From positions 2,046,001 to 2,110,000 of the forward strand of contig NZ_FSRU01000001.1 in NCBI RefSeq assembly GCF_900142845.1: a stretch of DNA of 64,000 nt, given 5' to 3'. Under the pieces are notes generated by a model that worked only from the letters and a program-made list of their open reading frames with translations, was not told the DNA's origin and did not search any database. This DNA is from Paraburkholderia phenazinium (GTDB lineage Bacteria; Pseudomonadota; Gammaproteobacteria; Burkholderiales; Burkholderiaceae). Made by a program: the position numbers and the translations under genes. Shown here piece after piece: positions 1 through 64,000 of this stretch (position 1 is the stretch's first letter; each line of letters starts with the position of its first letter).

Positions 1-2
1 TG

Positions 3-1649
3 TGCGGCGTAGGCCGGGTGCTGGCTTTTATTGGCGTAGGTGTGCTGGGTGCGCTCGTGGTGGCCGGGGTCGCGTCGGGACGACCGGTGCTAGGACTGAC
101 GGTGGGGTTATTGCTCGCGGCCCCCGCTGCGGCGACGCTGCACTGGCTGGAATCCTGGCTGGCGCACGACATGGCTTACCGGCTGCTGGCGGAAATGCGC
201 ATCGCCTTGTTCGCCAAGCTCGAGCGCCTCGCGCCCGCTTATCTCCTGCGCCGGCGCTCCGGCGATCTGGTGGCGCTGGCAACCCAGGATGTGGAGACGG
301 TCGAGTATTTCTACGCCCACACCGTGGCCCCGGCTTTCGTCGCGGTGCTGATCCCCGCCGGTGTGCTGGCGCTGCTGGCATGGGCGGCCTGGCCGCTCGC
401 CCTGGTGCTGCTGCCTTTCCTCGCCTGGGCAGGCCTGACGCCGGTGTTCGCGCGCGGCAAGATCGATCGCCTGGGTGGTCAGGCGCGCGCGGCGCTGGGG
501 CTATTGGGCGCGCATCTCACGGAAACGATTCAAGGCCTCGCCGAACTCGCCGCCTTCCAGGCCACCGGCCGGCGCCGCGAGGTGTTTCTCGCCGATACCG
601 CTACCTATCAGAAGCAGCGCTCGGCTCTGCTGGATGACCTGTCGCGCCAGAGCGCCGCGCTCGAGGTGGCGACCGGCCTGGGCGGTCTGGCCGTCGCGTT
701 GCTCGGAGCCGTGCTGTCTTCGCGCGGCTGGTTTGCGCATGAATGGCTGCCGCTGCTGGTGCTGGTCTCCGTGGCCGCCTTCATGCCGGTGGCCGAGATT
801 GGCCAGGTGGCGCGTCAACTGGCGGACACGATCGCGTCGACGCGGCGCCTGCATGTCGTCGAAGCGGAGCCTGAACCGGTTACCGACGGCGACCTCCCGG
901 TGCCCACGAATCCGCAGGTGCGACTCGACGCGGTGAGCTTCGCTTACCCGGGGCGCAGCGCACCGGCGCTGGAGCGGGTCAGCTTCGCCGTGCGTCCCGG
1001 CAGCACCGTTGCGCTGGTCGGTGCGTCGGGCGCGGGCAAGTCGACGGTGGCCAATCTGCTGCTGCGCTTCTGGGATCCGCAGCAAGGCGCCATCACGTTA
1101 GGCGGCGTCGACTTGCGCCGGTTGCGCCTCGACGACTTGCGCAGCCATATCGCGCTGGTCGCGCAGGACACCTATCTGTTCAACGACACGCTCGAGGCCA
1201 ACATCCGTCTCGCCGGGCGCGATGTGTCCGACGCGGACGTGCGTCGCGCGCTCGACCGGGCCGCGCTGAGCGAGTTTGTCGAACGCTTGCCGGACGGACT
1301 GGCTACCCGGGTGGGCGAGCGCGGCGTGCAGTTGTCGGGCGGGCAACGTCAGCGGGTCGCGATTGCCCGCGCGTTCCTGAAGGACGCGCCGATCCTCGTG
1401 CTCGACGAGGCCACCTCGCATCTGGACACGATCAGCGAGCAGCAGATCCGCGCCGCGCTCGACGAACTGATGGCGGCGCGCACCTCTATCATCATTGCGC
1501 ACCGCCTGTCCACGATTCAGAACGCCGACACGATTCTGGTGATGGATGCCGGCCGGGTCGTCGAGGCCGGCAGTCACGACGAACTGCTGGCGGCCGGCGG
1601 GGCGTATGCGCGGCTGGTTGCGCATCAGTCGGGTGTGGTGGCCGCGTAG
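3..1649 (+). CDS. ABC exporter half-transporter, fused permease and ATPase (5' partial)
   Basis: The reading frame is open to the left edge, so the N-terminus lies outside the window. The first in-frame start-like codon (GTG 18) is probably internal. About 290 residues of type-1 exporter membrane domain come first, with hydrophobic segments near the edge and around visible residues 105-145 and 220-260. A nucleotide-binding domain follows: Walker A GASGAGKST, Q-loop, signature [14 protein letters not shown], Walker B PILVLDEATS and H-loop AHRLST. This is the CydCD/MsbA-like fused half-transporter layout, which works as a dimer in the inner membrane. The substrate cannot be read from the sequence. 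A CydC- or CydD-like partner upstream is possible, since the gene ends alone just before a convergent alcohol dehydrogenase. Confidence 0.85.
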   Translation, partial: CGVGRVLAFIGVGVLGALVVAGVASGRPVLGLTVGLLLAAPAAATLHWLESWLAHDMAYRLLAEMRIALFAKLERLAPAYLLRRRSGDLVALATQDVETVEYFYAHTVAPAFVAVLIPAGVLALLAWAAWPLALVLLPFLAWAGLTPVFARGKIDRLGGQARAALGLLGAHLTETIQGLAELAAFQATGRRREVFLADTATYQKQRSALLDDLSRQSAALEVATGLGGLAVALLGAVLSSRGWFAHEWLPLLVLVSVAAFMPVAEIGQVARQLADTIASTRRLHVVEAEPEPVTDGDLPVPTNPQVRLDAVSFAYPGRSAPALERVSFAVRPGSTVALVGASGAGKSTVANLLLRFWDPQQGAITLGGVDLRRLRLDDLRSHIALVAQDTYLFNDTLEANIRLAGRDVSDADVRRALDRAALSEFVERLPDGLATRVGERGVQLSGGQRQRVAIARAFLKDAPILVLDEATSHLDTISEQQIRAALDELMAARTSIIIAHRLSTIQNADTILVMDAGRVVEAGSHDELLAAGGAYARLVAHQSGVVAA

Positions 1650-1655
1650 CGGTTT

Positions 1656-2675
1656 TTAGCGGTCAAGGCGAATCACCACCTTGCCGAAGTGCTGGCCCGA
1701 CTCGAGATGCCGGTAGGCGGCGGGGGCGTCGTCAAAGCCAAACACGCGATCGACAACGGGCCGGATCTGATGGAGGCCCACGAACCGGGCCACCTCATCG
1801 AGCATCGAGCGGCTGCCCACCATGATGCCGTGCAGCCGCTTGATGCCGCCGATCACGGCTAGCAGTTCGAGCTGCGGTCCGCTAAAGCCGCTCACGCCGC
1901 CGATGATCGACACCAGTCCGCCCATTTTCGTCGCCGCAACCGATCTCGGCAGCGTGTCCCGTCCACCGACTTCCACGACGATATCGGCGCCTGCGCCCTC
2001 GGTCAGGCGGAGGACTTCGTTCTGCCATTCGGGCGTGGCCCGGTAGTTGATCGTCGCGTCGGCACCCAGTTGGCGTGCGCGTTCCAGTTTTTCATTGCTC
2101 GACGACGTGATGATGGTGCGCAGTCCCGCTGCGTGCGCCAATTGCAATGCGTAGATCGACACGCCGCCTGTGCCGAGCAGCACCACCGTCGAGCCGGGTT
2201 TGGCATCGCCGTCCGCGAACAATGCGTTCCATGCCGTGACGCCGGCACACGATAACGTGGATGCCTCGTCGTAGCTCAAGTGAGCCGGGATCGGCACAAG
2301 GGCCGCTTCATCGACCACGAACCGCTCGGCCAGCACCCCGTCCGACTGCGCGCCCGGCGAACCGCCGACCTTCCACGGCGCGGGGCCGCCATCTATCCAG
2401 TGCGGGAAATACGTATTGATGACGCGATCGCCAGGTTTGAAGCGGGTCACGTTGCGGCCGACCTCGACCACTTCGCCCGCGCCATCGCACAGCGGGATCA
2501 GTGGAGCATCGGCGAGGCCGAGATAGTCGCCGCGCGCGAACATCAAATCCCGATAGTTCAACGACGCCGCGTGAATCCTGACGACGACGTCGTCCGGCCC
2601 CGCCGGGCGGGCCGTCGCATCGCTTCGCTGCAAACCGGCGATACCCGCGCCAGGTTTCAATGTCCATGCATTCAT
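1656..2675 (-). CDS. Zinc-type alcohol dehydrogenase family protein (MDR, quinone oxidoreductase-like)
   Basis: A 339-residue medium-chain dehydrogenase/reductase. The N-terminal GroES-like domain (CDGAGEVVEVG) is followed by a Rossmann fold with VVLLGTGGVSIYALQLA, which binds NAD(P). The catalytic zinc cysteine of classical ADHs is not obvious, so a zinc-free quinone reductase-like activity is also possible. I chose ATG 2675 over the longer frame to 2732 because GAGAGG lies just upstream and the preceding residues do not look like a family N-terminus. It is divergent from a LysR gene at 2801, which suggests that regulator controls it. It converges on the ABC exporter with only 6 bp between the stops. 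Confidence 0.85.
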   Translation of the reverse strand: MNAWTLKPGAGIAGLQRSDATARPAGPDDVVVRIHAASLNYRDLMFARGDYLGLADAPLIPLCDGAGEVVEVGRNVTRFKPGDRVINTYFPHWIDGGPAPWKVGGSPGAQSDGVLAERFVVDEAALVPIPAHLSYDEASTLSCAGVTAWNALFADGDAKPGSTVVLLGTGGVSIYALQLAHAAGLRTIITSSSNEKLERARQLGADATINYRATPEWQNEVLRLTEGAGADIVVEVGGRDTLPRSVAATKMGGLVSIIGGVSGFSGPQLELLAVIGGIKRLHGIMVGSRSMLDEVARFVGLHQIRPVVDRVFGFDDAPAAYRHLESGQHFGKVVIRLDR

Positions 2676-2800
2676 AGCGACCTCTCGAGATAGAAAGAAG
2701 TCCCTATGGTAGTGTTGCCTCAAAGGACGCATTGGCGAGATATTGACGACTTACCGTCGCCTGGCAGGAGACAAAGGCGGCAGCGATGGAGGGGCATGCG

Positions 2801-3709
2801 ATGGACGACCGGCTAAGAGGCGTGGCCGAGTTTGTGGACGTGGTGGATGCCGGCAGTTTCGCCGCTGCGGGCGAACGCCTTGGCGTCACGCGCTCTGCGA
2901 TAGCGAAGATCGTGGACCGGCTCGAGCAGCGCCTCGGCGTGCGCTTGCTGCAGCGAACCACGCGCCGTTTGAGCCTGACCGACGAGGGGCACGCGTACTA
3001 CGACCAGTGCCGTCGCGTTATGGCTGAACTCGGCGCGGCGGAGGCCGCGCTCGATGCCGGCCGCCGCGAGCCGTCGGGAAGGCTGCGGATTACCGCGCCC
3101 GTGCTGTTCGGCCGGCAGTGTGTCGCACCGGTGATGCTGAAGCTGATCGAGCGCTATCCGTTGCTCGACGTCGAGATGTCGTTCAGCGATCGTGTCGCGG
3201 ATCTGGTTGAAGACGGCTTTGACATTGCGGTGCGAATCGGAGCGCTGCCGGACCATGCAACGCTGGTCGGGCGCCGGCTTGGCGTTCAGCGGATGGGCAT
3301 TTGCGCGTCGCCCGGCTGGCTTGAGCGAAACGGCCAGCCGTCAGGCCTCGCCGAGCTTGGCTCGCTCGTCGGCGTTGCCTACGGGCGTGGCGGACAGAGC
3401 ATGCCGTGGCGCGTGCTCGGGGCAGACGGCGAAGTGCAGGAGGTCCGTGTCGCCTCGCGCCTGCGCTACGACGATCTCCAGGCCATTGCGGACGCCGCCG
3501 CGGCCGGCGCGGGCCTCGCATGGTTGCCGTGCTGGCTCATGGCGCCGTATCTGCGCGACGGCCGCCTCGCACTCGTGATGGACAGCAACAGCGTGCAGGG
3601 CGCGGAGGTGCACTTATTGCGCTCGCAGTCGCGGCATATCCCGTCCAAGGTACGCGTTGCAGTCGATGCGCTGGTTGAAGAGATACCTCGGGTGCTGGCC
3701 AGGATCTGA
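2801..3709 (+). CDS. LysR-family transcriptional regulator
   Basis: A 302-residue LysR-type protein. The N-terminal winged helix-turn-helix covers about residues 1-60 (SFAAAGERLGVTRSAIAKIV, then LLQRTTRRLSLTDEG). A periplasmic-binding-like effector domain follows, with the typical DIAVRIG turn near residue 140. This is the short-loop CrgA/DsdC-like subtype common in Burkholderiaceae. Two in-frame ATGs are possible, 2786 and 2801. I prefer 2801 because GGAGGGG at 2788-2794 sits 6 bp before it. It is divergent from the alcohol dehydrogenase at 2675, the usual arrangement for a LysR regulator and its target. The effector is unknown. Confidence 0.88.
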   Translation: MDDRLRGVAEFVDVVDAGSFAAAGERLGVTRSAIAKIVDRLEQRLGVRLLQRTTRRLSLTDEGHAYYDQCRRVMAELGAAEAALDAGRREPSGRLRITAPVLFGRQCVAPVMLKLIERYPLLDVEMSFSDRVADLVEDGFDIAVRIGALPDHATLVGRRLGVQRMGICASPGWLERNGQPSGLAELGSLVGVAYGRGGQSMPWRVLGADGEVQEVRVASRLRYDDLQAIADAAAAGAGLAWLPCWLMAPYLRDGRLALVMDSNSVQGAEVHLLRSQSRHIPSKVRVAVDALVEEIPRVLARI

Positions 3710-3802
3710 GCGCGGTGCGGGTTTGGTCAGGTTGGGATTCCTAATTGGCTCCATAGGAGATGCAGATAGCATCGGCGAAAACGTATCGGCGCACGCGGGT
3801 GT

Positions 3803-4441
3803 TCACGCGTAAGGCGTGCCCGCCAACGCGGCCTTCAGGCCAAGGCTTCCCTTATCGACAATCGCGAGAAAGACGGCCTTTGCCTCCTCTGCATCCTGCT
3901 TCTGCCGAAACGTCCGGTGCGCCTGGATGAGGGCCACGGTCCACGTTGCGAGGAGCAGATCGGCCGCCAGATGAGCGTCGGGATCGCCAGGTTTTCGCCC
4001 GACGCATTCGGATAGCGCCACCGTGACGACTTGCGCAAGTTCATCGCGTATCGCTCTCGCTCGAGCCTTGAGGGTGCCGCTGCCCTCGATCGTCTCGATG
4101 AAGCCCTGGCTCGCCACAGAAAATTCGATGAACGGGCTCCGTTCCGCAACCAGCCGATGAGCGAGCAGACGCAAGGTCTCGATCGGAGCCACGCCGGGAT
4201 CGTGCCGCCGCAACGCTTCGCGCAGCATCTCGCGACCCTCTTCGTCGCGATCGAAGAACATGTCCTCCTTGCGCGGAAAGTGATTGAACACGGTCATCCG
4301 TCCGACGTCGGCGGCGGACGCGATCTCGTCCACCGTCACGTTGTCGAAGCCCCGCTCGAGGAAGAGGCGCGTGGCGGCATTAGAGATGCCTTGCCGCGTG
4401 GCAAGGCGCTTACGGGATCGGCGATCGGCTGGGATTGACAT
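3803..4441 (-). CDS. TetR-family transcriptional regulator
   Basis: A 212-residue TetR-type repressor. The N-terminal helix-turn-helix spans about residues 15-60, with ATRLFLERGFDNVTVDEIA followed by VGRMTVFNHFPRKEDM. The all-helical C-terminal domain would bind an unknown small ligand. It is divergent from a flavin monooxygenase whose start lies 54 bp away, and a perfect 6-bp-arm palindrome lies in that gap. The likely reading is that it represses both itself and the monooxygenase and is released by the substrate or a related aromatic compound. That regulatory link is inference from position and the palindrome. Confidence 0.9.
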   Translation of the reverse strand: MSIPADRRSRKRLATRQGISNAATRLFLERGFDNVTVDEIASAADVGRMTVFNHFPRKEDMFFDRDEEGREMLREALRRHDPGVAPIETLRLLAHRLVAERSPFIEFSVASQGFIETIEGSGTLKARARAIRDELAQVVTVALSECVGRKPGDPDAHLAADLLLATWTVALIQAHRTFRQKQDAEEAKAVFLAIVDKGSLGLKAALAGTPYA

Positions 4442-4465
4442 GTCGCCATTTTACCGCATAATAAA

Positions 4466-4478
4466 TGTACTGAGTACA
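4466..4478. promoter_or_regulatory. Palindrome TGTACTGAGTACA, probable TetR operator
   Basis: A 13-bp palindrome with 6-bp perfect arms around one central base. It lies 25 bp upstream of the tetR start and 17 bp upstream of the monooxygenase start, in a 53-bp AT-rich divergent gap. A TetR dimer bound here would cover both promoters. Size and symmetry fit TetR operators; the assignment is inferred. Confidence 0.65.
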
Positions 4479-4494
4479 AATATGGATTAAGTAT

Positions 4495-5988
4495 ATGTCA
4501 ACAACAGTTGATGTCGTTGTGGTGGGTGCCGGGCCGGTCGGACTCCTGACCGCCATTGAGCTGACCTTGGGCGGCGTGCACGTCCTCGTGCTGGAACGGC
4601 TCGCCGCCGCGAGCGAGGCCATGAAGGCCATGGCGGTCGGCCCGCTTGCATGCGAAGCGTTACAGCGTCGCGGGATGGCTGCGGGCATCGTCACCGAAGA
4701 GGCGCGCAGTTTCGCGGTGATGAAGCAGTTCACCGAGCAGACCGGCGCGGACCTGCGCGGCCGGGCGGCGAAGTTCAGCGGCCATTTCGCGGGCCTGTTG
4801 ATCAGAAAGGACGCGCAGAACGAGCCGGAACGGCGCGCCTGCGCGGTGGGTCAGCAGGGGCTCGAAGCCATCCTGGCCGACCGCGCGCGTGCGCTTGGTG
4901 TCGAGGTTCGCCGCGAGTGCGATGTAACGCGCTTCGTCGAGCAGGCAGACGGCATCGACGTGGAGTGGGCCTCTCCGCGAGGCCCAGGCCGGATCCGCTG
5001 CGCCTGGCTCGTGGGTTGCGACGGGGGCCGCAGCTTCGTCCGCAAGATGGCCGGCTTTGATTTCCCCGGCACGGCTCCCACCTCGACGTTCTACCAGGTC
5101 ATCGCCGAGATCGACCATCCTGAGCGTCTGTTGCCTATTGGTTGGCGTCGCACATCGGATGGCGTGTTTTCTTATGGGCCTGTTCCTGGCCGGCTGTTCA
5201 TGCTGGACTTCATCGGTACGCCTGAAGATCGGCAGGCGCCTGTCACACGCGAGGAAGTCGAGCTTGTGTTACGCCGCATCAGCGGCGCGGACGTCCGTGT
5301 GAAAGCGCTCGAAAGCGGTAGCCGATGGGCCGACAACACGCGGCTTGCCGATACCTACCGCCGGGGCAGAGTGCTGCTTGCCGGCGATGCGGCGCATGTC
5401 CATTCGCCGTTCGGCGGTCAGGGCCTGAGCCTTGGACTCGTGGACGCGGCCAACCTCGGCTGGAAGCTCGCCGCGGTCGTTCGCGGCGAGCTGCCCGACA
5501 GCCTGCTCGACACCTACACGGCCGAGCGGCGCCCCGTCGCCGAGGCCGTGCTGGCCAACACCCTGGCCCAGGTCGCGATTTTGCGGCCCGATCCGCAATC
5601 GGGTGCGATGCGGGACCTCATCGCAAACCTCATGCAGCTCGATGACGTCAATCGCCTCATCAGCGAGATGATGCGCGGTCTTTCCACCCGTTACGATTTC
5701 GGCTCGGAGCGGGACGACGTCGGACGGCTGATCGGCGACAGGCCGATCGGCCAAGGCGGTGCGAACGTCTCGCTCTACGACGTCATGCAGGACGGCATGG
5801 GTGTGCTTCTCGACGCCTCAACCGGCGGCAACGCTTCCACGCTCGTTGCAACCGCCACGCAGAGAGTGCGTTGCGTCGCCGTCGATACGGGCCCATCGAT
5901 GCTGATTCGTCCCGATGCCTGCGTTGCCTGGGCCGGCGAGGGGAACGGCACGGACGGCCTGGAGGAAGCGCTGCGTCGCTGGTTCTAG
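4495..5988 (+). CDS. FAD-dependent aromatic-type monooxygenase (PheA/TfdB family)
   Basis: A 497-residue group A flavoprotein monooxygenase. It has the FAD-binding GxGxxG at VVGAGPVGLLTAIEL near residue 7, the DG motif WLVGCDGGRSFVRKMAGF near residue 165, and the GD motif LLAGDAAHVHSPFGGQGLSL near residue 295. The C-terminal thioredoxin-like part is short compared with phenol hydroxylases, which puts it nearer the 480-500-residue rifampicin, tetracycline or polyketide hydroxylases. It would hydroxylate an aromatic or polyketide-like substrate with NAD(P)H and O2 in the cytoplasm. Control by the divergent TetR protein is likely. Detoxification and catabolism are both possible; no ring-cleavage gene is next to it. 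Confidence 0.85.
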   Translation: MSTTVDVVVVGAGPVGLLTAIELTLGGVHVLVLERLAAASEAMKAMAVGPLACEALQRRGMAAGIVTEEARSFAVMKQFTEQTGADLRGRAAKFSGHFAGLLIRKDAQNEPERRACAVGQQGLEAILADRARALGVEVRRECDVTRFVEQADGIDVEWASPRGPGRIRCAWLVGCDGGRSFVRKMAGFDFPGTAPTSTFYQVIAEIDHPERLLPIGWRRTSDGVFSYGPVPGRLFMLDFIGTPEDRQAPVTREEVELVLRRISGADVRVKALESGSRWADNTRLADTYRRGRVLLAGDAAHVHSPFGGQGLSLGLVDAANLGWKLAAVVRGELPDSLLDTYTAERRPVAEAVLANTLAQVAILRPDPQSGAMRDLIANLMQLDDVNRLISEMMRGLSTRYDFGSERDDVGRLIGDRPIGQGGANVSLYDVMQDGMGVLLDASTGGNASTLVATATQRVRCVAVDTGPSMLIRPDACVAWAGEGNGTDGLEEALRRWF

Positions 5989-6151
5989 CGCTGTCTTTCG
6001 CAAAGCGCCGCGATCTCCACAGTCGAGGCGCTTTCGTGCGCGAGGGTGCGCCGGTCCATCCATTCGCGCACGACGTTCTCGACGCGCCGTTGGGCTCTCA
6101 AGCCCAACGACATCCAGCGGTAAAACCCGGTGGCGTCCTGGTTTTGTCTCG

Positions 6152-7033
6152 TCAGAGCTTATCGGCGGATTCGACAAGCTTATCCTGCGTCCGCGTATCG
6201 AAGTCACTGGCCGCATGGCGTTCATGCAACTGATCCGCCGGCTCGCCGAACACGCGATTGACCTTGCGTCCGCGCCGCACGGCCGGGCGTTCACCGATCG
6301 CATCCGCCCAACGCTGGACATGCCGATAATCCTGCACCGAGAGAAACTCGCCCGCCTCATAGAGCCAGCCTTTTACCAGCCCGCCGTACCAAGGCCAGAT
6401 GGCCATATCGGCGATCGTGTACTCGCTTCCCGCGATGTATTCGTTATCGGCGAGCTGCTTGTCGAGGACGTCGAGCTGACGCTTTACCTCCATCGCGAAG
6501 CGGTCGATCGCGTATTCGAATTTGCTGGGGGCGTACGCATAGAAATGACCGAAGCCGCCGCCCAGATACGGCGCGCTGCCCATCTGCCAGAACAGCCATG
6601 ACAGGCATTCGGCGCGCGCACCGGCCTCGGTCGGCAAAAACGCGCCGAATTTCTCGGCGAGGTATTGCAGAATCGCGCCGGACTCGAACACCCGGATGGG
6701 CTTCGCACCGCTGCGATCGAGCAGCGCGGGGATCTTGGAGTTCGGGTTCACGCTCACGAAGCCGCTGCCGAATTGTTCGCCGTCGCCGATCCGGATCAGC
6801 CACGCGTCATATTCCGCACCGCTGTGGCCGAGCGCCAGCAGCTCTTCGAGCATCACCGTGACCTTGACGCCGTTGGGTGTTGCCAGCGAATAGAGCTGCA
6901 GCGGATGCTGGCCGACGGGCAAATCCTTGTCGTGCGTCGGTCCCGAGATCGGGCGGTTGATGTTGGCGAAACGGCCGCCATTATCCTTGTTCCAGGTCCA
7001 GACCTTCGGCGGCTCGTAGTCGGCTGTGCTCAT
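6152..7033 (-). CDS. yghU: Glutathione-dependent disulfide-bond oxidoreductase, YghU type
   Basis: A 293-residue glutathione S-transferase-fold protein, close to the E. coli YghU length of 288. It has the distinctive YghU leader, with VWTWNKDNGGRFANINRPI near the start and LPVGQHPLQLYSLATPNGVK before the thioredoxin-like domain. The helical C-terminal domain carries IADMAIWPWYGGLV. YghU and YfcG bind two glutathione molecules and reduce small disulfides such as 2-hydroxyethyl disulfide. It is cytoplasmic and appears to be a single-gene unit facing leftward. A peroxide or disulfide stress role is inferred from the family. Confidence 0.9.
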   Translation of the reverse strand: MSTADYEPPKVWTWNKDNGGRFANINRPISGPTHDKDLPVGQHPLQLYSLATPNGVKVTVMLEELLALGHSGAEYDAWLIRIGDGEQFGSGFVSVNPNSKIPALLDRSGAKPIRVFESGAILQYLAEKFGAFLPTEAGARAECLSWLFWQMGSAPYLGGGFGHFYAYAPSKFEYAIDRFAMEVKRQLDVLDKQLADNEYIAGSEYTIADMAIWPWYGGLVKGWLYEAGEFLSVQDYRHVQRWADAIGERPAVRRGRKVNRVFGEPADQLHERHAASDFDTRTQDKLVESADKL

Positions 7034-7403
7034 GCTTCACGCTCCTTGCATCGTGGGAATAGGGGTGTCGAAGCGAGATTAACAAATTGCCGGAGAACGT
7101 GCTGACGACGTGAGAACGCCGCAAAGCCGCGCGAAGCGGAATCCGCCCGGCAACTCGCGCAACTGCATGTTGTCGTGAACGCCGGGCAAGCGGCGAAGAG
7201 AATGCCTGAGGAATCCGAACAAAAATATGGAAAAGCCGACACCATCCGGTGGATGGCAAATTCGCAACGTGCGGAAACGGCTTTGCATACTTCCTTTACT
7301 CAACCGCTCACACTCTTTACAACGGATTTAGATGGAGGCCGATATCATCGCTCCGCTTGACGCCGCTAGGCCTTAGTCAGGCGTTATTGTCAGGAGCGAA
7401 CTC
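7034..7403. other. Intergenic region, 370 bp, no gene supported
   Basis: This divergent gap lies between yghU and a small unknown gene and must hold both promoters. A short AT-richer stretch at about 7285-7320 could be a promoter for the rightward gene. Short open frames are present on both strands but none has a recognisable protein or a good ribosome site. Confidence 0.4.
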
Positions 7404-7775
7404 ATGTTTGAAATCGGCAAGGAATATTCCCGGGAAGACATTCACAGCGTAACGGGGGGATGCAAGCAGGCCTTCCTGCCCGTGAAGGGCGGCAAGGTCG
7501 TGGCCGCGCGATTGCGCCAGGATCTGAACCCCTATGCCCCGGACGTCATTGTGTGCGACGGCAGTGCCGCCGCCCGCGCGGCCGGTCGAACGCTTGCGCG
7601 GCAGACGGACCCGGTTCCGGTATTCGTGCGAACGGCATCCGACCGCTTTCGCTATATGGGCGAGTACGTCACGGACGAATCGCTGACCGCGCCGCTCGAT
7701 TACGAAAAGTACGTCAGGAACAGTGGCTTTACGCTGGGCCAGATTTCGCGCGTCATCAAGATGAAGCGCCGTTGA
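7404..7775 (+). CDS. Uncharacterised 123-residue protein
   Basis: A small basic soluble protein with no signal peptide or membrane segment. It starts at ATG 7404 after the AGGAGCGAACTC ribosome site. Visible features are GCKQAFLP near residue 20, the DVIVCDGSAAARAAGRTL stretch near residue 48, and a C-terminal RFRYMGEYVTDE. The last recalls the RYxGxY pattern of SRA-like or ScoMcrA-like modules that read modified bases, but this resemblance is from memory and weak. No nuclease motif accompanies it. The neighbours (yghU and the PHA locus) do not suggest a role. Confidence 0.65.
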   Translation: MFEIGKEYSREDIHSVTGGCKQAFLPVKGGKVVAARLRQDLNPYAPDVIVCDGSAAARAAGRTLARQTDPVPVFVRTASDRFRYMGEYVTDESLTAPLDYEKYVRNSGFTLGQISRVIKMKRR

Positions 7776-8070
7776 ATCATCGCATTTGACGCGCTGAATG
7801 GCGCGCCTCCGGCCGGTCGGCGCTGCCGGCGCCGACCGGATGCACCGTTCGATCGTTTCTCCGTTCCCCGCATTACTCTCAGAGGCCTGCTATTGGGGTT
7901 CCATCGGACCCCGGGCCCATGTACTCCTCGCCCCACCAGGCTCCCCTGTTCAGGGGATGGCCGTTTCTCCTGCCGGATTTCATGATGGCGTCAATCGGGG
8001 TGCCACCGTGCGTGATAAGCCTCGTTGACCTGTGTCAGCCCGACTTATTTCCCGCTTGAAGGAGACATCT
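7776..8070. other. Intergenic leader upstream of the PHA locus
   Basis: About 295 bp with no supported gene. It is expected to carry the promoter for the acyl-CoA ligase/PHA genes, but I could not make out a convincing -35/-10 pair or a -24/-12 element. Confidence 0.4.
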
Positions 8071-9735
8071 ATGCAGGACGCCGCGCAGCACTCGACGCCA
8101 TCACCCTATGCCTATCCGCTGCTGATCAAGCAGCTGCTTCATACGCCGTTCGTTCAGGCGCAGCAGCAGGAGATCGTCTACCGCGATCAGGTGCGGATGA
8201 ACTATGCCACCCTGCGCGAGCGCATCGCGCGCCTTGCCAACGGGCTCCATCAGTTAGGCGTACGGTACGGCACGACGGTGGCGGTCATGGATTGGGACAG
8301 CCACCGTTATCTGGAGTCGTATTTCGCTGTGCCGATGATGGGCGCGGTGCTTCAGACCGTCAATGTGCGGCTGTCGCACGCGGAGATCGCCTACACCATC
8401 AACCATGCGGGCGCAGAGGTGCTGTTCGTTCATACCGACTTCCTGCCGGTAGTCGAGGCGATCAAGGATCAGCTTGAGACGGTTCGCACCTTCGTGTGGA
8501 TCGACGAACCGGGCAGCGATAGCTGCGCTCATTCGATCGCCTTCGCTACGGAATACGAAACGATGCTCGCGCAAAGTCCGACGAGTTTCGACTTTCCGGA
8601 CTTCGATGAGAACACTCGCGCCACCACCTTTTACACCACGGGGACGACGGGTCTGCCCAAGGGCGTGTACTTCTCGCATCGGCAACTGGTGTTGCACACC
8701 ATCACGTTGATGGCGGCGTTGTCGAGCCCGGAGTCGGGTCAGCGTTTCCACCGCGGTGACGTGTACATGCCGTTGACGCCGATGTTCCATGTGCATGCAT
8801 GGGGAATGCCGTACATCGCCACGGTCCTCGGCGTGAAGCAGGTTTATCCGGGCCGCTACGTGCCGGAGCGCCTTCTGCAGCTCGTGCGCGACGAGGGCGT
8901 CACGTTCTCGCATTGCGTGGGCACGATCCTGCACATGCTGCTGTCCGCCGACGACGCAAAGCAGACGGACTTCAGCAAGTGGAAAGTGATCATCGGGGGT
9001 GGGGCGTTGCCGCATGGTCTCGCCCGCGCGGCGCTCGATCGCGGCATCGACGTATTCACCGGCTATGGCATGTCGGAGACTTGCCCCGTGTTGAGCCTTG
9101 CCCAGTTGCCGCCGCACAGCGGAACGCTCGATCCCGAGGAGGAAGTGCGGCTGCGTTGCAAGGCCGGGTATCCCGTTCCGCTCGTCGATCTGCGCATCGT
9201 CGACGACGCGATGGACGAGGTCGCACACGACGGCAAGGCGTTCGGCGAGATCGTCGCGCGCGCTCCGTGGTTGACACAGGGCTATCTGAACAATCCTCAG
9301 GCATCCACGGACCTGTGGGCAGGCGGCTATCTGCATACACAGGATATCGCCAACATCGACCCGACCGGCAGCGTTCAGATCACCGACCGCATCAAGGACG
9401 TCATCAAGTCGGGCGGGGAGTGGGTCTCGTCGCTTGAAATCGAGAGCCTGATTTCACGGCACCCGGGCGTTGCCGAAGTCGCGGTGATCGGGATCAAGGA
9501 CGAGAAGTGGGGCGAGCGGCCGGTTGCCCTAGTAGTGCTCAAGGCGGGCATGGTCGTCACGGAAGACGAGATCAAGCAGCACGTGATGGAGTTTGCCACG
9601 ACCGGACGCATTTCAAAGTATGCGGTGCCGCAGAAGGTCAGGTTTGTGGACGCGCTCGAGAAAACCAGCGTGGGCAAGACCAACAAGAAGTGGTTGCGCG
9701 AGCAGTTCACTTCGCACCAGGAGTCTGCACGATGA
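8071..9735 (+). CDS. Medium/long-chain fatty-acid--CoA ligase (AMP-forming)
   Basis: A 554-residue member of the ANL adenylating superfamily. Motifs are the P-loop TTFYTTGTTGLPKG near residue 188, the aromatic-binding GYGMSETCPV near 331, and the C-terminal hinge and catalytic region with DRIKDVIKSGGEW and, near the end, the lysine of KTSVGKTNKK. It activates a free fatty acid to acyl-CoA in the cytoplasm. I chose ATG 8071 because GAAGGAGA precedes it by a normal distance; the frame extends upstream to 8032 without a better site. It heads the PHA gene set and overlaps the next gene by ATGA, so it probably feeds fatty acids into beta-oxidation intermediates for PHA. Confidence 0.88.
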   Translation: MQDAAQHSTPSPYAYPLLIKQLLHTPFVQAQQQEIVYRDQVRMNYATLRERIARLANGLHQLGVRYGTTVAVMDWDSHRYLESYFAVPMMGAVLQTVNVRLSHAEIAYTINHAGAEVLFVHTDFLPVVEAIKDQLETVRTFVWIDEPGSDSCAHSIAFATEYETMLAQSPTSFDFPDFDENTRATTFYTTGTTGLPKGVYFSHRQLVLHTITLMAALSSPESGQRFHRGDVYMPLTPMFHVHAWGMPYIATVLGVKQVYPGRYVPERLLQLVRDEGVTFSHCVGTILHMLLSADDAKQTDFSKWKVIIGGGALPHGLARAALDRGIDVFTGYGMSETCPVLSLAQLPPHSGTLDPEEEVRLRCKAGYPVPLVDLRIVDDAMDEVAHDGKAFGEIVARAPWLTQGYLNNPQASTDLWAGGYLHTQDIANIDPTGSVQITDRIKDVIKSGGEWVSSLEIESLISRHPGVAEVAVIGIKDEKWGERPVALVVLKAGMVVTEDEIKQHVMEFATTGRISKYAVPQKVRFVDALEKTSVGKTNKKWLREQFTSHQESAR

Positions 9736-10259
9736 GCATCGAAAACTACAGCGTCGCGACGCTCGAAGACTTCATTGGCCGTGAGCTGGGCGTGTCGGAC
9801 TGGGTCGTGGTCGATCAGGCCCGCATCGACAACTTCGCGGCATGCACGGGCGACAGGCAGTGGATTCACGTCGACGTCGAGCGTGCGAAACGCGAAAGCC
9901 CCTATCGTGGCACGATCGCCCATGGCTACCTGACGCTTTCGCTGCTGGCGGGACTCGCCATCGAAATCGGCATTGTGCCCGCGGATGCATCGGCAGGCGT
10001 GAACTACGGCCTGGACAAGGTGCGTTTCATGGCGCCGGTGAAGGCCGGAGCGAGGGTGCGCAGTCGCGTGACGCTGGTGTCGGTCGAACGTAAGGACGGC
10101 GGCCGGATCATCGTCAAGACGATGAGCGAGTTGCAGATCGAAGGCGAGGACAAGCCCGCGTTGATCGCGGAGACGCTGGCGATGCTGGTCGTCGAGGCAC
10201 CGTCGTTCAAGAGTCGGAAAGAGATGAGTGAGGAGCAGCAGCATGGCGGCAAGCACTGA
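9732..10259 (+). CDS. MaoC-family (R)-specific enoyl-CoA hydratase, PhaJ-like
   Basis: A 175-residue single hot-dog-fold protein. The hydratase catalytic pair lies in CTGDRQWIHVD (Asp41 and His46), followed by the conserved HGYLTLSLL helix. Family members hydrate trans-2-enoyl-CoA to (R)-3-hydroxyacyl-CoA, the monomer used by PHA synthase. The motif lacks the N-P of classic PhaJ, so the chain-length preference cannot be read from it. The ATG overlaps the stop of the CoA ligase (ATGA), and its 3' end overlaps the start of phaC by 17 bp, which indicates tight translational coupling. Context makes a supply role for the adjacent PhaC very likely. Confidence 0.85.
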   Translation: MSIENYSVATLEDFIGRELGVSDWVVVDQARIDNFAACTGDRQWIHVDVERAKRESPYRGTIAHGYLTLSLLAGLAIEIGIVPADASAGVNYGLDKVRFMAPVKAGARVRSRVTLVSVERKDGGRIIVKTMSELQIEGEDKPALIAETLAMLVVEAPSFKSRKEMSEEQQHGGKH

Positions 10260-11949
10260 AGGAAACACAGGGCGTCAGAACCCGGACGATGTCGCGGCGT
10301 CTGCCGCCGAGGGCATATTGGGACCCAATCCGTTTGTCGGGTTGCGGCCGCGCGACGTGCTTGCCACCGCACAGCAGATCGGCGCGCAAGCACTACGGCA
10401 ACCTGCCTTGCTGGTGGAACAGGAGGCGGCGCTGGTCCGCGATCTGCTCGCGGTGCTGGGAGGCAGCGCGAACTGCGTACCGCCTCAAGGCGACAAACGC
10501 TTTGCCGACCCTGCCTGGCAGGACAACTCGCTGTACCGCATGACGCTTCAAGGGTACATGGCATGGCGTAACGCGCTGACCGGGTTTGTGGACCGCTCCG
10601 CACTCGATGCGGCGACCAAGGAGCGGGCGCAGTTCGTTCTGTCGCTCCTCACCGATGCCTTGTCGCCGACCAACACCTTGCTCGGCAATCCGGCAGCGCT
10701 CAAACGGATCATCGATTCGGGCGGCGCGAGCCTGTTGGGCGGCGTGAAGAACCTCGTGACGGACATGCTTCAGAATCAGGGCATGCCGGCCCAGGTCGAC
10801 AAGACGGCGTTCAAGGTGGGCGAAAACCTGGCCACCTCGGCGGGCGCGGTGGTGTTTCGCAACGAAGTGCTTGAGCTGATCCAGTACGCGCCGGCCACGG
10901 AGCAGGTGTACGCCCGGCCTCAACTGATCGTGCCGCCGCAGATCAACAAGTTCTATGTCTTCGATCTGTCCGAAGGCAAGAGCATCGTCAACTATCTGGT
11001 GAAGAACGAGTTTCAGGTCTTCGTGGTGAGCTGGCGCAATCCTACCGCCGCGCAGAGCCATTGGGACCTCGACACCTATGTCGCGGCGTTGCTCGAAGCG
11101 CTCGAGGCCGTGCGCGACATCACCGGCAGCGAGGACATCAATCTGCATGGCGCCTGCTCCGGTGCGATGACGATTTCAGCGCTTCTCGGCCACCTCGCAA
11201 GCCGGGGAGAGCAGCGCGTCAACGCCGCGACGCTGATGGTCGCGGTTCTCGACAACACCGCCGACTCGCAACTGGGTCTCTTTGCCACGCCCGAGGCCAT
11301 CGCGGCCGCGAAGCAAAACAGCACGGCAAAAGGCGTGCTGGCCGGCGAAGAAATGGGCCGCGTGTTCGCATGGATGAGACCGAACGATCTCGTCTGGAAC
11401 TACTGGGTGAACAATTATCTGCTGGGCAAGGCGCCGCCCGCATTCGACATCCTGTACTGGAACAACGACGCCACCCGGCTGCCGGCACGCATGCACGGCC
11501 AGTTGCTCGATATTTTCACGGGCAATCTGTTCAGCAAGCCTCGTGCGCTGACGGTGTTGGGCACGCCGATCGACCTGTCCGAAGTGACGTGCGACAAGTA
11601 CGTGGTGGCCGGCATGACCGACCACATTACACCGTGGATGGGTGTCTACAACACCGCGCGCGCATTCGGTGGCGACACGCGCTTTGTGCTGAGTTCGAGC
11701 GGCCATATACAAAGCCTGATCAACCCGCCCGGCAATCCGAAGGCGAAGTTCTTCCTCAATCCCAACCTGCAGGGCAGTGCCGACGCCTGGCTCGCCAATG
11801 CCCAGACTGAAAAAGGCACGTGGTGGGACAACTGGTGCAAGTGGCTTGCGGACCGGTCCGGCGAGCGCCGCCTCGCGCCGGCGTCGCCTGGCAGCGAACG
11901 GTATCCGGCCGGCGTGAAGGCGCCTGGGACCTACGTCATGGAAGCGTGA
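10243..11949 (+). CDS. phaC: Class II-like poly(3-hydroxyalkanoate) synthase
   Basis: A 568-residue alpha/beta-hydrolase-fold PHA polymerase. The nucleophile is Cys305 in HGACSGAM, with Asp460 in GMTDHITPW and His488 in SSGHIQS. Segments such as GAVVFRNEVLELIQY, RPQLIVPPQINKFYVFDLS and VFAWMRPNDLVWNYWVNNYL closely resemble the Pseudomonas medium-chain PhaC1/PhaC2 proteins from memory, unlike the class I PhaC usual in Burkholderia. It polymerises (R)-3-hydroxyacyl-CoAs on the granule surface. ATG 10243 is favoured because GAGGAG lies about 7 bp upstream; GTG 10228 is the in-frame alternative. Phasin and PhaZ follow directly, so this is a full mcl-PHA synthesis and recycling unit. Confidence 0.93.
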   Translation: MAASTEGNTGRQNPDDVAASAAEGILGPNPFVGLRPRDVLATAQQIGAQALRQPALLVEQEAALVRDLLAVLGGSANCVPPQGDKRFADPAWQDNSLYRMTLQGYMAWRNALTGFVDRSALDAATKERAQFVLSLLTDALSPTNTLLGNPAALKRIIDSGGASLLGGVKNLVTDMLQNQGMPAQVDKTAFKVGENLATSAGAVVFRNEVLELIQYAPATEQVYARPQLIVPPQINKFYVFDLSEGKSIVNYLVKNEFQVFVVSWRNPTAAQSHWDLDTYVAALLEALEAVRDITGSEDINLHGACSGAMTISALLGHLASRGEQRVNAATLMVAVLDNTADSQLGLFATPEAIAAAKQNSTAKGVLAGEEMGRVFAWMRPNDLVWNYWVNNYLLGKAPPAFDILYWNNDATRLPARMHGQLLDIFTGNLFSKPRALTVLGTPIDLSEVTCDKYVVAGMTDHITPWMGVYNTARAFGGDTRFVLSSSGHIQSLINPPGNPKAKFFLNPNLQGSADAWLANAQTEKGTWWDNWCKWLADRSGERRLAPASPGSERYPAGVKAPGTYVMEA

Positions 11950-12010
11950 GCGCAACGATTGCCACGCAATGAAAACGTTTTTTTAACGCAGTTACTATGG
12001 AGTATTGATC

Positions 12011-12433
12011 ATGGATGCAACCAATCCGAATAGCATTTTCGCCGAGTACAAGAAAGTCATCGGGCAATTCAAGCTGCCCGGCGTCGACGTCGGGGCCATC
12101 CTCGATTCTAGCCGTAAGGATATCGAAGCGATTGCCGAAGCCAACACCACCGCGCTCGCAGGCGTACAGTCGCTGGCTCAGAAGCAGTCGGAGATCCTCC
12201 GTACGACGCTGAGCGAGTTGCAATCGCTGGCCGGCCGCGTGCCTCCGTTCGGCGCCCAGTCCGCGGCAAACGCGGGCGAGGTGGTCCAGCAGGCGCTGCA
12301 CAAGGCGCTCGTGGATATGCAGGCGCTCGCCGAGACGGCATACCGCGCGCAGTCGGACAGTTTTGCCGTCGTCACGAAGCGCGTGGCGGAGCATGCTGAA
12401 GAACTGAAGGCGCGTCTTCAACCTAAGCAGTAA
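12011..12433 (+). CDS. phaP: Phasin family protein (PHA granule-associated)
   Basis: A 140-residue protein, mostly amphipathic helix and rich in Ala, Gln and Glu. Family features are NSIFAEYKKVIGQFKLPGVD at the N-terminus and the heptad-like ALAGVQSLAQKQSEILRTTL in the middle. Phasins coat PHA granules, control their size and can stimulate synthase. ATG 12011 is preceded by GGAG at 11999-12002; a TTG at 12005 is less likely. The gene is 61 bp after phaC, and the gap contains a T-run that might dampen read-through or carry its own promoter. Confidence 0.88.
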   Translation: MDATNPNSIFAEYKKVIGQFKLPGVDVGAILDSSRKDIEAIAEANTTALAGVQSLAQKQSEILRTTLSELQSLAGRVPPFGAQSAANAGEVVQQALHKALVDMQALAETAYRAQSDSFAVVTKRVAEHAEELKARLQPKQ

Positions 12434-12504
12434 TCCGGCATGCCCACCGGCTTGCCCACTTTACCCACCCAGTGTCCTTCCAGAAGATCATCCGGAACAT
12501 AGAA

Positions 12505-13338
12505 ATGCATACGAGCTCTGAGTCCGCTTGCAGCATGCAAATCCAGACGATCGATCTGGATGGGCAGAGGTTGCGCGTGGCGACATGGCGTGGCAGCGAC
12601 GCCTCGCCCCCGTTGCTCATTTTCAACGGCATCGGCGCCAATCTCGAACTGGTGGAGCCTTTCGTCACAGCGCTTGACGATGTGGGTGGAATTGTCTTCG
12701 ACATTCCGGGTGTTGGAGGGTCGCCTGCGCCCGTGGTGCCCTATCGTTTTTCGACCTTGTCCGTGCTGACGGACAAGCTGCTGTCGCGGCTCGGTTATAC
12801 CGGCGTGGTCGACGTGCTGGGCGTATCGTGGGGCGGCGCGCTTGCGCAGCAGTTTGCGCGCCTGTACCCCGAACGTTGTCGCAGGCTGATTCTCGCGGCC
12901 ACTTCACCTGGCGTCATCATGGTGCCGGGGAAATGGTCGGTACTGTCCAAGCTGATCGGGCCGCGACGGTACACCGATCCCGCCTATCTGCAGCAAATCG
13001 GCGCCGAGATATATGGCGGTGCTTACCGGCGCGATCCGGCGTTGCTGGCGGCGCACAGCAAGCACATCCAGCCGCCGCGTGGCCGTGGCTATTTCTATCA
13101 GCTGTTTGCCGTTTCGGGCTGGAGCAGCTTGCCCTGGCTCGGCGCGCTGCGGCAGAGAACCCTGGTCATGCACGGTAGCGACGATCCTATCGTGCCGCTG
13201 ACCAATGCGAAGATTCTGGCCGCCCGTATCCGCGATGCGACGCTCTACGTGATTGATGACGGCCACCTGTTTCTCATCTCGCGAGCTAGCGAAGTCGCGC
13301 CGGTGGTACGCAAGTTTCTCCTGCTGGAGTCGAGTTGA
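12505..13338 (+). CDS. phaZ: Intracellular medium-chain PHA depolymerase, PhaZ-like alpha/beta hydrolase
   Basis: A 277-residue alpha/beta hydrolase with Ser108 in GVSWGG, an aspartate at about 226 in GSDDPIVPL and His254 in DDGHLF. The order DLDGQ, PLLIFNGIGANLELV, FDIPGVGGS, PYRFSTL, ALAQQFARLYPERC and MVPGK matches the Pseudomonas PhaZ pattern recalled from memory. It would degrade stored mcl-PHA to 3-hydroxy acids at the granule. The start is uncertain: ATG 12505 has a weak CGGAA site, ATG 12535 would give the family length, and GTG 12472 extends the frame. Its stop overlaps the next start. Confidence 0.9.
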   Translation: MHTSSESACSMQIQTIDLDGQRLRVATWRGSDASPPLLIFNGIGANLELVEPFVTALDDVGGIVFDIPGVGGSPAPVVPYRFSTLSVLTDKLLSRLGYTGVVDVLGVSWGGALAQQFARLYPERCRRLILAATSPGVIMVPGKWSVLSKLIGPRRYTDPAYLQQIGAEIYGGAYRRDPALLAAHSKHIQPPRGRGYFYQLFAVSGWSSLPWLGALRQRTLVMHGSDDPIVPLTNAKILAARIRDATLYVIDDGHLFLISRASEVAPVVRKFLLLESS

Positions 13339-14621
13339 GTTTCTTCGCGGACAGCGGCGGGAGTGCGCGGCCGGCGGCGGACGCGCGCGAAGAGCAGGCC
13401 TTGCGACGTCTCAAGCAAATGCGCTGGACGGCGACGAGCCTGCTGGCCTTGATGATCATCGTGTTGGTGGCGTGTAACCTCTACCAGGGCGCTCACGGCT
13501 GGCTCGTCTGGCCGCGGGCGTTTGCCGAGGCGGGCACGGTCGGCGCGATCGCGGACTGGTATGCGGTCGTCGCCTTGTTCCGTCGTCCTTTGGGATTGCG
13601 CGTTCCTCATACGGCCATCATTTCGCAAAACCAGCAGCGGATCGCCGAGCGCCTCGGCGACTTCGTCCATGAAAATTTCCTCGCACCGGACTTCCTGATG
13701 CTCAGGCTCGCCGGCTATAACGCCACCCAGGCGCTTGGCCGATGGCTTGCGCGTCCGAGCAACAGCCGCGGCGTGGCCGATGTCGCCATGGACTCGCTGG
13801 TGGAGTTGCTCGACGGTATGGATGAGGACGACCTGCAGCGGCTATTCGAAGGGTTCGTCATACCGCATTTGCGCACACTCGATCTGTCGCGCGCAACCGG
13901 CCGTCTTTTGCAGTTGCTGACCGATGCCGGTCGACATCAACCGTTGCTGGATTGCGGCCTCGGGGCGCTGAAGGCATGGCTGACGTCGAACGCGGGCGTG
14001 ATCAGGGCCAAGTTCAGCGAGGCGTCGCTTTACACGCCGGCGCCGCTCGACGCCTATATCGTCAGGAAGTTTATCGAAGGCATCGTCGCGCTTCTTGGGG
14101 AAGTGGCGGGCAATCCTGAGCATGAGCTTCGTCGTCAGCTCGACGCTGCGCTGCAGGCGCTCATTTCGCAATTGCAGACCTCTTCCCAGTACCGGCGCTT
14201 CGGCCACATCCTGATGCGCGACTGTATCCGCCATGTCAGGAAGGCAGATAGTCGCCGCGCGATGCTCGAGCATGTGCGTGCGTGGTCAACCACCCGACTC
14301 GGCCCCAAAGATGCGGAGAGTCGCAACACGCTGGCGGTCCTGCTGGTTTCGTTCGGCAGGACCCTCCGTCGCGATCCTGCGATTCAGCGCAAGCTGAACG
14401 CGTGGTGGCTCGCGCTGGCCGACAAACTCGTCACGCGGTACGGACGTCAGTTGTCCGCACTGATTACCGAGGTGGTGCAGAGCTGGAAAGCGGATGAAGT
14501 CAGTCGCAAGATCGAAACGGAAATCGGTCGCGACCTGCAGTTTATCCGCATCAACGGCACGTTCGTCGGGGGGATGGTTGGCGTGCTGCTCCATGCCGCC
14601 ACGCTCGCGCTCGCAAGATGA
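13335..14621 (+). CDS. DUF445 family membrane protein (YjiN-like)
   Basis: A 428-residue protein. One N-terminal membrane helix (LLALMIIVLVACNLYQG, about residues 36-52) is followed by a second hydrophobic stretch ending in GAIADWYAVVALFRRPLG, the DUF445 hallmark. The long middle is helical, and a hydrophobic helix lies at the C-terminus (FVGGMVGVLLHAATLAL). The function of DUF445 is unknown. The likely start is TTG 13335, which overlaps the phaZ stop (TTGA) and has GGAG at 13327-13330; ATG 13419 would remove the charged N-terminus. Coupling to phaZ suggests it is transcribed with the PHA genes, but no PHA role is established for the family. Confidence 0.8.
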   Translation: MSFFADSGGSARPAADAREEQALRRLKQMRWTATSLLALMIIVLVACNLYQGAHGWLVWPRAFAEAGTVGAIADWYAVVALFRRPLGLRVPHTAIISQNQQRIAERLGDFVHENFLAPDFLMLRLAGYNATQALGRWLARPSNSRGVADVAMDSLVELLDGMDEDDLQRLFEGFVIPHLRTLDLSRATGRLLQLLTDAGRHQPLLDCGLGALKAWLTSNAGVIRAKFSEASLYTPAPLDAYIVRKFIEGIVALLGEVAGNPEHELRRQLDAALQALISQLQTSSQYRRFGHILMRDCIRHVRKADSRRAMLEHVRAWSTTRLGPKDAESRNTLAVLLVSFGRTLRRDPAIQRKLNAWWLALADKLVTRYGRQLSALITEVVQSWKADEVSRKIETEIGRDLQFIRINGTFVGGMVGVLLHAATLALAR

Positions 14622-14639
14622 AGAATCCGCCGCACCGGG

Positions 14640-17366
14640 TCAGACGGTGGCAACCAGCCCCATAGCCTGGGCTCGTGCGACAGCTTGCGCCCGCTTGTCG
14701 ACAGCCAGTTTGATGAACATGTTCTTGACGTGGGTCTTGACCGTCTCGGGAGCGATCCCGAGGGTGCGGGCGATTTCCTTGTTCGACTGGCCTTGAGCGA
14801 TGAGTTCGAGAATGCCGCGTTCCCGCGCGCTCAACGGTTCATATTCGATTTCGCGCGCGGGCTTGATTGCCGGTCCGTACAGCGCTCGCCAGCCATCCAG
14901 CAGACGATCGATGTAGGCGACGGTCGCCTTAGTTTGCGGCGTGACGCGCGTGTCGTCGCGCACGGCCTGCAGAAGCGGTCCGACTTCCGGTCCCTGATCC
15001 AGAATCGAGCGGTAAATGTCCGTGTTGGCGTTCAGGACGCCGCGAAAAACTTCGACGGCGCGCGCCGGTTCGTTCCCGCGCAGCCAGATGAGGGCTAGCA
15101 CCGTCCGCAACCGGAGCGCAAGGTAATCGCCATGCCGCTCTTCGACGCTGTGCAAGGCCGAGGTCAACGAGCCGACCGCGTCTTCCGTGCGGTTCTGGGC
15201 CATCGCCAACCATCCGACCGCGAGGGCGCGAAACGTGTCAATCTCCGGGGAAACCGGATCTGCAGCGGCCATTAGAGCGGCTACGAGCTGCTCCAGTTGA
15301 CCCACACATGCCGCGGCCTCCGTGATTCGGCCTTCCTTGAGGTAGAGCCGTGTCCGTTCGACGGCGGCGCCTGCAAGCAGCCTGTTCCAGCCGCGGGCGT
15401 AACCCAGGGTCTGGGCCTGATTGAGTAGCGCGTGGGCCTGTTCCAGATTGGACCGGGCGATAGCGATGCGAACCAGCACGCGATACGCGATGAATACGCT
15501 GTCGAGCAGCACCGCCAGGTCGATCGCAGGCATCAGCTCGACCAGCAAGGCTTCCGCTTCATCCAGCCGGCCCTGTTCGTACCAGATGTGCGCAAGCATC
15601 GGCGCACAGAGTGCGGCTGAAATGGACTTTGGACCGGCATAGCGCTCGGCTAGCTGCATCGATTCGCTGAAATAGCGCTCGGCGAACCCGAAGTGCATCT
15701 GTTGCATCTCGGCGTGGCCGAGCAGGCACAGCCGGTAGACAGACGCGAACACGTTGCGCTGGTCTTCGTCTATCGAATCGGGGATCCAGGGCGTCGCATA
15801 CAGCGCTTCGAGATTGCCTGCTTTCCAGTGTCCGAAACGTGCAACGTTGGACGCCGCGTTGGTGGTCCAACTGTCGGTGGAGGGCCGCGCGAGACAGCGC
15901 TGGGCCAGTGCCAGCGCGCGCGGCGCATCGTCCTGCAAGCCGGCGACCACCGAGCGGATGCCAAGGCATTCCCAGCGCGTATTGTCTGCTTCATCGCCTG
16001 CGCCGGCGTCGGCTTCGATCGTATCCAGCATCGCGAGCGCTTCGTCGAAGCGCATGGCGAGCGCCAGCCCCCATGCGATCGCAAGGCTGATCTTGACTTG
16101 CCCACGCATCAGCGCCGCCGGAAACTGCCTTTGCCAGCCAAGCAGCGTCAGCAGATCGCCTTTCCTGACGAGTGCCATTGCGCAATGGCCCATCAACGAG
16201 ACCGCCTTTTCCGTGTCGCCCGCCGCAATGGCGTGTTTGACGGCGTCCGTCCATAGCGACTGTCCGGCGTACCACGCGCACGCACGGCGATGCAACTCCG
16301 CCAGTTCGTCGCGATGCTGCGTTTCGAGGCGGCGGCGCAAGTAGTCGCCCATCAGATGGTGATAGCGGAACCAGCGTCCTTCGATATCGAGCGGCTCCAG
16401 CAGCAACTGGCGCGCGGCAATCGTGTCCAGCAGGCCTTGCCTGGCGTCGAGGCCTGTGACTGCTTCGCATAGCGGCGCGGTGAGACGCTCGAGGATGGAG
16501 GTGCGCAACATGAAGCCGACCATGTCGGCGGGCAAGCGCCTCAGCATGTCTTCGAGGTAGGCGGCGAACGGCCGCGACGCGCCCGTGGGCACGCTAATGT
16601 CCGAATCGCGCTTGTATTCGTCGCGCGATAACGCCGACGTGGAAATTCGCAGCGCGGCGGCCCAACCCTCCGTTCTGGCGAACAGCGATTTGACGCTGGC
16701 CGCCTGCAGCGCACCGGGGCACTCATGTTCGATGAAGCACTGTGTTTCGTCGAAATTGAAGCGGAGTGTCGACGCGTCGATTTCGAGCAGATCATTGGCC
16801 GCTCCGAGCCGCGCAAGCGGGAGAGGCGGATCGGTCCGCGTGCAGATCACCACGTGCACGTTCGACGATGCATTCGCGATGAAGAACGACATCGCGTCGT
16901 GAATGACGGGCTGGCCGATCAGGTGATAGTCGTCGACAAACAGATAGACCTCTTCGTCGACGTCGATCAGTTCGTTGATCAGCGTCGCCACCACGGTTTG
17001 CGCCTGCGGCAGCGAGGCCTCCGACGTGAGACTGATTGCCGATGCGCCGACGCTCGCGCATGCATTGTGCAAGGCGCGCGCCAGGTGATGGAAGAAGCGG
17101 GTGGGTTCGTCGTCGTCGGCGTCGAGCGAGAGCCAGGCGGCAAGCGCTCCACCTGAACTGAAGCGCTTGAGCCACGTGAGCGCCAGCGACGTCTTGCCGT
17201 ACCCGGCCGGCGCCTTGATGACGGTCAGCCGCGCGTATTCCGCCTTTTCGGAGAGCAGGACGAGCCGCGGCCGGTCGATCAGCCCGGCGCGCAGGCGCGG
17301 CGGAAGGACCTTCGTGGCGAGAAAGAGCGGGGCGCTATTGGGACGAATCGCTTCTGTCGCGTGCAT
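14640..17366 (-). CDS. MalT-like ATP-dependent LuxR-family transcriptional activator
   Basis: A 908-residue large ATP-binding LuxR (LAL/MalT-type) regulator. The STAND-type NTPase has Walker A APAGYGKTS at residues 52-60 and a Walker B region EVYLFVDDYHLI. A long TPR-like helical sensor region follows. The C-terminal LuxR helix-turn-helix is LSARERGILELIAQ plus SNKEIARTLGIAPETVKTHV. Such proteins bind a ligand through the TPR region and then activate transcription as oligomers. Its stop is 18 bp from the DUF445 stop (convergent), so it is a candidate regulator of the PHA locus by position only. The ribosome site CTGGAGCAACCG precedes ATG 17366. Confidence 0.9.
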   Translation of the reverse strand: MHATEAIRPNSAPLFLATKVLPPRLRAGLIDRPRLVLLSEKAEYARLTVIKAPAGYGKTSLALTWLKRFSSGGALAAWLSLDADDDEPTRFFHHLARALHNACASVGASAISLTSEASLPQAQTVVATLINELIDVDEEVYLFVDDYHLIGQPVIHDAMSFFIANASSNVHVVICTRTDPPLPLARLGAANDLLEIDASTLRFNFDETQCFIEHECPGALQAASVKSLFARTEGWAAALRISTSALSRDEYKRDSDISVPTGASRPFAAYLEDMLRRLPADMVGFMLRTSILERLTAPLCEAVTGLDARQGLLDTIAARQLLLEPLDIEGRWFRYHHLMGDYLRRRLETQHRDELAELHRRACAWYAGQSLWTDAVKHAIAAGDTEKAVSLMGHCAMALVRKGDLLTLLGWQRQFPAALMRGQVKISLAIAWGLALAMRFDEALAMLDTIEADAGAGDEADNTRWECLGIRSVVAGLQDDAPRALALAQRCLARPSTDSWTTNAASNVARFGHWKAGNLEALYATPWIPDSIDEDQRNVFASVYRLCLLGHAEMQQMHFGFAERYFSESMQLAERYAGPKSISAALCAPMLAHIWYEQGRLDEAEALLVELMPAIDLAVLLDSVFIAYRVLVRIAIARSNLEQAHALLNQAQTLGYARGWNRLLAGAAVERTRLYLKEGRITEAAACVGQLEQLVAALMAAADPVSPEIDTFRALAVGWLAMAQNRTEDAVGSLTSALHSVEERHGDYLALRLRTVLALIWLRGNEPARAVEVFRGVLNANTDIYRSILDQGPEVGPLLQAVRDDTRVTPQTKATVAYIDRLLDGWRALYGPAIKPAREIEYEPLSARERGILELIAQGQSNKEIARTLGIAPETVKTHVKNMFIKLAVDKRAQAVARAQAMGLVATV

Positions 17367-17426
17367 CGGTTGCTCCAGACATTCGGGTTGACCCTGACTA
17401 CCGTTTCCCGTCTATACGATTGCGCT

Positions 17427-17439
17427 CCCCTTAAAGGGG
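17427..17439. promoter_or_regulatory. Palindrome CCCCTTAAAGGGG upstream of the LuxR gene
   Basis: Six-bp perfect arms around one base, 61 bp upstream of the LuxR-family start. It could be an operator or a small hairpin in the leader. There is no family-specific evidence for a bound protein. Confidence 0.3.
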
Positions 17440-17673
17440 GATTCTGCGTGGGGCAGCGCTGAGACACCATAGGTTCATAAATCATACGCCCAACCTCCGT
17501 AGGCAGGGCCCTATGTCATGGATGGAATTGCATTGCAGTGCACAAACCCATGGGTCTGGCGTGCCGCTTTCAACTGAACCTGACTGAAGCGGAACAGCGC
17601 GCGACGCACGGATCGCACTCATCTGCGCAGGTACACATGATATTTCGGATTGCATATTAACTGGAGTGAGACG

Positions 17674-17971
17674 ATGAAGAAGACGGTATCCACGGGCCTT
17701 GCGATAATATCGGTCGCGCTGTGTTCAAGCGCGATGGGACAGAGTGCGGGTAGCTTGATCTCGACAATGGGCGGGACGTGGCTCGATTTCGGTTCCTCTT
17801 CGGCGACCTCGTTGCGCAGCAGTTCGGCTGCGGGCGTGTTTACGTCTTCGGGTCAAGACAAACGCGACGATCGACTCCGTCGCGGCCAACGGTCAGACGG
17901 TGTTGTCCAACAAGACGCGGATCACGGCTGATCCATGGATCGGGTTCGTGGGGATTGGGTACCGGTTTTGA
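17674..17971 (+). pseudogene. Remnant of an OmpW-family outer membrane protein gene
   Basis: The first about 22 codons after ATG 17674 form a clear signal peptide (MKKTVSTGLAIISVALCSSA), and QSAGS begins the mature N-terminus as in OmpW proteins. A second frame, entered around 17858, reads TNATIDSVAANGQTVLS and ends IGFVGIGYRF followed by a stop at 17969. That is the final beta-strand and terminal phenylalanine of OmpW. The middle of the roughly 200-residue barrel is missing and the two ends are in different frames, so the gene has an internal deletion plus a frame change and cannot make a barrel. It lies convergent with, and 19 bp from, the bufB-like gene, where a bufC-like gene might be expected. 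Confidence 0.75.
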
Positions 17972-17990
17972 CAGTCCGGTTCGCTTGAGC

Positions 17991-18878
17991 TCAGCCAGGA
18001 GACATGATGTGCCGCGCCGACAGCGCCTGAGCGCGCAACACCGGCCAACTGGGAAGGTTGCTGTCCCACTCGACCAGCGTCGGCTTCGCGCCAATGCGCG
18101 AAACGACATCCCGATAGAGGTCCCAGACGGAACTGGAAATGGCGCAGTCGTGGCTATCGATCAGCAGCGGTTCGTTTTCGTCGTCGTGTTGTTCGCTATG
18201 TCCCGCGAGGTGTATTTCACCCACCGCTTCAAGCGGCAATGCATCAAGATACGCTGCGGCGGAAAAACCATGATTGCTTGCCGAAACAAACACGTTATTG
18301 ACGTCCAGCAACAGACCGCAGCCGGTTCGTTGAACGACCATGCGGATAAATTCGGCTTCGCTCAGGGTCGAGGACGCGAAAGCGACATAGGTCGACGGAT
18401 TCTCAAGCAGGAGAGGGCGTTTGATCGCATCCTGGACCTGATCGATGTGCTCGCACACCTGTTCGAGCGTGGCTTGCGTGTACGGCAAAGGCAGGAGATC
18501 GTTGAAGAACTGGCCGCCGTGCGACGACCACGCCAGGTGCTCGGACACCAGCATGGGCTCGTAGCGAATCACCAGCTCGCGAAAGCGCGCCAGATGCGCG
18601 ACGTCCAGTACGTCAGGCCCGCCGATCGACATGCATACACCGTGGAGGGAAAGCGGATAGTGCTCGCGGATGGCCGTCAGTGCCCGGTGCGGCGGGCCGC
18701 CGGCGCCCATATAGTTTTCAGCGTGAACCTCGAAGAAGCCATCCTTCAGTCCGTCCGCGAGAATCGCGGCCAGGTGTTCGTGCTTGAAACTGGTGCCGGC
18801 CGGCCCCTGAGCACCACGCATGACGCCATGGTGACGGCCCGACTCGCCCACCGCGGTGATGCTGGGGATATCGTTCAT
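17991..18878 (-). CDS. bufB: DUF692/MNIO-family multinuclear iron oxidase, BufB-like
   Basis: A 295-residue TIM-barrel DUF692 protein. Likely metal-binding residues sit in EVHAENYM, LHGVCMS, SEHLAW, LLENPSTYV, LLDVNNVFVS, GEIHLAGHSE, LLIDSHDC and LVEWDSNLP. MNIO enzymes (for example BufB and MbnB) use two or three iron ions to oxidise cysteines of a ribosomally made precursor, giving thiooxazole- or oxazolone-type groups. The substrate is presumably the four-cysteine protein encoded 31 bp upstream on the same strand. A DUF2063 partner (BufC), which normally follows and helps present the precursor, is missing here; an ompW relic occupies that position. Confidence 0.9.
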   Translation of the reverse strand: MNDIPSITAVGESGRHHGVMRGAQGPAGTSFKHEHLAAILADGLKDGFFEVHAENYMGAGGPPHRALTAIREHYPLSLHGVCMSIGGPDVLDVAHLARFRELVIRYEPMLVSEHLAWSSHGGQFFNDLLPLPYTQATLEQVCEHIDQVQDAIKRPLLLENPSTYVAFASSTLSEAEFIRMVVQRTGCGLLLDVNNVFVSASNHGFSAAAYLDALPLEAVGEIHLAGHSEQHDDENEPLLIDSHDCAISSSVWDLYRDVVSRIGAKPTLVEWDSNLPSWPVLRAQALSARHIMSPG

Positions 18879-18909
18879 GGCCGCACCCTTGCTTGCGTCG
18901 TTGCTGGGA

Positions 18910-19221
18910 TCAGGACTTCAGCGGAGTGAGCGAGCCATGGCCACCGCCCGGCACTTCGATGCTCGTGCAGGTGCCGCCCTGGACGAACTTCCACGAGTTA
19001 CCCTGGAAGTCCGTCGCGGACGTTCCCTGGCAGGTCGTGCCGGGACCGGCGGCGCAGTCGTTCTGCCCTTTGAGGGCGACGCCATAGCACTTCTCCTTGT
19101 GAGCGGCGACGGCGGCGCTCGCTTCGGCCGGCGTGAGCGGCGCGGCGTGAGCGACCGAAGCGAGCAGGCTGGCGACGACGCCGGCGAGCAGCGTGGAACT
19201 GACGGTGGTCTTTGCGGACAT
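18910..19221 (-). CDS. bufA: DUF2282 bufferin-type RiPP precursor, exported, four cysteines
   Basis: A 103-residue protein with a Sec signal peptide (hydrophobic core about residues 10-24, cleavage after ASVAHA at 26). The mature part is about 77 residues with Cys45, Cys56, Cys64 and Cys85 in [20 protein letters not shown] and GGTCTS. This is the DUF2282/BufA1 pattern; such bufferins bind copper in the periplasm after MNIO modification of cysteines. It is the first gene of a two-gene unit with bufB. A promoter resembling the ECF SigF type lies 54-80 bp upstream. The metal and the exact modification are inferred from the family. Confidence 0.9.
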
Positions 19222-19274
19222 GGAATTTCTCCAGGGTTGGAATGGAAGGTACCCGTGGTGGATACAACCGTTAA

Positions 19275-19301
19275 TTCGTCGATGACGAAGCCCTGGTTAC
19301 A
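19275..19301 (-). promoter_or_regulatory. ECF-sigma-like promoter TGTAACC-N16-CGAA upstream of bufA
   Basis: On the minus strand TGTAACC (19301-19295), a 16-bp spacer and CGAA (19278-19275) lie 54 bp before the bufA ATG. I recall GTAACC-N16-CGAA as the Caulobacter SigF promoter that drives bufferin operons. The match in both boxes and in spacing is exact, but no sigma factor gene is in the window. Confidence 0.6.
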
Positions 19302-19391
19302 GCGAGGAGCAATTTTTTTCAGCCGGTTGCCGGCTGCGACGGGGACCGTCTCCATCCCTTCGAGCCGCGCCCTTGTCCTGGCTCCTTGCCT

Positions 19392-20312
19392 TCAGGACGT
19401 GGCGATACGAGGTACATGGGGTATCTGTGCTTCCTCGTACAGCCGGTAGATCAGTTCAAGCATCTCCCGGATATCGCGCGACTCGTCGAGCGCACGCATG
19501 CTCATGATGATGGGCGATACCAGTGTGGGATCGTCCAGCTCCTTGTAGCTCACATCGTCGCGCTTCAGGCCGTACACGCTGCTCGGTACGACAGCAATGC
19601 CTTCTCCCGCTGCGACGAGCCCTAGCGCAATCTGCAGCTCTCGCACCTCATAGATCCGCCGCGGCTTGAGCGCACGGTCCTGGAACGCCGCAAGCACCTG
19701 GTCCGCGTAACTGGGTCTTGGCGCCTTCGGGAAAATGATCAGCGTCTCGTTGACCAGATCGCCAAGCGCCAGGACCGGCTTGGCGAGCGAGAGCGGATGG
19801 CCCTCCGGAAGGGCAACGATCATCTTCTCCTCGCGAAGAATCACCCGGCGGATGCTCGCGTCTTCGAGTCGAATCCGGCCAAACCCGACATCGATCCGGC
19901 CATCCTTCAACGCGCGGATCTGGTCCATTGTCGACATCTCGTGGAGGCTGAGTTCGACCGTGGTGTTCTCGTCGCGGAAGCGGCGGATGATTTTGGGCAG
20001 CATGCCGTATAGCGTCGAGCCCACAAACCCGACGGAGAGACTGCGCTCGATATTGCCCACGCGCCTCGTCATAGATTCGAGTTCGGCCGTCTGAGCCAGC
20101 AACTGCACGGCATGCGAATAGAAGAACTTGCCCGTCTCCGTCAGCTTCAACGGGCGCGAGTTGCGCTCGAATAGCTGCACGCCAAGCGTTTCTTCGAGCT
20201 GTTGTATCTGGCGGCTCAGAGGGGGCTGAGCCATGTGCAATCGCTGCGCCGCGCGCGTGAAATTGCGTTCCTCGGCCACCGCGACGAAATAGCGAAGATG
20301 TCGCAACTCCAT
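19392..20312 (-). CDS. benM: LysR-family regulator of benzoate catabolism, BenM/CatM-like
   Basis: A 306-residue LysR regulator opening with MELRHLRYFVAVAEERNFTR and AQPPLSRQIQQLEETLG, the CatM/BenM type N-terminus. The effector domain has VGFVGSTLYGMLP at about residues 93-105. Family members respond to benzoate and cis,cis-muconate and activate ben and cat operons at ATAC-N7-GTAT sites. It is divergent from benA, and two near-consensus sites lie between. The start ATG 20312 follows a GGAGGTATTGAG sequence (read on the minus strand). Confidence 0.9.
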   Translation of the reverse strand: MELRHLRYFVAVAEERNFTRAAQRLHMAQPPLSRQIQQLEETLGVQLFERNSRPLKLTETGKFFYSHAVQLLAQTAELESMTRRVGNIERSLSVGFVGSTLYGMLPKIIRRFRDENTTVELSLHEMSTMDQIRALKDGRIDVGFGRIRLEDASIRRVILREEKMIVALPEGHPLSLAKPVLALGDLVNETLIIFPKAPRPSYADQVLAAFQDRALKPRRIYEVRELQIALGLVAAGEGIAVVPSSVYGLKRDDVSYKELDDPTLVSPIIMSMRALDESRDIREMLELIYRLYEEAQIPHVPRIATS

Positions 20313-20316
20313 CTCA

Positions 20317-20352
20317 ATACCTCCAGGATATAGACCAATACTAAATCGGTGT
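20317..20352. promoter_or_regulatory. Two BenM-type operator half-site pairs between benM and benA
   Basis: ATAC-CTCCAGG-ATAT (20317-20331) and ATAC-TAAATCG-GTGT (20338-20352) each match the ATAC-N7-GTAT LysR consensus with one mismatch. They start 21 bp apart, two helical turns, on the same DNA face. This is the expected layout for an activation/recognition site and a regulatory site controlling both benM and benA. Confidence 0.65.
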
Positions 20353-20476
20353 TGGACGGGCCGTTTTGACGTCCATTATTCTGCCTTCACACGATGTTTC
20401 AGCACCGAATTATACCTTTCAGGCATGAATGGCGGATGCTGAATCAAGGGTTAACCCCGGCATACGGAGCGCACAC

Positions 20477-21835
20477 ATGGCCGCCACTACCGACAAAGCC
20501 AGGCAACTGGATGAACTGCTGCACACCGCCGTTCAGGACGACAGGCAGAGCGGTGTATTCCGTTGCCGCCGCGACATCTTCACCCACGCCGATTTATTCG
20601 AGCTCGAGATGAAACACATCTTCGAGAGCAATTGGGTCTACCTGGCGCACGAAAGCCAGATTCCCAACCCCAACGATTACTACACCACGTGGATCGGCCG
20701 CCAGCCCGTAGTGGTCACCCGCGACAAGGGCGGTGAGCTGCACGCGGTCATCAACGCCTGCGCGCACAAAGGGGCGATGCTGTGCAGGCGAAAGCACGGC
20801 AACAAAGGCAGCTTCACCTGTCCGTTCCACGGCTGGAGTTTCTCCAATACCGGCAAGCTGCTGAAAGTGAAGGATGCGAAAACCACCGAATATCCGGTGC
20901 AATTCAACACCAACGGCTCGCATGACCTGAAAAAGGTCGCGCGTTTTCAGAGCTATCGTGGCTTCCTGTTCGGCAGCCTCAACGCCGATGTGCTGCCCTT
21001 GGAGGACTACCTCGGCGAGACCCGGGTCATCATCGACCAGATTGTCGACCAGGCGCCGGATGGGCTCGAAGTGTTGCGCGGCAACTCCTCGTACATCTAC
21101 GACGGCAACTGGAAGATGCAGATGGAGAACGGTTGCGACGGCTACCACGTTAGCACCGTGCACTGGAACTACGCTGCGACGATGGACCGGCGCAAGGTCG
21201 ACGGCACCAAGGCGGTGGATGCGAATGGCTGGAGCCGGTCGGTAGCCGGCGTGTATGGGTTCGAACACGGCCACATCCTGCTGTGGACCAACACGATGAA
21301 CCCGGAAGTGCGTCCGGTTTATCAGTACCGCGAAGAAATCGGCGCACGCGTCGGCGAAGCAAAGGCGAAATTCATCGTCAACCAGACGCGAAACCTGTGC
21401 CTGTATCCGAACGTGTTTCTGATGGACCAGTTCAGCACCCAGATTCGTGTGGTGCGTCCGCTCTCCGTAGACCAGACCGAAGTCACCATCTTCTGTTTTG
21501 CGCCAAAGGGTGAGAGCGCCGCCGACCGCGCCACGCGTATCCGCCAGTATGAGGATTTCTTCAACGTCACGGGAATGGGTACCGCCGACGACCTGGAAGA
21601 GTTCCGCGCGTGTCAGGCCGGTTATGCCGGTACCGCCGCGTTGTGGAACGACCTTTCGCGCGGCGCGCCGTTGTGGGTCGACGGCCCGGACGCAAACGCG
21701 AAGAGCATGGGCCTCAGGCCGCTGATCTCCGGCGAGCGGAGCGAGGACGAGGGCCTCTTTGTGTGCCAGCACGAATACTGGCTGCACGTGATGCGCGAGG
21801 CGTTGAAAAAAGAACAAGAGGGAGTCTCGGCATGA
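20477..21835 (+). CDS. benA: Benzoate 1,2-dioxygenase large (alpha) subunit
   Basis: A 452-residue ring-hydroxylating dioxygenase alpha subunit. The Rieske centre ligands are Cys95, His97, Cys115 and His118 (CAHKG and CPFHGW, 17 residues apart). The mononuclear iron site lies at [12 protein letters not shown]. With BenB it forms the terminal oxygenase that converts benzoate to cis-1,6-dihydroxycyclohexadiene carboxylate in the cytoplasm. I chose ATG 20477, preceded by CGGAG at good spacing; an in-frame ATG at 20429 would add 16 residues. The stop overlaps the benB start. Expression is likely BenM-dependent. Confidence 0.92.
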
Positions 21836-22320
21836 GCTTCGACTACCCGACAATCTGCGCCACGCTGTACCGCGAAGCGCGTCTGCTGGATGACCGTCAG
21901 TGGGACGAGTGGCTGGCCTGCTATACGGAAGACGTCACCTACTGGATGCCGGCGTGGGATGACGACGACCAGCTTACCGATGATCACGAGAGCCAGATCT
22001 CGCTGATGTATTACCCGGACCGTGGCGGCCTGGAAGACCGCGTGTTTCGCATCAAGACCGAGCGTAGCGGGGCGTCGATGCCTGAACCGCGCACCAGCCA
22101 CAACGTGACGAATGTGGAAGTGCTGGCCGAACGCGGCAATGAAGTCGACGTGCGCTACAACTTCAACACGCTCAATCACCGCTACAAAACCACCGATCAT
22201 TTCTTCGGCACGATGTTCGTCACCCTGAGAAAGGTCAATGACGGGCTGCTGATCGCCAGCAAGCGAATCGTGCTGAAGAACGACTACATCCGCCAGGTGC
22301 TCGACGTCTACCACGTTTGA
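21832..22320 (+). CDS. benB: Benzoate 1,2-dioxygenase small (beta) subunit
   Basis: A 162-residue NTF2/SnoaL-fold beta subunit. Typical segments are [20 protein letters not shown] near the N-terminus and [19 protein letters not shown] in the middle, ending in [13 protein letters not shown]. It is structural in the alpha3beta3 oxygenase. The ATG overlaps the benA stop, so it is translationally coupled. A 40-bp gap with AAGGAGA leads to benC. Confidence 0.92.
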
Positions 22321-22360
22321 GGTCGAGTGCCGGAAAGAGATGAGAAGGGAAGGAGACAGC

Positions 22361-23383
22361 ATGTCCAGCTACACCATTGCACTGAATTTCGAGGACGGCG
22401 TGACCCGCTTCGTCGAATGCAAGGCCGGCGAGAAGGTGCTCGATGCCGCCTTTCGCGCCAGAATCAACCTGCCAATGGATTGCTCCGACGGCGTGTGCGG
22501 CACCTGCAAGTGCCGCGCCGAAAGCGGTCGCTACGATCTGGGAGACGACTATATCGAGGACGCCCTCAGCGACGACGAGAAGAGCAGCGGTCTCGTCCTT
22601 ACCTGCCAGATGGTGCCGCAAAGCGACTGTGTGATTGCCGTGCCGGCCTCGTCCAATGTGTGCAAGACGGAGCAGAGCAGGTTCGCCGCGACGGTATCGA
22701 AGATCGAGCCGCACAACGACGCAGCCGTCGTGCTCGAGCTCGACGTGGAGGCCGCGGCACCGGTGTTCCTGCCGGGTCAGTACGTCAACATCGATGTTCC
22801 CGGCAGCGCGCAGCATCGTTCGTATTCCTTTTCATCGGCGCCGGGTGAGTCGAGAATCCGCTTTCTGATCAAGAAGATTCCCGGCGGTGTGATGAGCACC
22901 TGGCTCGAATCCGCATGCCCCGGCAACAGGGTGGAACTGACCGGACCGCTGGGGAGTTTCTATCTGCGCGCCGTGGAGCGGCCGTTGCTGTTCCTCGCGG
23001 GCGGTACGGGCCTGGCACCGTTTCTGGCGATGCTGGAAGTGCTGGCGCGCGTCGCTTCGCAGCAGAAGGTTCATCTGATCTATGGCGTGACGCGAGACCT
23101 TGATCTCGTGCAGGTGGAAGCCCTCGATGCGTACGCGGCGAAGCTGCCGAATTTCAGCTACGCCACGGTCGTCGCCGATGCGGATTCGGCGCATCCGCGC
23201 AAGGGTTGGGTGACGCAGCACATTCCAGCCGAGGCCTTGAATGATGGTGATGTCGACGTGTACCTGTGCGGACCGCCGCCGATGGTCGATGCCGTGCGTC
23301 AGTATTTCGACGACAACGGCATGAAACCCAACAGCTTCCACTACGAGAAGTTCACGCCCAACGCTTCGCCGAGGACCGCATGA
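22361..23383 (+). CDS. benC: Benzoate 1,2-dioxygenase electron transfer component (reductase)
   Basis: A 340-residue fused reductase. The N-terminal plant-type 2Fe-2S ferredoxin uses Cys41, Cys46, Cys49 and Cys82. The FAD-binding barrel has RSYSFSSAP and the NAD(H) domain has GGTGLAPFLAML, with YLCGPPPMVDAVR near the end. It passes electrons from NADH to the Rieske centre of BenA. The ATG at 22361 has a strong AAGGAGA site. The last codons overlap the benD start by ATGA. Confidence 0.93.
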   Translation: MSSYTIALNFEDGVTRFVECKAGEKVLDAAFRARINLPMDCSDGVCGTCKCRAESGRYDLGDDYIEDALSDDEKSSGLVLTCQMVPQSDCVIAVPASSNVCKTEQSRFAATVSKIEPHNDAAVVLELDVEAAAPVFLPGQYVNIDVPGSAQHRSYSFSSAPGESRIRFLIKKIPGGVMSTWLESACPGNRVELTGPLGSFYLRAVERPLLFLAGGTGLAPFLAMLEVLARVASQQKVHLIYGVTRDLDLVQVEALDAYAAKLPNFSYATVVADADSAHPRKGWVTQHIPAEALNDGDVDVYLCGPPPMVDAVRQYFDDNGMKPNSFHYEKFTPNASPRTA

Positions 23384-24174
23384 ACACGCAACGATTCGCC
23401 GGCAAGGTCATGGTCGTCACCGGCGCGGCGCAGGGCATTGGTCGTGCTGTCGCGCTGCGTGCGGCCGCCGAAGGCGGCAAGGTGCTGTTGGTGGATCGCG
23501 CCGACTTCGTCTGTGAAGTTGCCGCCGAAGCGCAAGGCACGCACACCACTCGCACAGCCGACACGGTTGGGTTCGTTGCCGACCTCGAAACATATGAAGG
23601 CGCGGCATCGGCGATGGCGTTTGCCGTGCGGCAGTTTGGCGGTATCGACATCCTGGTGAACGGCGTGGGTGGGGCGATTCGCATGCGTCCGTTCGCGGAG
23701 TTCGAACCGGCGCAGATCGATGCGGAAATTCGCCGCTCGCTGATGCCCACGCTGTACGCGTGCCACGCGGTGCTGCCGCACCTGCTCAAGCGCGGCGGCG
23801 GAACCATCGTCAATATCTCATCGAACGCCACACGTGGGATTCGTCGCGTGCCGTATTCGGCGGCCAAGGGCGGGGTCAACGCGATGACGCAGTCACTGGC
23901 AATGGAATACGCGGCGCACAACATCCGCGTCGTCGCGACCGCACCCGGCGGCACCGACGCGCCTGCGCGGCGCGTGCCTCGCAATACGGCCGGCGACAGC
24001 GAGCAGGAAAAAGTCTGGATGGGCGAGGCGGTGAGGCAGGTCACCGAATCGACCTTTCTCAAGCGCTACGGCAGCATCGACGAGCAGGTCGCTCCCATTC
24101 TGTTCCTCGCTTCGGACGAGGCGAGCTATATCACCGGCACAGTGCTGCCGGTCGCGGGCGGGGATACCGGCTGA
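23380..24174 (+). CDS. benD: 1,6-dihydroxycyclohexa-2,4-diene-1-carboxylate dehydrogenase
   Basis: A 264-residue short-chain dehydrogenase with nucleotide-binding GAAQGIG at residues 15-21 and the catalytic PYSAAKGG (Tyr-x3-Lys). It oxidises and decarboxylates the benzoate cis-diol to catechol with NAD+. It is the last gene of benABCD. No catechol 1,2-dioxygenase or other ortho-pathway gene is present here, so catechol must be processed by genes elsewhere. Confidence 0.92.
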   Translation: MNTQRFAGKVMVVTGAAQGIGRAVALRAAAEGGKVLLVDRADFVCEVAAEAQGTHTTRTADTVGFVADLETYEGAASAMAFAVRQFGGIDILVNGVGGAIRMRPFAEFEPAQIDAEIRRSLMPTLYACHAVLPHLLKRGGGTIVNISSNATRGIRRVPYSAAKGGVNAMTQSLAMEYAAHNIRVVATAPGGTDAPARRVPRNTAGDSEQEKVWMGEAVRQVTESTFLKRYGSIDEQVAPILFLASDEASYITGTVLPVAGGDTG

Positions 24175-24252
24175 TCTTTCCGTGCGATGCTCTTCCACAC
24201 TGCCGCCGGCCCTGGGCGAAGCCTGCCGCGCCTCAGGCCGGTTGCGAGGCAA

Positions 24253-24284
24253 GCACGATCGAGCGTGATCGAGCGTGATCGTGC
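24253..24284. repeat. Tandem 10-bp repeat nested in an inverted repeat after benD
   Basis: GATCGAGCGT occurs twice in tandem (24257-24276) followed by GATCGTGC. The ends GCACGATC (24253-24260) and GATCGTGC (24277-24284) are inverted. It could fold as a hairpin and end the ben transcript, but there is no T-run. Confidence 0.4.
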
Positions 24285-24416
24285 CAAAGCGGGCAGTGGG
24301 GACAACCGACGAATTCGAGTGTATTGTCTGGACTGCAACGGCTCCATGCAACCTGACCAGATCGTTCTACACTTGTGCCGGCAGGTGTTCCCGGCATTCG
24401 CCATCGGGAGAGATCG

Positions 24417-25478
24417 ATGACCGACAGACCGACTTCCAACCCATCCACCGTTCGTTCGCTGGCGCTGATTGCAGTCGTGGTGGTCGTGCTGGTCGCCGCC
24501 TTCGCCTTTACGGCCGGCTGGCTCTCGCCGGGGCGCCTGACGCCGGCAAAGATCGTCAACGCGCTTGCGCCCCCAGGGGGCGCGGCGCTGGGCTTCCGGC
24601 GCAACCACTCGAAGGGTATCTGCTTTACCGGCAGCTTCGAATCGAATGGGGCGGGTGCGGCCTTGTCGAAGGCGCCGATGTTCGCGCCTGGCTCGTATCC
24701 GGTCACGGGCCGTTTCAATCTCGCTACGCAGGATCCCAAAGCGCCGGACGCTACGGTTCGGGTCAGGGGCCTCAGTCTGCGCATCGTCGCCCCGGATGGA
24801 AGCGAATGGCGCTCGGCGATGATCGACGCACCCTTCTTCCCGGTCGCCACACCGCAGGCCTTCTACGGACTGCTGCAGGCCTCGGCCAACAAGAGCGACC
24901 CGGACGCCATGAAGAATTTTGCTGCTGCGCATCCCGAACTCGGCAATTTTGGCGCATGGGCCGGCAGCGCACCGTGGACGGCCTCATACGCGCAAGAGCG
25001 CTACAACAGCCTTAATAGCTTCATCTTCACCAATGCCTCGGGACAGGACCAGGCCGTACGCTGGTCCTACGTGCCGGCGGCGCAACCCGAGGCCGTCTCC
25101 CCGGATCAATTGAAGGCGAAGGGGGCCGACTTCCTCGCCGCGGATATTACCCAGCGGGTGCAAAGCGCGCCGCAACGATGGACGCTGGTCGTCACGCTCG
25201 CCAATCCCGGCGATCCGACCGCCGACCCCAGCAAAGCCTGGCCGGAAGATCGACGCAAGGTGGAGGCGGGGACGCTGGTGGTCAGCGCCATCGAGCCCGA
25301 GGCTGACGGGCCGTGTCGCGATCTCAACTTCGATCCAACCGTCTTGCCGCCCGGCATGCACGTCTCGGACGATCCGTTTCCCGCCGCGCGCTCCGCCGCC
25401 TATTCCGTATCGTTCAACCGGCGCACCGCCGAGGATAAGGACTATCCGCACCATCCGGCCGGAGGAGACACGCCATGA
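24417..25478 (+). CDS. Catalase-family peroxidase, SrpA-like, membrane-anchored
   Basis: A 353-residue heme catalase-fold protein of the short SrpA/catalase-related type. An N-terminal membrane anchor or uncleaved signal (about residues 12-37) puts the body in the periplasm. The catalytic histidine lies in FRRNHSKGICFTG, followed by FESNGAGA; a distal arginine-rich segment lies near AAYSVSFNRRTAED. ATG 24417 is chosen with GGGAGAG upstream; the frame opens at 24375. It overlaps the cytochrome b561 gene by ATGA, a common pairing that suggests electron delivery for peroxide reduction. Confidence 0.85.
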   Translation: MTDRPTSNPSTVRSLALIAVVVVVLVAAFAFTAGWLSPGRLTPAKIVNALAPPGGAALGFRRNHSKGICFTGSFESNGAGAALSKAPMFAPGSYPVTGRFNLATQDPKAPDATVRVRGLSLRIVAPDGSEWRSAMIDAPFFPVATPQAFYGLLQASANKSDPDAMKNFAAAHPELGNFGAWAGSAPWTASYAQERYNSLNSFIFTNASGQDQAVRWSYVPAAQPEAVSPDQLKAKGADFLAADITQRVQSAPQRWTLVVTLANPGDPTADPSKAWPEDRRKVEAGTLVVSAIEPEADGPCRDLNFDPTVLPPGMHVSDDPFPAARSAAYSVSFNRRTAEDKDYPHHPAGGDTP

Positions 25479-26038
25479 GCCCGATCCGCAATCGCTTTAC
25501 ACCGCTGCAGCGCGTGCTTCACTGGCTCATGGCGGTTTGCATTCTGGCGATGCTGTTCATCGGCGTCGGGATGGTGTCCACCGTTCGCCCGGATTATCTT
25601 TCGCTGGTGTCCATCCACAAGCCGCTGGGCATCACGATTCTCGTGCTGGCGCTGATTCGCCTGGCGGTGAGGTTGACGCGCGGCGCGCCGCCGCTGCCGG
25701 CCTCGATGCCCGAACCGATGAAGCTCGCCGCTCGTCTGTCGCATCTGGCGTTCTATCTGTTGATGATCGGGCTGCCGCTGATCGGCTGGGGCATGCTGTC
25801 GGCCGCGGACTATCCCGTCGTGGTGTTCGGGATGCGCTTGCCGTCCTTCCTGCCGCATAGCAACTGTTTGCACACGCTGCTGTGGAACGCACACAGGGCG
25901 CTTGCGCTGTGCTTCTTTGCGCTGATTGTGGTTCATCTGGCGGCGGCGCTGTTGCATGCGCTGGTGAGACGCGACGGGGTCTTTGAGGCGATGGCGCTGT
26001 GGCGCTCCGAGGGGAAGGCGGAGGGTTCCGGGGATTAG
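25475..26038 (+). CDS. Cytochrome b561-family membrane protein
   Basis: A 187-residue four-helix membrane protein. Likely heme-ligand histidines are in LQRVLHWLM (first helix), SIHKPLG, AARLSHLAFY and WNAHRALAL. Bacterial b561/CybB proteins carry electrons from quinol to periplasmic partners. It is translationally coupled (ATGA) to the catalase-like gene. Its stop overlaps the stop of the convergent CDF gene by 3 bp. Confidence 0.88.
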   Translation: MSPIRNRFTPLQRVLHWLMAVCILAMLFIGVGMVSTVRPDYLSLVSIHKPLGITILVLALIRLAVRLTRGAPPLPASMPEPMKLAARLSHLAFYLLMIGLPLIGWGMLSAADYPVVVFGMRLPSFLPHSNCLHTLLWNAHRALALCFFALIVVHLAAALLHALVRRDGVFEAMALWRSEGKAEGSGD

Positions 26039-26964
26039 TGGGCTTTGGGTGTGTTTGACCTGACCAGGTCGTCGAGACGTTCGTCGTCGATGCCGGCAGG
26101 CTCCAGGTGGGCCGTCACGTCGGCAGCCTCGAACAGGCGTTGTACTGTTTTTTCCGCACGATCGGCGATGGTGTGACCCGTCGCGACAGTGAGCGCCCCG
26201 TCGACTTCCACGTGGAATTCGATAAAAACCCGGTCGCCGCCGTTGCGCGTCCGGATATCATGAACGGCTTGCACGCCGTCGCATGCCAGCACGGCAGCCT
26301 CGACGCGTGCCCGCTCGGCGAGATCCAGCTCACGATCAAGCAACTGGAGCAACGCTTCTGCCGCCATGCCCCGCGCATTCCACAGCATGTAGGCGGAAAT
26401 GGCCAGTGCGCCGAGCGCGTCGGCCCGGGTCCAGTCGAGAAAGCGTTCGAGCAGCAGCGCAACCAGCACGGCAAGGTTGACCGCCACATCCGTCACGTAA
26501 TGCGCCCGGTCTGCGGCAATGGCGGTTGAGCCGGTGCGCCTGACCACGAGCGTTTGCATAGCGACAAGTCCGGCCGCGGCCAAGGTGCTTGCCACGATCA
26601 CCCAGATGCCGAATCCCGTCTGGTTCAGAGACTGAGGAACCAGGAGACGCTGAACCGATTCGACGCCGAGCCCAACCGCTGCCGCCGCGAGCAGCAGCGC
26701 CTGGACGAAGGCCGCGACCGCCTCTGCCTTGCCGTGCCCATAACGATGCCCCCGGTCGGCAGGGCGCGCCGCATAACGCACCCCGGCAAAGGTGACGGTA
26801 GAGGCGAGGACATCGACGAGGCCATCCGCGGCAGAGGTCAGCAATGAAATGGAGCCGGTTGTGAGCCACGCCCAGACCTTGATCACGACCAGTCCCAGTG
26901 CAACCACGAGCGCAACCATTGACGCCATTCGCCGAAGCGCACCATCGGACATGTGTTCGGACAT
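26035..26964 (-). CDS. Cation diffusion facilitator (FieF/DmeF-like) metal exporter
   Basis: A 309-residue CDF protein. It has the metal-site aspartates Asp47 and Asp51 in SAADGLVDVLAS, the second pair in DRAHYVTDVAV, six predicted membrane helices and a cytoplasmic C-terminal dimerisation domain (QAVHDIRTRNGGDRVFIEFHVEVD). The D-D/H-D site fits FieF-type Fe/Zn/Mn exporters. The true start is ATG 26964 (AGAGAGG upstream); the frame runs on to 27324 without a start signal. mntH (uptake) is 0.6 kb away in the opposite direction, so both may take part in manganese or iron balance. Confidence 0.9.
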   Translation of the reverse strand: MSEHMSDGALRRMASMVALVVALGLVVIKVWAWLTTGSISLLTSAADGLVDVLASTVTFAGVRYAARPADRGHRYGHGKAEAVAAFVQALLLAAAAVGLGVESVQRLLVPQSLNQTGFGIWVIVASTLAAAGLVAMQTLVVRRTGSTAIAADRAHYVTDVAVNLAVLVALLLERFLDWTRADALGALAISAYMLWNARGMAAEALLQLLDRELDLAERARVEAAVLACDGVQAVHDIRTRNGGDRVFIEFHVEVDGALTVATGHTIADRAEKTVQRLFEAADVTAHLEPAGIDDERLDDLVRSNTPKAH

Positions 26965-27110
26965 CGATCCAACCTCTCTGGCGATACGTTGATTGGGGGC
27001 GTTGTCCGGGTACGAAATGGTTTTCCACCGTGCGAACGTTCCGGTACGCAGCCGAGTGGTTAAGGTATATCCTCCGCGTGAACGTGCGCAAGTCTGCGCA
27101 TGCAAACAGG

Positions 27111-27263
27111 CTAGTAGCCGCCAGAGAGCAGTTGAACCAGATGTACGGCGGCCACTGCGAATCCACCGAGCACAATCGCAAACCCTAGCGCCATTCGGGC
27201 GAGGGATCGGACGGGCATGTTCGGCGTATGACCGACGGGGAGGGTAGTGATTCTGCTCAACAT
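27111..27263 (-). CDS. Small single-span membrane protein, 50 residues
   Basis: An open frame of 51 codons starting ATG 27263 after CTGGAAATGAATC and ending TAG at 27111. The first 23 residues are polar and basic (RITTLPVGHTPNMPVRSLAR). A clear membrane helix follows (MALGFAIVLGGFAVAAVHLV), then QLLSGGY. It lies between the CDF exporter, on the same strand 147 bp downstream, and the divergent mntH. No family is recognised. The well-formed helix, positive-inside flank and start context support a real small protein, possibly a modulator of a metal transporter; that role is a guess. Confidence 0.6.
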   Translation of the reverse strand: MLSRITTLPVGHTPNMPVRSLARMALGFAIVLGGFAVAAVHLVQLLSGGY

Positions 27264-27591
27264 GATTCATTTCCAGAACGTTTTGCGTAAGGCAATGTTG
27301 CCGGGAATCCGCCGGAAAGAACATTCAATAATTCGAATCGTTTCGATAAGGTTTCGTTAACTGACGAGACCGCCGCAACACTGCCCAGGTTACATCGACC
27401 TTTCTGCGATTCGAGGGCGTCCCGCGCCGATCCGATCCGTTTCGTTAGTCCGATTGATAAATATTTGTTCACTTTGCGGTCATTCCGGCCCGGTGGTCCG
27501 GTGTCATATCCTCAGGCTTATCTGAATCCATGCGCGCTCGCCGTGGTCGGGAGCAGCCAGACATGAAATTATTTTCTCGAAGGATTTGATA
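27264..27591. other. Divergent promoter region upstream of mntH, 328 bp
   Basis: It contains AT-rich stretches and the small palindrome ATTCGAAT near 27333. I looked for the yybP-ykoY manganese riboswitch core and did not find it. Metal-responsive repressor sites (MntR, Fur or Mur type) are expected but none is clear. Confidence 0.4.
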
Positions 27592-28905
27592 ATGAACGGT
27601 GGACAGGCCTCAATAAGGATAACGGATCGGACCGTAAGTGCAATCAATGAAGTGCTGGCCGGTCGAAAGGCGGGTGGCCTCAGCAGATTATTTTTATTTG
27701 CTGGCCCAGCCGTCGTGGCATCCATTGCCTACATGGATCCAGGCAACTTTGCCACCAATCTTCAGGCAGGCGCGCAGTACGGCTATTCCCTGCTGTGGGT
27801 CGTCATGGCGGCCAACGTCATTGCCATGCTGTTCCAGGCGCTGTCGGCGAGGCTCGGTATCGTGACCAACCGGAATCTCGCCGAGATGTGCCGCGAGCAT
27901 TTCCCGATGCCGGTGGTCTATGCAATGTGGGGCGTCAGTGAAATTGCCGCGATGGCAACGGATCTGGCGGAATTCCTTGGCGGGGCAATCGGTCTGTCGC
28001 TCCTGTTCCATCTGCCGTTGATCGACGGCATGGTGGTGACCGGGGTGGTCACCTACGCGATATTGCTGGCGGAAAAGCAGGGATTCCGACCAATCGAGCT
28101 GATCATCGGGGGCCTCGTTGCTGCGATTGCCCTGTGCTATCTCGTCGAGCTGTTCATGGTTCATGTATCGTGGGCGGCAGCCGCTCACGGCACCTTCGTG
28201 CCAACGTTGCATTCGAGCGAGGCGGTGACAGTCGCAGTCGGCATTTTCGGCGCCACCGTCATGCCGCACGCCATCTATCTGCACTCGGGCCTGACGCAGA
28301 ACCGCGCGCCCGCCCGGACCGATGAGGGTCGCCGCAAGCTGCTGCGGTTCTCCAATCGTGAGGTGGTTATTGCCCTCTCGGTTGCGGGTCTCGTCAATAT
28401 GGCGATGGTCGTGATGGCGTCCGCTGCATTTCACGTGGGGCATCCCGACATCGCGGAAATTGAAACGGCCTATCACATGCTGACGCCTTTGCTCGGCGCC
28501 GGTGCGGCTGCGGTATTTCTCATTTCGCTGCTTGCCTCCGGCGTTTCCAGTTCGGTGGTGGGAACGATGGCGGGACAAATGATCATGCAGGGTTTTGTCG
28601 GCTTTCACATTCCAGTGTGGTTGCGCCGCATGGTCACCATGGCGCCGGCATTTGTCGTGGTCGCGTTAGGCGTGAATGCCACCGATGCGCTGGTCTATAG
28701 CCAGGTTGTCCTGAGTTTTGCGCTTCCCGTGCCGATGATTGCGCTGGTGATCTTTACCCGCAGGCGCGACATCATGGGCGCGTTTGCCACCAGCCGGCTG
28801 GTTAGCGCGGCGGCGATTCTTGGAACGGTGGTCATTCTGGTGCTTAACGTTATTCTGATTCTTCAAACGTTTGGTGTGAGCATCCCGGGGTTGCCCAGCG
28901 CTTGA
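27592..28905 (+). CDS. mntH: NRAMP divalent metal:proton symporter
   Basis: A 437-residue inner membrane transporter of the NRAMP family. The signature DPGNFATN in the first helix and MPHAIYLHSG in the sixth form the Mn(II)/Fe(II) binding site. About eleven helices follow the usual pattern. It imports Mn(II), and often Fe(II) or Co(II), with protons. The ATG at 27592 has AAGGA upstream. It is divergent from the 50-residue membrane protein and the CDF exporter. Confidence 0.92.
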   Translation: MNGGQASIRITDRTVSAINEVLAGRKAGGLSRLFLFAGPAVVASIAYMDPGNFATNLQAGAQYGYSLLWVVMAANVIAMLFQALSARLGIVTNRNLAEMCREHFPMPVVYAMWGVSEIAAMATDLAEFLGGAIGLSLLFHLPLIDGMVVTGVVTYAILLAEKQGFRPIELIIGGLVAAIALCYLVELFMVHVSWAAAAHGTFVPTLHSSEAVTVAVGIFGATVMPHAIYLHSGLTQNRAPARTDEGRRKLLRFSNREVVIALSVAGLVNMAMVVMASAAFHVGHPDIAEIETAYHMLTPLLGAGAAAVFLISLLASGVSSSVVGTMAGQMIMQGFVGFHIPVWLRRMVTMAPAFVVVALGVNATDALVYSQVVLSFALPVPMIALVIFTRRRDIMGAFATSRLVSAAAILGTVVILVLNVILILQTFGVSIPGLPSA

Positions 28906-28983
28906 GACGCGAGGGCGGAAAACACCCTGTGCCGTGGCTGCATCTGTGGTGGCGTGGGGGCGACGAGGTTCAACGGCCTCCGC

Positions 28984-29523
28984 TCAGTGGCCGCCATCCT
29001 CAGGTCGTTCGTTGGTATGACTCGGATATTTCGACTGACCGTAGCGAATCAGCAGTACCCCTAAAGCTATGAGCACAATAGCGCCGGCTGATGCAACGAG
29101 ATGCAGATTGGTATTCGTGCCGGCGCGCAGGATAACGTCGCGTGCGATCGAAACCATCGCAATGTAGAGCGGAAAGCGCACGGGCAGTTGCCCGGCCTTC
29201 AGGTATTGCCCCACCATGGCGAACACTTCGAGGTAGAGAAACATCAGCAGCAGGTCCGTCAGCGTGACGTCGCCGGAGTTCGCCATCGTCCAGATCAGAT
29301 GACCCATTGCCAGCGCGGTTCCGATTCCGGTGACCAGCAAGCCGATCAGTTCGGCTGTTTCTATTATTTGCTCGAGCCGTTCCTTGATGCGCTTGCGAAG
29401 CGTGCCTTCGTACTTCACTGGCGGTGCTCCATGCAGCGTTGAAATAGTGTCGCGAGGTTGCGGTTCATCGGTATCGGTCCGTTTGGTTAAGCGATTGAGT
29501 GTGGCGACGCGTGCTGACGACAT
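28984..29523 (-). CDS. psiE: PsiE-family (phosphate-starvation-inducible) membrane protein
   Basis: A 179-residue protein with a 45-residue polar N-terminus and four membrane helices. Family segments are EQIIETAELIGLLVTGIGTA, DLLLMFLYLEVFAMVGQYLKA and LYIAMVSIARDVIL. PsiE has no proven biochemical function; in E. coli it is induced by phosphate starvation. The gene is convergent with mntH (78 bp between stops). It is the last core-like gene before the accessory island. Confidence 0.85.
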   Translation of the reverse strand: MSSARVATLNRLTKRTDTDEPQPRDTISTLHGAPPVKYEGTLRKRIKERLEQIIETAELIGLLVTGIGTALAMGHLIWTMANSGDVTLTDLLLMFLYLEVFAMVGQYLKAGQLPVRFPLYIAMVSIARDVILRAGTNTNLHLVASAGAIVLIALGVLLIRYGQSKYPSHTNERPEDGGH

Positions 29524-29848
29524 GGCATGGAGCGTTAGCTATGCGCGGGGAGGGCGGCAACTGCAACGAACGGTTGCCTTACGCTTTTCCGGCGAGGGCA
29601 TGCGGAAAGCGATTGGCAAACTTAGCATGTTGGGGTAGCTAATAGATGCGTCATGTCGTCGCTCGATCTGGACAGCAGAACAGGCCGACTTTGCCGACTG
29701 TGGCTGGCTTGTGAGGCTTGAGATGGGCCGCGCGTCCTCGAAGCTGGCTTTTCGGTTGCCAGTCGTTCAGGGCAGATGCGACGTCAGCAACGAACATTTG
29801 TACCGTGACGATTAGCGCCCTCTGTCCCGCATCGAGCGCCACCGATAT
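29524..29848. other. Intergenic region at the left side of the island, 325 bp
   Basis: This holds the psiE promoter and the 3' flank of brnA. A GTG-initiated open frame on the minus strand (29651-29842) has no recognisable features or good ribosome site, so I do not call it. No tRNA gene is seen here that could be an attachment site. Confidence 0.35.
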
Positions 29849-30124
29849 TTACGCGCGGTGAGTCTTAAGCCAGTCGCGCAGCGCATCGTTCATGCGTGTT
29901 TGCCAACCTTCGCCGCTTTCCCTGAATTGCTCGATGATTTCCGCGTCGTACCGGACGGTGACCGCGACTTTGGGGTGTGCGAGCTTTGGACGGCCGCCGC
30001 GTCGCTTCATCTGCGCGAACTGCTCATCGGTCGGCTCGAACGTGTCCGGGTCGGCCGCGATGCCGCGCTTGATCGCCGCTTCTTCTTCTGGCGTGTTACG
30101 GATCAATGTGGGTTGCTTTTTCAT
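29849..30124 (-). CDS. brnA: BrnA-type antitoxin
   Basis: A 91-residue antitoxin. The N-terminal part has EEEAAIKRGIAADPDTFEPT, and the C-terminal ribbon-helix-helix-like module has AVTVRYDAEIIEQFRESGEG followed by WQTRMNDALRDWL. BrnA neutralises BrnT and represses the operon promoter. ATG 30124 has GGGAG 9-10 bp upstream and overlaps the end of brnT by 29 bp, as expected for coupled translation in this family. The frame continues to 30181 but that start would lie deep inside brnT. Confidence 0.9.
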   Translation of the reverse strand: MKKQPTLIRNTPEEEAAIKRGIAADPDTFEPTDEQFAQMKRRGGRPKLAHPKVAVTVRYDAEIIEQFRESGEGWQTRMNDALRDWLKTHRA

Positions 30125-30377
30125 AACGTTCAATCTCCCGGTTGTTGGCTTTGCGCAGACTGATAACCCTGAAGGTTTCACCGCGCTGCGTGAACACCAC
30201 GCAATAGAGGCGGGCGTCGATCACGGCGTAGCCAATCTCGCGCAATTCGCCATAGTCTTTCCGGTCGTCTGGTGTGCACCAGACGGAAGGCCAGTCGATC
30301 TCTTCGGCGAGAGCTAGGGAAACGCGGTGTTTCTCCTCGTTGGTTCTGCTTTTGGCTGGATCGTGGGTTGTTCTCAT
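30096..30377 (-). CDS. brnT: BrnT-type ribonuclease toxin
   Basis: A 93-residue RelE-fold toxin. Family features are HDPAKSRTNEEKHRVSLALA at the N-terminus, GYAVIDARLYCVVFTQRGE in the centre, and the C-terminal RVISLRKANNREIERYE. BrnT cleaves RNA when freed from BrnA. It precedes brnA with an overlap. A long inverted repeat lies 23 bp upstream of the start and probably binds the BrnTA complex. Confidence 0.9.
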   Translation of the reverse strand: MRTTHDPAKSRTNEEKHRVSLALAEEIDWPSVWCTPDDRKDYGELREIGYAVIDARLYCVVFTQRGETFRVISLRKANNREIERYEKATHIDP

Positions 30378-30399
30378 AAATGAACTTCACATGGTTATT

Positions 30400-30442
30400 G
30401 TAGTTACAAAAACACACCGCTGCAAGGTGTTTTTGTAACTAC
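30400..30442. promoter_or_regulatory. 16-bp inverted repeat upstream of brnT
   Basis: GTAGTTACAAAAACAC (30400-30415) is the exact reverse complement of 30427-30442, with an 11-bp centre. It sits where the brnTA promoter must be and is a good candidate BrnA operator. The perfect length is more than a simple operator needs, so an insertion-related origin is also possible. Confidence 0.65.
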
Positions 30443-31166
30443 GTTATTTGCCGTATTCTGGGCATCTGAAGTTCAGGCCGCTGTTTTCTCATGCACGTAT
30501 GCCGGCGGGTCACTGCCCGCAAACATCCGGCCTGAGCGCCACATTCGCGGCGGCTCGACCGCCAGCGCGCGAGCACGGTCGAAAACGTGCCATCCCCGGA
30601 CGTACAGCGCGAAGCTGCGCCGGCTCGACAGAAAATGCGGCGCGTGAACGCCGACCCACGTGAGCAGTTCGGCAGGCGGAACGTTTGGGGGCAGCCGTAT
30701 CGGGCTCGATACGGGCGACGACAGTAGATGAGGTAGTGAAACTTAATTTGACATAATATAAATTATCAACGCTGAATCTGTAGTAGCTTTATAGAAATGT
30801 CCGGTTTCCTGCTCCGGTCCGACTGCCGTGGAGTGCGCCGGAGACAATGTATGTACGCTCAAGCAGTTTGCACAGCCAGCACATGGTTTACCTGGGCCGC
30901 CACACTGAGCACGTACTTTTACTCGGGGCTCAAAATTGCACATCCTGAGCACACACTTTGTCGCTGATGCTAGCGTCAGTAGCGCGGGGAACTAAATTTG
31001 GCACTTTTTGGGTGCTAAAAGCCGCGAAACCCTGCGCCGCAACTTTGTACCGAGTTTAGTTCCAAAAACCCGCAGGTAAGTCCTGAATTTAGTTCCAATC
31101 TTGCTGGCTGAAGTAGGCTGGAGGCATGAACAGGTGCTGCTGTCGATGACGGTGGCCCTGCCCGGC
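30443..31166. other. Gene-poor repeat zone, about 720 bp
   Basis: I see no supported gene. Two short repeat families are present. CTGAGCAC-N2-ACTTT lies at 30905-30919 and 30945-30959, 40 bp apart. TTTAGTTCC lies at 31055 and 31088, 33 bp apart, and inverted at 30988-30996. Such spaced repeats resemble the multiple transposase-binding sites at ends of Tn7-, Tn5053- or IS21-like elements. It may be a stack of old transposon ends. Confidence 0.45.
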
Positions 31167-31317
31167 AGTGCTTCGCAGCAAAAGTGTGAATGCGGGCAGG
31201 TTTACCTTCGATATTCACAAATTTGCCCCGTGAATCGCACATTCACAAGTTTGCTACGCGGCCGTTCTGCCCGATTCGACACTCACAGATTTGCTCCGAA
31301 GCAAAGTGCTTCGGAGC
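31167..31317. repeat. Spaced repeat array 1, consensus ATTCACAAATTTGC
   Basis: One inverted unit (31178-31191) is followed after 21 bp by direct units at 31213, 31241 and 31281 (spacing 28 then 40 bp). The last unit runs into a perfect hairpin: GCTCCGAAGCA (31293-31303), a 3-bp loop and TGCTTCGGAGC (31307-31317). The extended unit is TTCACA-N2-TTTGCTNCGAAGCA. The same architecture recurs at 33.6 kb. It is best explained as a transposon terminus with several transposase sites. Confidence 0.65.
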
Positions 31318-31379
31318 TAGATCGTGAGTTGTTGCCGGCCACGTGAATGAGGCCGGTGACAGTCGCGAGCCGAACCGAA

Positions 31380-31640
31380 CCGGCAGCGTCTGCGCCTTTG
31401 GCACCGGCGCCCGGCAAGATACGTATCCAGTCGCCACGAGGCGGATATTGGTTGAAGAGAGCGTGGATCCCCACGCGCCGCGCGTGGAGATCCAGCGCGC
31501 CTGAGCCGATGATTGGTTCGCTCCCAAACACGCGCATCCGGGGTGCCGCGAGATTTACGGATATGCGCTGCGGTTTCGACGGCCTGGCCGCGAAGATGTA
31601 CACCGTGCCGGCAAAGATCCGTTCTCTACCCACGCTGACG
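31380..31640 (+). pseudogene. IS66-family insertion sequence relic (tnpA end and tnpB start)
   Basis: From ATG 31509 the frame reads MIGSLPNTRIRGAARFTDMR then CGFDGLAAK, which matches the start of the IS66 TnpB (Orf2) family (pattern VTDMRxGFDGLAA). Just upstream another frame ends VDPHAPRVEIQRA with a TGA 4 bp before that ATG, like the TnpA tail that adjoins tnpB in IS66. The TnpA part changes frame and TnpB breaks off after about 35 residues, so only a scar remains. Terminal repeats were not identified. Confidence 0.65.
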
Positions 31641-31733
31641 CACGCGCGAGTTTTAGACGCTTTTACTTTTGATATGCCCTGCCCTTATAGATCTCTGTAA
31701 CATTGATCATGTCGGTCCGTGCGCACTGAATAG

Positions 31734-32327
31734 TTAGTACGTCAGAACATGCTTGATCCTTACCGAATCGAAACCAAGGCGCATAAGTCGGAAAATGACA
31801 GACCCTGAAATTTCTTCATCGTCATCAGAATCTGCAATAATATCCAATTTTCTACCTTTAATATGGTATGACTCTATAAGTTGATGTCGGTATAGGCAAA
31901 TATGGAGGGGGTCGTTATCGTTAATTTCAAGGGCGCCGATATAGGATTGAAATCTCCTGAGGTGATTGTCGAGGTGTTTAGTCTGCCAGAAATTGACATT
32001 TTTCAGGTAGACTGCGAAAATATTGTGAGTAAGAATTGTCTGCGCGGATTTTCGCGTTAAAGTGCAGTAACTGGAATTTCTTGAATCGAGTAACATCTGG
32101 GTTGCCAGAGTGCGGGTGATTTCCGGCACCAACCCATATTCCGATAAAATCATGTTTGCGCGCGAAATAGTCAATTCGTGGAGGCGCAGATCACCGAGGA
32201 GTATTCTCGAATCGATTCTCAGGCCGCGCCTTCCCAGCAGCGACCGAAATACTCTCCGGACGATTGATGTGCCGTAGTCATCCGTCAAACTCTGGTCGTC
32301 GGCATTAAAATGAAAGGCGATTTTCAT
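31734..32327 (-). CDS. Uncharacterised island protein, 197 residues
   Basis: The frame from ATG 32327 reads MKIAFHFNADDQSLTDDYGT and continues without interruption to TAA. GC content is distinctly lower than in the neighbours. No membrane segment or signal is visible. Notable stretches are RGLRIDSRILLGDLRLHELT, YIGALEINDNDPLHICLYRH and DIIADSDDDEEISGSVIFRL. I do not recognise the family. The position among relics of defence genes and the intact frame suggest a defence-associated gene, but nothing in the sequence gives a function. The longer frame to 32453 has no start signal. Confidence 0.6.
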   Translation of the reverse strand: MKIAFHFNADDQSLTDDYGTSIVRRVFRSLLGRRGLRIDSRILLGDLRLHELTISRANMILSEYGLVPEITRTLATQMLLDSRNSSYCTLTRKSAQTILTHNIFAVYLKNVNFWQTKHLDNHLRRFQSYIGALEINDNDPLHICLYRHQLIESYHIKGRKLDIIADSDDDEEISGSVIFRLMRLGFDSVRIKHVLTY

Positions 32328-32930
32328 TCCGACACCCGCGTTTCGCTCATGATGTCCCCTTTCAAGCATCGTCACGCTACTTACCCGCAGCGTCATTACT
32401 GCTTGGCACCTGCAAAGACGTTGGGTTCCTCGGCACCATCCCGCAAACATCACTCTAGAAGATTTTTAATCCGTTTAAATATCATATTTTTTTATAATCA
32501 CACATCAGTCTTGGAGATAAACGCAAAATCAATTCTTAACACGTACGAATATTAAATTTCTAACAAATTCTCGAATTGACATTGCGGCGATGCGGCCCGA
32601 ACGCGAAGAATAAACTGATATGTTATGGGCGATCCGCGCTCACGGACAGGCAATTCAATCAGTTTCGTAAATCGAACTTGTAGATTTTTAGGAAATTGCC
32701 TGACGTTTTTTAATGCTCAATGAACTAAAATGTGAGCCTCGATACCCACAGCCTCAGCCCGACTTGGTCACGCTGGATCATTAAAATTATTAATATTTGC
32801 AACCCCGGAAACTCGATTCATACTTTTTGCATCCTCAACGACGTCAGGCTTGCCGCCCATCACGGACGCTTCGTCGTCGGGTGTCAGAAGCACGATAGCG
32901 AAACTAACATCTTGATAGTTCTGGATCTTC
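32328..32930. other. AT-rich intergenic region, 600 bp
   Basis: This is the most AT-rich part of the window. No gene is supported; short frames on both strands lack ribosome sites. It probably contains the promoter of the leftward 197-residue gene and foreign DNA of unknown origin. Confidence 0.4.
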
Positions 32931-33066
32931 TCAATGACTGCTTGGTTCTGGCTCGCCTATTCGTGCAAAAATTATCGACTGGAAGCCAATTCTTCCGAGG
33001 AAACGCGCGATGGGGCCGCGTGCGCCGTCGTTGTGCCCATGCACGACGATTAGCGTCTCGGCGTAA
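32931..33066 (-). pseudogene. Fragment of a TIR-like nucleotide-binding protein gene
   Basis: On the minus strand the frame reads IYAETLIVVHGHNDGARGP then IARFLGRIGFQSIIF before a stop. It matches the opening of the TIR-like family (Pfam 10137 type, pattern VHGHDxxARxxVARFLxxLG). About 40 residues survive; the rest of the 130-residue domain is gone. The 5' side runs antisense into a HerA-like relic, so the break point is near 33055-33066. Confidence 0.6.
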
Positions 33067-33590
33067 ATGTCAGCCCCGCTCATATGTTTGGCAGGCACTG
33101 TGCGGTGCTTGGTGCTACAGGAGGAGGCAAGAGCTGGACCGTGGCACGGATCCGTCCAGGAAGCCGCCCGCATCGGCGGCAAGATCATCCTGATCGATCT
33201 GACGGGGGAATTTCATACCTTCACGGAAGGTGTCCAGGCGATCCATTTGGGAGGCGAGCGAGAAAGCAAGGACGATCCCCGTCAGTTCGTCGCCTTTCCA
33301 TACTGGCAGCTCACCGAGTCCGATCTTTTCGCCATCTTCCAGCCCAGTCCCGGGGCGCAGGTCCCCAAGCTGCGCGAGGCCTTGCGCAGCCTCAAGCTCA
33401 ACTACGTTCTGAACGGCGAAAACGAGCCCTTTACCATCAAGAAGGCAGGTGCCGTCCGTCGTGAGTTCAACTTTGCCTGGGCTCGCCATGAAGGAACTGT
33501 CGAGGCAGAAGGCGCACGGTACCTTATTTCGCCGCTTGGAAAGCAGATCTTCGAGGAGTGCGTTTACGAAAATGGCGGCTCCATGGCGAA
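33054..33590 (+). pseudogene. Remnant of a HerA/DUF87-type ATPase gene
   Basis: One frame reads MFGRHCAVLGATGGGKSWTV (33084 on), with the Walker A GATGGGKSWT of HerA/FtsK-like translocases. About 20 codons later the homologous reading moves to another frame: AARIGGKIILIDLTGEFHTF, then the region around KLREALRSLKLNYVL. The gene lacks its N-terminal beta-barrel part, contains a frameshift near 33150, and its 3' end is replaced by repeat array 2. HerA ATPases pair with nucleases or SIR2 proteins in anti-phage systems, so this is a dead member of an earlier defence cassette. Confidence 0.65.
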
Positions 33591-33593
33591 GAG

Positions 33594-33747
33594 TGCTTCG
33601 GAGCAAATATGTGAACGCGAGCAACGCTTCCTTCGCTATTCACAAATTTGCCTCCTGAATCGCACATTCACAAGTTTGCTACTTGGCCTCTCACCCTCAT
33701 TCGACATTCACAGATTTGTTCCGTTAATGGCACATTCACAAATTTGC
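33594..33747. repeat. Spaced repeat array 2, consensus ATTCACAAATTTGC
   Basis: An inverted unit (33603-33616) is followed after 21 bp by direct units at 33638, 33666, 33706 and 33734 (spacing 28, 40, 28 bp). Orientation, gap and spacing are identical to array 1 at 31.2 kb, but the spacer sequences differ, so this is an old duplication or a second copy of the same kind of element end. It interrupts the HerA-like relic. One more unit is kept than in array 1. Confidence 0.7.
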
Positions 33748-33756
33748 TTGTTTTGA

Positions 33757-34262
33757 GTGGTCGAGAGAAAAATGCACGGCATACCCTCGCCCTCGCAGCA
33801 CACTGACATACGGTGCTGTCCGGCTCGCGGTGGATCTCTGGGCGCGGCAGTTGCGCCGGCAGCGATGCGCGCTTCGGTTGCTGGGGTGGCTGGTCGGCGG
33901 CGGCAGATCGAATTCCGGCGGCGACTCTGTTCGATGTCACGCAGGCGCGTGGCGTCGATTCCCGCCTGCCACCTTCCCATTCCTGCTCTAAAAGAGATCA
34001 CTATGACTGCCCTGTCGGTTCTTGGGGACACAGGAACTACTGAAGCTCCTGGATGAGATTGCCATGGATGTCGCTACGCGCTTGCATGAGCGACGCGACT
34101 GATGCCTTCACGTATGGCGCCCGAATCGCGTTCATTCAAAGCTTCGGCAACCACCGGATCGATCCATAATCCGCCCTGCCCTGCGGGCGCGTGCACGAGG
34201 CACCTGCCGCGAACGGACAACACGCCGAGTCCTCAGACTGGTTGCTCTTTGACTCGATGGCG
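33757..34262. other. Intergenic region between repeat array 2 and the Gabija-like operon
   Basis: About 500 bp. One frame around 34020-34100 reads FLGTQELLKLLDEIAMDVAT and ends at a stop; it could be a gene tail but has no recognisable family. No other gene is supported. Confidence 0.35.
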
Positions 34263-36140
34263 TCAGCCCAGATGCTCTGTACTCCGGATTACGGCCTCGG
34301 GAAACAGATTTTTCTCAACGATTGCAGCGCGGGCCGCCGCGACATCGGGAACGAAGACCACGACTGCCAAGTCCTTCACCGCCCGCGAGCAGCACACGTA
34401 AAAGAGGCGACGTGTTCGATCAAGTACGGACTCTTCGTCTGCCGCTATCTTGGCTTCGTCGCTGTCCGAGAGCGGGATGTACCCAAAATACTTTCCATAG
34501 GAATATTGCCGGAAGCCAGCTTCTTCATCGTCGATCACGACCAAAACGCGTTCAAACTGGGCACCTTTCACACCATGATGGGTCGCGAACGGTGATTCCT
34601 CGGTGAAGTAGCGCCGGTAAGCCCAGAGTTCGTCGACACCACACGCTAGGTAGGCCTGAACGTTCTCGAATCCGCTGCTGCCGTCGTCCACCGACTCGGC
34701 AATCAGATGCACGCCAAAGCGGTCGTCGAGGCGCAGCAGCTCGTTATCGCGCACATGCACCAAGACATCTCGGACGGTCGCCCGCGATCCTTCTGCCAAC
34801 AGAGCGACGAGCCCATCGAGCGCTTGCTGCAGCGCTCTCAGAACAGGTGCCGTCGTCTGTCCTCGAAGCCGCTCGGGTTCGAGCTTCGGGCTTTCGCTGC
34901 GCAGGGTCGACATCACGGTGAACTGATCTCCCGCTCGCGCCGCAATGACAAGCGGAAGTATGTGCTGGGCGACTGGGCGGACCGGCCAAGCTGTTCCATC
35001 GTTCAATCCTTCACTCAGACTCATCGGGGCTCGGTCATTGAGCGCCGCATACAGATTAGGGAAGCCGAGCCGGGTGGCCGCCATGCGGTGCACCAGCACA
35101 AGTAGGCGGACATCGCCTTCCCGCACATCGCTTAGCCAGAGGTCGTCCCCGGTTTCGGACGCCAACCACCGCCTGACAGCGGTGAGGCGCGCGCTCCGAT
35201 CCCCGCCCGCCGGTAGGACGAACAGATTAGAGGTGCCCACGACCGGCTGCTGGATGCCATCAACGGTCACCGTCCGACCCCGCACCTGCTCTAGGCCGTC
35301 GCAAGGGACGCGGATCGCATTGATGACCCCAAGCACCGATGTCGGGCAGCGGAAGTTCTCGGGCTTTGTGACTTCCGCCCAGCCGTCGTTCAGCGGGACA
35401 GTACCTGCTCCGCTCATATAGATCTTCTGCATAGGGTCTCCGAAGAAACCAACGCACATATCGGGATGCACTCCCGCGATGTGTCGCAGCGCCTCCACCA
35501 CCTCCGGATTGGTGTCTTGGCTTTCGTCGACGAAAATGTAAGGAAAGCGCTTAGCAACAAGTAGTCTCAACAGCGGATGCGAAGCGACACAGGCAGGGGT
35601 GAGCTTGAGGATATCGTCGTGGCCGAGAATGCCCTCGGTGTAGCTACTGCCATTGCCGTAGACGAACTTCTCGACTCTACTGATCGCACCCAACTCGGCC
35701 TCGAGATCAGCGATCTCCTGTTCGAGGCGCGCCTTCGTTCTCTCCTGCGTCCGGGGCCTGTTGTAGTGTTCGCGTCGCTCCGCGATCTTCTCCTCGATGC
35801 GGGTGACCACCCAGCTCGCGATATTGGTATGGAACGGCCGGATGATCGACCACAAGAAACTGTGGATCGTCGATATGTGGAATAGCGGCGAGACGCCGAC
35901 GTCGGACAAAATTTCACCGACAGCGACTTCGGTATATGTGATGCAGGCAATTTGCTGTCCCGCGCGACGCAGCGCAGTACCGCGAGTCTCGGCCAGGTGC
36001 GCGATAGCCTTGATCAGCGAGGTCGTCTTCCCTGAACCTGCGCCGGCTACCATGACGAACGAGCGCGGCGGCGTCCGATCGAGACAAGCTCGAACGTCTA
36101 GGTCGGCTTGTGTGTCGGGGCTGCCAATCCGGCTCGTCAC
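34263..36140 (-). CDS. gajB: UvrD/PcrA-like superfamily 1 helicase, GajB-like
   Basis: A 625-residue SF1A helicase. Walker A is VAGAGSGKTT (about residues 31-40), motif II VDESQDTNPE, motif III GDPMQKIY, a motif V-like THHGVKGAQFERVLVV and a motif VI-like RLFYVCCSRA. In Gabija, GajB senses DNA ends and activates the GajA nuclease. Its ATG overlaps the stop of the OLD-family gene by 4 bp (36137-36140), so the two are translationally coupled in gajA-gajB order. It is somewhat longer than the Bacillus GajB (about 500 residues); the gain seems to be in the middle of the protein. Assignment is from gene pairing and motifs. Confidence 0.85.
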   Translation of the reverse strand: MTSRIGSPDTQADLDVRACLDRTPPRSFVMVAGAGSGKTTSLIKAIAHLAETRGTALRRAGQQIACITYTEVAVGEILSDVGVSPLFHISTIHSFLWSIIRPFHTNIASWVVTRIEEKIAERREHYNRPRTQERTKARLEQEIADLEAELGAISRVEKFVYGNGSSYTEGILGHDDILKLTPACVASHPLLRLLVAKRFPYIFVDESQDTNPEVVEALRHIAGVHPDMCVGFFGDPMQKIYMSGAGTVPLNDGWAEVTKPENFRCPTSVLGVINAIRVPCDGLEQVRGRTVTVDGIQQPVVGTSNLFVLPAGGDRSARLTAVRRWLASETGDDLWLSDVREGDVRLLVLVHRMAATRLGFPNLYAALNDRAPMSLSEGLNDGTAWPVRPVAQHILPLVIAARAGDQFTVMSTLRSESPKLEPERLRGQTTAPVLRALQQALDGLVALLAEGSRATVRDVLVHVRDNELLRLDDRFGVHLIAESVDDGSSGFENVQAYLACGVDELWAYRRYFTEESPFATHHGVKGAQFERVLVVIDDEEAGFRQYSYGKYFGYIPLSDSDEAKIAADEESVLDRTRRLFYVCCSRAVKDLAVVVFVPDVAAARAAIVEKNLFPEAVIRSTEHLG

Positions 36141-38479
36141 GCCGCCACCTCATCGCCAGCGACGTCCGGTCCGCCCTTGAGTTCAGGGCCGCCTCCCTGC
36201 GGTTGCTCCTCGTCTTCGTTATTGTCCAGCGACGGCGGCGCGATCTCGGTCTCGAGCCAGCGCAGGCCCTCGACGATATAGGTCGGGACCGACCAGTTAC
36301 TCGGATCTTCGGCGAGCAAGGCGAGCGCGAAGTCGGTCTTGCTGAAGCTCTTTGCCTGCACGCGCTTGTGGATACGCTCCGCAAGTGTGGCTAGACCCTT
36401 CTCGCCAGCCTTAGCAATGCGGAGCTGAAGCGGCCTGCGATCCTTGTCCTGACACCATTCCAGATTTTCGAGCGCGAATGCTTCCTCCAGCGTGCGCCCG
36501 GCGAGTACCAGGGTCTCGGCGCCCCAGGTGACATCGATCCGGTACTGATAGGCAACCCGTACCAAAGCATCGTTGTCGTTCGCCCGCGGCTGGATCTTCT
36601 GCTCAGCCGTCGCATCCCACAGGGCGGCGACCGTGTCGCACTTCGGTAGCCATTGACGCAAAGTCTGATTGGACGTCGCCGCGCCCGGATGACCGGCGAT
36701 GCACGCCTTGCCGGGCTTATCCGTGGCCGCAGGTGCATCCTCCTCTTCATCGTCTATGTCCTCAGCGTCCGCGTCGGCGACCAGCGCATTCTCAGCAGCC
36801 AGCTCCCTGTCTTCCAGCTGAGCTTGGTCAGCGACCTCCCCGTCCTTCGCCAGTGGACCGAACACGCTGTCAAGATCGGTGATGATGAGCGTCGTCAGGC
36901 CGAGAAACTCGATCAGCGCCTTGAATCGGTAGCCGAACGCCCCGCCGATCTCGAGCACGGTAAGATAGGTCGACTGCAGTCGCGGCGCGGCATTAGCGAT
37001 CATCTGCGGCAATAGCAGCCGCTCAACATTGCCTTCGACCAGCACGGCGCCGTCGGCGAAAAAGAGATCGCAGTGCGCAAGCTTCAAATAGCGCTCAAGA
37101 AAGCTACGGATGTCCGGGGCGGTGCTGTCGTAGAAAACCGATAGGTTGAGCACATCGGAGGTCGGCACATTCTGCACACGGCTGCGACGAAAATAGCGGA
37201 TCGGCCGGAAGCCTCGTTCGTAAAGAATGTGAGTCGAGTGGGTCGTGACGACGATCTGGTTCGTACAGTGCGTGCGGTCCTCGTCCTTGAGCGCGAGGAT
37301 GCCCATCACTTGGCGGATGAAGGCCTGTTGAAGCTGGGCGTGAAGGTGCGCCTCGGGCTCCTCAATGAAAATCAGGTGGACCGGCGGACGGTTGTCCTCG
37401 ATCGCCAGCCATTGGGCGTGGAGGTCGAGCAGTTCGACGACCATGAAGATAAGGTTCTTGAAGCCGAGGCCGTTATAGTGGTCGGGTAGAGTGGGCGGGT
37501 CGGGATTCCCGTCGTCGGCCCCCAGCGCATAGTGGACGATCGCGCCATCGCGACCGTTCATGATCTTGGCCGGGTCGAGCGCCGAGCGGATCATCATGCG
37601 CGGGTTTGAGAGACCCGGATAACCGAGCTTCGACAAGCTCTTGAGTGTCGGTTCGAACACCCGCTCAAGATGCTCATTGAGCGAGACTTCGGATGCTGCC
37701 AGGGCACGCAACGCCTCGATATCTTCGCCTTTCTGTTCGAGGTTGCGCCCGTAGAAGCGACTGAGTACGTGGGAGAGATCCTCGGCGCGCGAGCTACCGG
37801 GGCCGTCCGAGAGATGGCGCTGCGCGTTCAAGAAGTCGATATGAAGAAGGCCGTTCAAGATCTCACGCCCGCTCCGGTCACGACCGGTGAGAAAGGCCGG
37901 GTCATAGCCATCCTCTGCGACCATGTTCGTGTCGAACCGAGCAGGATCCAGTACAAAATGGCGTAGTTCATATTCGTCGTGCAGCCTGTCGCGGAGGAAC
38001 TCCCGCAGGTTACGTGGCGAGGGGTCGAAGACGGGCGCTTCGTCGTCATCCTTTGCGACCGCATCAAGCACGCGCTGACGCACTTCGACATAGCGGGCCC
38101 GCGTCTCCGCGGGATTTCTGGGCACGTAGGCGACACGCATCCCCACCAGCGTGCCTTCCCAAGCCAGGCTGGGCAGAAGATCGATGACGCGGTGAACATC
38201 GTCCGGACCGATTTCGAGCCAGATGTCGATTTCCATCCTAGGCAGGGACGCTTCCCCCTCACCCTCGCCGAACGCAACGATGTCGGACCAAAGTTCGGCG
38301 CTGAAGTCGTGAATGTTGAAGCGGCCGCCTTCAGTGAACAACTGGAGAGCGTGCCCAACCGATGTCTTACCGCTGTTGTTCGCACCGACAAAAATCGAGA
38401 TGTCGGACGCAAGATCGATTACGACGTTGCGTAGCCGCCTGAAATTGCGGACGACCAGCTTCTTCAAATGCATCCTCAT
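36137..38479 (-). CDS. gajA: OLD-family ATPase/TOPRIM nuclease, class 2, GajA-like with long C-terminus
   Basis: A 780-residue OLD nuclease. The ABC-type ATPase has Walker A GANNSGKTS at residues 32-40 and Walker B FIEEPEAHLHAQLQQ. The TOPRIM domain has ADGAVLVEGNVERLLLP and IITDLDSVF. Class 2 OLD proteins are those next to a UvrD-like helicase, as here. The characterised Bacillus GajA is about 580 residues, so this one carries extra sequence. An acidic linker (AEDIDDEEEDAPAA) near residue 575 is followed by a helical tail of about 190 residues that ends in a low-complexity stretch. The start could be 38479 or 38473. Product degrades DNA upon phage attack by analogy. Confidence 0.87.
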   Translation of the reverse strand: MRMHLKKLVVRNFRRLRNVVIDLASDISIFVGANNSGKTSVGHALQLFTEGGRFNIHDFSAELWSDIVAFGEGEGEASLPRMEIDIWLEIGPDDVHRVIDLLPSLAWEGTLVGMRVAYVPRNPAETRARYVEVRQRVLDAVAKDDDEAPVFDPSPRNLREFLRDRLHDEYELRHFVLDPARFDTNMVAEDGYDPAFLTGRDRSGREILNGLLHIDFLNAQRHLSDGPGSSRAEDLSHVLSRFYGRNLEQKGEDIEALRALAASEVSLNEHLERVFEPTLKSLSKLGYPGLSNPRMMIRSALDPAKIMNGRDGAIVHYALGADDGNPDPPTLPDHYNGLGFKNLIFMVVELLDLHAQWLAIEDNRPPVHLIFIEEPEAHLHAQLQQAFIRQVMGILALKDEDRTHCTNQIVVTTHSTHILYERGFRPIRYFRRSRVQNVPTSDVLNLSVFYDSTAPDIRSFLERYLKLAHCDLFFADGAVLVEGNVERLLLPQMIANAAPRLQSTYLTVLEIGGAFGYRFKALIEFLGLTTLIITDLDSVFGPLAKDGEVADQAQLEDRELAAENALVADADAEDIDDEEEDAPAATDKPGKACIAGHPGAATSNQTLRQWLPKCDTVAALWDATAEQKIQPRANDNDALVRVAYQYRIDVTWGAETLVLAGRTLEEAFALENLEWCQDKDRRPLQLRIAKAGEKGLATLAERIHKRVQAKSFSKTDFALALLAEDPSNWSVPTYIVEGLRWLETEIAPPSLDNNEDEEQPQGGGPELKGGPDVAGDEVAA

Positions 38480-38840
38480 CCCCCGATTATCAGACCACCC
38501 GCGTGCTCAAAAGGCCAGCTTTCTCAAGCAGCTTACTATAACGTTTCTCGCGAAGCGATAACCGCGGCGGCCACTGGTCTCGCTTCGGCGCGGCGCTTGC
38601 CATCGCGGTCGGGCTGCTGATCTAGGTGTCAGTGAAGCCGCCGGTCGGGCGCATGATCGTGCCTGTCTGCCTCAGATACAGGAGACACAACGGGCGTCGC
38701 CTCAAATCGATTGGCATCGGCGGGAAGACGACTACGGCCTGCCCGGTCGAGCCAACGTCGCATTCCATGAAACATCTGGCGCGTGTCGTAGAATCGGACA
38801 GGATCGAACCGGGGACAAACCAAATCCGTCGAGGGACCAA
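38480..38840. other. Divergent gap between gajA and the NTPase operon, 361 bp
   Basis: It must contain both promoters. The reading frame of the downstream NTPase is open through most of it, but the encoded sequence does not look like a protein domain. A TTCGAACC-like stretch near 38800 resembles a tRNA T-loop on the minus strand, but no tRNA body can be folded around it. Confidence 0.4.
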
Positions 38841-41800
38841 TTGGATGCAAAGCGCATTAAAGAGGCTGAGGACGGGATTTCGCCCGCCGGCACGCGAAAT
38901 CAAGATGCAGGATTTATTGAACTTGGTCGAAGATTCGAGGTTTATCGAGACGATGAGCCTGTAGACGAAGCGGCAAGACGGAGCTATGTCGCCGAATTTG
39001 CAGGTAAACAGTATCAGCTTGATTGGCACGCCCTGCTGGCCCATCGGCTCGTTGTTGTTCTCGGCGAGCCGGGCAGCGGCAAATCGGAAGAGTTGCGCGC
39101 CCAACACCGCCGCAACCCCGACAGTTTCATCCTCCGACTGGAGCAACTCGTCACCGAGGATATCGACAAAATCCTGTCGGACGAGGAACTCGACCGTCTG
39201 AAGCGATGGAAAAACTCAGGCGTCCCGGCCCTATTCCTACTGGATGCGGTCGATGAGTCAAAGCTCAAACGAGACGATGACTTCATCGTCGCGCTGGACC
39301 GGCTTAGCAAAGCATTAGGGGCTGCTCGCTATCGGGCGCGCCTGATCGTCAGCTCGAGAATCAGCGAATGGCGCCCACAGACCGACCGCGATGCATTGCG
39401 AGAGCGGTTTGCCGTTCCTAGTGGCGGCGGCACACCAGATTCGGGCAGCAGCGAAATCCTAGTTACAACCATTCTCCCACTTACGGCCGTGCAGGTTCGC
39501 CAGTTTGCAGAAAGCAGAGGGATACGGAATGCACAGCAATTTCTCGACGCCTTAGGCGAGCATAACGCGTGGCCCTTTGCCGGTCGACCACTGGACGTTT
39601 CAAACTTGTACGCCTACTGGCAGGAAAAAGGAACGCTGAGTGGCCTGACCGCATTGACCGACTACATGGTCAAAAAGCTGCTTGCCGAGGTGCCTAACAA
39701 GGAAAAGGGCGACCCGCTAACTTCCGAGCAAGCTAGGTTTGGCGCCGAATACCTGGCTGCTGCCGCCGTGCTATGCCGGAATCTCAAGTTCGAAGTTGCG
39801 GACGACGGTCACGTCGCAGACCAAAAGCGCCTCTCACCTGAACGCATTCTGCCCAGCGACTGGAAGCCAAACGAGAGGCGCGCGTTGCTGGACCGTGCGA
39901 TATTCGACTCTGAAAGTCGAGGGGCTCTATCTTTTCACCATCGGTCACACGTCGAATTTCTTGCCGCCTCCTGGATTGAGCGGCTGATGGAGCACAACTG
40001 TCCGTTCGAGGCACTCCAGGGCATTCTGTTTGTCCAGGAAGACGGTGCGACGACATTGCGCGCATCCCTAGCCCCCGTCGCTGCATGGCTGGTTAGCTCT
40101 GACGTAGCGCCCTGGCGCAAAAGGTTGACGAACCTGCTCGTGGAAACGGCACCGGAGATCCACTTGCAGTGGGGCGACCCAGCGGCGTTGTCACTTGAAC
40201 ATCGCAAGCGTGTTCTTGACGCCATCGTGCGCAAGTACCGCGGACGCGAATATGTCTCCATCGATGTCAGCCTAGAGGCGCTGGCCCGGATTGCAGACGC
40301 CGGCCTTGCAGAAGATATCTCGACCTACCTCACGGACCCGGACGTCTCCGACTCATTGAAGGCCGATTTTCTCATGATGATCATGGAGGGAAGGCTTCCC
40401 GGTTGCATCGACGGTGCGCTTAAGCTCTTCGAAAACCCTCAGAGTGCCGAGTCTCTAAAACGTTATTGCGTCCTTGCCATCCGCGAAGCAGGCACCAGTG
40501 AGCATCGACGACAGTTGGCAATGAGTTGCCAAAAACTGGAGAGCATCGACAATAGAACCCTTGGATATCTGTTTGAGACGCTGTTCCCTTCTGTTCTTAC
40601 GGTGGCAGAGGCCCTGGAATTGCTGCAGAGGGCGACTTTGGTCACTCGCTACGAGATCGAGTTCCTGAACGCTGTTCGAGATCGGTTGACGCAGTCTCTG
40701 GATGGTTCAAGTGCGATTTACTTTCTGCGCGGCTTCGTCGACATGATTGCGAGCGCGCCCATCAGTGTCTCGCGACGTGTATCCGAACAGTATTACTGGG
40801 TGTCCGACCTGATGCCCCTTTGTCTATCGGTAGTCCTGGCACAGCCGAAGTTCCCGGCAGCGGACATCGACACGGTGTTCGAGGCTATATTGCACGTCGA
40901 ACACGACATCATGTTCGATCCCAAGGGCGATGCTGATGTCGAATCACATCGCGAAAAAACGCGAGATGCGCTTGCAAAGAACGCCAAACTACGTCAAGCC
41001 ATTTTTTGGAGGCGGGTCACGCGATACCGCGCATCGCAGAATGGCCGGGAGCCCCCAACACACACTCTCAACCCACATGTCAGTCTGATGCCGTGGGCAC
41101 CTCCCGACATTGCCTGGATGCTAACCGACTCTCTTGAGCGCGCAGATGGCCGTGACCGGAAAATCGCCATGGAAGCGGCGCTCAATATATTCTGGTCGAC
41201 ACGAAACCCGCTCCCTACAACGGTCTTGGAACTCCGACGGGCGCTCGCTCGCGGAGACCTTCGGGCACTGGTACTGAGGCACATTCGCAACCGGCTAATT
41301 GCGCCGATCTGGCTGCGATACGATAAATATGTGCGTAACCGTCTGCTGGCAGCCCATTGGTGGACGATGCGTCACATGGAGATTGTGCGGACAAAGAACG
41401 CGATCAAATCACAGTTTTGGTTATGGACCCATCTGGCGGGAGTAAAGTCAGGAAAATACCCCGTTGCGCTCCGGTACCTAGTTGGACCGATGGAGGACGG
41501 CAGCTCGTCTAAGTACAGTATCTCAGCATGGGACAAGGTTCGCTCCAAGTGGGGTGCCTCACTTACCACTGCTGCTCAGGAAGGATGTGCCACTATCTGG
41601 AAGATATTTTCACCACGGCTGCCACACGAACGACAAGAGAAGAATTCGGTGGACGGTCGAGTCGTGCTCGGTCTGATTGCCCTGCAAACGGCGTGGGAGT
41701 CCGGGGTCATGGGGGTCGATCAACTTAATGGCGCGGATGTGAACCGCGCCGTGAGATATGCCTGCAGCGAACTTAACGGTTTGCCAGACTGGTTCGAAGC

Positions 41801-43172
41801 TTTGGCAAATGCATTTCCCAACGAGGTCGGAGATGCACTGAAACCCGCCATCGATGCCGAATTCGGGTACCCGGCGAACACTCCGCTCGTCCATGAGGTA
41901 CTGGCCAAGCTGTCCGAATCGAAGTCCCCTACTACCGCGGCGGCAAATGCCGTACGTCAATGTCTGTCAAAGCGAGACCCGCTGAATAGCAATGTCCTGA
42001 GGCAGGCCACGACAACACTCCTCCGCACAGGGGTTCCTTTTTACGATGACCTCCTCGCGCTGGCACCTGCCAGAGTACAGTTGTATGCCGTCAGCGATGC
42101 CCACTGGCTTGCATGGATGAGCATATGGCTGCGACTAGACGCCATACCGGCAGTTCAGCGCCTTGAAACCGCCACAAAAGCTTGCAGTTCAGATGACTCT
42201 GATGAGTTAGTGGTTCGCCTTTGCTCAATGCTTGGCGGGAACTACGGCGCGGCGCTGCCCATGGGGGGCTCCTCCTTGCTCGCTCCGTCATCACTGGCTC
42301 TGTTGATTCCCCTCGTTAGCCGTCACGTCCGCAGAGAGGACGATATCGACCGTGCAGGCAAGGGGGCGTATTCCCCACTGCCAAGGGACGATGCTCAAGA
42401 TTTCCGGTCCCGACTTTGGGAAGTACTGCGTACTTCTGATTCCCGCGAAGCCGACACAGTACTAGAAGGATTCCTCAACGATTCCTTACTGTCGGACGAG
42501 CACGATTGGATACTGAGTATGCTGGAGAAAAGAAAAGGCACGCAGGCCGATCCGGCGGCATGGTTTCCAGAGGACGTTCAGGCGTTTGGCATGCATTATC
42601 GGCACAAGCCGCGTTCTAACTATCAGCTTTACCAGCTGGCAACTCGTCTCTTGCTGGATATCAAGGCGAGTGTCGAGATTTCCGAGAACGCCACCGATCG
42701 GCTTCAGGTGCGCAAAGAAGATAAAGAAGTGCACTTCCAAGGATTCCTCAAACGCCAACTCGATCAGCGTTCGCTGCAATGGTTTTCCGTAACGCAGGAA
42801 AGTACTATTGACCTCAATCAGCGGCCAGACTTGCGCGTCGAGATTCCAGACATCAATGCCTTGCCTGTCGAAGTGAAATTGGCGAACCTCGACCATTGGA
42901 CTGCCGAAAAACTACTTGAGCGTCTCGAGGTGCAACTAGTTGGCCAATATCTACGCGCAGCTAGCGTCAACTATGGCGTGTACGTTGTCGGGAACACTGA
43001 ACCTAAGCGTCAATGGCAACGCCCCGGTGATAAACAGCTGATTGGTTTTGCTGAGCTCGTCTCCCTACTTCAGGCAAGGGCCGAGGAGTTGGTCGCCGAG
43101 CGTTCCGAGGCAGTCTACGGACTAAGCGTCATTGGTATCGACTTTTCAGATCCACGAGAACGACGCCCGTAA
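38841..43172 (+). CDS. STAND/NACHT-like NTPase with helical repeats and C-terminal PD-(D/E)XK nuclease
   Basis: A 1443-residue protein. Near the N-terminus is a P-loop NTPase with Walker A GEPGSGKS (residues 75-82), a NACHT-style Walker B LFLLDAVDE (Asp135, Glu139) and a sensor-like LIVSSRISEWR. About 1000 residues of alpha-helical, HEAT-like repeats follow, with no membrane segments. The last 170 residues hold a restriction-nuclease pattern: QRPDLRVEI (Asp1330) and PVEVKL (Glu1344, Lys1346), then a QLVGQYL helix. This is a sensor-repeat-effector design like Avs proteins, but with the nuclease at the C-terminus. The start is TTG 38841 with GAGGGA just upstream; no in-frame ATG is near. It heads a three-gene operon. 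Confidence 0.8.
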   Translation: MDAKRIKEAEDGISPAGTRNQDAGFIELGRRFEVYRDDEPVDEAARRSYVAEFAGKQYQLDWHALLAHRLVVVLGEPGSGKSEELRAQHRRNPDSFILRLEQLVTEDIDKILSDEELDRLKRWKNSGVPALFLLDAVDESKLKRDDDFIVALDRLSKALGAARYRARLIVSSRISEWRPQTDRDALRERFAVPSGGGTPDSGSSEILVTTILPLTAVQVRQFAESRGIRNAQQFLDALGEHNAWPFAGRPLDVSNLYAYWQEKGTLSGLTALTDYMVKKLLAEVPNKEKGDPLTSEQARFGAEYLAAAAVLCRNLKFEVADDGHVADQKRLSPERILPSDWKPNERRALLDRAIFDSESRGALSFHHRSHVEFLAASWIERLMEHNCPFEALQGILFVQEDGATTLRASLAPVAAWLVSSDVAPWRKRLTNLLVETAPEIHLQWGDPAALSLEHRKRVLDAIVRKYRGREYVSIDVSLEALARIADAGLAEDISTYLTDPDVSDSLKADFLMMIMEGRLPGCIDGALKLFENPQSAESLKRYCVLAIREAGTSEHRRQLAMSCQKLESIDNRTLGYLFETLFPSVLTVAEALELLQRATLVTRYEIEFLNAVRDRLTQSLDGSSAIYFLRGFVDMIASAPISVSRRVSEQYYWVSDLMPLCLSVVLAQPKFPAADIDTVFEAILHVEHDIMFDPKGDADVESHREKTRDALAKNAKLRQAIFWRRVTRYRASQNGREPPTHTLNPHVSLMPWAPPDIAWMLTDSLERADGRDRKIAMEAALNIFWSTRNPLPTTVLELRRALARGDLRALVLRHIRNRLIAPIWLRYDKYVRNRLLAAHWWTMRHMEIVRTKNAIKSQFWLWTHLAGVKSGKYPVALRYLVGPMEDGSSSKYSISAWDKVRSKWGASLTTAAQEGCATIWKIFSPRLPHERQEKNSVDGRVVLGLIALQTAWESGVMGVDQLNGADVNRAVRYACSELNGLPDWFEALANAFPNEVGDALKPAIDAEFGYPANTPLVHEVLAKLSESKSPTTAAANAVRQCLSKRDPLNSNVLRQATTTLLRTGVPFYDDLLALAPARVQLYAVSDAHWLAWMSIWLRLDAIPAVQRLETATKACSSDDSDELVVRLCSMLGGNYGAALPMGGSSLLAPSSLALLIPLVSRHVRREDDIDRAGKGAYSPLPRDDAQDFRSRLWEVLRTSDSREADTVLEGFLNDSLLSDEHDWILSMLEKRKGTQADPAAWFPEDVQAFGMHYRHKPRSNYQLYQLATRLLLDIKASVEISENATDRLQVRKEDKEVHFQGFLKRQLDQRSLQWFSVTQESTIDLNQRPDLRVEIPDINALPVEVKLANLDHWTAEKLLERLEVQLVGQYLRAASVNYGVYVVGNTEPKRQWQRPGDKQLIGFAELVSLLQARAEELVAERSEAVYGLSVIGIDFSDPRERRP

Positions 43173-43270
43173 AACGGCGATGCTGATAACCGCCCTGAGC
43201 GCCCTAGTTTCTGCTGACACGGCAGCCGCAGGAAGACAGTAATCGAAGGTTAGACCTTGGAACCCAGACC

Positions 43271-44524
43271 TTGAGAAACAACATACCGACGAAGACTTTC
43301 AAAATCTTCTATTCCTGGCAAAGCGATCGCGAAAACAAGTGCTGCAAAGACTTCATCCGGAAAGCAGCCGATGCCGCAGCCGAGAGGGTAAGCGCACACT
43401 TTGGCGTCCCAATCTCGGTCGAAGCGGATACAGAAGGTGTCGCTGGAACGCCGCCGATCAACGAGACCATACTCCGCAAGATCGATGAGTGCGATATCTT
43501 TCTAGCAGACATGACTTTCGTGGCAGCATCCGGTGTGGGAAAGCTGCTGCCGAATCCGAACGTGATGGGTGAGTACGGCTATGCCCTGAAATCGAAGGGC
43601 CTCGCCCGAATCCTTCTTGCCATGAACACGGCTTTCGGTCCGCCCGAAAATCTGCCGTTCGATTTACATCATCTTCGCCACCCTGCCCGCTATACGCTCG
43701 AGGAAAGCGCACCCGATGGACAGCGCCGTAAAGCGCGCTCAGATTTTTCTGCCATTCTGGAAAGAAACATCTCGATCGCTATCGAGGAGCTTCTGAAAGC
43801 TCCGGAAACGACGCCTTCGACGAGTCGTTGGGGAGAAGCCGAAGAAGCCATCAGCAGATTTTTGCATTCGCGCGTCGCCACGCCCTCGCCAGTTCTCGTG
43901 AAAGATCCCAAACTGGTGGTGTGCGTTATCCCGATAGCGTCCCTCGATCACCCACGTCTCAGTGCTGCCGCGGTCAAAGCGACCCGTCCGCAGTTTCCAC
44001 CGTCAATCGATGCGCGAGTGCAGGATGGTCAGGACGAAAACCAGTGGTGGTCCAGCGACCCGCCTCGGCATGTTGTAAACAAACCGAATCGTGAAGCAAG
44101 ATGGTCCTTTCGTCTAGTGAGACCCGGGTTATTTGAAGTCGCCACGACCATCGGCGAGCGTGTAGGCGACGACCCCGAAATCGTGGTTCTTGGTAGGGAT
44201 ATTGAGCGGCATCTTGTGAACGCGGTCGACCGTGTGGCGACTGTGGCGCATCAACTCGGTCTGCAAGGACCCGCCTTGATCGCAGCCAACCTCGAAGGAA
44301 TTGAGGATGTCGAAATCCACCGGGAACGTCCCGGTGCAGGAGGGCGCCGTATCAGGCGGCCGTCTGCGTCGCTCAGGACTTTCCCAATTCAGAGCCTGAC
44401 TGCGCCAACCGCGGATGCTCTGGCCGATATGATGGAAAGCATGTGGCTCATCGGCGGATGGGACGACGGATCCCCCTTTTTTGCCGACGGCCGTTGGATC
44501 GGCTATGAATCAAACCATACATAA
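43271..44524 (+). CDS. TIR-like nucleotide-binding protein with C-terminal extension
   Basis: A 417-residue protein. The first about 170 residues form a TIR-like fold: KIFYSWQSDRENK, the IDECDIFLADMTFV strand, and PNPNVMGEYGYAL with Glu101 as the likely catalytic or binding glutamate. The remaining 240 residues are not recognised; they contain FEVATTIGERVGDDPEIVVL and a tryptophan-rich end (MWLIGGWDDG). TIR-like proteins of this kind often degrade NAD+ or make nucleotide signals in defence. It starts with TTG 43271, 98 bp after the NTPase stop. The gene is followed 21 bp later by a nuclease gene, so the three form an operon. Confidence 0.75.
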   Translation: MRNNIPTKTFKIFYSWQSDRENKCCKDFIRKAADAAAERVSAHFGVPISVEADTEGVAGTPPINETILRKIDECDIFLADMTFVAASGVGKLLPNPNVMGEYGYALKSKGLARILLAMNTAFGPPENLPFDLHHLRHPARYTLEESAPDGQRRKARSDFSAILERNISIAIEELLKAPETTPSTSRWGEAEEAISRFLHSRVATPSPVLVKDPKLVVCVIPIASLDHPRLSAAAVKATRPQFPPSIDARVQDGQDENQWWSSDPPRHVVNKPNREARWSFRLVRPGLFEVATTIGERVGDDPEIVVLGRDIERHLVNAVDRVATVAHQLGLQGPALIAANLEGIEDVEIHRERPGAGGRRIRRPSASLRTFPIQSLTAPTADALADMMESMWLIGGWDDGSPFFADGRWIGYESNHT

Positions 44525-44545
44525 CCGAAGGGGATATAGAAGCTT

Positions 44546-45535
44546 ATGTCGATCTACAACGACATTTTAGACCAGCAGGGTGGCAACCACAGGGCAGCAG
44601 GCGACCTTCATGAGGTTTTGTGGAGCAGGCTTCTTGCAAAGGAGGATCCGAGATTTCATAACGTGCGGCTCGCGGGTGGCGACGGCGGCGTGGACGGGAT
44701 CATTGTTACGGACCCGGCTTTAGGGAATGTTACCGTTTTCCAAGCAAAGTTTTTCAAAAACATCACTCAGAAAGCAAATCGAGACGCCATCTTAGAATCG
44801 TTTACCCGTGCTCATAATCACGGTTTTACAGTATCGGAATGGGTGCTGCTTGTACCGGTCCCGCTCTCCACCAAGGAAATCGACTGGCTCTCAAGCGGGG
44901 AGCTCCAAAGGCATGCAGGAGCCAGATTAGACATTTCGCGCAAGTGCCGACTCGATCAGTGCGTTGTCAAATATCGCGAGGGCTCCGAGCTAGAGAGGCT
45001 AGCCGAGCGGAACTTGACAGTCACGGCTGACCTTCTGCCGAAATCCGCTAAAGCGCTGCAGAAAATCATTGCTACCGAACGAAGACTCAAGACACGCCTA
45101 CAGCTTGAGATTGTCGATCGCCTGAGAACAATCAACGAAGACATCATTCGACAGCGCAAGATTGAGACGGTCCGGGCGCAGTCCGCCCTAAAAGCACTTC
45201 GAAAAGGCTGGGCCGACCATACCTTGATGTTAGATCAAACGCGGCGAGAAAACGCCGCACCGGGCCTCGTACAGGAATACACGCGCGACTTCATGGAATT
45301 CATCAGACAACGGCTAGATCTTGCATTTATGACGGAAGGCCTGTGCGAAGGCATCAGCGTCAAGTTAAGTGAAATTTTCGCAACGACATTTCACCTCAGC
45401 GCCGCGGCGGGACGGGCACAAATCCCCAATATGAAGGCTGAGAAAGCTACGATGTGGAAGCTACTCGGAACACTGCTGGATCAGTGCCGAGAGTTTGACA
45501 TCGAGCTTGCCAAAGCAGTAGGGAAATTTGTCTAG
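44546..45535 (+). CDS. Restriction-type PD-(D/E)XK protein with helical C-terminus
   Basis: A 329-residue protein. The N-terminal domain has Glu23 in LHEVLWSRLL, GGDGGVDGIIV with Asp50, and TVFQAKFF with Gln66 and Lys68, the E-D-QxK pattern of Mrr-like and other restriction-fold nucleases. The C-terminal 180 residues are helical and may be a coiled coil (IIATERRLKTRLQLEIVDRL). It could cut DNA or serve as a DNA-binding partner of the large NTPase. It is the third gene of the operon, after a 21-bp gap; the ribosome site is AAGGGG. I know of no described system with exactly this gene set. Confidence 0.7.
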   Translation: MSIYNDILDQQGGNHRAAGDLHEVLWSRLLAKEDPRFHNVRLAGGDGGVDGIIVTDPALGNVTVFQAKFFKNITQKANRDAILESFTRAHNHGFTVSEWVLLVPVPLSTKEIDWLSSGELQRHAGARLDISRKCRLDQCVVKYREGSELERLAERNLTVTADLLPKSAKALQKIIATERRLKTRLQLEIVDRLRTINEDIIRQRKIETVRAQSALKALRKGWADHTLMLDQTRRENAAPGLVQEYTRDFMEFIRQRLDLAFMTEGLCEGISVKLSEIFATTFHLSAAAGRAQIPNMKAEKATMWKLLGTLLDQCREFDIELAKAVGKFV

Positions 45536-45606
45536 GGCTTATCCATGCGTAGCTCCGCAACGACTAGCCATTGCTGTGGTTTGGAGCATGCTGAACGACT
45601 TCATGA

Positions 45607-46899
45607 TCAACGGCGATCAGGCGGGAACCCCAGAAGCGGCACTGGTCGATCCCCACCCTGATAGACGCTTATCCGCTCTATCAATTGAGGCAAAAGGGCG
45701 TCGACCTTTTCATTGTCCACATCGTGATGAGCGTGGGGCCGCTGACAGATCACCTCCTTCAACTCAGCAAGCGAAACGATCGAACTCGGATCGCGCAAAT
45801 CGGCCTCGGCGGTATCCAAGGCTTCGCGTGCGAGGTGCCTGGCGACATTGCTACAGTCTTCGCACAGGTCGTAAACAGTGTGCCGGTGCTGAGCCGTAGG
45901 GTCATAAAGTACCTTCTCCTTCACCTCAAATACCCATGGAGTCTTTCCAGATGGACGCACACACTGAAACCGCGATCGCTCACAGCAGCCGCACTGCCAA
46001 TCGGGTCCGACGCGACTCCAGAATTTACCTCTCGTTCCTTCCAGCAACTGAATGTCTTGCGCGGATGGAATAGCATTGCGTGCCTTTTTTGTCTTCTTGA
46101 GGCGCCACGACGCCGAACTCCCCCTCCTGACACTCGTACGATAGAGAAGCGTCTCCGGCACACCATTGGCGCCCAGGCGTCTCGCTAGTTCATCGAGTCC
46201 CGTCCAACTAAAAATTTCTTTGGCTCTTTTCTCAGTTCGAGCTGCGGTTACCTCGGACGCTTGATACCAATGAAGATTGCTAGCCGCCATCTTGGCGACT
46301 CTGCTTACCATAGCCATTCGCATTGCGAAGATGGCACGCCCCTCATCCCAGATTCTCCTGGCGATCGTGCCATCGATAAGATGCGGTCCCACGTTGGGTC
46401 GTGGTTCGACGAACTGCCTGATCTCTGCGGGGGAAAAGGAGAAGTCCTTATGTGTGCCTGCCAAGCGTTTTGCCTGTGCATCCGCATAATTGCAGTCGGA
46501 GCAGATTACCGTGTTGTCATAGGCAGAGAGTCCAAACGCCGTCCTGATCGCGAATTTCTCGGCCAGTTCATCCGCGACTACGACCTGCCTTTTTACCGCT
46601 TCGGCCAAAAACATTTTACGAACAAGGTCCCTCATATGATCGTGGTGCTCATGCAACTGACCCATAAGGAAGTGGTGCTGGTCAAGACGGACAATTTTGG
46701 GCTTTGAGCGTCCGCACGCGGGACACAGCCAATCCGAGCCAGTCATGACCCACCATCGATTGACGTGGATGCCCTTCGCACCAAACTGCTCTTTGAGGCT
46801 CGACATCGTAGACGAGTATTCGCTATCAATTCCGGTCAAACCCCTGTTGCCCAAAAAATCACGTAACTCATCAATGGTCGATATGTGACGGAAGTCCAT
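45607..46899 (-). CDS. HNH-type protein with two zinc-ribbon modules
   Basis: A 430-residue protein. The first module has CPACG (Cys59, Cys62), LDQHHF (His75, His76) and VICSDCNYADA (Cys133, Cys136, Asn137), which is an HNH nuclease with structural zinc. The second, near residue 320, has CGCCERSRFQC and, about 45 residues on, LCEDCSNVA, a further zinc ribbon without the HNH histidines. The HNH domain suggests DNA cleavage. It is convergent with the nuclease operon (71 bp between stops) and seems to be its own unit. A stand-alone restriction or defence effector is likely. Confidence 0.7.
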   Translation of the reverse strand: MDFRHISTIDELRDFLGNRGLTGIDSEYSSTMSSLKEQFGAKGIHVNRWWVMTGSDWLCPACGRSKPKIVRLDQHHFLMGQLHEHHDHMRDLVRKMFLAEAVKRQVVVADELAEKFAIRTAFGLSAYDNTVICSDCNYADAQAKRLAGTHKDFSFSPAEIRQFVEPRPNVGPHLIDGTIARRIWDEGRAIFAMRMAMVSRVAKMAASNLHWYQASEVTAARTEKRAKEIFSWTGLDELARRLGANGVPETLLYRTSVRRGSSASWRLKKTKKARNAIPSAQDIQLLEGTRGKFWSRVGPDWQCGCCERSRFQCVRPSGKTPWVFEVKEKVLYDPTAQHRHTVYDLCEDCSNVARHLAREALDTAEADLRDPSSIVSLAELKEVICQRPHAHHDVDNEKVDALLPQLIERISVYQGGDRPVPLLGFPPDRR

Positions 46900-47089
46900 C
46901 TCTCAATCTCGTTCAAAAGTGCTCATCGATCTTCCCTGTGCAATCAAACAAAGGCGACACGCCTGAAGTGATCGCAGCGGCTAGCACGCGCTCAAGGTGA
47001 CACACTCCAGTTGCGCTTCCGCTGTGTGAATCGTTGCACGTTGTACACCTGAGTCGCCCGCAAGTGCACAGATCGCTGAATCGGGGTGA

Positions 47090-48016
47090 TCAAAATGAAA
47101 CTGGACGAGGGCCTAGCGGCGGCACCGGGATTGGAACGTTGTGAAGCTCCCGAACCAGGTCCTTGTACGCATTTTCTGCATCCGGGCCGTCGGTCAGGTC
47201 CAAATATCTCCGTCCCTGCAGATCGTGGGGGACGAAAGCTTCGCCGACGGAAGATCGGCGCACAACAGGAATGAATTTATTTGTTCCGACGTCATGCATG
47301 ATGTGACTGCTTACGAGCATCTGTTCATAGCCCACACCGCCCTGCCGTTCGTATCCCCTGCGCACATATTGCTCGGTTGAGATAACAAGCACGCGATCAC
47401 TTTCTCGGACGCCCCTGACCATAAACGTGCTCAGGTCCTCACCAAGGCCGAGATGCCACTGATCCAGGACTACGTCGATGCCGTCGCGCCGCAGAGCCGT
47501 CGCCAGTTGCGCGACCCATGTACGATGCTCCGGTGAATCCCAGGAATATGAGATGAAAACGCGCGGAGGTCGCGCTTGCGGCGCGAGTATCGGATTGGAT
47601 GTAATGCGTGCAGCGTGAAGTATTTGGCCGAGATCGACGTTCTTGACTGCCCAATGGGTACGGTTGACCTCCCCCTTGGACCCGATATCCAGTGCATCCA
47701 ACAGGCCCGAAAAAACTTGTGGAGATATTTCCGGGATGGTGGGATCAAGCGCAAACGTCAAGCCGAATTCTGACTGCCTGCTCGTCAGCCCGGTAATCCG
47801 GCCGACGCGGGCGGGAGCCTTAAGATATTTCTCGTACGCAAATAGAGTGGGCAATGACATCAGCGCGGCGAGCGCGCTCTCGTCCGAAATGCTGAAACGC
47901 TGCTTCACACTATCATGCGTATATTCGAAGACCCGGTCGTAACCCATCGTCCACGATGTACCGGTCCAAGCTTCGTCATTGCCGGACATCAGCAAATTGT
48001 AATATTGGTTTTGCAT
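47090..48016 (-). CDS. TIR/SEFIR-domain protein
   Basis: A 308-residue protein. The C-terminal domain from residue 150 reads PPRVFISYSWDSPEHRTWV, then DVVLDQWHLGLGEDLSTFM and GVGYEQMLVSSHIM, with Glu231 as the candidate catalytic glutamate. The FISYSxDSPEH start is typical for SEFIR/TIR domains. The N-terminal 148 residues are of unknown type and may sense the trigger. TIR domains in bacterial defence cleave NAD+ or make signalling nucleotides. It follows the Abi_C-like gene after 24 bp on the same strand, and AGGGATTCTC precedes the ATG, so the two are a likely operon. Confidence 0.78.
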   Translation of the reverse strand: MQNQYYNLLMSGNDEAWTGTSWTMGYDRVFEYTHDSVKQRFSISDESALAALMSLPTLFAYEKYLKAPARVGRITGLTSRQSEFGLTFALDPTIPEISPQVFSGLLDALDIGSKGEVNRTHWAVKNVDLGQILHAARITSNPILAPQARPPRVFISYSWDSPEHRTWVAQLATALRRDGIDVVLDQWHLGLGEDLSTFMVRGVRESDRVLVISTEQYVRRGYERQGGVGYEQMLVSSHIMHDVGTNKFIPVVRRSSVGEAFVPHDLQGRRYLDLTDGPDAENAYKDLVRELHNVPIPVPPLGPRPVSF

Positions 48017-48040
48017 GAGAATCCCTGCGTAACGTTGTGC

Positions 48041-48808
48041 TTACAATCCCGAGCCGAGTTTTCGCTTCAGCAGAAACCAGCACATGCCCAGCGCGAGTGA
48101 TCGGCCGAGCCGAGCCATCTGCTCTTCTGAGACTCCGACTGGCCGATGAGACCCGGGGCTGATGAAACCATAGACGCCGGCCAAGCCTTTCTCTTCCTCC
48201 ATACTAATCAGTCCGGCTGTCTTCAGATAGGAGATCACGCCCCCCCATTTTGCTGGGTTGTAGTTCTGGTCCTTCAATGCCTTCAGGCTTTCTGCGATAT
48301 CCACAGCAAGTGTCTCAAGCGCGACGCGGGCGGCGTTGAGAGATGCGTTGTAATTCGGAGGCGTCACACGAAACATTTCTGTCGATTCGTTAATCTTGCG
48401 AATGATCTCTGAAGCACGTGATGCGGCGCAGCTTCCCAACTCCCGCAACAGATCATCGTCGACCGGAGCGGCATCCCCGATTGACGGATCGCTCGCCCGG
48501 ATCTCCCTGTCCTCAACCACGTAGCCATCGAGCACGAGACATTGCACAAGGTCGATCCAGCGTTCTTCGAAGCGGTACCTTGGGCTAACTGCGGACCGCA
48601 GGTTGCCTTGCGTGCGAACAATTTCGTCAAGCAGGACCATCATTGCATTCTGATCGGCGCGGGTCAGCGTATCCGTGAGGCCGCGAAGCAGCAGCGCCGG
48701 ATACAGATCCGAAAAGATACCGGCCTTGCCGAGCAGTACGGTGCAGACCGTCGGCTCCTGAAGGGCCAAAAACTGACACAGCGATAGCCTTGTTCGTTGA
48801 CTAAGCAT
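48041..48808 (-). CDS. Abortive-infection C-terminal-like (Abi_C) protein
   Basis: A 255-residue soluble helical protein. The last about 90 residues read WGGVISYLKTAGLISMEEEK, GLAGVYGFISPGSHRPVG and ARLGRSLALGMCWFLLKRKL, which resembles the Abi_C (Pfam 14355 type) C-terminal domain from memory. The N-terminal half is not recognised. I chose ATG 48808, with GAGGGCG upstream, over the frame start at 48970. It is the first gene of a pair with the TIR protein. In such pairs the Abi_C-like protein may be the sensor or regulator. Confidence 0.6.
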   Translation of the reverse strand: MLSQRTRLSLCQFLALQEPTVCTVLLGKAGIFSDLYPALLLRGLTDTLTRADQNAMMVLLDEIVRTQGNLRSAVSPRYRFEERWIDLVQCLVLDGYVVEDREIRASDPSIGDAAPVDDDLLRELGSCAASRASEIIRKINESTEMFRVTPPNYNASLNAARVALETLAVDIAESLKALKDQNYNPAKWGGVISYLKTAGLISMEEEKGLAGVYGFISPGSHRPVGVSEEQMARLGRSLALGMCWFLLKRKLGSGL

Positions 48809-48988
48809 GACACGCCCTCTTTCTATGATCCACGGTTGCTGCGTCTTCCGGTGTGCGACCCTTGCGCGGAACCGTCGCGGGAACAAGCGAAGGTCGAGGG
48901 AAGCCGGAACAGCGCTCTTAATCTGGACTCGCAGAAGAAAATCAGTAGAAAAGCAGTCCGGCAAACGCACGAAGATAGAAATGAACTG

Positions 48989-50935
48989 CTAGCTCAATAA
49001 CGGCCAGTCTTGCGGGATAAGCTTGACCCCGTTGCGCCATCGCTCACGCACGGCAGTCTGAAATCGTGGGTCATCGCTGAAGTCCGGGTGGTCAGTGATA
49101 ATAATCTGGAAGCGGCCTTTTTCCTCTTCAATCACGTCAAATATCAACTTGTAAAGCGCCTTGACCGCCTTCCGGTCCGTATCGATTTTGCTGGTATCCA
49201 CGTTTCCGCGCTGGACGGCATCGGGAGAGAAGTGTGCCTGCGAAAGCTGATCGAGCAGAAGAAATGAGGGAACGGGACGCTTTCGTTCCGCGAACCACTT
49301 GTGCAGGGCAAGATGCGCAACGATGTGGTAGCCAACGTGGTTTTCTCCGCTACCAATTTCTCGCATCGGGATCGGCCGATTCGGGGTGTCTGCAACAATA
49401 GTCAGCGCCCTCGGGTCGAGGCGCAGCGGACTATCCGAGTATTCGAGGTCGACACGTTCAGCGAAGTCGGAGAGACTGCGGTTGACGTTGGATAGGCAAG
49501 ACTCCAGACGTTCCTGGATGGCGTCGGTACTGACGGCCTCGTAGATCTCCAGTTCCTGCTCTCTAAGCTTTGCAAGCTTGTTGCGTTGCTCACTTACGTC
49601 GGGCATCTCCGGAATGTTTTCGACGTATAGGCTGATACGTCCAACTACCAGGGCCTGACGCGCCTCTGTGTCCGATGCGAGCTGTAGTCGCGTGCTTGAC
49701 CGCTTGATGGAACCAAGTAACTCGCGATTCGTCTCTAGGTCGCGACGGTTCTCTATGAGTTTTTGTTCAATCTCGACAATCGCGGATTCAATGCGCGGCG
49801 TCGCCGAATCCATCGCGCCGCCGCGCTCTCCGATATTATCCTTCGCTGCGCGCAGTTCATCGATTGACGGTGCAGCGGACGCTGCCGGAAGGTCCTGCAG
49901 GCACAATGGGCACGCGTGACCTTGAGCAGAAGGTTCAAAGACGGAAATTGCCTCCAGTCGCGCGACATGCTCGGCGGCTTCTTTTGCGAATCCCCGAGAA
50001 TTGCCTTCAAACGCGCGTGCCCTGTCAATTGCAGCCTGTATGGCGCGTTGTGCCTGCAATAACTCAGTACGTTTCTGTGTCAGTCTATGGAATTCGGCCT
50101 GGTCATCACCTTCGGCAACAGGCGGAGCGATCGGAGAGTTCTGTATTCGTTTCAGGACTTCCACTTTCTCCGCCCACGAAGTGTCATCCGCGATCTCGGT
50201 CAGCCCGACCGATTTAGCCTCTGCCAGCAGGGTGTCAGCACGACTTACGCCGTCGCCGACGATTGCGGATGCTTCGGCCAGCCGCTTTTCGAGTTGCCGG
50301 ATTTCGGCGCGGACCTGTTTCAGCAGTTGCTGGTTCCGGATGTATTCGTCGGTAACGGCTCCAAGAAAGTACGGCAAGGTGTCCTTGATCGCCTGGGCTA
50401 CGAAGCGATCGCTAGCACCATGAAACAGGACACCCTTCTGGCCGACCTCGTTTTGTGACTGGAAGCAAAACGTGAGCGCATGATTGAAGGTCGCGGACAG
50501 CGGCGGACGTGAGTGTCCTGCCGGCGGCTCGTGCAGATAGTCTGTTATCCCCACCCAGGACGCCAGCATCGCCGCCAGCCCGTCGGTGTTCGTGGTCTGC
50601 CGAAGTTCGGAGGCTTGTGGAATATCGAGCGATTGGCCGATCTTGATGAAAACTGCCTCGTTCGATTTGCCGTTACCGACAGGCAGCTTCCGCGCTATAA
50701 ACGCCTGCCCGTGCGTTGTCTGCAACAAAAGACCAAACCATCCGGCGCCCCGCCGGATGATTCCCTCGGGAACATCGAGTGCGGACGAGCCGAAGCAATA
50801 GTCGATTACGCCGAGGATTGCGGATTTTCCCGTGCGCGAGTCGCCGGAGATGATGTTCACCTTTCCGGGCTCCAATGGCAATACCCGGTGACGACCGTCA
50901 TGACTATATGCGACGATCGCTCTTATCTGAATCAT
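48989..50935 (-). CDS. ABC-3C system SMC-like ATPase (DUF3732)
   Basis: A 648-residue SMC/RecN-like ABC ATPase. Walker A is GDSRTGKSA (residues 31-39). Coiled coil lies on both sides of a zinc-hook-like CPLC (Cys342, Cys345). The C-terminal half contains the DUF3732 features REIGSGENHVGYH and PSFLLLDQLSQAHFS. In ABC three-component systems this is the DNA-end-sensing or translocating ATPase that controls an effector. Its ATG overlaps the stop of the middle-component gene by ATGA, so the start is 50935 and not the longer frame to 51022. It is the last gene of a three-gene operon. Confidence 0.85.
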   Translation of the reverse strand: MIQIRAIVAYSHDGRHRVLPLEPGKVNIISGDSRTGKSAILGVIDYCFGSSALDVPEGIIRRGAGWFGLLLQTTHGQAFIARKLPVGNGKSNEAVFIKIGQSLDIPQASELRQTTNTDGLAAMLASWVGITDYLHEPPAGHSRPPLSATFNHALTFCFQSQNEVGQKGVLFHGASDRFVAQAIKDTLPYFLGAVTDEYIRNQQLLKQVRAEIRQLEKRLAEASAIVGDGVSRADTLLAEAKSVGLTEIADDTSWAEKVEVLKRIQNSPIAPPVAEGDDQAEFHRLTQKRTELLQAQRAIQAAIDRARAFEGNSRGFAKEAAEHVARLEAISVFEPSAQGHACPLCLQDLPAASAAPSIDELRAAKDNIGERGGAMDSATPRIESAIVEIEQKLIENRRDLETNRELLGSIKRSSTRLQLASDTEARQALVVGRISLYVENIPEMPDVSEQRNKLAKLREQELEIYEAVSTDAIQERLESCLSNVNRSLSDFAERVDLEYSDSPLRLDPRALTIVADTPNRPIPMREIGSGENHVGYHIVAHLALHKWFAERKRPVPSFLLLDQLSQAHFSPDAVQRGNVDTSKIDTDRKAVKALYKLIFDVIEEEKGRFQIIITDHPDFSDDPRFQTAVRERWRNGVKLIPQDWPLLS

Positions 50936-51447
50936 GGCTGAAGTCCCAGAAGCGCAAGCGTGGTAGCAGATGTTCCGTTCTTTTGTAGCCAGCGGCCTAC
51001 AAACTGGCCCCGGCGGGCGCAATCCTGCACATCAGGACCCGCGTGTTTCACATAGCTCGTCATTTTCTTTTTTGCGCTGTCAATCGGAGCCACGCTCGGC
51101 CCGACAGTAATAAGCGCCCCGTGATGAACGCCAAAAATGATTGCTTCCCTCACGTAGGGTCGCAATATTTCGACTCCCCTTGCGATCGCGGATCGCTCAA
51201 GCGGATTATCCTGAAGCCAGGCGATGAGAGAGGTTCGGATGGTGCTGGGTAGCTGCGAGCGCGTCTGGCCACGAAGCACGAGGCTTGTAGCCACAAACGA
51301 TAGTTCCAGCGGCAAACCGTCTTCGTCTGATTCCGTCGAGAGCGCCTCCTCCCTGTATCCCAGCGCGATGTGCCACAGGACAACCGCACAGAATGCAGGA
51401 TTCAGGAGATTGCGCTGCTCAATAGTTCGCTCGTGCCATGATGTCAT
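50932..51447 (-). CDS. ABC-3C system middle component
   Basis: A 171-residue protein of the three-component-system middle component type. Features are WHERTIEQRNLLNPAFCAVV at the N-terminus, FVATSLVLRGQTRSQLP, SLIAWLQDNPLE and PYVREAIIFGVHHGAL. These proteins are thought to link the ABC ATPase to the effector. It overlaps both neighbours by ATGA (the upstream gene stop at 51444, the ATPase start at 50935). Confidence 0.85.
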   Translation of the reverse strand: MTSWHERTIEQRNLLNPAFCAVVLWHIALGYREEALSTESDEDGLPLELSFVATSLVLRGQTRSQLPSTIRTSLIAWLQDNPLERSAIARGVEILRPYVREAIIFGVHHGALITVGPSVAPIDSAKKKMTSYVKHAGPDVQDCARRGQFVGRWLQKNGTSATTLALLGLQP

Positions 51448-52658
51448 GACGTACTGTCCTCGGCGTGCAGGTCGAGAAGTGCTTCAAGACGCCCTGCAAA
51501 ATCGGGATGCCAGCCGAGCCGCCGCTCGTCGGCAAGCATATGCAGTGACCCGCGACATACCCACGGAACACTGACGCCTTTCTTGATAGGCACCAATCCG
51601 TCTTCCGCCCACTTCAGAATTGCCCGGCCAGCCCGCTTCATCTCTTCTTCGCCCGCGGTCTCTTGCAGTTCATCACAAACCTGGGCGCGGATGAGTTCCC
51701 ATTCGCGAAGCAGCCGCGTTTCGTATTGCTTCAGATCAGTCTCAAAAAGCAGATCATGGCGGGTCCAGAGGGATCTCTGACGGAATGCCTGCAAGTAACT
51801 TGTGATCGCATTATGGATGCGAAACCTGCTGCCACCGACCAGTTCGACCTGCTTGTAGAACGGACGATTAGCAAACTCTGGCAAAGAATCGAGCGCGATC
51901 ATCAGCGCATCGATTTCCTGATCAATAGGTAACGAATCAGGCTTCAACGACTCCTGTATTTCAAGAATCTGCGCATCCATTTCCGCACGGCTGATGCCGT
52001 CATCGGCACTTACGAGTCCGTGGACCACGCGGCTCAGCCACCAGCCCTCAAGCATCTGGACGGCCATTTCATGGTGATGCAGTGAGACGTGGTAAAGCTC
52101 TGACTGCAACTGATCAGTGATTTCGTCCACGTTCGGCTGCGCTGGGACCACGAAGATATTCTCGAGGAGCGCCTTTCTCGCGCCGTCTTCCAAAGCGAGA
52201 TAGGCTTTGAAGATATCGGAAAGCTCTTCGTTCGTTGACGTAGTAGCGGCGTGCTTCAAAAGCTTCGCGGCGGTTTCCACGTTCCGCTTCGTCTGGTCGC
52301 AAGAAAGTGCCTCACATGCCGTTCCTTCCGAGACGGTGGACGTCGTGATCAGGAAATGCGAGACAGCTACCGGGATCTCGCCGGACGAAGAACCGACCAG
52401 CCAGACGCGCAATGTCTTCCAGAGCTCGGCGCTTAGGTCACCAAGGCTCGCGGCGGTATTGAGTGCATGTTTCGTTTGCAACACCGCAACAGAATCACCG
52501 TCGGCGTGAAAACTCACGTCATCGAGTGCTTCAATTTTGACAACGAAGTCTGCAGTCCGGCTTTTCCTGACTGCCCACACTAGCGCAAGCCGAACCTGAT
52601 AGATGTAGCCGAGCATTGATGGCCCGGCGTTGAAAGCACTAACGCTCGTCTGCTTCAT
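51444..52658 (-). CDS. ABC-3C effector with N-terminal PD-(D/E)XK-like domain
   Basis: A 404-residue protein. The N-terminus has MLGYIYQVRLALVWAV, then VVKIEALDDVSF (Glu43, Asp46/47) and VLQTKHA (Gln61, Lys63), the dsDNA-nuclease-like pattern seen in ABC-3C and DUF4297-related effectors. The C-terminal 300 residues are the helical ABC-3C C-terminal domain (KQVELVGGSRFRIHNAITSY, RAILKWAEDGLVPIKKG, SLHMLADERRLGWHPDF). It is the first gene of the operon. I placed the start at ATG 52658, with AGGAG upstream, because the frame to 52886 has no family sequence before it. Confidence 0.8.
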   Translation of the reverse strand: MKQTSVSAFNAGPSMLGYIYQVRLALVWAVRKSRTADFVVKIEALDDVSFHADGDSVAVLQTKHALNTAASLGDLSAELWKTLRVWLVGSSSGEIPVAVSHFLITTSTVSEGTACEALSCDQTKRNVETAAKLLKHAATTSTNEELSDIFKAYLALEDGARKALLENIFVVPAQPNVDEITDQLQSELYHVSLHHHEMAVQMLEGWWLSRVVHGLVSADDGISRAEMDAQILEIQESLKPDSLPIDQEIDALMIALDSLPEFANRPFYKQVELVGGSRFRIHNAITSYLQAFRQRSLWTRHDLLFETDLKQYETRLLREWELIRAQVCDELQETAGEEEMKRAGRAILKWAEDGLVPIKKGVSVPWVCRGSLHMLADERRLGWHPDFAGRLEALLDLHAEDSTS

Positions 52659-53045
52659 CGTGTGTTGGCTCCTGCTCACCGCGCTCGGATTACGTGCAAC
52701 TGCTCGGCACATTGCGGGCATCCACCTTCTGGTGAAAGCGCGGCAGACCAGGTCAAGGTCTCGACATAAAACGGGGTGCCTGTGATGGCACTGGGGTTGC
52801 CCGGTCCATTGCGGGGGGCGCAAGGCAGGGGCAAGTATTCGCGCTGGTCGTACGCCTTGAATGCAGTCGACGCTGCAGCATCTCATTGAATATGCGATTT
52901 ATATGAGACTGCGGAACATCGTCGGCTTTCGCCCCGGACTTGTCGAAACAGAGATTGGCGCTCTCGTCCGCCATGTTGCCCCCGATTTCTTATGGTGTTA
53001 AATAGCAAAGTGATTCTCTCACATTATGTTTATGTGTTGCAGGGA
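52659..53045. other. Gap between ABC-3C operon and integrase, 387 bp
   Basis: It should carry the promoter of the ABC-3C operon. Nothing else is recognised; the region 52985-53045 is AT-rich and lies after the integrase stop. Confidence 0.4.
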
Positions 53046-54200
53046 TCAGTTCTGCTCGGGTTCGCGCACGGTATCGGTGTGCCGCTGGTCATCTTCGGCG
53101 TGCAGATAGATGCCGGTTGTCTGGATCGACGCATGACGCATGTTCTTCTGGATGAAGCGCAGGTCCGTGCCTGCATCGGCCTGATGCGAAGCTGCACTGT
53201 GACGAAGCCAGTGTGTCGATGCACGTCGCAGTGTTTCAGCGCCGGCTACGTCGCCCGTTTCGAGCATATCGGCGGCGCGTCGAAACACTTCCTTGACGAT
53301 CAGGTAGACCGCCGCCGGCGTCAGATGTCTGCACGGGTCGCCCGCGACGCTCATCACCGCGGCCGCCGTCTCATTCCCCGACGGCATCGGTGCCAGTCCA
53401 TGAAAAACCCGGTACCGGGCGAGGTCCGCCATCAGCGCGACGCTCACGGGCACCTCCCCTTCGGCGCCGCCCTTCCCGACCACGTGCAGCCACCATTTGC
53501 CCCGCCGCTGATAGAAGTCTGCGGCTTTCGCATTCGCCGCTTCCGAGACCCGCAGCCCCGTTTGGTACAGCAGGCGGATCAGCCATCGGCTGCGCTCATA
53601 GTGCTGGTGATCGCGGGCGGTGATCCGCGGCCATTGCTCGACGCTGGCGAGTACGTGGTCCCACAGCGCGTGATCCAGATACCGCTCGATCCGTCGAGTG
53701 CGCCTTGCCGCTGCGCCGGTCCGGCGGCGCAACGCAAGCGGATTGCCTGCCAGGTAGCCGGCGCTGACCAGGTAGGACAGCAGGCCCGACACAATGCCCA
53801 GCGCCTGATGCCGGCTGCGCTCCGACAGCGGGCCGTCGAACAGCCGTCGCGTGCCACCCCGCCGCGGGCGGGTCGGATCGGCCCAGTCGCCGGTCGGCGC
53901 CGCGAGAAACTGCTCGTACAGCAGGAAGTCCTCGCGTGTGAGGCTGGATAGGGGTTTGCCGAGCGCCCGGGTGGCCCACAGCAGCAGGCGCACCGCTTCC
54001 CTGCGGTAACTGCGCAAGGTGTGCGGCGAACCCGCATATTCCGCGAGCCACAGGCGCACGGCCTCGACGTCGCTGTCCGCAGCAATCTGCAGGTGGCCGC
54101 CCCGCGCGCGGTTGGTGCCCGCACGCCCGTCAAGGGCGGCAGGCAACGCTAGCGACAGGGCGATATCAGGAGATTCCGGGGCGGTGACGGGCAGGCTCAT
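53046..54200 (-). CDS. Tyrosine recombinase/integrase
   Basis: A 384-residue tyrosine recombinase. The N-terminal SAM-like core-binding domain contains SPHTLRSYRREAVRLLLWA. The catalytic domain has the first arginine in LLYQTGLRVSEAANAK, a lysine in HVVGKGGAEGEV, HWLRHSAASHQ (His-x2-Arg), and the final MRHASIQTTGIYLH (His and nucleophile Tyr). It would integrate or excise the island or resolve dimers. It is divergent from the KfrA-like gene, and two palindromes lie between. It is the best candidate for the mobility gene of the right part of the island. Confidence 0.92.
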   Translation of the reverse strand: MSLPVTAPESPDIALSLALPAALDGRAGTNRARGGHLQIAADSDVEAVRLWLAEYAGSPHTLRSYRREAVRLLLWATRALGKPLSSLTREDFLLYEQFLAAPTGDWADPTRPRRGGTRRLFDGPLSERSRHQALGIVSGLLSYLVSAGYLAGNPLALRRRTGAAARRTRRIERYLDHALWDHVLASVEQWPRITARDHQHYERSRWLIRLLYQTGLRVSEAANAKAADFYQRRGKWWLHVVGKGGAEGEVPVSVALMADLARYRVFHGLAPMPSGNETAAAVMSVAGDPCRHLTPAAVYLIVKEVFRRAADMLETGDVAGAETLRRASTHWLRHSAASHQADAGTDLRFIQKNMRHASIQTTGIYLHAEDDQRHTDTVREPEQN

Positions 54201-54249
54201 GGTGAGACGCGTTTTCGAATGGAGTTTTCGCAGCGTACACGACCAGAAC

Positions 54250-54310
54250 TTGTGATTATGGGCGTTATCACAAATTTTATGCCTGTATCGTTACATGTAT
54301 AACGTTATAC
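54250..54310. promoter_or_regulatory. Two palindromes between integrase and KfrA-like gene
   Basis: TTGTGAT (54250-54256) pairs with ATCACAA (54267-54273) across a 10-bp spacer. GTATAACGTTATAC (54297-54310) is a perfect 14-bp palindrome. KfrA-type proteins repress their own promoter through palindromes, and the positions suit control of both genes. A recombination site is an alternative. Confidence 0.55.
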
Positions 54311-54379
54311 GATGATATACGCTTATAATTCACTGGCGAAACGCCCTCTTCAACCGCTTTTCACGGTGAAACTCTGCCC

Positions 54380-55333
54380 ATGAGCCGTATCAGTGACACC
54401 CGCATCCGTACCCGGAAAGCCGCCGCGCAACTGGTCGCCTCGGGCCGGCCTGCGCATGAACTCACCGTCGACCTGATCTACGCAGAAATCCGCCAGGGCA
54501 GCCGCACCACCATTAATGACGAGCTGAAACTGTGGAAGGACGAGCAGACGCGCAACGACGCGCTCGCCACAGCACTGCCGCCTGCGGTCGCCACTGCGAT
54601 GCTGTCGGTGTGGGCGCTCGCGGTTGAGCGAGGCGAGCAGGTCTATACGCAGCGTGGCGACGAACTCGAAGTCGAAGCAGCGGCAGCCATCACCCGCGCC
54701 GGGACCCTCGAGACAGCCAATGCGGAACTTCAGGCCGAAGTTCGCACCGCTCGCGCCCAGCTTGGCGACCAGCAGGCACGACTTGCCGCATTGCTTGCTG
54801 ACCACGCGCAGGCCCAAGCTGGTCGTGACGCTGCGCTCCGGCTGGCTGAAGCATCCGTGGCCGAAAGGGACGCCGTCCGTGCGCAATCGGAGCAGGCGCT
54901 GCACGACATGCGATCAGACCATCGTCGTGAAGTTGAAACGTTGCGAGCCACCCACGCCGAACATGAAGCGGCCCTGCGTGCAGAGGTCGACCGTGCGACG
55001 GCTCGGCTCGAAGGTGTCCAGAAACGCGTCATGCTGCAGACCGAAGGCGCACGTGACGCGCAACGCCGGGCGGAGGCTGCGCTCTCCGAGGTCCGGAAGC
55101 GCAATGAGCAGCTTGTCGGCGACGTTGAGCGGATATCGGCGGACGCCGCCGAACAAAGGCGCCTTGCCGAGCGGCATGAGAAGCTGCACGATCGCGTCAC
55201 GCAGGAAGCCCGTGAACTACGGCACGAACGCGATGATCTGGCTCAGCAGGTCGCATTGTTACAAGGGCAATTGAAGGCCCGTGAAAAATCCCCGTCGGCC
55301 CGTCGAACCAGAGTTTCGCGTCCGCAGACGTGA
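54380..55333 (+). CDS. KfrA-like DNA-binding protein with long coiled coil
   Basis: A 317-residue protein. The first 90 residues form the plasmid-type KfrA N-terminal DNA-binding module (RIRTRKAAAQLVASGRPAHE then EIRQGSRTTINDELKLWKDE). From about residue 100 to 305 it is an almost continuous Ala/Glu/Arg-rich coiled coil, with a basic tail (SARRTRVSRP). KfrA proteins are autorepressors that help plasmid or element maintenance and organisation. The gene is paired divergently with the integrase. ATG 54380 has only a weak ribosome site. Confidence 0.85.
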   Translation: MSRISDTRIRTRKAAAQLVASGRPAHELTVDLIYAEIRQGSRTTINDELKLWKDEQTRNDALATALPPAVATAMLSVWALAVERGEQVYTQRGDELEVEAAAAITRAGTLETANAELQAEVRTARAQLGDQQARLAALLADHAQAQAGRDAALRLAEASVAERDAVRAQSEQALHDMRSDHRREVETLRATHAEHEAALRAEVDRATARLEGVQKRVMLQTEGARDAQRRAEAALSEVRKRNEQLVGDVERISADAAEQRRLAERHEKLHDRVTQEARELRHERDDLAQQVALLQGQLKAREKSPSARRTRVSRPQT

Positions 55334-55668
55334 TCACGCGAGGAGTCTGCGCCGCGCCGGTTGCCGCCCGCCACACTGCCCTGCCCGCTGAGAACGCTAA
55401 AATATCCCGGCAAAACCGTCATCAGGTCCTGTGCTTGTTTCGTGTTGCACCGAAGCAAAGGTGACATGACGGATGCGACCAAAGAAGGTGCCAAACGATA
55501 TCCGATGCTGGCCGACATGTGATGGGGGCTGGCTGCGTGAGGCAAGCGGGCGATCGAGCATGGAGATCACCTAGGGCCATAAAGGACATGAAGGTTGGAC
55601 GGATCTCCCTGCTCGATTCTCTGCATCCGTGCTGCCTCCTCGTTTCTCAAAAAAACTGGATGGTCTGA
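55334..55668. other. Intergenic region, 335 bp
   Basis: No gene is supported. Minus-strand frames here lack features. It carries the promoter of the following HNH gene, which is lower in GC than its surroundings. Confidence 0.35.
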
Positions 55669-56439
55669 ATGCAATTTACCCGCTGTTATATGTGCGAAGC
55701 CGAGGGCACAACGACGGAGCATGTCCCGCCGCGTGCGCTATTTCCGGAGGCGAAAGATGTTCAGGGAAGAAACTATAGGATCGACCTTGTTACCGTCCCC
55801 TCCTGCCCGCTCCATAACACAGCCAAGTCGGATGACGACCAGTTCCTGATGGTGAGCCTCGCGGGCATCATTGGCAATAACTCAATCGGTTATCACCATC
55901 GGATGACGAAGGTGGACCGTGCAATCCGACGCAGCTCAAATCGACTGCTCGACAAGGTCCTCGTCAAGAAAAGTCATTCGTTAAAAATTGATCTCAACAA
56001 CAACCGGTTTTTGGAGGTGATCTGGGGAACCCCCGACGCGCAGAGGCTTCACCGTTGCTTCAATCACATTGTTCGCGGTTTGCATTTCCATCACTTTGCA
56101 GAGCCTCTGGTGGGCGAGGTCCGTCCATTTTTGGGTTTTCTCTTCCATTCTGACCGGAGTGCCAGGAGTTTCTCAGAATTCATCGAGCACCGGGCAAGCC
56201 TCGATCTGGCTGAAAAGACACGATACGGAAAAAATCCAGACGTATTCTTTTACAGCGTCACAGAGCCGGACCAGTTCGGTCTGTACCTGTTTCATCTGTG
56301 TTTTTACGGTGGAGTCAACGTATATGCTGCCGTTATCCCCAGCCATAGCAAGCGGCCTCATGACATCGGTTTTGAACTCATGAATCGAGGAATCAAAACC
56401 TTTCTCAAGGTAGAAGACAAGAGCTACGAAATCAACTGA
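55669..56439 (+). CDS. HNH endonuclease-like protein
   Basis: A 256-residue protein. Its N-terminal zinc-binding HNH fold has Cys6 and Cys9 (CYMC), EHVPPRALFPE with His18, and VPSCPLHNTAKSDDDQF with Cys46, His49 and Asn50. This is the TxEHxPPR...CxxHN pattern of stand-alone HNH proteins. The remaining 190 residues are unknown and contain histidine- and phenylalanine-rich stretches (GLHFHHFAEPLVGEV). GC is lower than average, indicating transfer. It lies at the right end of the island after the KfrA-like gene and may be a defence nuclease. Confidence 0.72.
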   Translation: MQFTRCYMCEAEGTTTEHVPPRALFPEAKDVQGRNYRIDLVTVPSCPLHNTAKSDDDQFLMVSLAGIIGNNSIGYHHRMTKVDRAIRRSSNRLLDKVLVKKSHSLKIDLNNNRFLEVIWGTPDAQRLHRCFNHIVRGLHFHHFAEPLVGEVRPFLGFLFHSDRSARSFSEFIEHRASLDLAEKTRYGKNPDVFFYSVTEPDQFGLYLFHLCFYGGVNVYAAVIPSHSKRPHDIGFELMNRGIKTFLKVEDKSYEIN

Positions 56440-56941
56440 GAGCACTCGACTGCGAATCGCAGTTTTTTTAAAGCGGCAAGCCCTACCGCAGAGGAGTATG
56501 CGGAAGCGCACTACACCGGAGGAGTATTCATCGCCGTCAGGCGGCCATTCAAAGGCCAGTTCTCGCCGTCGACGCCCTTGCGGATCAGCGGTTCGCCGCC
56601 CTTGCCATCACGATGTCCGCTCTGGCCTCGCGGCACTTCATGCCAGAACTCGACATCACGGGCCAAAGAGGCGAGCGTCGTCCATCTGCTTGCCACGACC
56701 CAACGCAGCGGCCGCGAACCTCGCGCGAATATGGTGTGGACACCAGCGCAGCAACCCGCCCGGCCGCGCTTCTTCTGTCGCCAGACAACGTCAGCGAGTA
56801 GCTTCCCTGGTGAGGCGTGCAAGCACCACGCGGTGACCGCGACGCTCAACGACCTACGGTTTTTGGGCCTAGATTCGGCGCGTTCCGTGCGCGAACGGCA
56901 TAGCCCGAGAAAGAGGGCGCGACCAACGCGCCCCACCCTCA
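56440..56941. other. Right island junction region, about 500 bp
   Basis: No complete gene is seen. A minus-strand frame around 56515-56750 has strong GC-rich codon bias, and a stretch reading VEFWHEVPRGQSGHRDGKGG could be the tail of a truncated core gene. No family could be named. The chromosomal side resumes at the polyol operon. Confidence 0.4.
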
Positions 56942-58051
56942 TCAGGCCGCCAGCACCTCGACAATCTTGCGCTGGAATGCTTTCCCGCCGGCATCGAACA
57001 GATGGCAATGCTCGGGCGTCGCGCCGAGCTTCTGCGTCTCGCCCTTCGTATGCCGTTCAAGCGGCGGAATACGCGCAATCAGGCCTTCCGGCGATACGCC
57101 CGATTCCGCGTACAGATAGGCCGCGTCACCGAGGGATTCGATCGCCATCGTGCGGGCTGAAATGCCGTCATCGGTGTTGCCGACGTGCAGATGCTCGGGG
57201 CGAATCCCAACCGTCACCTTGTCGCCCTGCTTCACCGTGCCCGGCTCCACTGCAACGCGCTGGGTCTCGCCGGTTTCGTAGCGCACCGTGACGCCGTCGT
57301 GCGTAACCGACTGCACCACGCCCTCCATGAAATTCATTTTCGGCGAGCCGATAAAGCCTGCCACGAAGCGGTTGGCCGGCGCGTGATACAGCATTGTTGG
57401 GCTACCGACCTGCTCGACATTGCCCGCCGACAGCACCACGATCTTGTCCGCCAGCGTCATGGCCTCGACCTGATCGTGCGTCACGTAGATCATCGTGGTC
57501 TTCAGCTCGTCGTGCAGACGGGCGAACTCCAGGCGCATCTTCACGCGCAGCGCGGCATCGAGGTTCGACAGCGGTTCGTCGAACAGGAACACCTTCGGCT
57601 TGCGCGTAATCGCACGGCCGATGGCCACGCGTTGCCGCTGGCCGCCCGACAACTGCTTGGGCTTGCGGTCGAGCAGGTGGTCGATGTGCAGGATCTTCGC
57701 TGCATTGCGCACCGCCGCGTCGATCTCCGGCTTCTTGGTGCCGGCAAGCTTCAGCCCGAACGCCATGTTGTCGTACAGCGTCATGTGCGGATAAAGCGCG
57801 TATGACTGGAACACCATCGCAATGCCGCGCTTGGCCGGCGGCACGTCGTTCACGCGCGTGCCGTCGATATTCAGATCGCCGCTGGTGATGTCTTCGAGGC
57901 CGGCGATCATGCGCATCAGCGTCGATTTCCCGCAGCCGCTCGGGCCCACGAACACAACGAACTCACCGTCCGCGATGTCCAGATTGACGTCGCGCATCAC
58001 TTCATTGTCGTCGTAGGCCTTTCTGATATTGCGCAGAGTCAAGCTTGCCAT
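56942..58051 (-). CDS. Polyol/sugar ABC transporter ATP-binding protein, MalK/UgpC type
   Basis: A 369-residue CUT1-type ATPase. Walker A is GPSGCGKST (36-44), Q-loop [11 protein letters not shown], signature [14 protein letters not shown] and Walker [15 protein letters not shown]-terminal TOBE regulatory domain is present ([15 protein letters not shown]). It powers the two permeases encoded upstream in the same operon; ATP hydrolysis occurs at the cytoplasmic face. GGAGACACATC precedes the ATG. It is the last gene of the operon; about 220 bp separate it from the permease gene. Confidence 0.92.
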
Positions 58052-58274
58052 GATGTGTCTCCGTGTATTGTTCGTACTAAGCTAATCCAGTTTGAAAGTG
58101 TCTGCCAGGGGTGTCCAATTTCACCTTCTCACGTTCACGCCGCCCAACAGGCCGTCTCAATGCGGTCTTCGTGCCGCCTCAATGCGATTCCGCGCTCGCG
58201 CGCTTCGCTGTCGATCCGTACACCATCACAATCGCAGATCAATGCCAGCCGGGTACCGGTCACGGGGTTACCGG
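58052..58274. other. Spacer between the SmoG-like permease gene and the ATPase gene
   Basis: A 223-bp gap inside the transporter operon, long for this operon. It contains no gene. An internal promoter or mRNA-stabilising structure is possible; I did not find a clear hairpin. Confidence 0.35.
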
Positions 58275-59144
58275 TCATTTAACCGCCCCGAACGTCAGCC
58301 CACGCACCAGCTGCTTCTGCGACAGCCAGCCGACAATCAGGATCGGCGCCACCGCCAGCAGCGAAGCGGCCGAAAGCTTGGCCCAGAACAACCCTTCAGG
58401 ACTCGAGTACGACGCGATAAACACCGTCAGCGGCGCCGCGTTCGAACTGGACAGGTTGATACTCCAGAACGCCTCGTTCCACGACAGGATTACCAGCAGC
58501 AGCGCCGTGGAAGCCAGGCCCGGCAGCGACATCGGCATCAGCAGGAAGACGATTTCCTGCCAGGTCGCCGCGCCATCCATGCGGCCTGCTTCAAGAATAT
58601 CGCGCGGAATCTCGGCGAAGTACGTGAAGGTCATCCACACCGCAATCGGCAGATTGATCAGCGTGTAGACGATCACGAGCCCCGACACCGTATCGAGCAG
58701 CCCGGAGTTCTTCCACAGCAGATAGATCGGCACCAGCACGCCCACCGACGGCATCATCTTCGTCGACAGCATCCACAGCAGCAGCTTCTGCGTGCGGCGG
58801 GTCGGAAAGAACGCCATCGCGTAAGCACACGGCACGGCGAGCAACAGACACAGCACCGTGACGCCCGCCGAAATCAGCACCGAATTCCACGCGAACGCGA
58901 AATAGTTGCTGCGTGCGAACACCTCACGGAAGCTGTCCAGCGTCGGGATGAAAAACAGCGACGACGCATAAGCCTGCTGCTCGGTCTTGAACGCGGTAAT
59001 CGTCATCCAGAAGATCGGGAAGAACAGCAGCAACGCGATCAGCCATGCGAACACACCAGGAATCGTGCGCTTGAAGACGGCCCACGGCGCGTTCTTCGAC
59101 GACGTGGTCGACGACGAAACAGGTGAAGCGGCAACGTGGCTCAT
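58275..59144 (-). CDS. Polyol ABC transporter permease, MtlG/SmoG-like
   Basis: A 289-residue CUT1 permease with six predicted membrane helices and the EAA-type coupling loop EIPRDILEAGRMDGAATWQE. Features such as LLWMLSTKMMPSVGVLVPIY and NEAFWSINLSSSNAAPLTVF recall the mannitol/sorbitol permease SmoG/MtlG. It forms the membrane channel with the neighbouring permease. Its ATG overlaps the stop of that gene (ATGA at 59141-59144). Confidence 0.9.
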   Translation of the reverse strand: MSHVAASPVSSSTTSSKNAPWAVFKRTIPGVFAWLIALLLFFPIFWMTITAFKTEQQAYASSLFFIPTLDSFREVFARSNYFAFAWNSVLISAGVTVLCLLLAVPCAYAMAFFPTRRTQKLLLWMLSTKMMPSVGVLVPIYLLWKNSGLLDTVSGLVIVYTLINLPIAVWMTFTYFAEIPRDILEAGRMDGAATWQEIVFLLMPMSLPGLASTALLLVILSWNEAFWSINLSSSNAAPLTVFIASYSSPEGLFWAKLSAASLLAVAPILIVGWLSQKQLVRGLTFGAVK

Positions 59145-60073
59145 TTTTCGTACTCCCCTTTCAGGTTCTTCGCGAGCATGCGGACAAGGAAGAACGACAC
59201 GATGTTCGCCAGCACTACAGCGAGAATCCCGCCGGCCGAGGCGAGGCCCACGTCGAACTGTTGCAGGCCGAGCGAATAGATCAGGTAAGACAGATTGGTG
59301 GTCGCCGTGCCTGGGCCGCCGCCTGTCGTCGTATAGATTTCAGCGAAGATCGACAGCAGGAAAATGGTCTCCATCATCACCACCACTGCAATCGCCCGTT
59401 TCAGGTGAGGCAGTGTGATGTAGAAGAACATCGAGAAGGCACCCGCGCCGTCGATCTTGGCCGCTTCCTTCTGCTCCTGGTCGAGCGACTGGATGGCAGT
59501 GAACAAAATCAGGAACGCGAACGGTAACCACTGCCACGAGACGATCATGATGATCGCGGTGAGCGGATAGTCGGCGAACCAGTCGATCGGCTGCATGCCT
59601 ATGGCGCGCATACCCTGCGCAATCAGGCCATACACCGGATGCAGGATCATGTTCTTCCAGATCAGCGCGCTGACCGTCGGCATCACGAAGAACGGCGCAA
59701 TCGCCAGCAGCCGTGCGACACCCTGGCCGTAGAACTTACGGTCGAACAACACCGACATCAGCACGCCGCCCACTACCGTAATCACCAGCGTGGAGATAAT
59801 GAGTTCGAGCGTGTGCCCGATCGACGGTCCAAACGACGGGTCTGTAGCAAGGTACTTGTAGTTGTCGATCCCGGCAAAACCCTTCTCGTCGGGATTGAGC
59901 AGGTTGTAGTGCGAGAACGAAAACCAGATCGTCATCGCCAACGGGATCGCCATCCACAGTACCAGTACAGCGGTGGACGGCATGACTAGCCAGCGTGAGG
60001 ACGACGCGCCCTTATGGTCCAATCCACTGGCGGCCGCCACTGGCGGTTGAGCGGGAGAAGCAGCTTGCTGCAT
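59141..60073 (-). CDS. Polyol ABC transporter permease, MtlF/SmoF-like
   Basis: A 310-residue CUT1 permease. After a 28-residue cytoplasmic N-terminus it has six helices. The coupling loop appears as SLDQEQKEAAKIDGAGAFSM, and the membrane segment before it has WQWLPFAFLILFTAIQ. It pairs with the MtlG-like permease. GTGAGGCGATC lies before the ATG. The gene sits 73 bp after the binding-protein gene in the same operon. Confidence 0.9.
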   Translation of the reverse strand: MQQAASPAQPPVAAASGLDHKGASSSRWLVMPSTAVLVLWMAIPLAMTIWFSFSHYNLLNPDEKGFAGIDNYKYLATDPSFGPSIGHTLELIISTLVITVVGGVLMSVLFDRKFYGQGVARLLAIAPFFVMPTVSALIWKNMILHPVYGLIAQGMRAIGMQPIDWFADYPLTAIIMIVSWQWLPFAFLILFTAIQSLDQEQKEAAKIDGAGAFSMFFYITLPHLKRAIAVVVMMETIFLLSIFAEIYTTTGGGPGTATTNLSYLIYSLGLQQFDVGLASAGGILAVVLANIVSFFLVRMLAKNLKGEYEK

Positions 60074-60146
60074 GATCGCCTCACTTTCAGGGTTCGCAGC
60101 GGCGCTGGCCGTTGCCAGCGCCTCCGAACTTCATAACAATGCGGCT

Positions 60147-61499
60147 TTACTTCAGATATCCCGCCTGCCGGACTGCACGCTCCGTGGCTGCTTGACCAGT
60201 CTGAAGTGCCTCATCCACGGACGTCTGTCCGGCCAGCGCACCTGCGATGCTCTGTCCGACGGTTGTGCCGAACGACTGGAATTCAGGTATCGCGACGAAC
60301 TGGACGCCCGTGTACGGAACAGGCTTTGCGGTCGGATGCGTAGGATCGGCAGTTTCAATCGCCTTGCGCACAAATTCAGCGAACGGCGCCGCTTGCGTGT
60401 ACTCGGGTATCTGATAGGTAGACATCCGGGTACCCGGGGGTAACGAAGCCCAACCAAGATCCGATCCGACCAACTTGATATATTCCTTCGAAGTCGCCCA
60501 TTCCACGAACTTCTTCGCGGCGTCCTGCGAACGCGACGTCTTCGGAACCGCGAACGCCCATGACCAAAGCCAATGCGATCCGTTGGGTGTCGCCTGCACA
60601 GGCGCCGATGCAAAACCCACCTTATCGGACACAGACGATTCCTTGGGATTGTAGAGAATGCCCGCTGCAGTGGTAGCATCCACCCACATCGCACACTTTC
60701 CGCCCGTCATTAGTGAAAGATTCTCGTTGAAACCGTTCGAACTAGCTCCGGGGGCACCATCACGCTTGAGCAGGTTCACGTAAAAGGTGATCGCATTCTT
60801 CCACTCTGGCGACGTGATCTGCGGCTGCCATTTCTCGTCAAACCAACGGCCGCCATATGTGTTGACGAGCGTACCGACATAGGCCATGTTCTCGCCCCAT
60901 CCCGCCTTGCCACGCAGGCAGATGCCATAGACACCGTTGGCCTTGTCGGTCAGCTTGTCGGCAAACTGCGAGATCTGCTCGTAGGTAGGCTGGGCCGGCA
61001 TAGTCAGGCCTTTCGACGCAAACAGGTCCTTGCGGTAAAACGTCATCGAACTCTCTGCGTTGAACGGCAGCGCATATAGCGTCCCGTTATAAGACAAACC
61101 ATCGCGGACAGTCTTGAACAAATCATTGACATCGTATTCGGGCGGCAAATTGTTCAGCGGAACGAGCCAGCCGCGCTTCGCCCAAAGCGGCGCTTCATAC
61201 AAACCAATCATGAGCACATCGAACTGGCCGCTGTTAGTCGTAATGTCAGTCGTCAATCTCTGACGTAGTACGTTTTCCTCAAGAATCAGCCAGTTAAGCT
61301 TGATATCCGGGTTCGCCTTCTCGAACGCTGCCGAAAGCTTCTTCAGCTCGATCTGGTCGTTGTTGTTGGGAACCCCAATCGTCAGCGTTGTTGCATGCGC
61401 TCCGCTTATGCCCAGCACGCCGCAGACGGCCGCTACCATGGCCAATCGTTTGCAGAACGCAGGCAGAGCACGGCGATTGATGTAAGATTTCGCATTCAT
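60147..61499 (-). CDS. Polyol ABC transporter periplasmic substrate-binding protein, SmoE/MtlE-like
   Basis: A 450-residue family-1 solute-binding protein. It has a Sec signal (basic RRALPAFCKR, then hydrophobic MVAAVCGVLGIS, cleavage near AHA). The mature fold has VLMIGLYEAPLWAKRGWLVP and GKCAMWVDATTAAGILYNP, as in mannitol/sorbitol binding proteins. It delivers the polyol to the two permeases. ATG 61499 has a GAGGAGACGAAA site; the frame opens at 61613 without one. Substrate choice among sorbitol, mannitol, galactitol and others cannot be decided from sequence by eye. Confidence 0.88.
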   Translation of the reverse strand: MNAKSYINRRALPAFCKRLAMVAAVCGVLGISGAHATTLTIGVPNNNDQIELKKLSAAFEKANPDIKLNWLILEENVLRQRLTTDITTNSGQFDVLMIGLYEAPLWAKRGWLVPLNNLPPEYDVNDLFKTVRDGLSYNGTLYALPFNAESSMTFYRKDLFASKGLTMPAQPTYEQISQFADKLTDKANGVYGICLRGKAGWGENMAYVGTLVNTYGGRWFDEKWQPQITSPEWKNAITFYVNLLKRDGAPGASSNGFNENLSLMTGGKCAMWVDATTAAGILYNPKESSVSDKVGFASAPVQATPNGSHWLWSWAFAVPKTSRSQDAAKKFVEWATSKEYIKLVGSDLGWASLPPGTRMSTYQIPEYTQAAPFAEFVRKAIETADPTHPTAKPVPYTGVQFVAIPEFQSFGTTVGQSIAGALAGQTSVDEALQTGQAATERAVRQAGYLK

Positions 61500-61763
61500 T
61501 TTCGTCTCCTCAGCTTCCATCAAGAATGGACTTCGTACCGGAACTTCCGTTGAGCGGGTAGAACCGGCTGCAGGACCACAATACCCATGGAACGGAAGCT
61601 GTATGCAAAACACCTCCTCATTCCATCAGGATTTTCGCTTCACAACTCCCTTCGCACTAACAGCTTATTTCCCTACGTCTTCCACGATGCGGCGCTTTGC
61701 CATACCTGATTCGAGCGCCATACGAGACCGCTATCCCGTCCGCTACCCACTGCTTCCCGCAAC

Positions 61764-62522
61764 TCACGTAATGGTGTATCCACCGTCAATAAGGAGATTC
61801 GCACCATTGATCATGGCCGCCTCGCCGCTCGCCAGATACAGAATGGCGGAAGCAATTTCAGCCGGCTTGGCAAACCGGCGGGTCGGGATCATCGCGCGTG
61901 CGCGATCACCCGTTTCACCCGCCCACCCGGTCAACCCGAGTTCTGTTTCAACCACCGTCGGTGAAACCGCGTTGACCGTGACACCTTGAGGCGCCCATTC
62001 GAGAGCCATGCAATTTGTCAGCCCGATCACTCCAGCCTTGCTTGCGCAATAGGCAAGATGCCCGTCAATGCCAATCACGGCAGCCTGCGACGCCAGATTG
62101 ATGATCCTTCCGTGCCTACCCGCAATCATCCCCGGTGCGAACGCGCGGGCCACCAGAAATGTCCCGGTGAGGTTAACGGCAATCGTCTTGTCCCAGGTCG
62201 CTAGCGGAAAGTCTTCGGCGGAGGCCAGCGGACCAATGCCTGCGTTGTTGACCAGCACGTCCACACGGCCGAATCGTGCGATAACTTCCTTCGCTACCCG
62301 CGCGACCGAATCGGCAACGCTTACGTCGACGATCCAGCCCTGATGCGTCGGTCCCAGCGCCGATGCGACCTCCAAGACAGCCGGAGAGATATCCATTAGC
62401 GCCACGGACGCACCAGCTTGCGCAAATAATTCCGCCGTCGTTCGGCCGATACCGGCCGCCGCGCCGGTGATGGCGACGACTGTATCGGCGAAACGGTAAG
62501 CCGTGTTCGAATTGATAGTCAC
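61764..62522 (-). CDS. Short-chain dehydrogenase/reductase of the polyol operon
   Basis: A 252-residue SDR with nucleotide-binding ITGAAAGIG and catalytic LAYCASKAGVIG (Tyr-x3-Lys); NNAGIGP is the structural motif. It is probably an NAD(P)-dependent polyol or sugar-acid dehydrogenase. The start is decided by the ribosome site: AGGAGG (62529-62534) is directly adjacent to ATG 62526-62528 and too close to use it, while GTG at 62520-62522 lies at the ideal 6-bp spacing. I therefore start at GTG 62522. It lies between the binding-protein gene (264 bp) and the SmoS-like SDR gene (67 bp). Confidence 0.85.
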   Translation of the reverse strand: MTINSNTAYRFADTVVAITGAAAGIGRTTAELFAQAGASVALMDISPAVLEVASALGPTHQGWIVDVSVADSVARVAKEVIARFGRVDVLVNNAGIGPLASAEDFPLATWDKTIAVNLTGTFLVARAFAPGMIAGRHGRIINLASQAAVIGIDGHLAYCASKAGVIGLTNCMALEWAPQGVTVNAVSPTVVETELGLTGWAGETGDRARAMIPTRRFAKPAEIASAILYLASGEAAMINGANLLIDGGYTIT

Positions 62523-62589
62523 AAGCATCCTCCTGAGCCTTTGGTTAAGAAATGGCTAGATAACTGCATCGTCCCGGCGCACGCTGTCT

Positions 62590-63366
62590 CTAACTCATCC
62601 AGTTTCCTCCATCGACGTTGAGCGTCTGTGCGGTGATGTAATCAGCGTCTGTGGAAGCGAGGAAGACCGCCGCGCCGGTCAGTTCGTCGGGTCGGCCCAT
62701 GCGACCTAGCGGGACTGACTCGCCTACCAAGCGCTTCTTCTCGCCGATCGGGCGGTTCTCGTAACGCGCAAAGAGAGCATCAACGTCTTTCCACATTGGA
62801 GTGTCAATGACGCCCGGTGCGATGCCGTTGACATTGATGCGATGAGGCGCAAGCGCGAGCGCAGCCGACTGCGTATAACTGATGACGGCCGCCTTGCTGG
62901 CGCAATAGTGCGATACCAGTGCTTCGCCTCGGCGTCCAGCCTGAGACGCCATGTTGATGATCTTGCCGCCGCGGCCCTGATCCACCATCTGCTGGGCGAC
63001 CCGCTGCATCAGGAAGAACATCCCTTTAACGTTCACGGCGAAGATCCGGTCGAAGATTTCCCATGACTCGTCCAGCAACGGACGCATATCGAATACGGCA
63101 GCGTTATTGAAGAGAACGTCGACGCGCCCGAATTGGTCGATCGTAGACCGTACAATGCCCTCGATGCTGTCGCGCCTGGTTACATCCGCCTGGAGCAGCA
63201 GCAGATGACTTTTCTGAGCATCGGTGTAGGTCGCTTCCAGCTCCGATTTCGGCTTGACATCAACGACAACGACCTTGGCTCCCTCATTCAGATATCGGCG
63301 AACAACCGACTCGCCGATGCCCGTTGCTCCACCTGTCACGATGGCAATCTTGTCTTTCAGTTGCAT
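62590..63366 (-). CDS. Polyol (sorbitol/galactitol-type) dehydrogenase, SmoS-like SDR
   Basis: A 258-residue SDR. TGGATGIG near residue 10 binds NAD+. The catalytic serine is in NMASQAGRRGEALVSHYCAS, whose Tyr-x3-Lys follows. The end DYITAQTLNVDGGNWMS is nearly the same as that of Rhodobacter sorbitol dehydrogenase SmoS from memory. SmoS oxidises D-glucitol to fructose and galactitol to L-tagatose. ATG 63366 is preceded by GAGGAGG. It lies upstream of the transporter genes in the same operon. Confidence 0.9.
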   Translation of the reverse strand: MQLKDKIAIVTGGATGIGESVVRRYLNEGAKVVVVDVKPKSELEATYTDAQKSHLLLLQADVTRRDSIEGIVRSTIDQFGRVDVLFNNAAVFDMRPLLDESWEIFDRIFAVNVKGMFFLMQRVAQQMVDQGRGGKIINMASQAGRRGEALVSHYCASKAAVISYTQSAALALAPHRINVNGIAPGVIDTPMWKDVDALFARYENRPIGEKKRLVGESVPLGRMGRPDELTGAAVFLASTDADYITAQTLNVDGGNWMS

Positions 63367-63580
63367 CCTGCACCTCCTCAAATGGAAAGCGTCCCTCTCT
63401 ATACCCGTCTGACCAGACAATCAGGAATACTACTTAGATTCAATAGACGTCATGGCATCAATTCCCGCCCGTCGCTGGCTCTCATCCTGCAGCTACCAAT
63501 TACCCTGTTGCGTCGACCAGAACGAAGGCAAAGGATTCAGGTTTCATTGCGAACTTCAACCTGTCTGAGCGAGGGGCGTG

Positions 63581-64000
63581 TCATGCTGCGCACGCAGCAG
63601 CGTACACACCAATGACTTCGCGAATCTTGCTCTGGATGAGGTTCATCGGAGACGCATCGATCAGCCCGCGCCTCAATTGCCAGTATTGTTCAGGCAGGTA
63701 GCGGCTAAGCAGGTTCTCGGAAATGGTGACGTCCGTCAGGTTCTTGATCAGCTTCTGAGCCGCCGCGTCGATTTCCCGGTCCGCCCAGTAATATCTGACG
63801 CGGTCGCTATAGCTGTAAGTTCTCAGCAACCGCTTTTCCGGCTCGTCGCCGTGGTAATACTTCTCCCAGTTACCGGGTTTGGAAAGCATGACCTTCTCGA
63901 CTACCTCGCGCAGGTTCGACCTTGCATCTGCGGCAACGAGCTCGACTTCGATGTCGGAAAGCGCGTAGAGTGCTTCGCGCAGGGCGAAGGTGACTCCAGG
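63581..64000 (-). CDS. Tagatose-bisphosphate aldolase non-catalytic subunit, KbaZ/GatZ-like (5' partial)
   Basis: The frame is open from the right window edge to a stop at 63581, giving the last 139 residues of a protein. It reads TFALREALYALSDIEVEL at the edge, then WEKYYHGDEPEKRLLRTYSY and SDRVRYYWADREID, ending EVIGVYAAACAA. This is the C-terminal third of the KbaZ/GatZ family, the chaperone-like partner of class II D-tagatose-1,6-bisphosphate aldolase. It is the most upstream visible gene of the polyol operon and points to galactitol, tagatose or related sugar catabolism. The 214-bp gap to the SDR gene has no gene. Confidence 0.85.
   Translation of the reverse strand, partial: PGVTFALREALYALSDIEVELVAADARSNLREVVEKVMLSKPGNWEKYYHGDEPEKRLLRTYSYSDRVRYYWADREIDAAAQKLIKNLTDVTISENLLSRYLPEQYWQLRRGLIDASPMNLIQSKIREVIGVYAAACAA

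Follow-up and report, generated by a model that had tools for sequence, protein, structure and literature searches.

Three co-directional genes of Paraburkholderia phenazinium, here called A, B and C, are probably separately evolving defence genes that stand side by side in a defence island near an integrase, with A working alone. The genes lie in the window, the whole stretch of 64,000 nucleotides that was analysed, for which a sequence-only reading had proposed one new three-gene system composed of a STAND NTPase-nuclease, a TIR-like protein and a second nuclease. That system is unsupported, as A matches a named family and the trio was not found together elsewhere; both outcomes that the reading itself had named as speaking against it, a match to a named system and genes that rarely occur together, were largely observed. 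The operon reading is attractive and probably wrong, since nearness inside a defence island does not make a system, and the combination of A, B and C more likely represents three neighbours next to Gabija, bSEFIR and ABC-3C. A is HyoA-like with a score under the curated cut-off of that family, B and C are unnamed, and B is the most interesting remainder of the locus.

The locus and its defence island

ORF calls gave the three co-directional frames, the 1443-residue A and the gaps of 98 bp (A-B) and 21 bp (B-C) that the sequence-only reading had described, and no frame contains an internal stop (Table 1). A simple scan of both gaps detected no terminator-like or promoter-like site, hit numbers not exceeding those in shuffled sequence, from which co-transcription of the three genes is predicted as possible. 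GC and GC3 are similar across A, B and C, and base composition does not separate the genes.

The Gabija-like and ABC-3C neighbours of the earlier reading were confirmed by PADLOC and Pfam, the ABC-3C operon reaching 433 bits for LmuB and 188 bits for LmuA in PADLOC. A bSEFIR gene, encoding about 150 residues ahead of its SEFIR/TIR_2 domain, sits between the gene C side and the ABC-3C operon. The 430-aa protein convergent with gene C gave no match to Pfam, PADLOC, NCBIfam or PHROG profiles and, judging from its Cys/His motifs, perhaps resembles an HNH or treble-clef nuclease.

Table 1 Genes A, B and C and the neighbouring features of the island (positions in the window)
Feature	Position	Strand	Description
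Gabija operon GajB-GajA	34263..38479	-	Divergent from A; PADLOC GajB 759 bits, GajA 841 bits
Gene A	38841..43172	+	1443 aa, TTG start; HyoA-like NACHT/STAND NTPase with predicted C-terminal PD-(D/E)XK domain (helical repeats according to the sequence-only reading)
Gene B	43271..44524	+	417 aa, TTG start; TIR-like, C-terminal domain uncharacterised
Gene C	44546..45535	+	329 aa, ATG start; predicted small Mrr-like PD-(D/E)XK nuclease, C-terminal helices
430-aa protein	45607..46899	-	Convergent with gene C; Cys/His motifs by eye
bSEFIR defence protein	47090..48016	-	PADLOC bSEFIR 222 bits; Pfam TIR_2 and SEFIR
ABC-3C / Lamassu-like operon (DUF3732 ATPase, MC3, CTD7)	48041..52886	-	Pfam DUF3732, CTD7, MC3
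Phage-type integrase	53046..54200	-	Right of the island; Pfam Phage_integrase 75.8 bits

Gene A, a HyoA-like protein

Against the NCBIfam profile NF058534 (HyoA, "NACHT domain-containing antiphage protein"), A scores 1108 bits with profile positions 1-1428 of 1430 aligned, which is less than the 1200 bits that the curated equivalog model requires. Full-length HyoA-like matches at 1070-1146 bits were likewise obtained for six relatives of A (P0127, P0129, P0140, P0147, P0169, P0241), four of them at 1115-1146 and two at 1070-1086. Because A and all six stay under 1200 bits, they seem, by profile score, to form a sister clade just outside the HyoA equivalog; a gene of genome G907 in the order sample reaches 1427 bits. 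Residues G78/G80/K81 and D135/D138/E139, which we take to be the Walker A and Walker B motifs, do not vary across two aligned sets of HyoA-family proteins, one of 8 and one of 21 (the latter at 22-90% identity to A), and the same holds for the C-terminal E1320, D1330, E1344 and K1346, the last three being the nuclease residues that the sequence-only reading had picked out. The TTG start of A is common to its closest relative, P0127 (90% identical), both starts being predicted.

A protein search with A retrieved 201 homologues among 7,991 scored candidates, and A matches 55 of 72,556 plasmid records; the contexts of seven annotated plasmid-borne HyoA-family genes differ. The viral scan gave 3 A loci, to which a narrower scan added at least one weak relative, and two phage records carry a relative of A with 22.5% identity. 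A PDB sequence search with A yielded no useful relative, and PADLOC no match at E <= 0.1. The genome also contains a second, distant HyoA-family gene (C2:1295444-1297396, minus strand, locus L115) with 55.6 bits to HyoA and a frame of 1367 aa, and on a Burkholderia glumae plasmid a HyoA-family gene is apparently interrupted by an ISNCY transposase gene (L155, 5962-11988).

As to trigger, oligomerisation and activity, we infer that A would sense a phage cue, probably via the extended stretch that separates its NTPase from its nuclease domain, upon which its NACHT NTPase would bind ATP and oligomerise, bringing the C-terminal PD-(D/E)XK domains together to cut DNA.

Genes B and C

The TIR-like nature of B and the importance given to Glu101 by the sequence-only reading were borne out, since all 40 aligned sequences retain E101 and a structure model of B (pLDDT 89.9) is TIR-like over residues 9-177, matching the TIR domains of TIR-STING. 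Residues 7-177 dominate the VIA rows for this model. No PADLOC, NCBIfam or Pfam profile matches B (Pfam at E <= 0.1), PHROGs gave it one weak match (19 bits, function unknown), and a PDB sequence search found no useful relative of B. Its TTG start is common to P0006 (81% identical), both starts again being predicted. A protein search returned 194 homologues among 7,997 scored candidates, the plasmid records include 70 matches, and the viral scan 21 loci, with a narrower scan adding one locus from a contig already sampled. B is a widespread, uncharacterised and unnamed TIR-like gene, and may encode a separate TIR-like enzyme, probably an NADase, that would be switched on through its own C-terminal domain.

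For C, the residues Glu23, Asp50, Gln66 and Lys68 that had been read as restriction-fold-like are invariant in 5 sequences, with the D and QxK of the active site conserved. Pfam Mrr_cat scores 18.1 bits on the whole protein and 19.8 bits on its N-terminal part, both under the cut-off of 21, and the N-terminal part of PADLOC LmuA gives a weak 24.6 bits. Foldseek with the C model (md8f70002a57e, pLDDT 85.7) returned mostly helical proteins, none at E <= 0.001, and the VIA rows are confined to the helical part. Cap4, EcoO109I, AF1548 and EndoMS, presumably restriction-fold proteins, appear at E 0.014-0.18. The PDB sequence search gave no useful relative (a single match at E 0.91), PHROGs no match, and the protein search 4 relatives besides C itself among 7,990 scored candidates, two of the relatives having 44% and 39% identity; neither the 72,556 plasmid records nor the viral scan contained one. 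C is a rare, unnamed gene whose product is predicted to be a small nuclease of the Mrr type.

Linkage of A, B and C

Profile searches of 104 B loci (the best 80 of 351 relatives found in the genome collection by a B-alignment scan, 3 from plasmids and 21 viral) detected C in none and an A-family relative in one, weak at 32 bits (L020); tblastn on these loci, 83 and then 21, found neither A nor C. Conversely, profile search found neither B nor C in any of the 43 loci that had been retrieved through a HyoA-family match (L005-L009, L092, L094-L119, L150-L160). Several of these loci represent parts of a single gene or match weakly, L156-L159 apparently come from genomes already in the sample, and those from genome searches carry about 1.5 kb of flank each. 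Twelve of the 43 score above 700 bits on the A5 profile.

Across the 399 genomes of the order samples, in which the best few candidates per genome were scored (up to 5 in some of the searches), matches to the A (HyoA) family were found in 19 genomes, to B in 9, where several matches are partial and weak, and to C in a single genome. Both A and B are present in G000, the genome studied here, and in G907 and G643, where they lie on separate contigs; adjacency of A and B, and the presence of C, are confined to the own genome. The own genome is also the single one with C among 200 genomes of the family, and the single one with B, by a single-sequence query, among 369 genomes of the class. For the B relatives of highest identity (55-81%) and all four relatives of C, linkage was assessed by comparing the longest contigs of listed relatives (119 for A, 120 for B, 4 for C), which have no size in common; this comparison is indirect, because a cluster displays its longest contig only. 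Conserved co-occurrence, which the sequence-only reading had put forward as a check on the three-gene system, was therefore not found in the searchable data. Burkholderia, Paraburkholderia and Caballeronia are among the names borne by close relatives of A, whereas the best B loci come from Caulobacter, Hyphomonadaceae, Phenylobacterium and Rhizobium, which suggests different histories for A and B.

Neighbours of B relatives

Removing near-duplicates reduced the 103 B loci that have a usable ORF to 85. In 13 of these the match spans 388 or more residues of B, a threshold set post hoc with the table already seen. Every ORF was taken from its first start codon, and intergenic distances are therefore rough. 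Within the 13 loci, the next co-directional gene of L002 encodes SduA_C and that of L014 DUF4365-TPR, each scoring over its Pfam cut-off, whereas that of L015 encodes a protein with a sub-threshold NERD match (15.4 bits against a cut-off of 22.1); SduA_C, DUF4365 and NERD are, we assume, PD-(D/E)XK-type domains. PADLOC identifies the L002 partner as a Shedu protein (SduA 402 bits). In L003, L030 and L035 the next gene belongs to one family with an EYQG-QHY motif, read by eye (L003 and L030 aligned). B is followed by an opposite-strand gene in 5 of the 13 (L012, L013, L019, L029, L130), by a 118-aa ORF in L017 and by a transposase in L020.

The EYQG-QHY family, possibly a candidate nuclease from its motif, is not supported by any match in Pfam, NCBIfam, PADLOC or PDB, and when the putative nuclease regions from L088 and L015 were compared with PDB sequences, no convincing match emerged. 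Its members follow a B relative of 552-553 aa in L003, L030, L035, L041 and L088, mostly labelled sphingomonads, and are 540-652 aa long when counted from the first start codon; the annotated L003 protein has 447 aa.

Nine proteins upstream of B relatives comprise a STAND-like protein (L044), MkoC (L047), two integrases, a relaxase, a KfrA-like protein, a ribonucleotide reductase, an AIR carboxylase and one without match. The MkoC gene (PADLOC 937 bits) overlaps the B-type TIR gene (L047, 6250-11299). A Syntrophobacteraceae MAG (L044, 4749-11242) encodes a 1720-aa protein whose STAND and Avs4 matches are weak and without exception under cut-off; its gene has a 4-bp overlap with the B-type TIR gene. 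The weak HyoA-family relative of L020 is found about 3.5 kb away from a B that appears broken. Given L044 and L020, nearness of STAND and TIR genes is not unique to this window. With such varied neighbours, B looks like a mobile stand-alone gene in habit, with a possible, unproven preference for nuclease partners.

Weighing the readings

Three separate genes accord with the full-length HyoA-like match of A and with relatives of B beside SduA as well as MkoC. Against this stand the mere 21 bp between B and C, the common strand and similar GC and GC3 of all three genes, the overlap of STAND-like and TIR genes in L044 and the weak HyoA-family relative near the broken B of L020.

Unlikely, in our estimate, is a two-gene module of B and C with A unrelated, in which the TIR-like B, directly or via a nucleotide signal, would license an interchangeable PD-(D/E)XK nuclease. 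The short B-C distance and the succession of SduA_C, DUF4365-TPR, sub-threshold NERD and EYQG-QHY proteins after full-length B relatives are what such a module would produce; yet the same 13 loci include the opposite-strand genes, the 118-aa ORF and the transposase, Shedu works alone, the EYQG-QHY family is without database support and its annotated L003 member begins 292 bp after B, and none of the four C relatives agrees in longest-contig size with any of the 120 listed B relatives. We likewise consider it improbable that B represents an unnamed, widespread TIR-STING-like family that recurrently teams up with any downstream PD-(D/E)XK nuclease, be it Shedu-like, DUF4365-TPR, NERD-like, of the EYQG-motif family or the Mrr-like gene C, and so would act as a plug-in TIR switch with interchangeable effectors.

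Very improbable is the three-gene system of the sequence-only reading, in which HyoA-like sensor, TIR-like partner and second nuclease would act together: it could draw on the short gaps lacking terminator-like sites, the single strand, the similar composition and the one other STAND-like gene that overlaps a B-type TIR gene, but the combination is absent from all 104 B loci and all 43 HyoA-family loci and restricted to the own genome in the 399-genome samples. We reject it on linkage, as judged by the profile, tblastn and longest-contig searches of the sampled loci and relatives. That B serves A alone, as TIR effector or amplifier of the STAND sensor, with C independent, is extremely unlikely despite the L044 overlap and L020, as an A-family relative occurs in just one B locus, B in no HyoA-family locus, and A already has conserved nuclease residues of its own.

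Comparison with known systems

The earlier statement that the combination could not be matched to any named system is upheld in part: A has a full-length HyoA match, though under the cut-off, B has no match, and C has weak partial ones only. A literature search for HyoA or EruA as defence names found no paper, most subscription papers and preprints lying outside its reach, so that HyoA may be published; the accessible portion of the DefensePredictor text (PMC13092281) contains neither Hyo nor Eru. Narrow searches, and thus weak negatives, likewise found no paper on a TIR plus nuclease pair and no mention of a 'C-terminal nuclease'.

C shares the E...D...QxK residues of Mrr and LmuA-type restriction-fold nucleases, its Mrr_cat and LmuA N-terminal matches being weak. 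For B, the N-terminal TIR fold of TIR-STING (SfSTING) was found in the model; the comparison, dominated by residues 7-177, did not match its C-terminal domain to STING. B has no PADLOC or NCBIfam match, and hence none to a ThsB-type model of Thoeris, although the two may be related at the level of the fold. According to extracts of PMC13174449 on Swarozyc and the DUF4062 TIR-like NADase, TIR-like proteins often neighbour different defence systems, and to that extent B resembles the DUF4062 proteins in neighbour habit; it differs from them in having no Pfam match at E <= 0.1 and therefore none to DUF4062. The B family is a lead in its own right, with relatives beside several defence genes and some full-length ones followed by different, partly only predicted, nucleases.

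EruA (NCBIfam NF058535), a related NACHT antiphage family, scores 176 bits over most of A against a cut-off of 1000. With HyoA, A shares the full-length profile match, a P-loop near the N-terminus and conserved C-terminal PD-(D/E)XK residues, and it differs in score (1108 against 1200 bits); that P-loop and PD-(D/E)XK residues define HyoA is our own reading, NF058534 naming a NACHT domain only. Like AVAST/Avs and bNACHT proteins, A is a STAND/NACHT NTPase with a predicted nuclease effector. In bNACHT and other STAND proteins, however, the effector is N-terminal (extracts of PMC12169576), as it is in AVAST/Avs, and the contrast drawn by the sequence-only reading is a fair one: A is arranged the opposite way, with its P-loop at 78-81 and its nuclease residues at 1320-1346. 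The C-terminal effector, together with no PADLOC Avs match, rules out A as an AVAST protein (Avs1-5), and the HyoA-like clade with its inverted STAND architecture, the predicted nuclease standing at the C-terminus, is the second lead offered by this locus.
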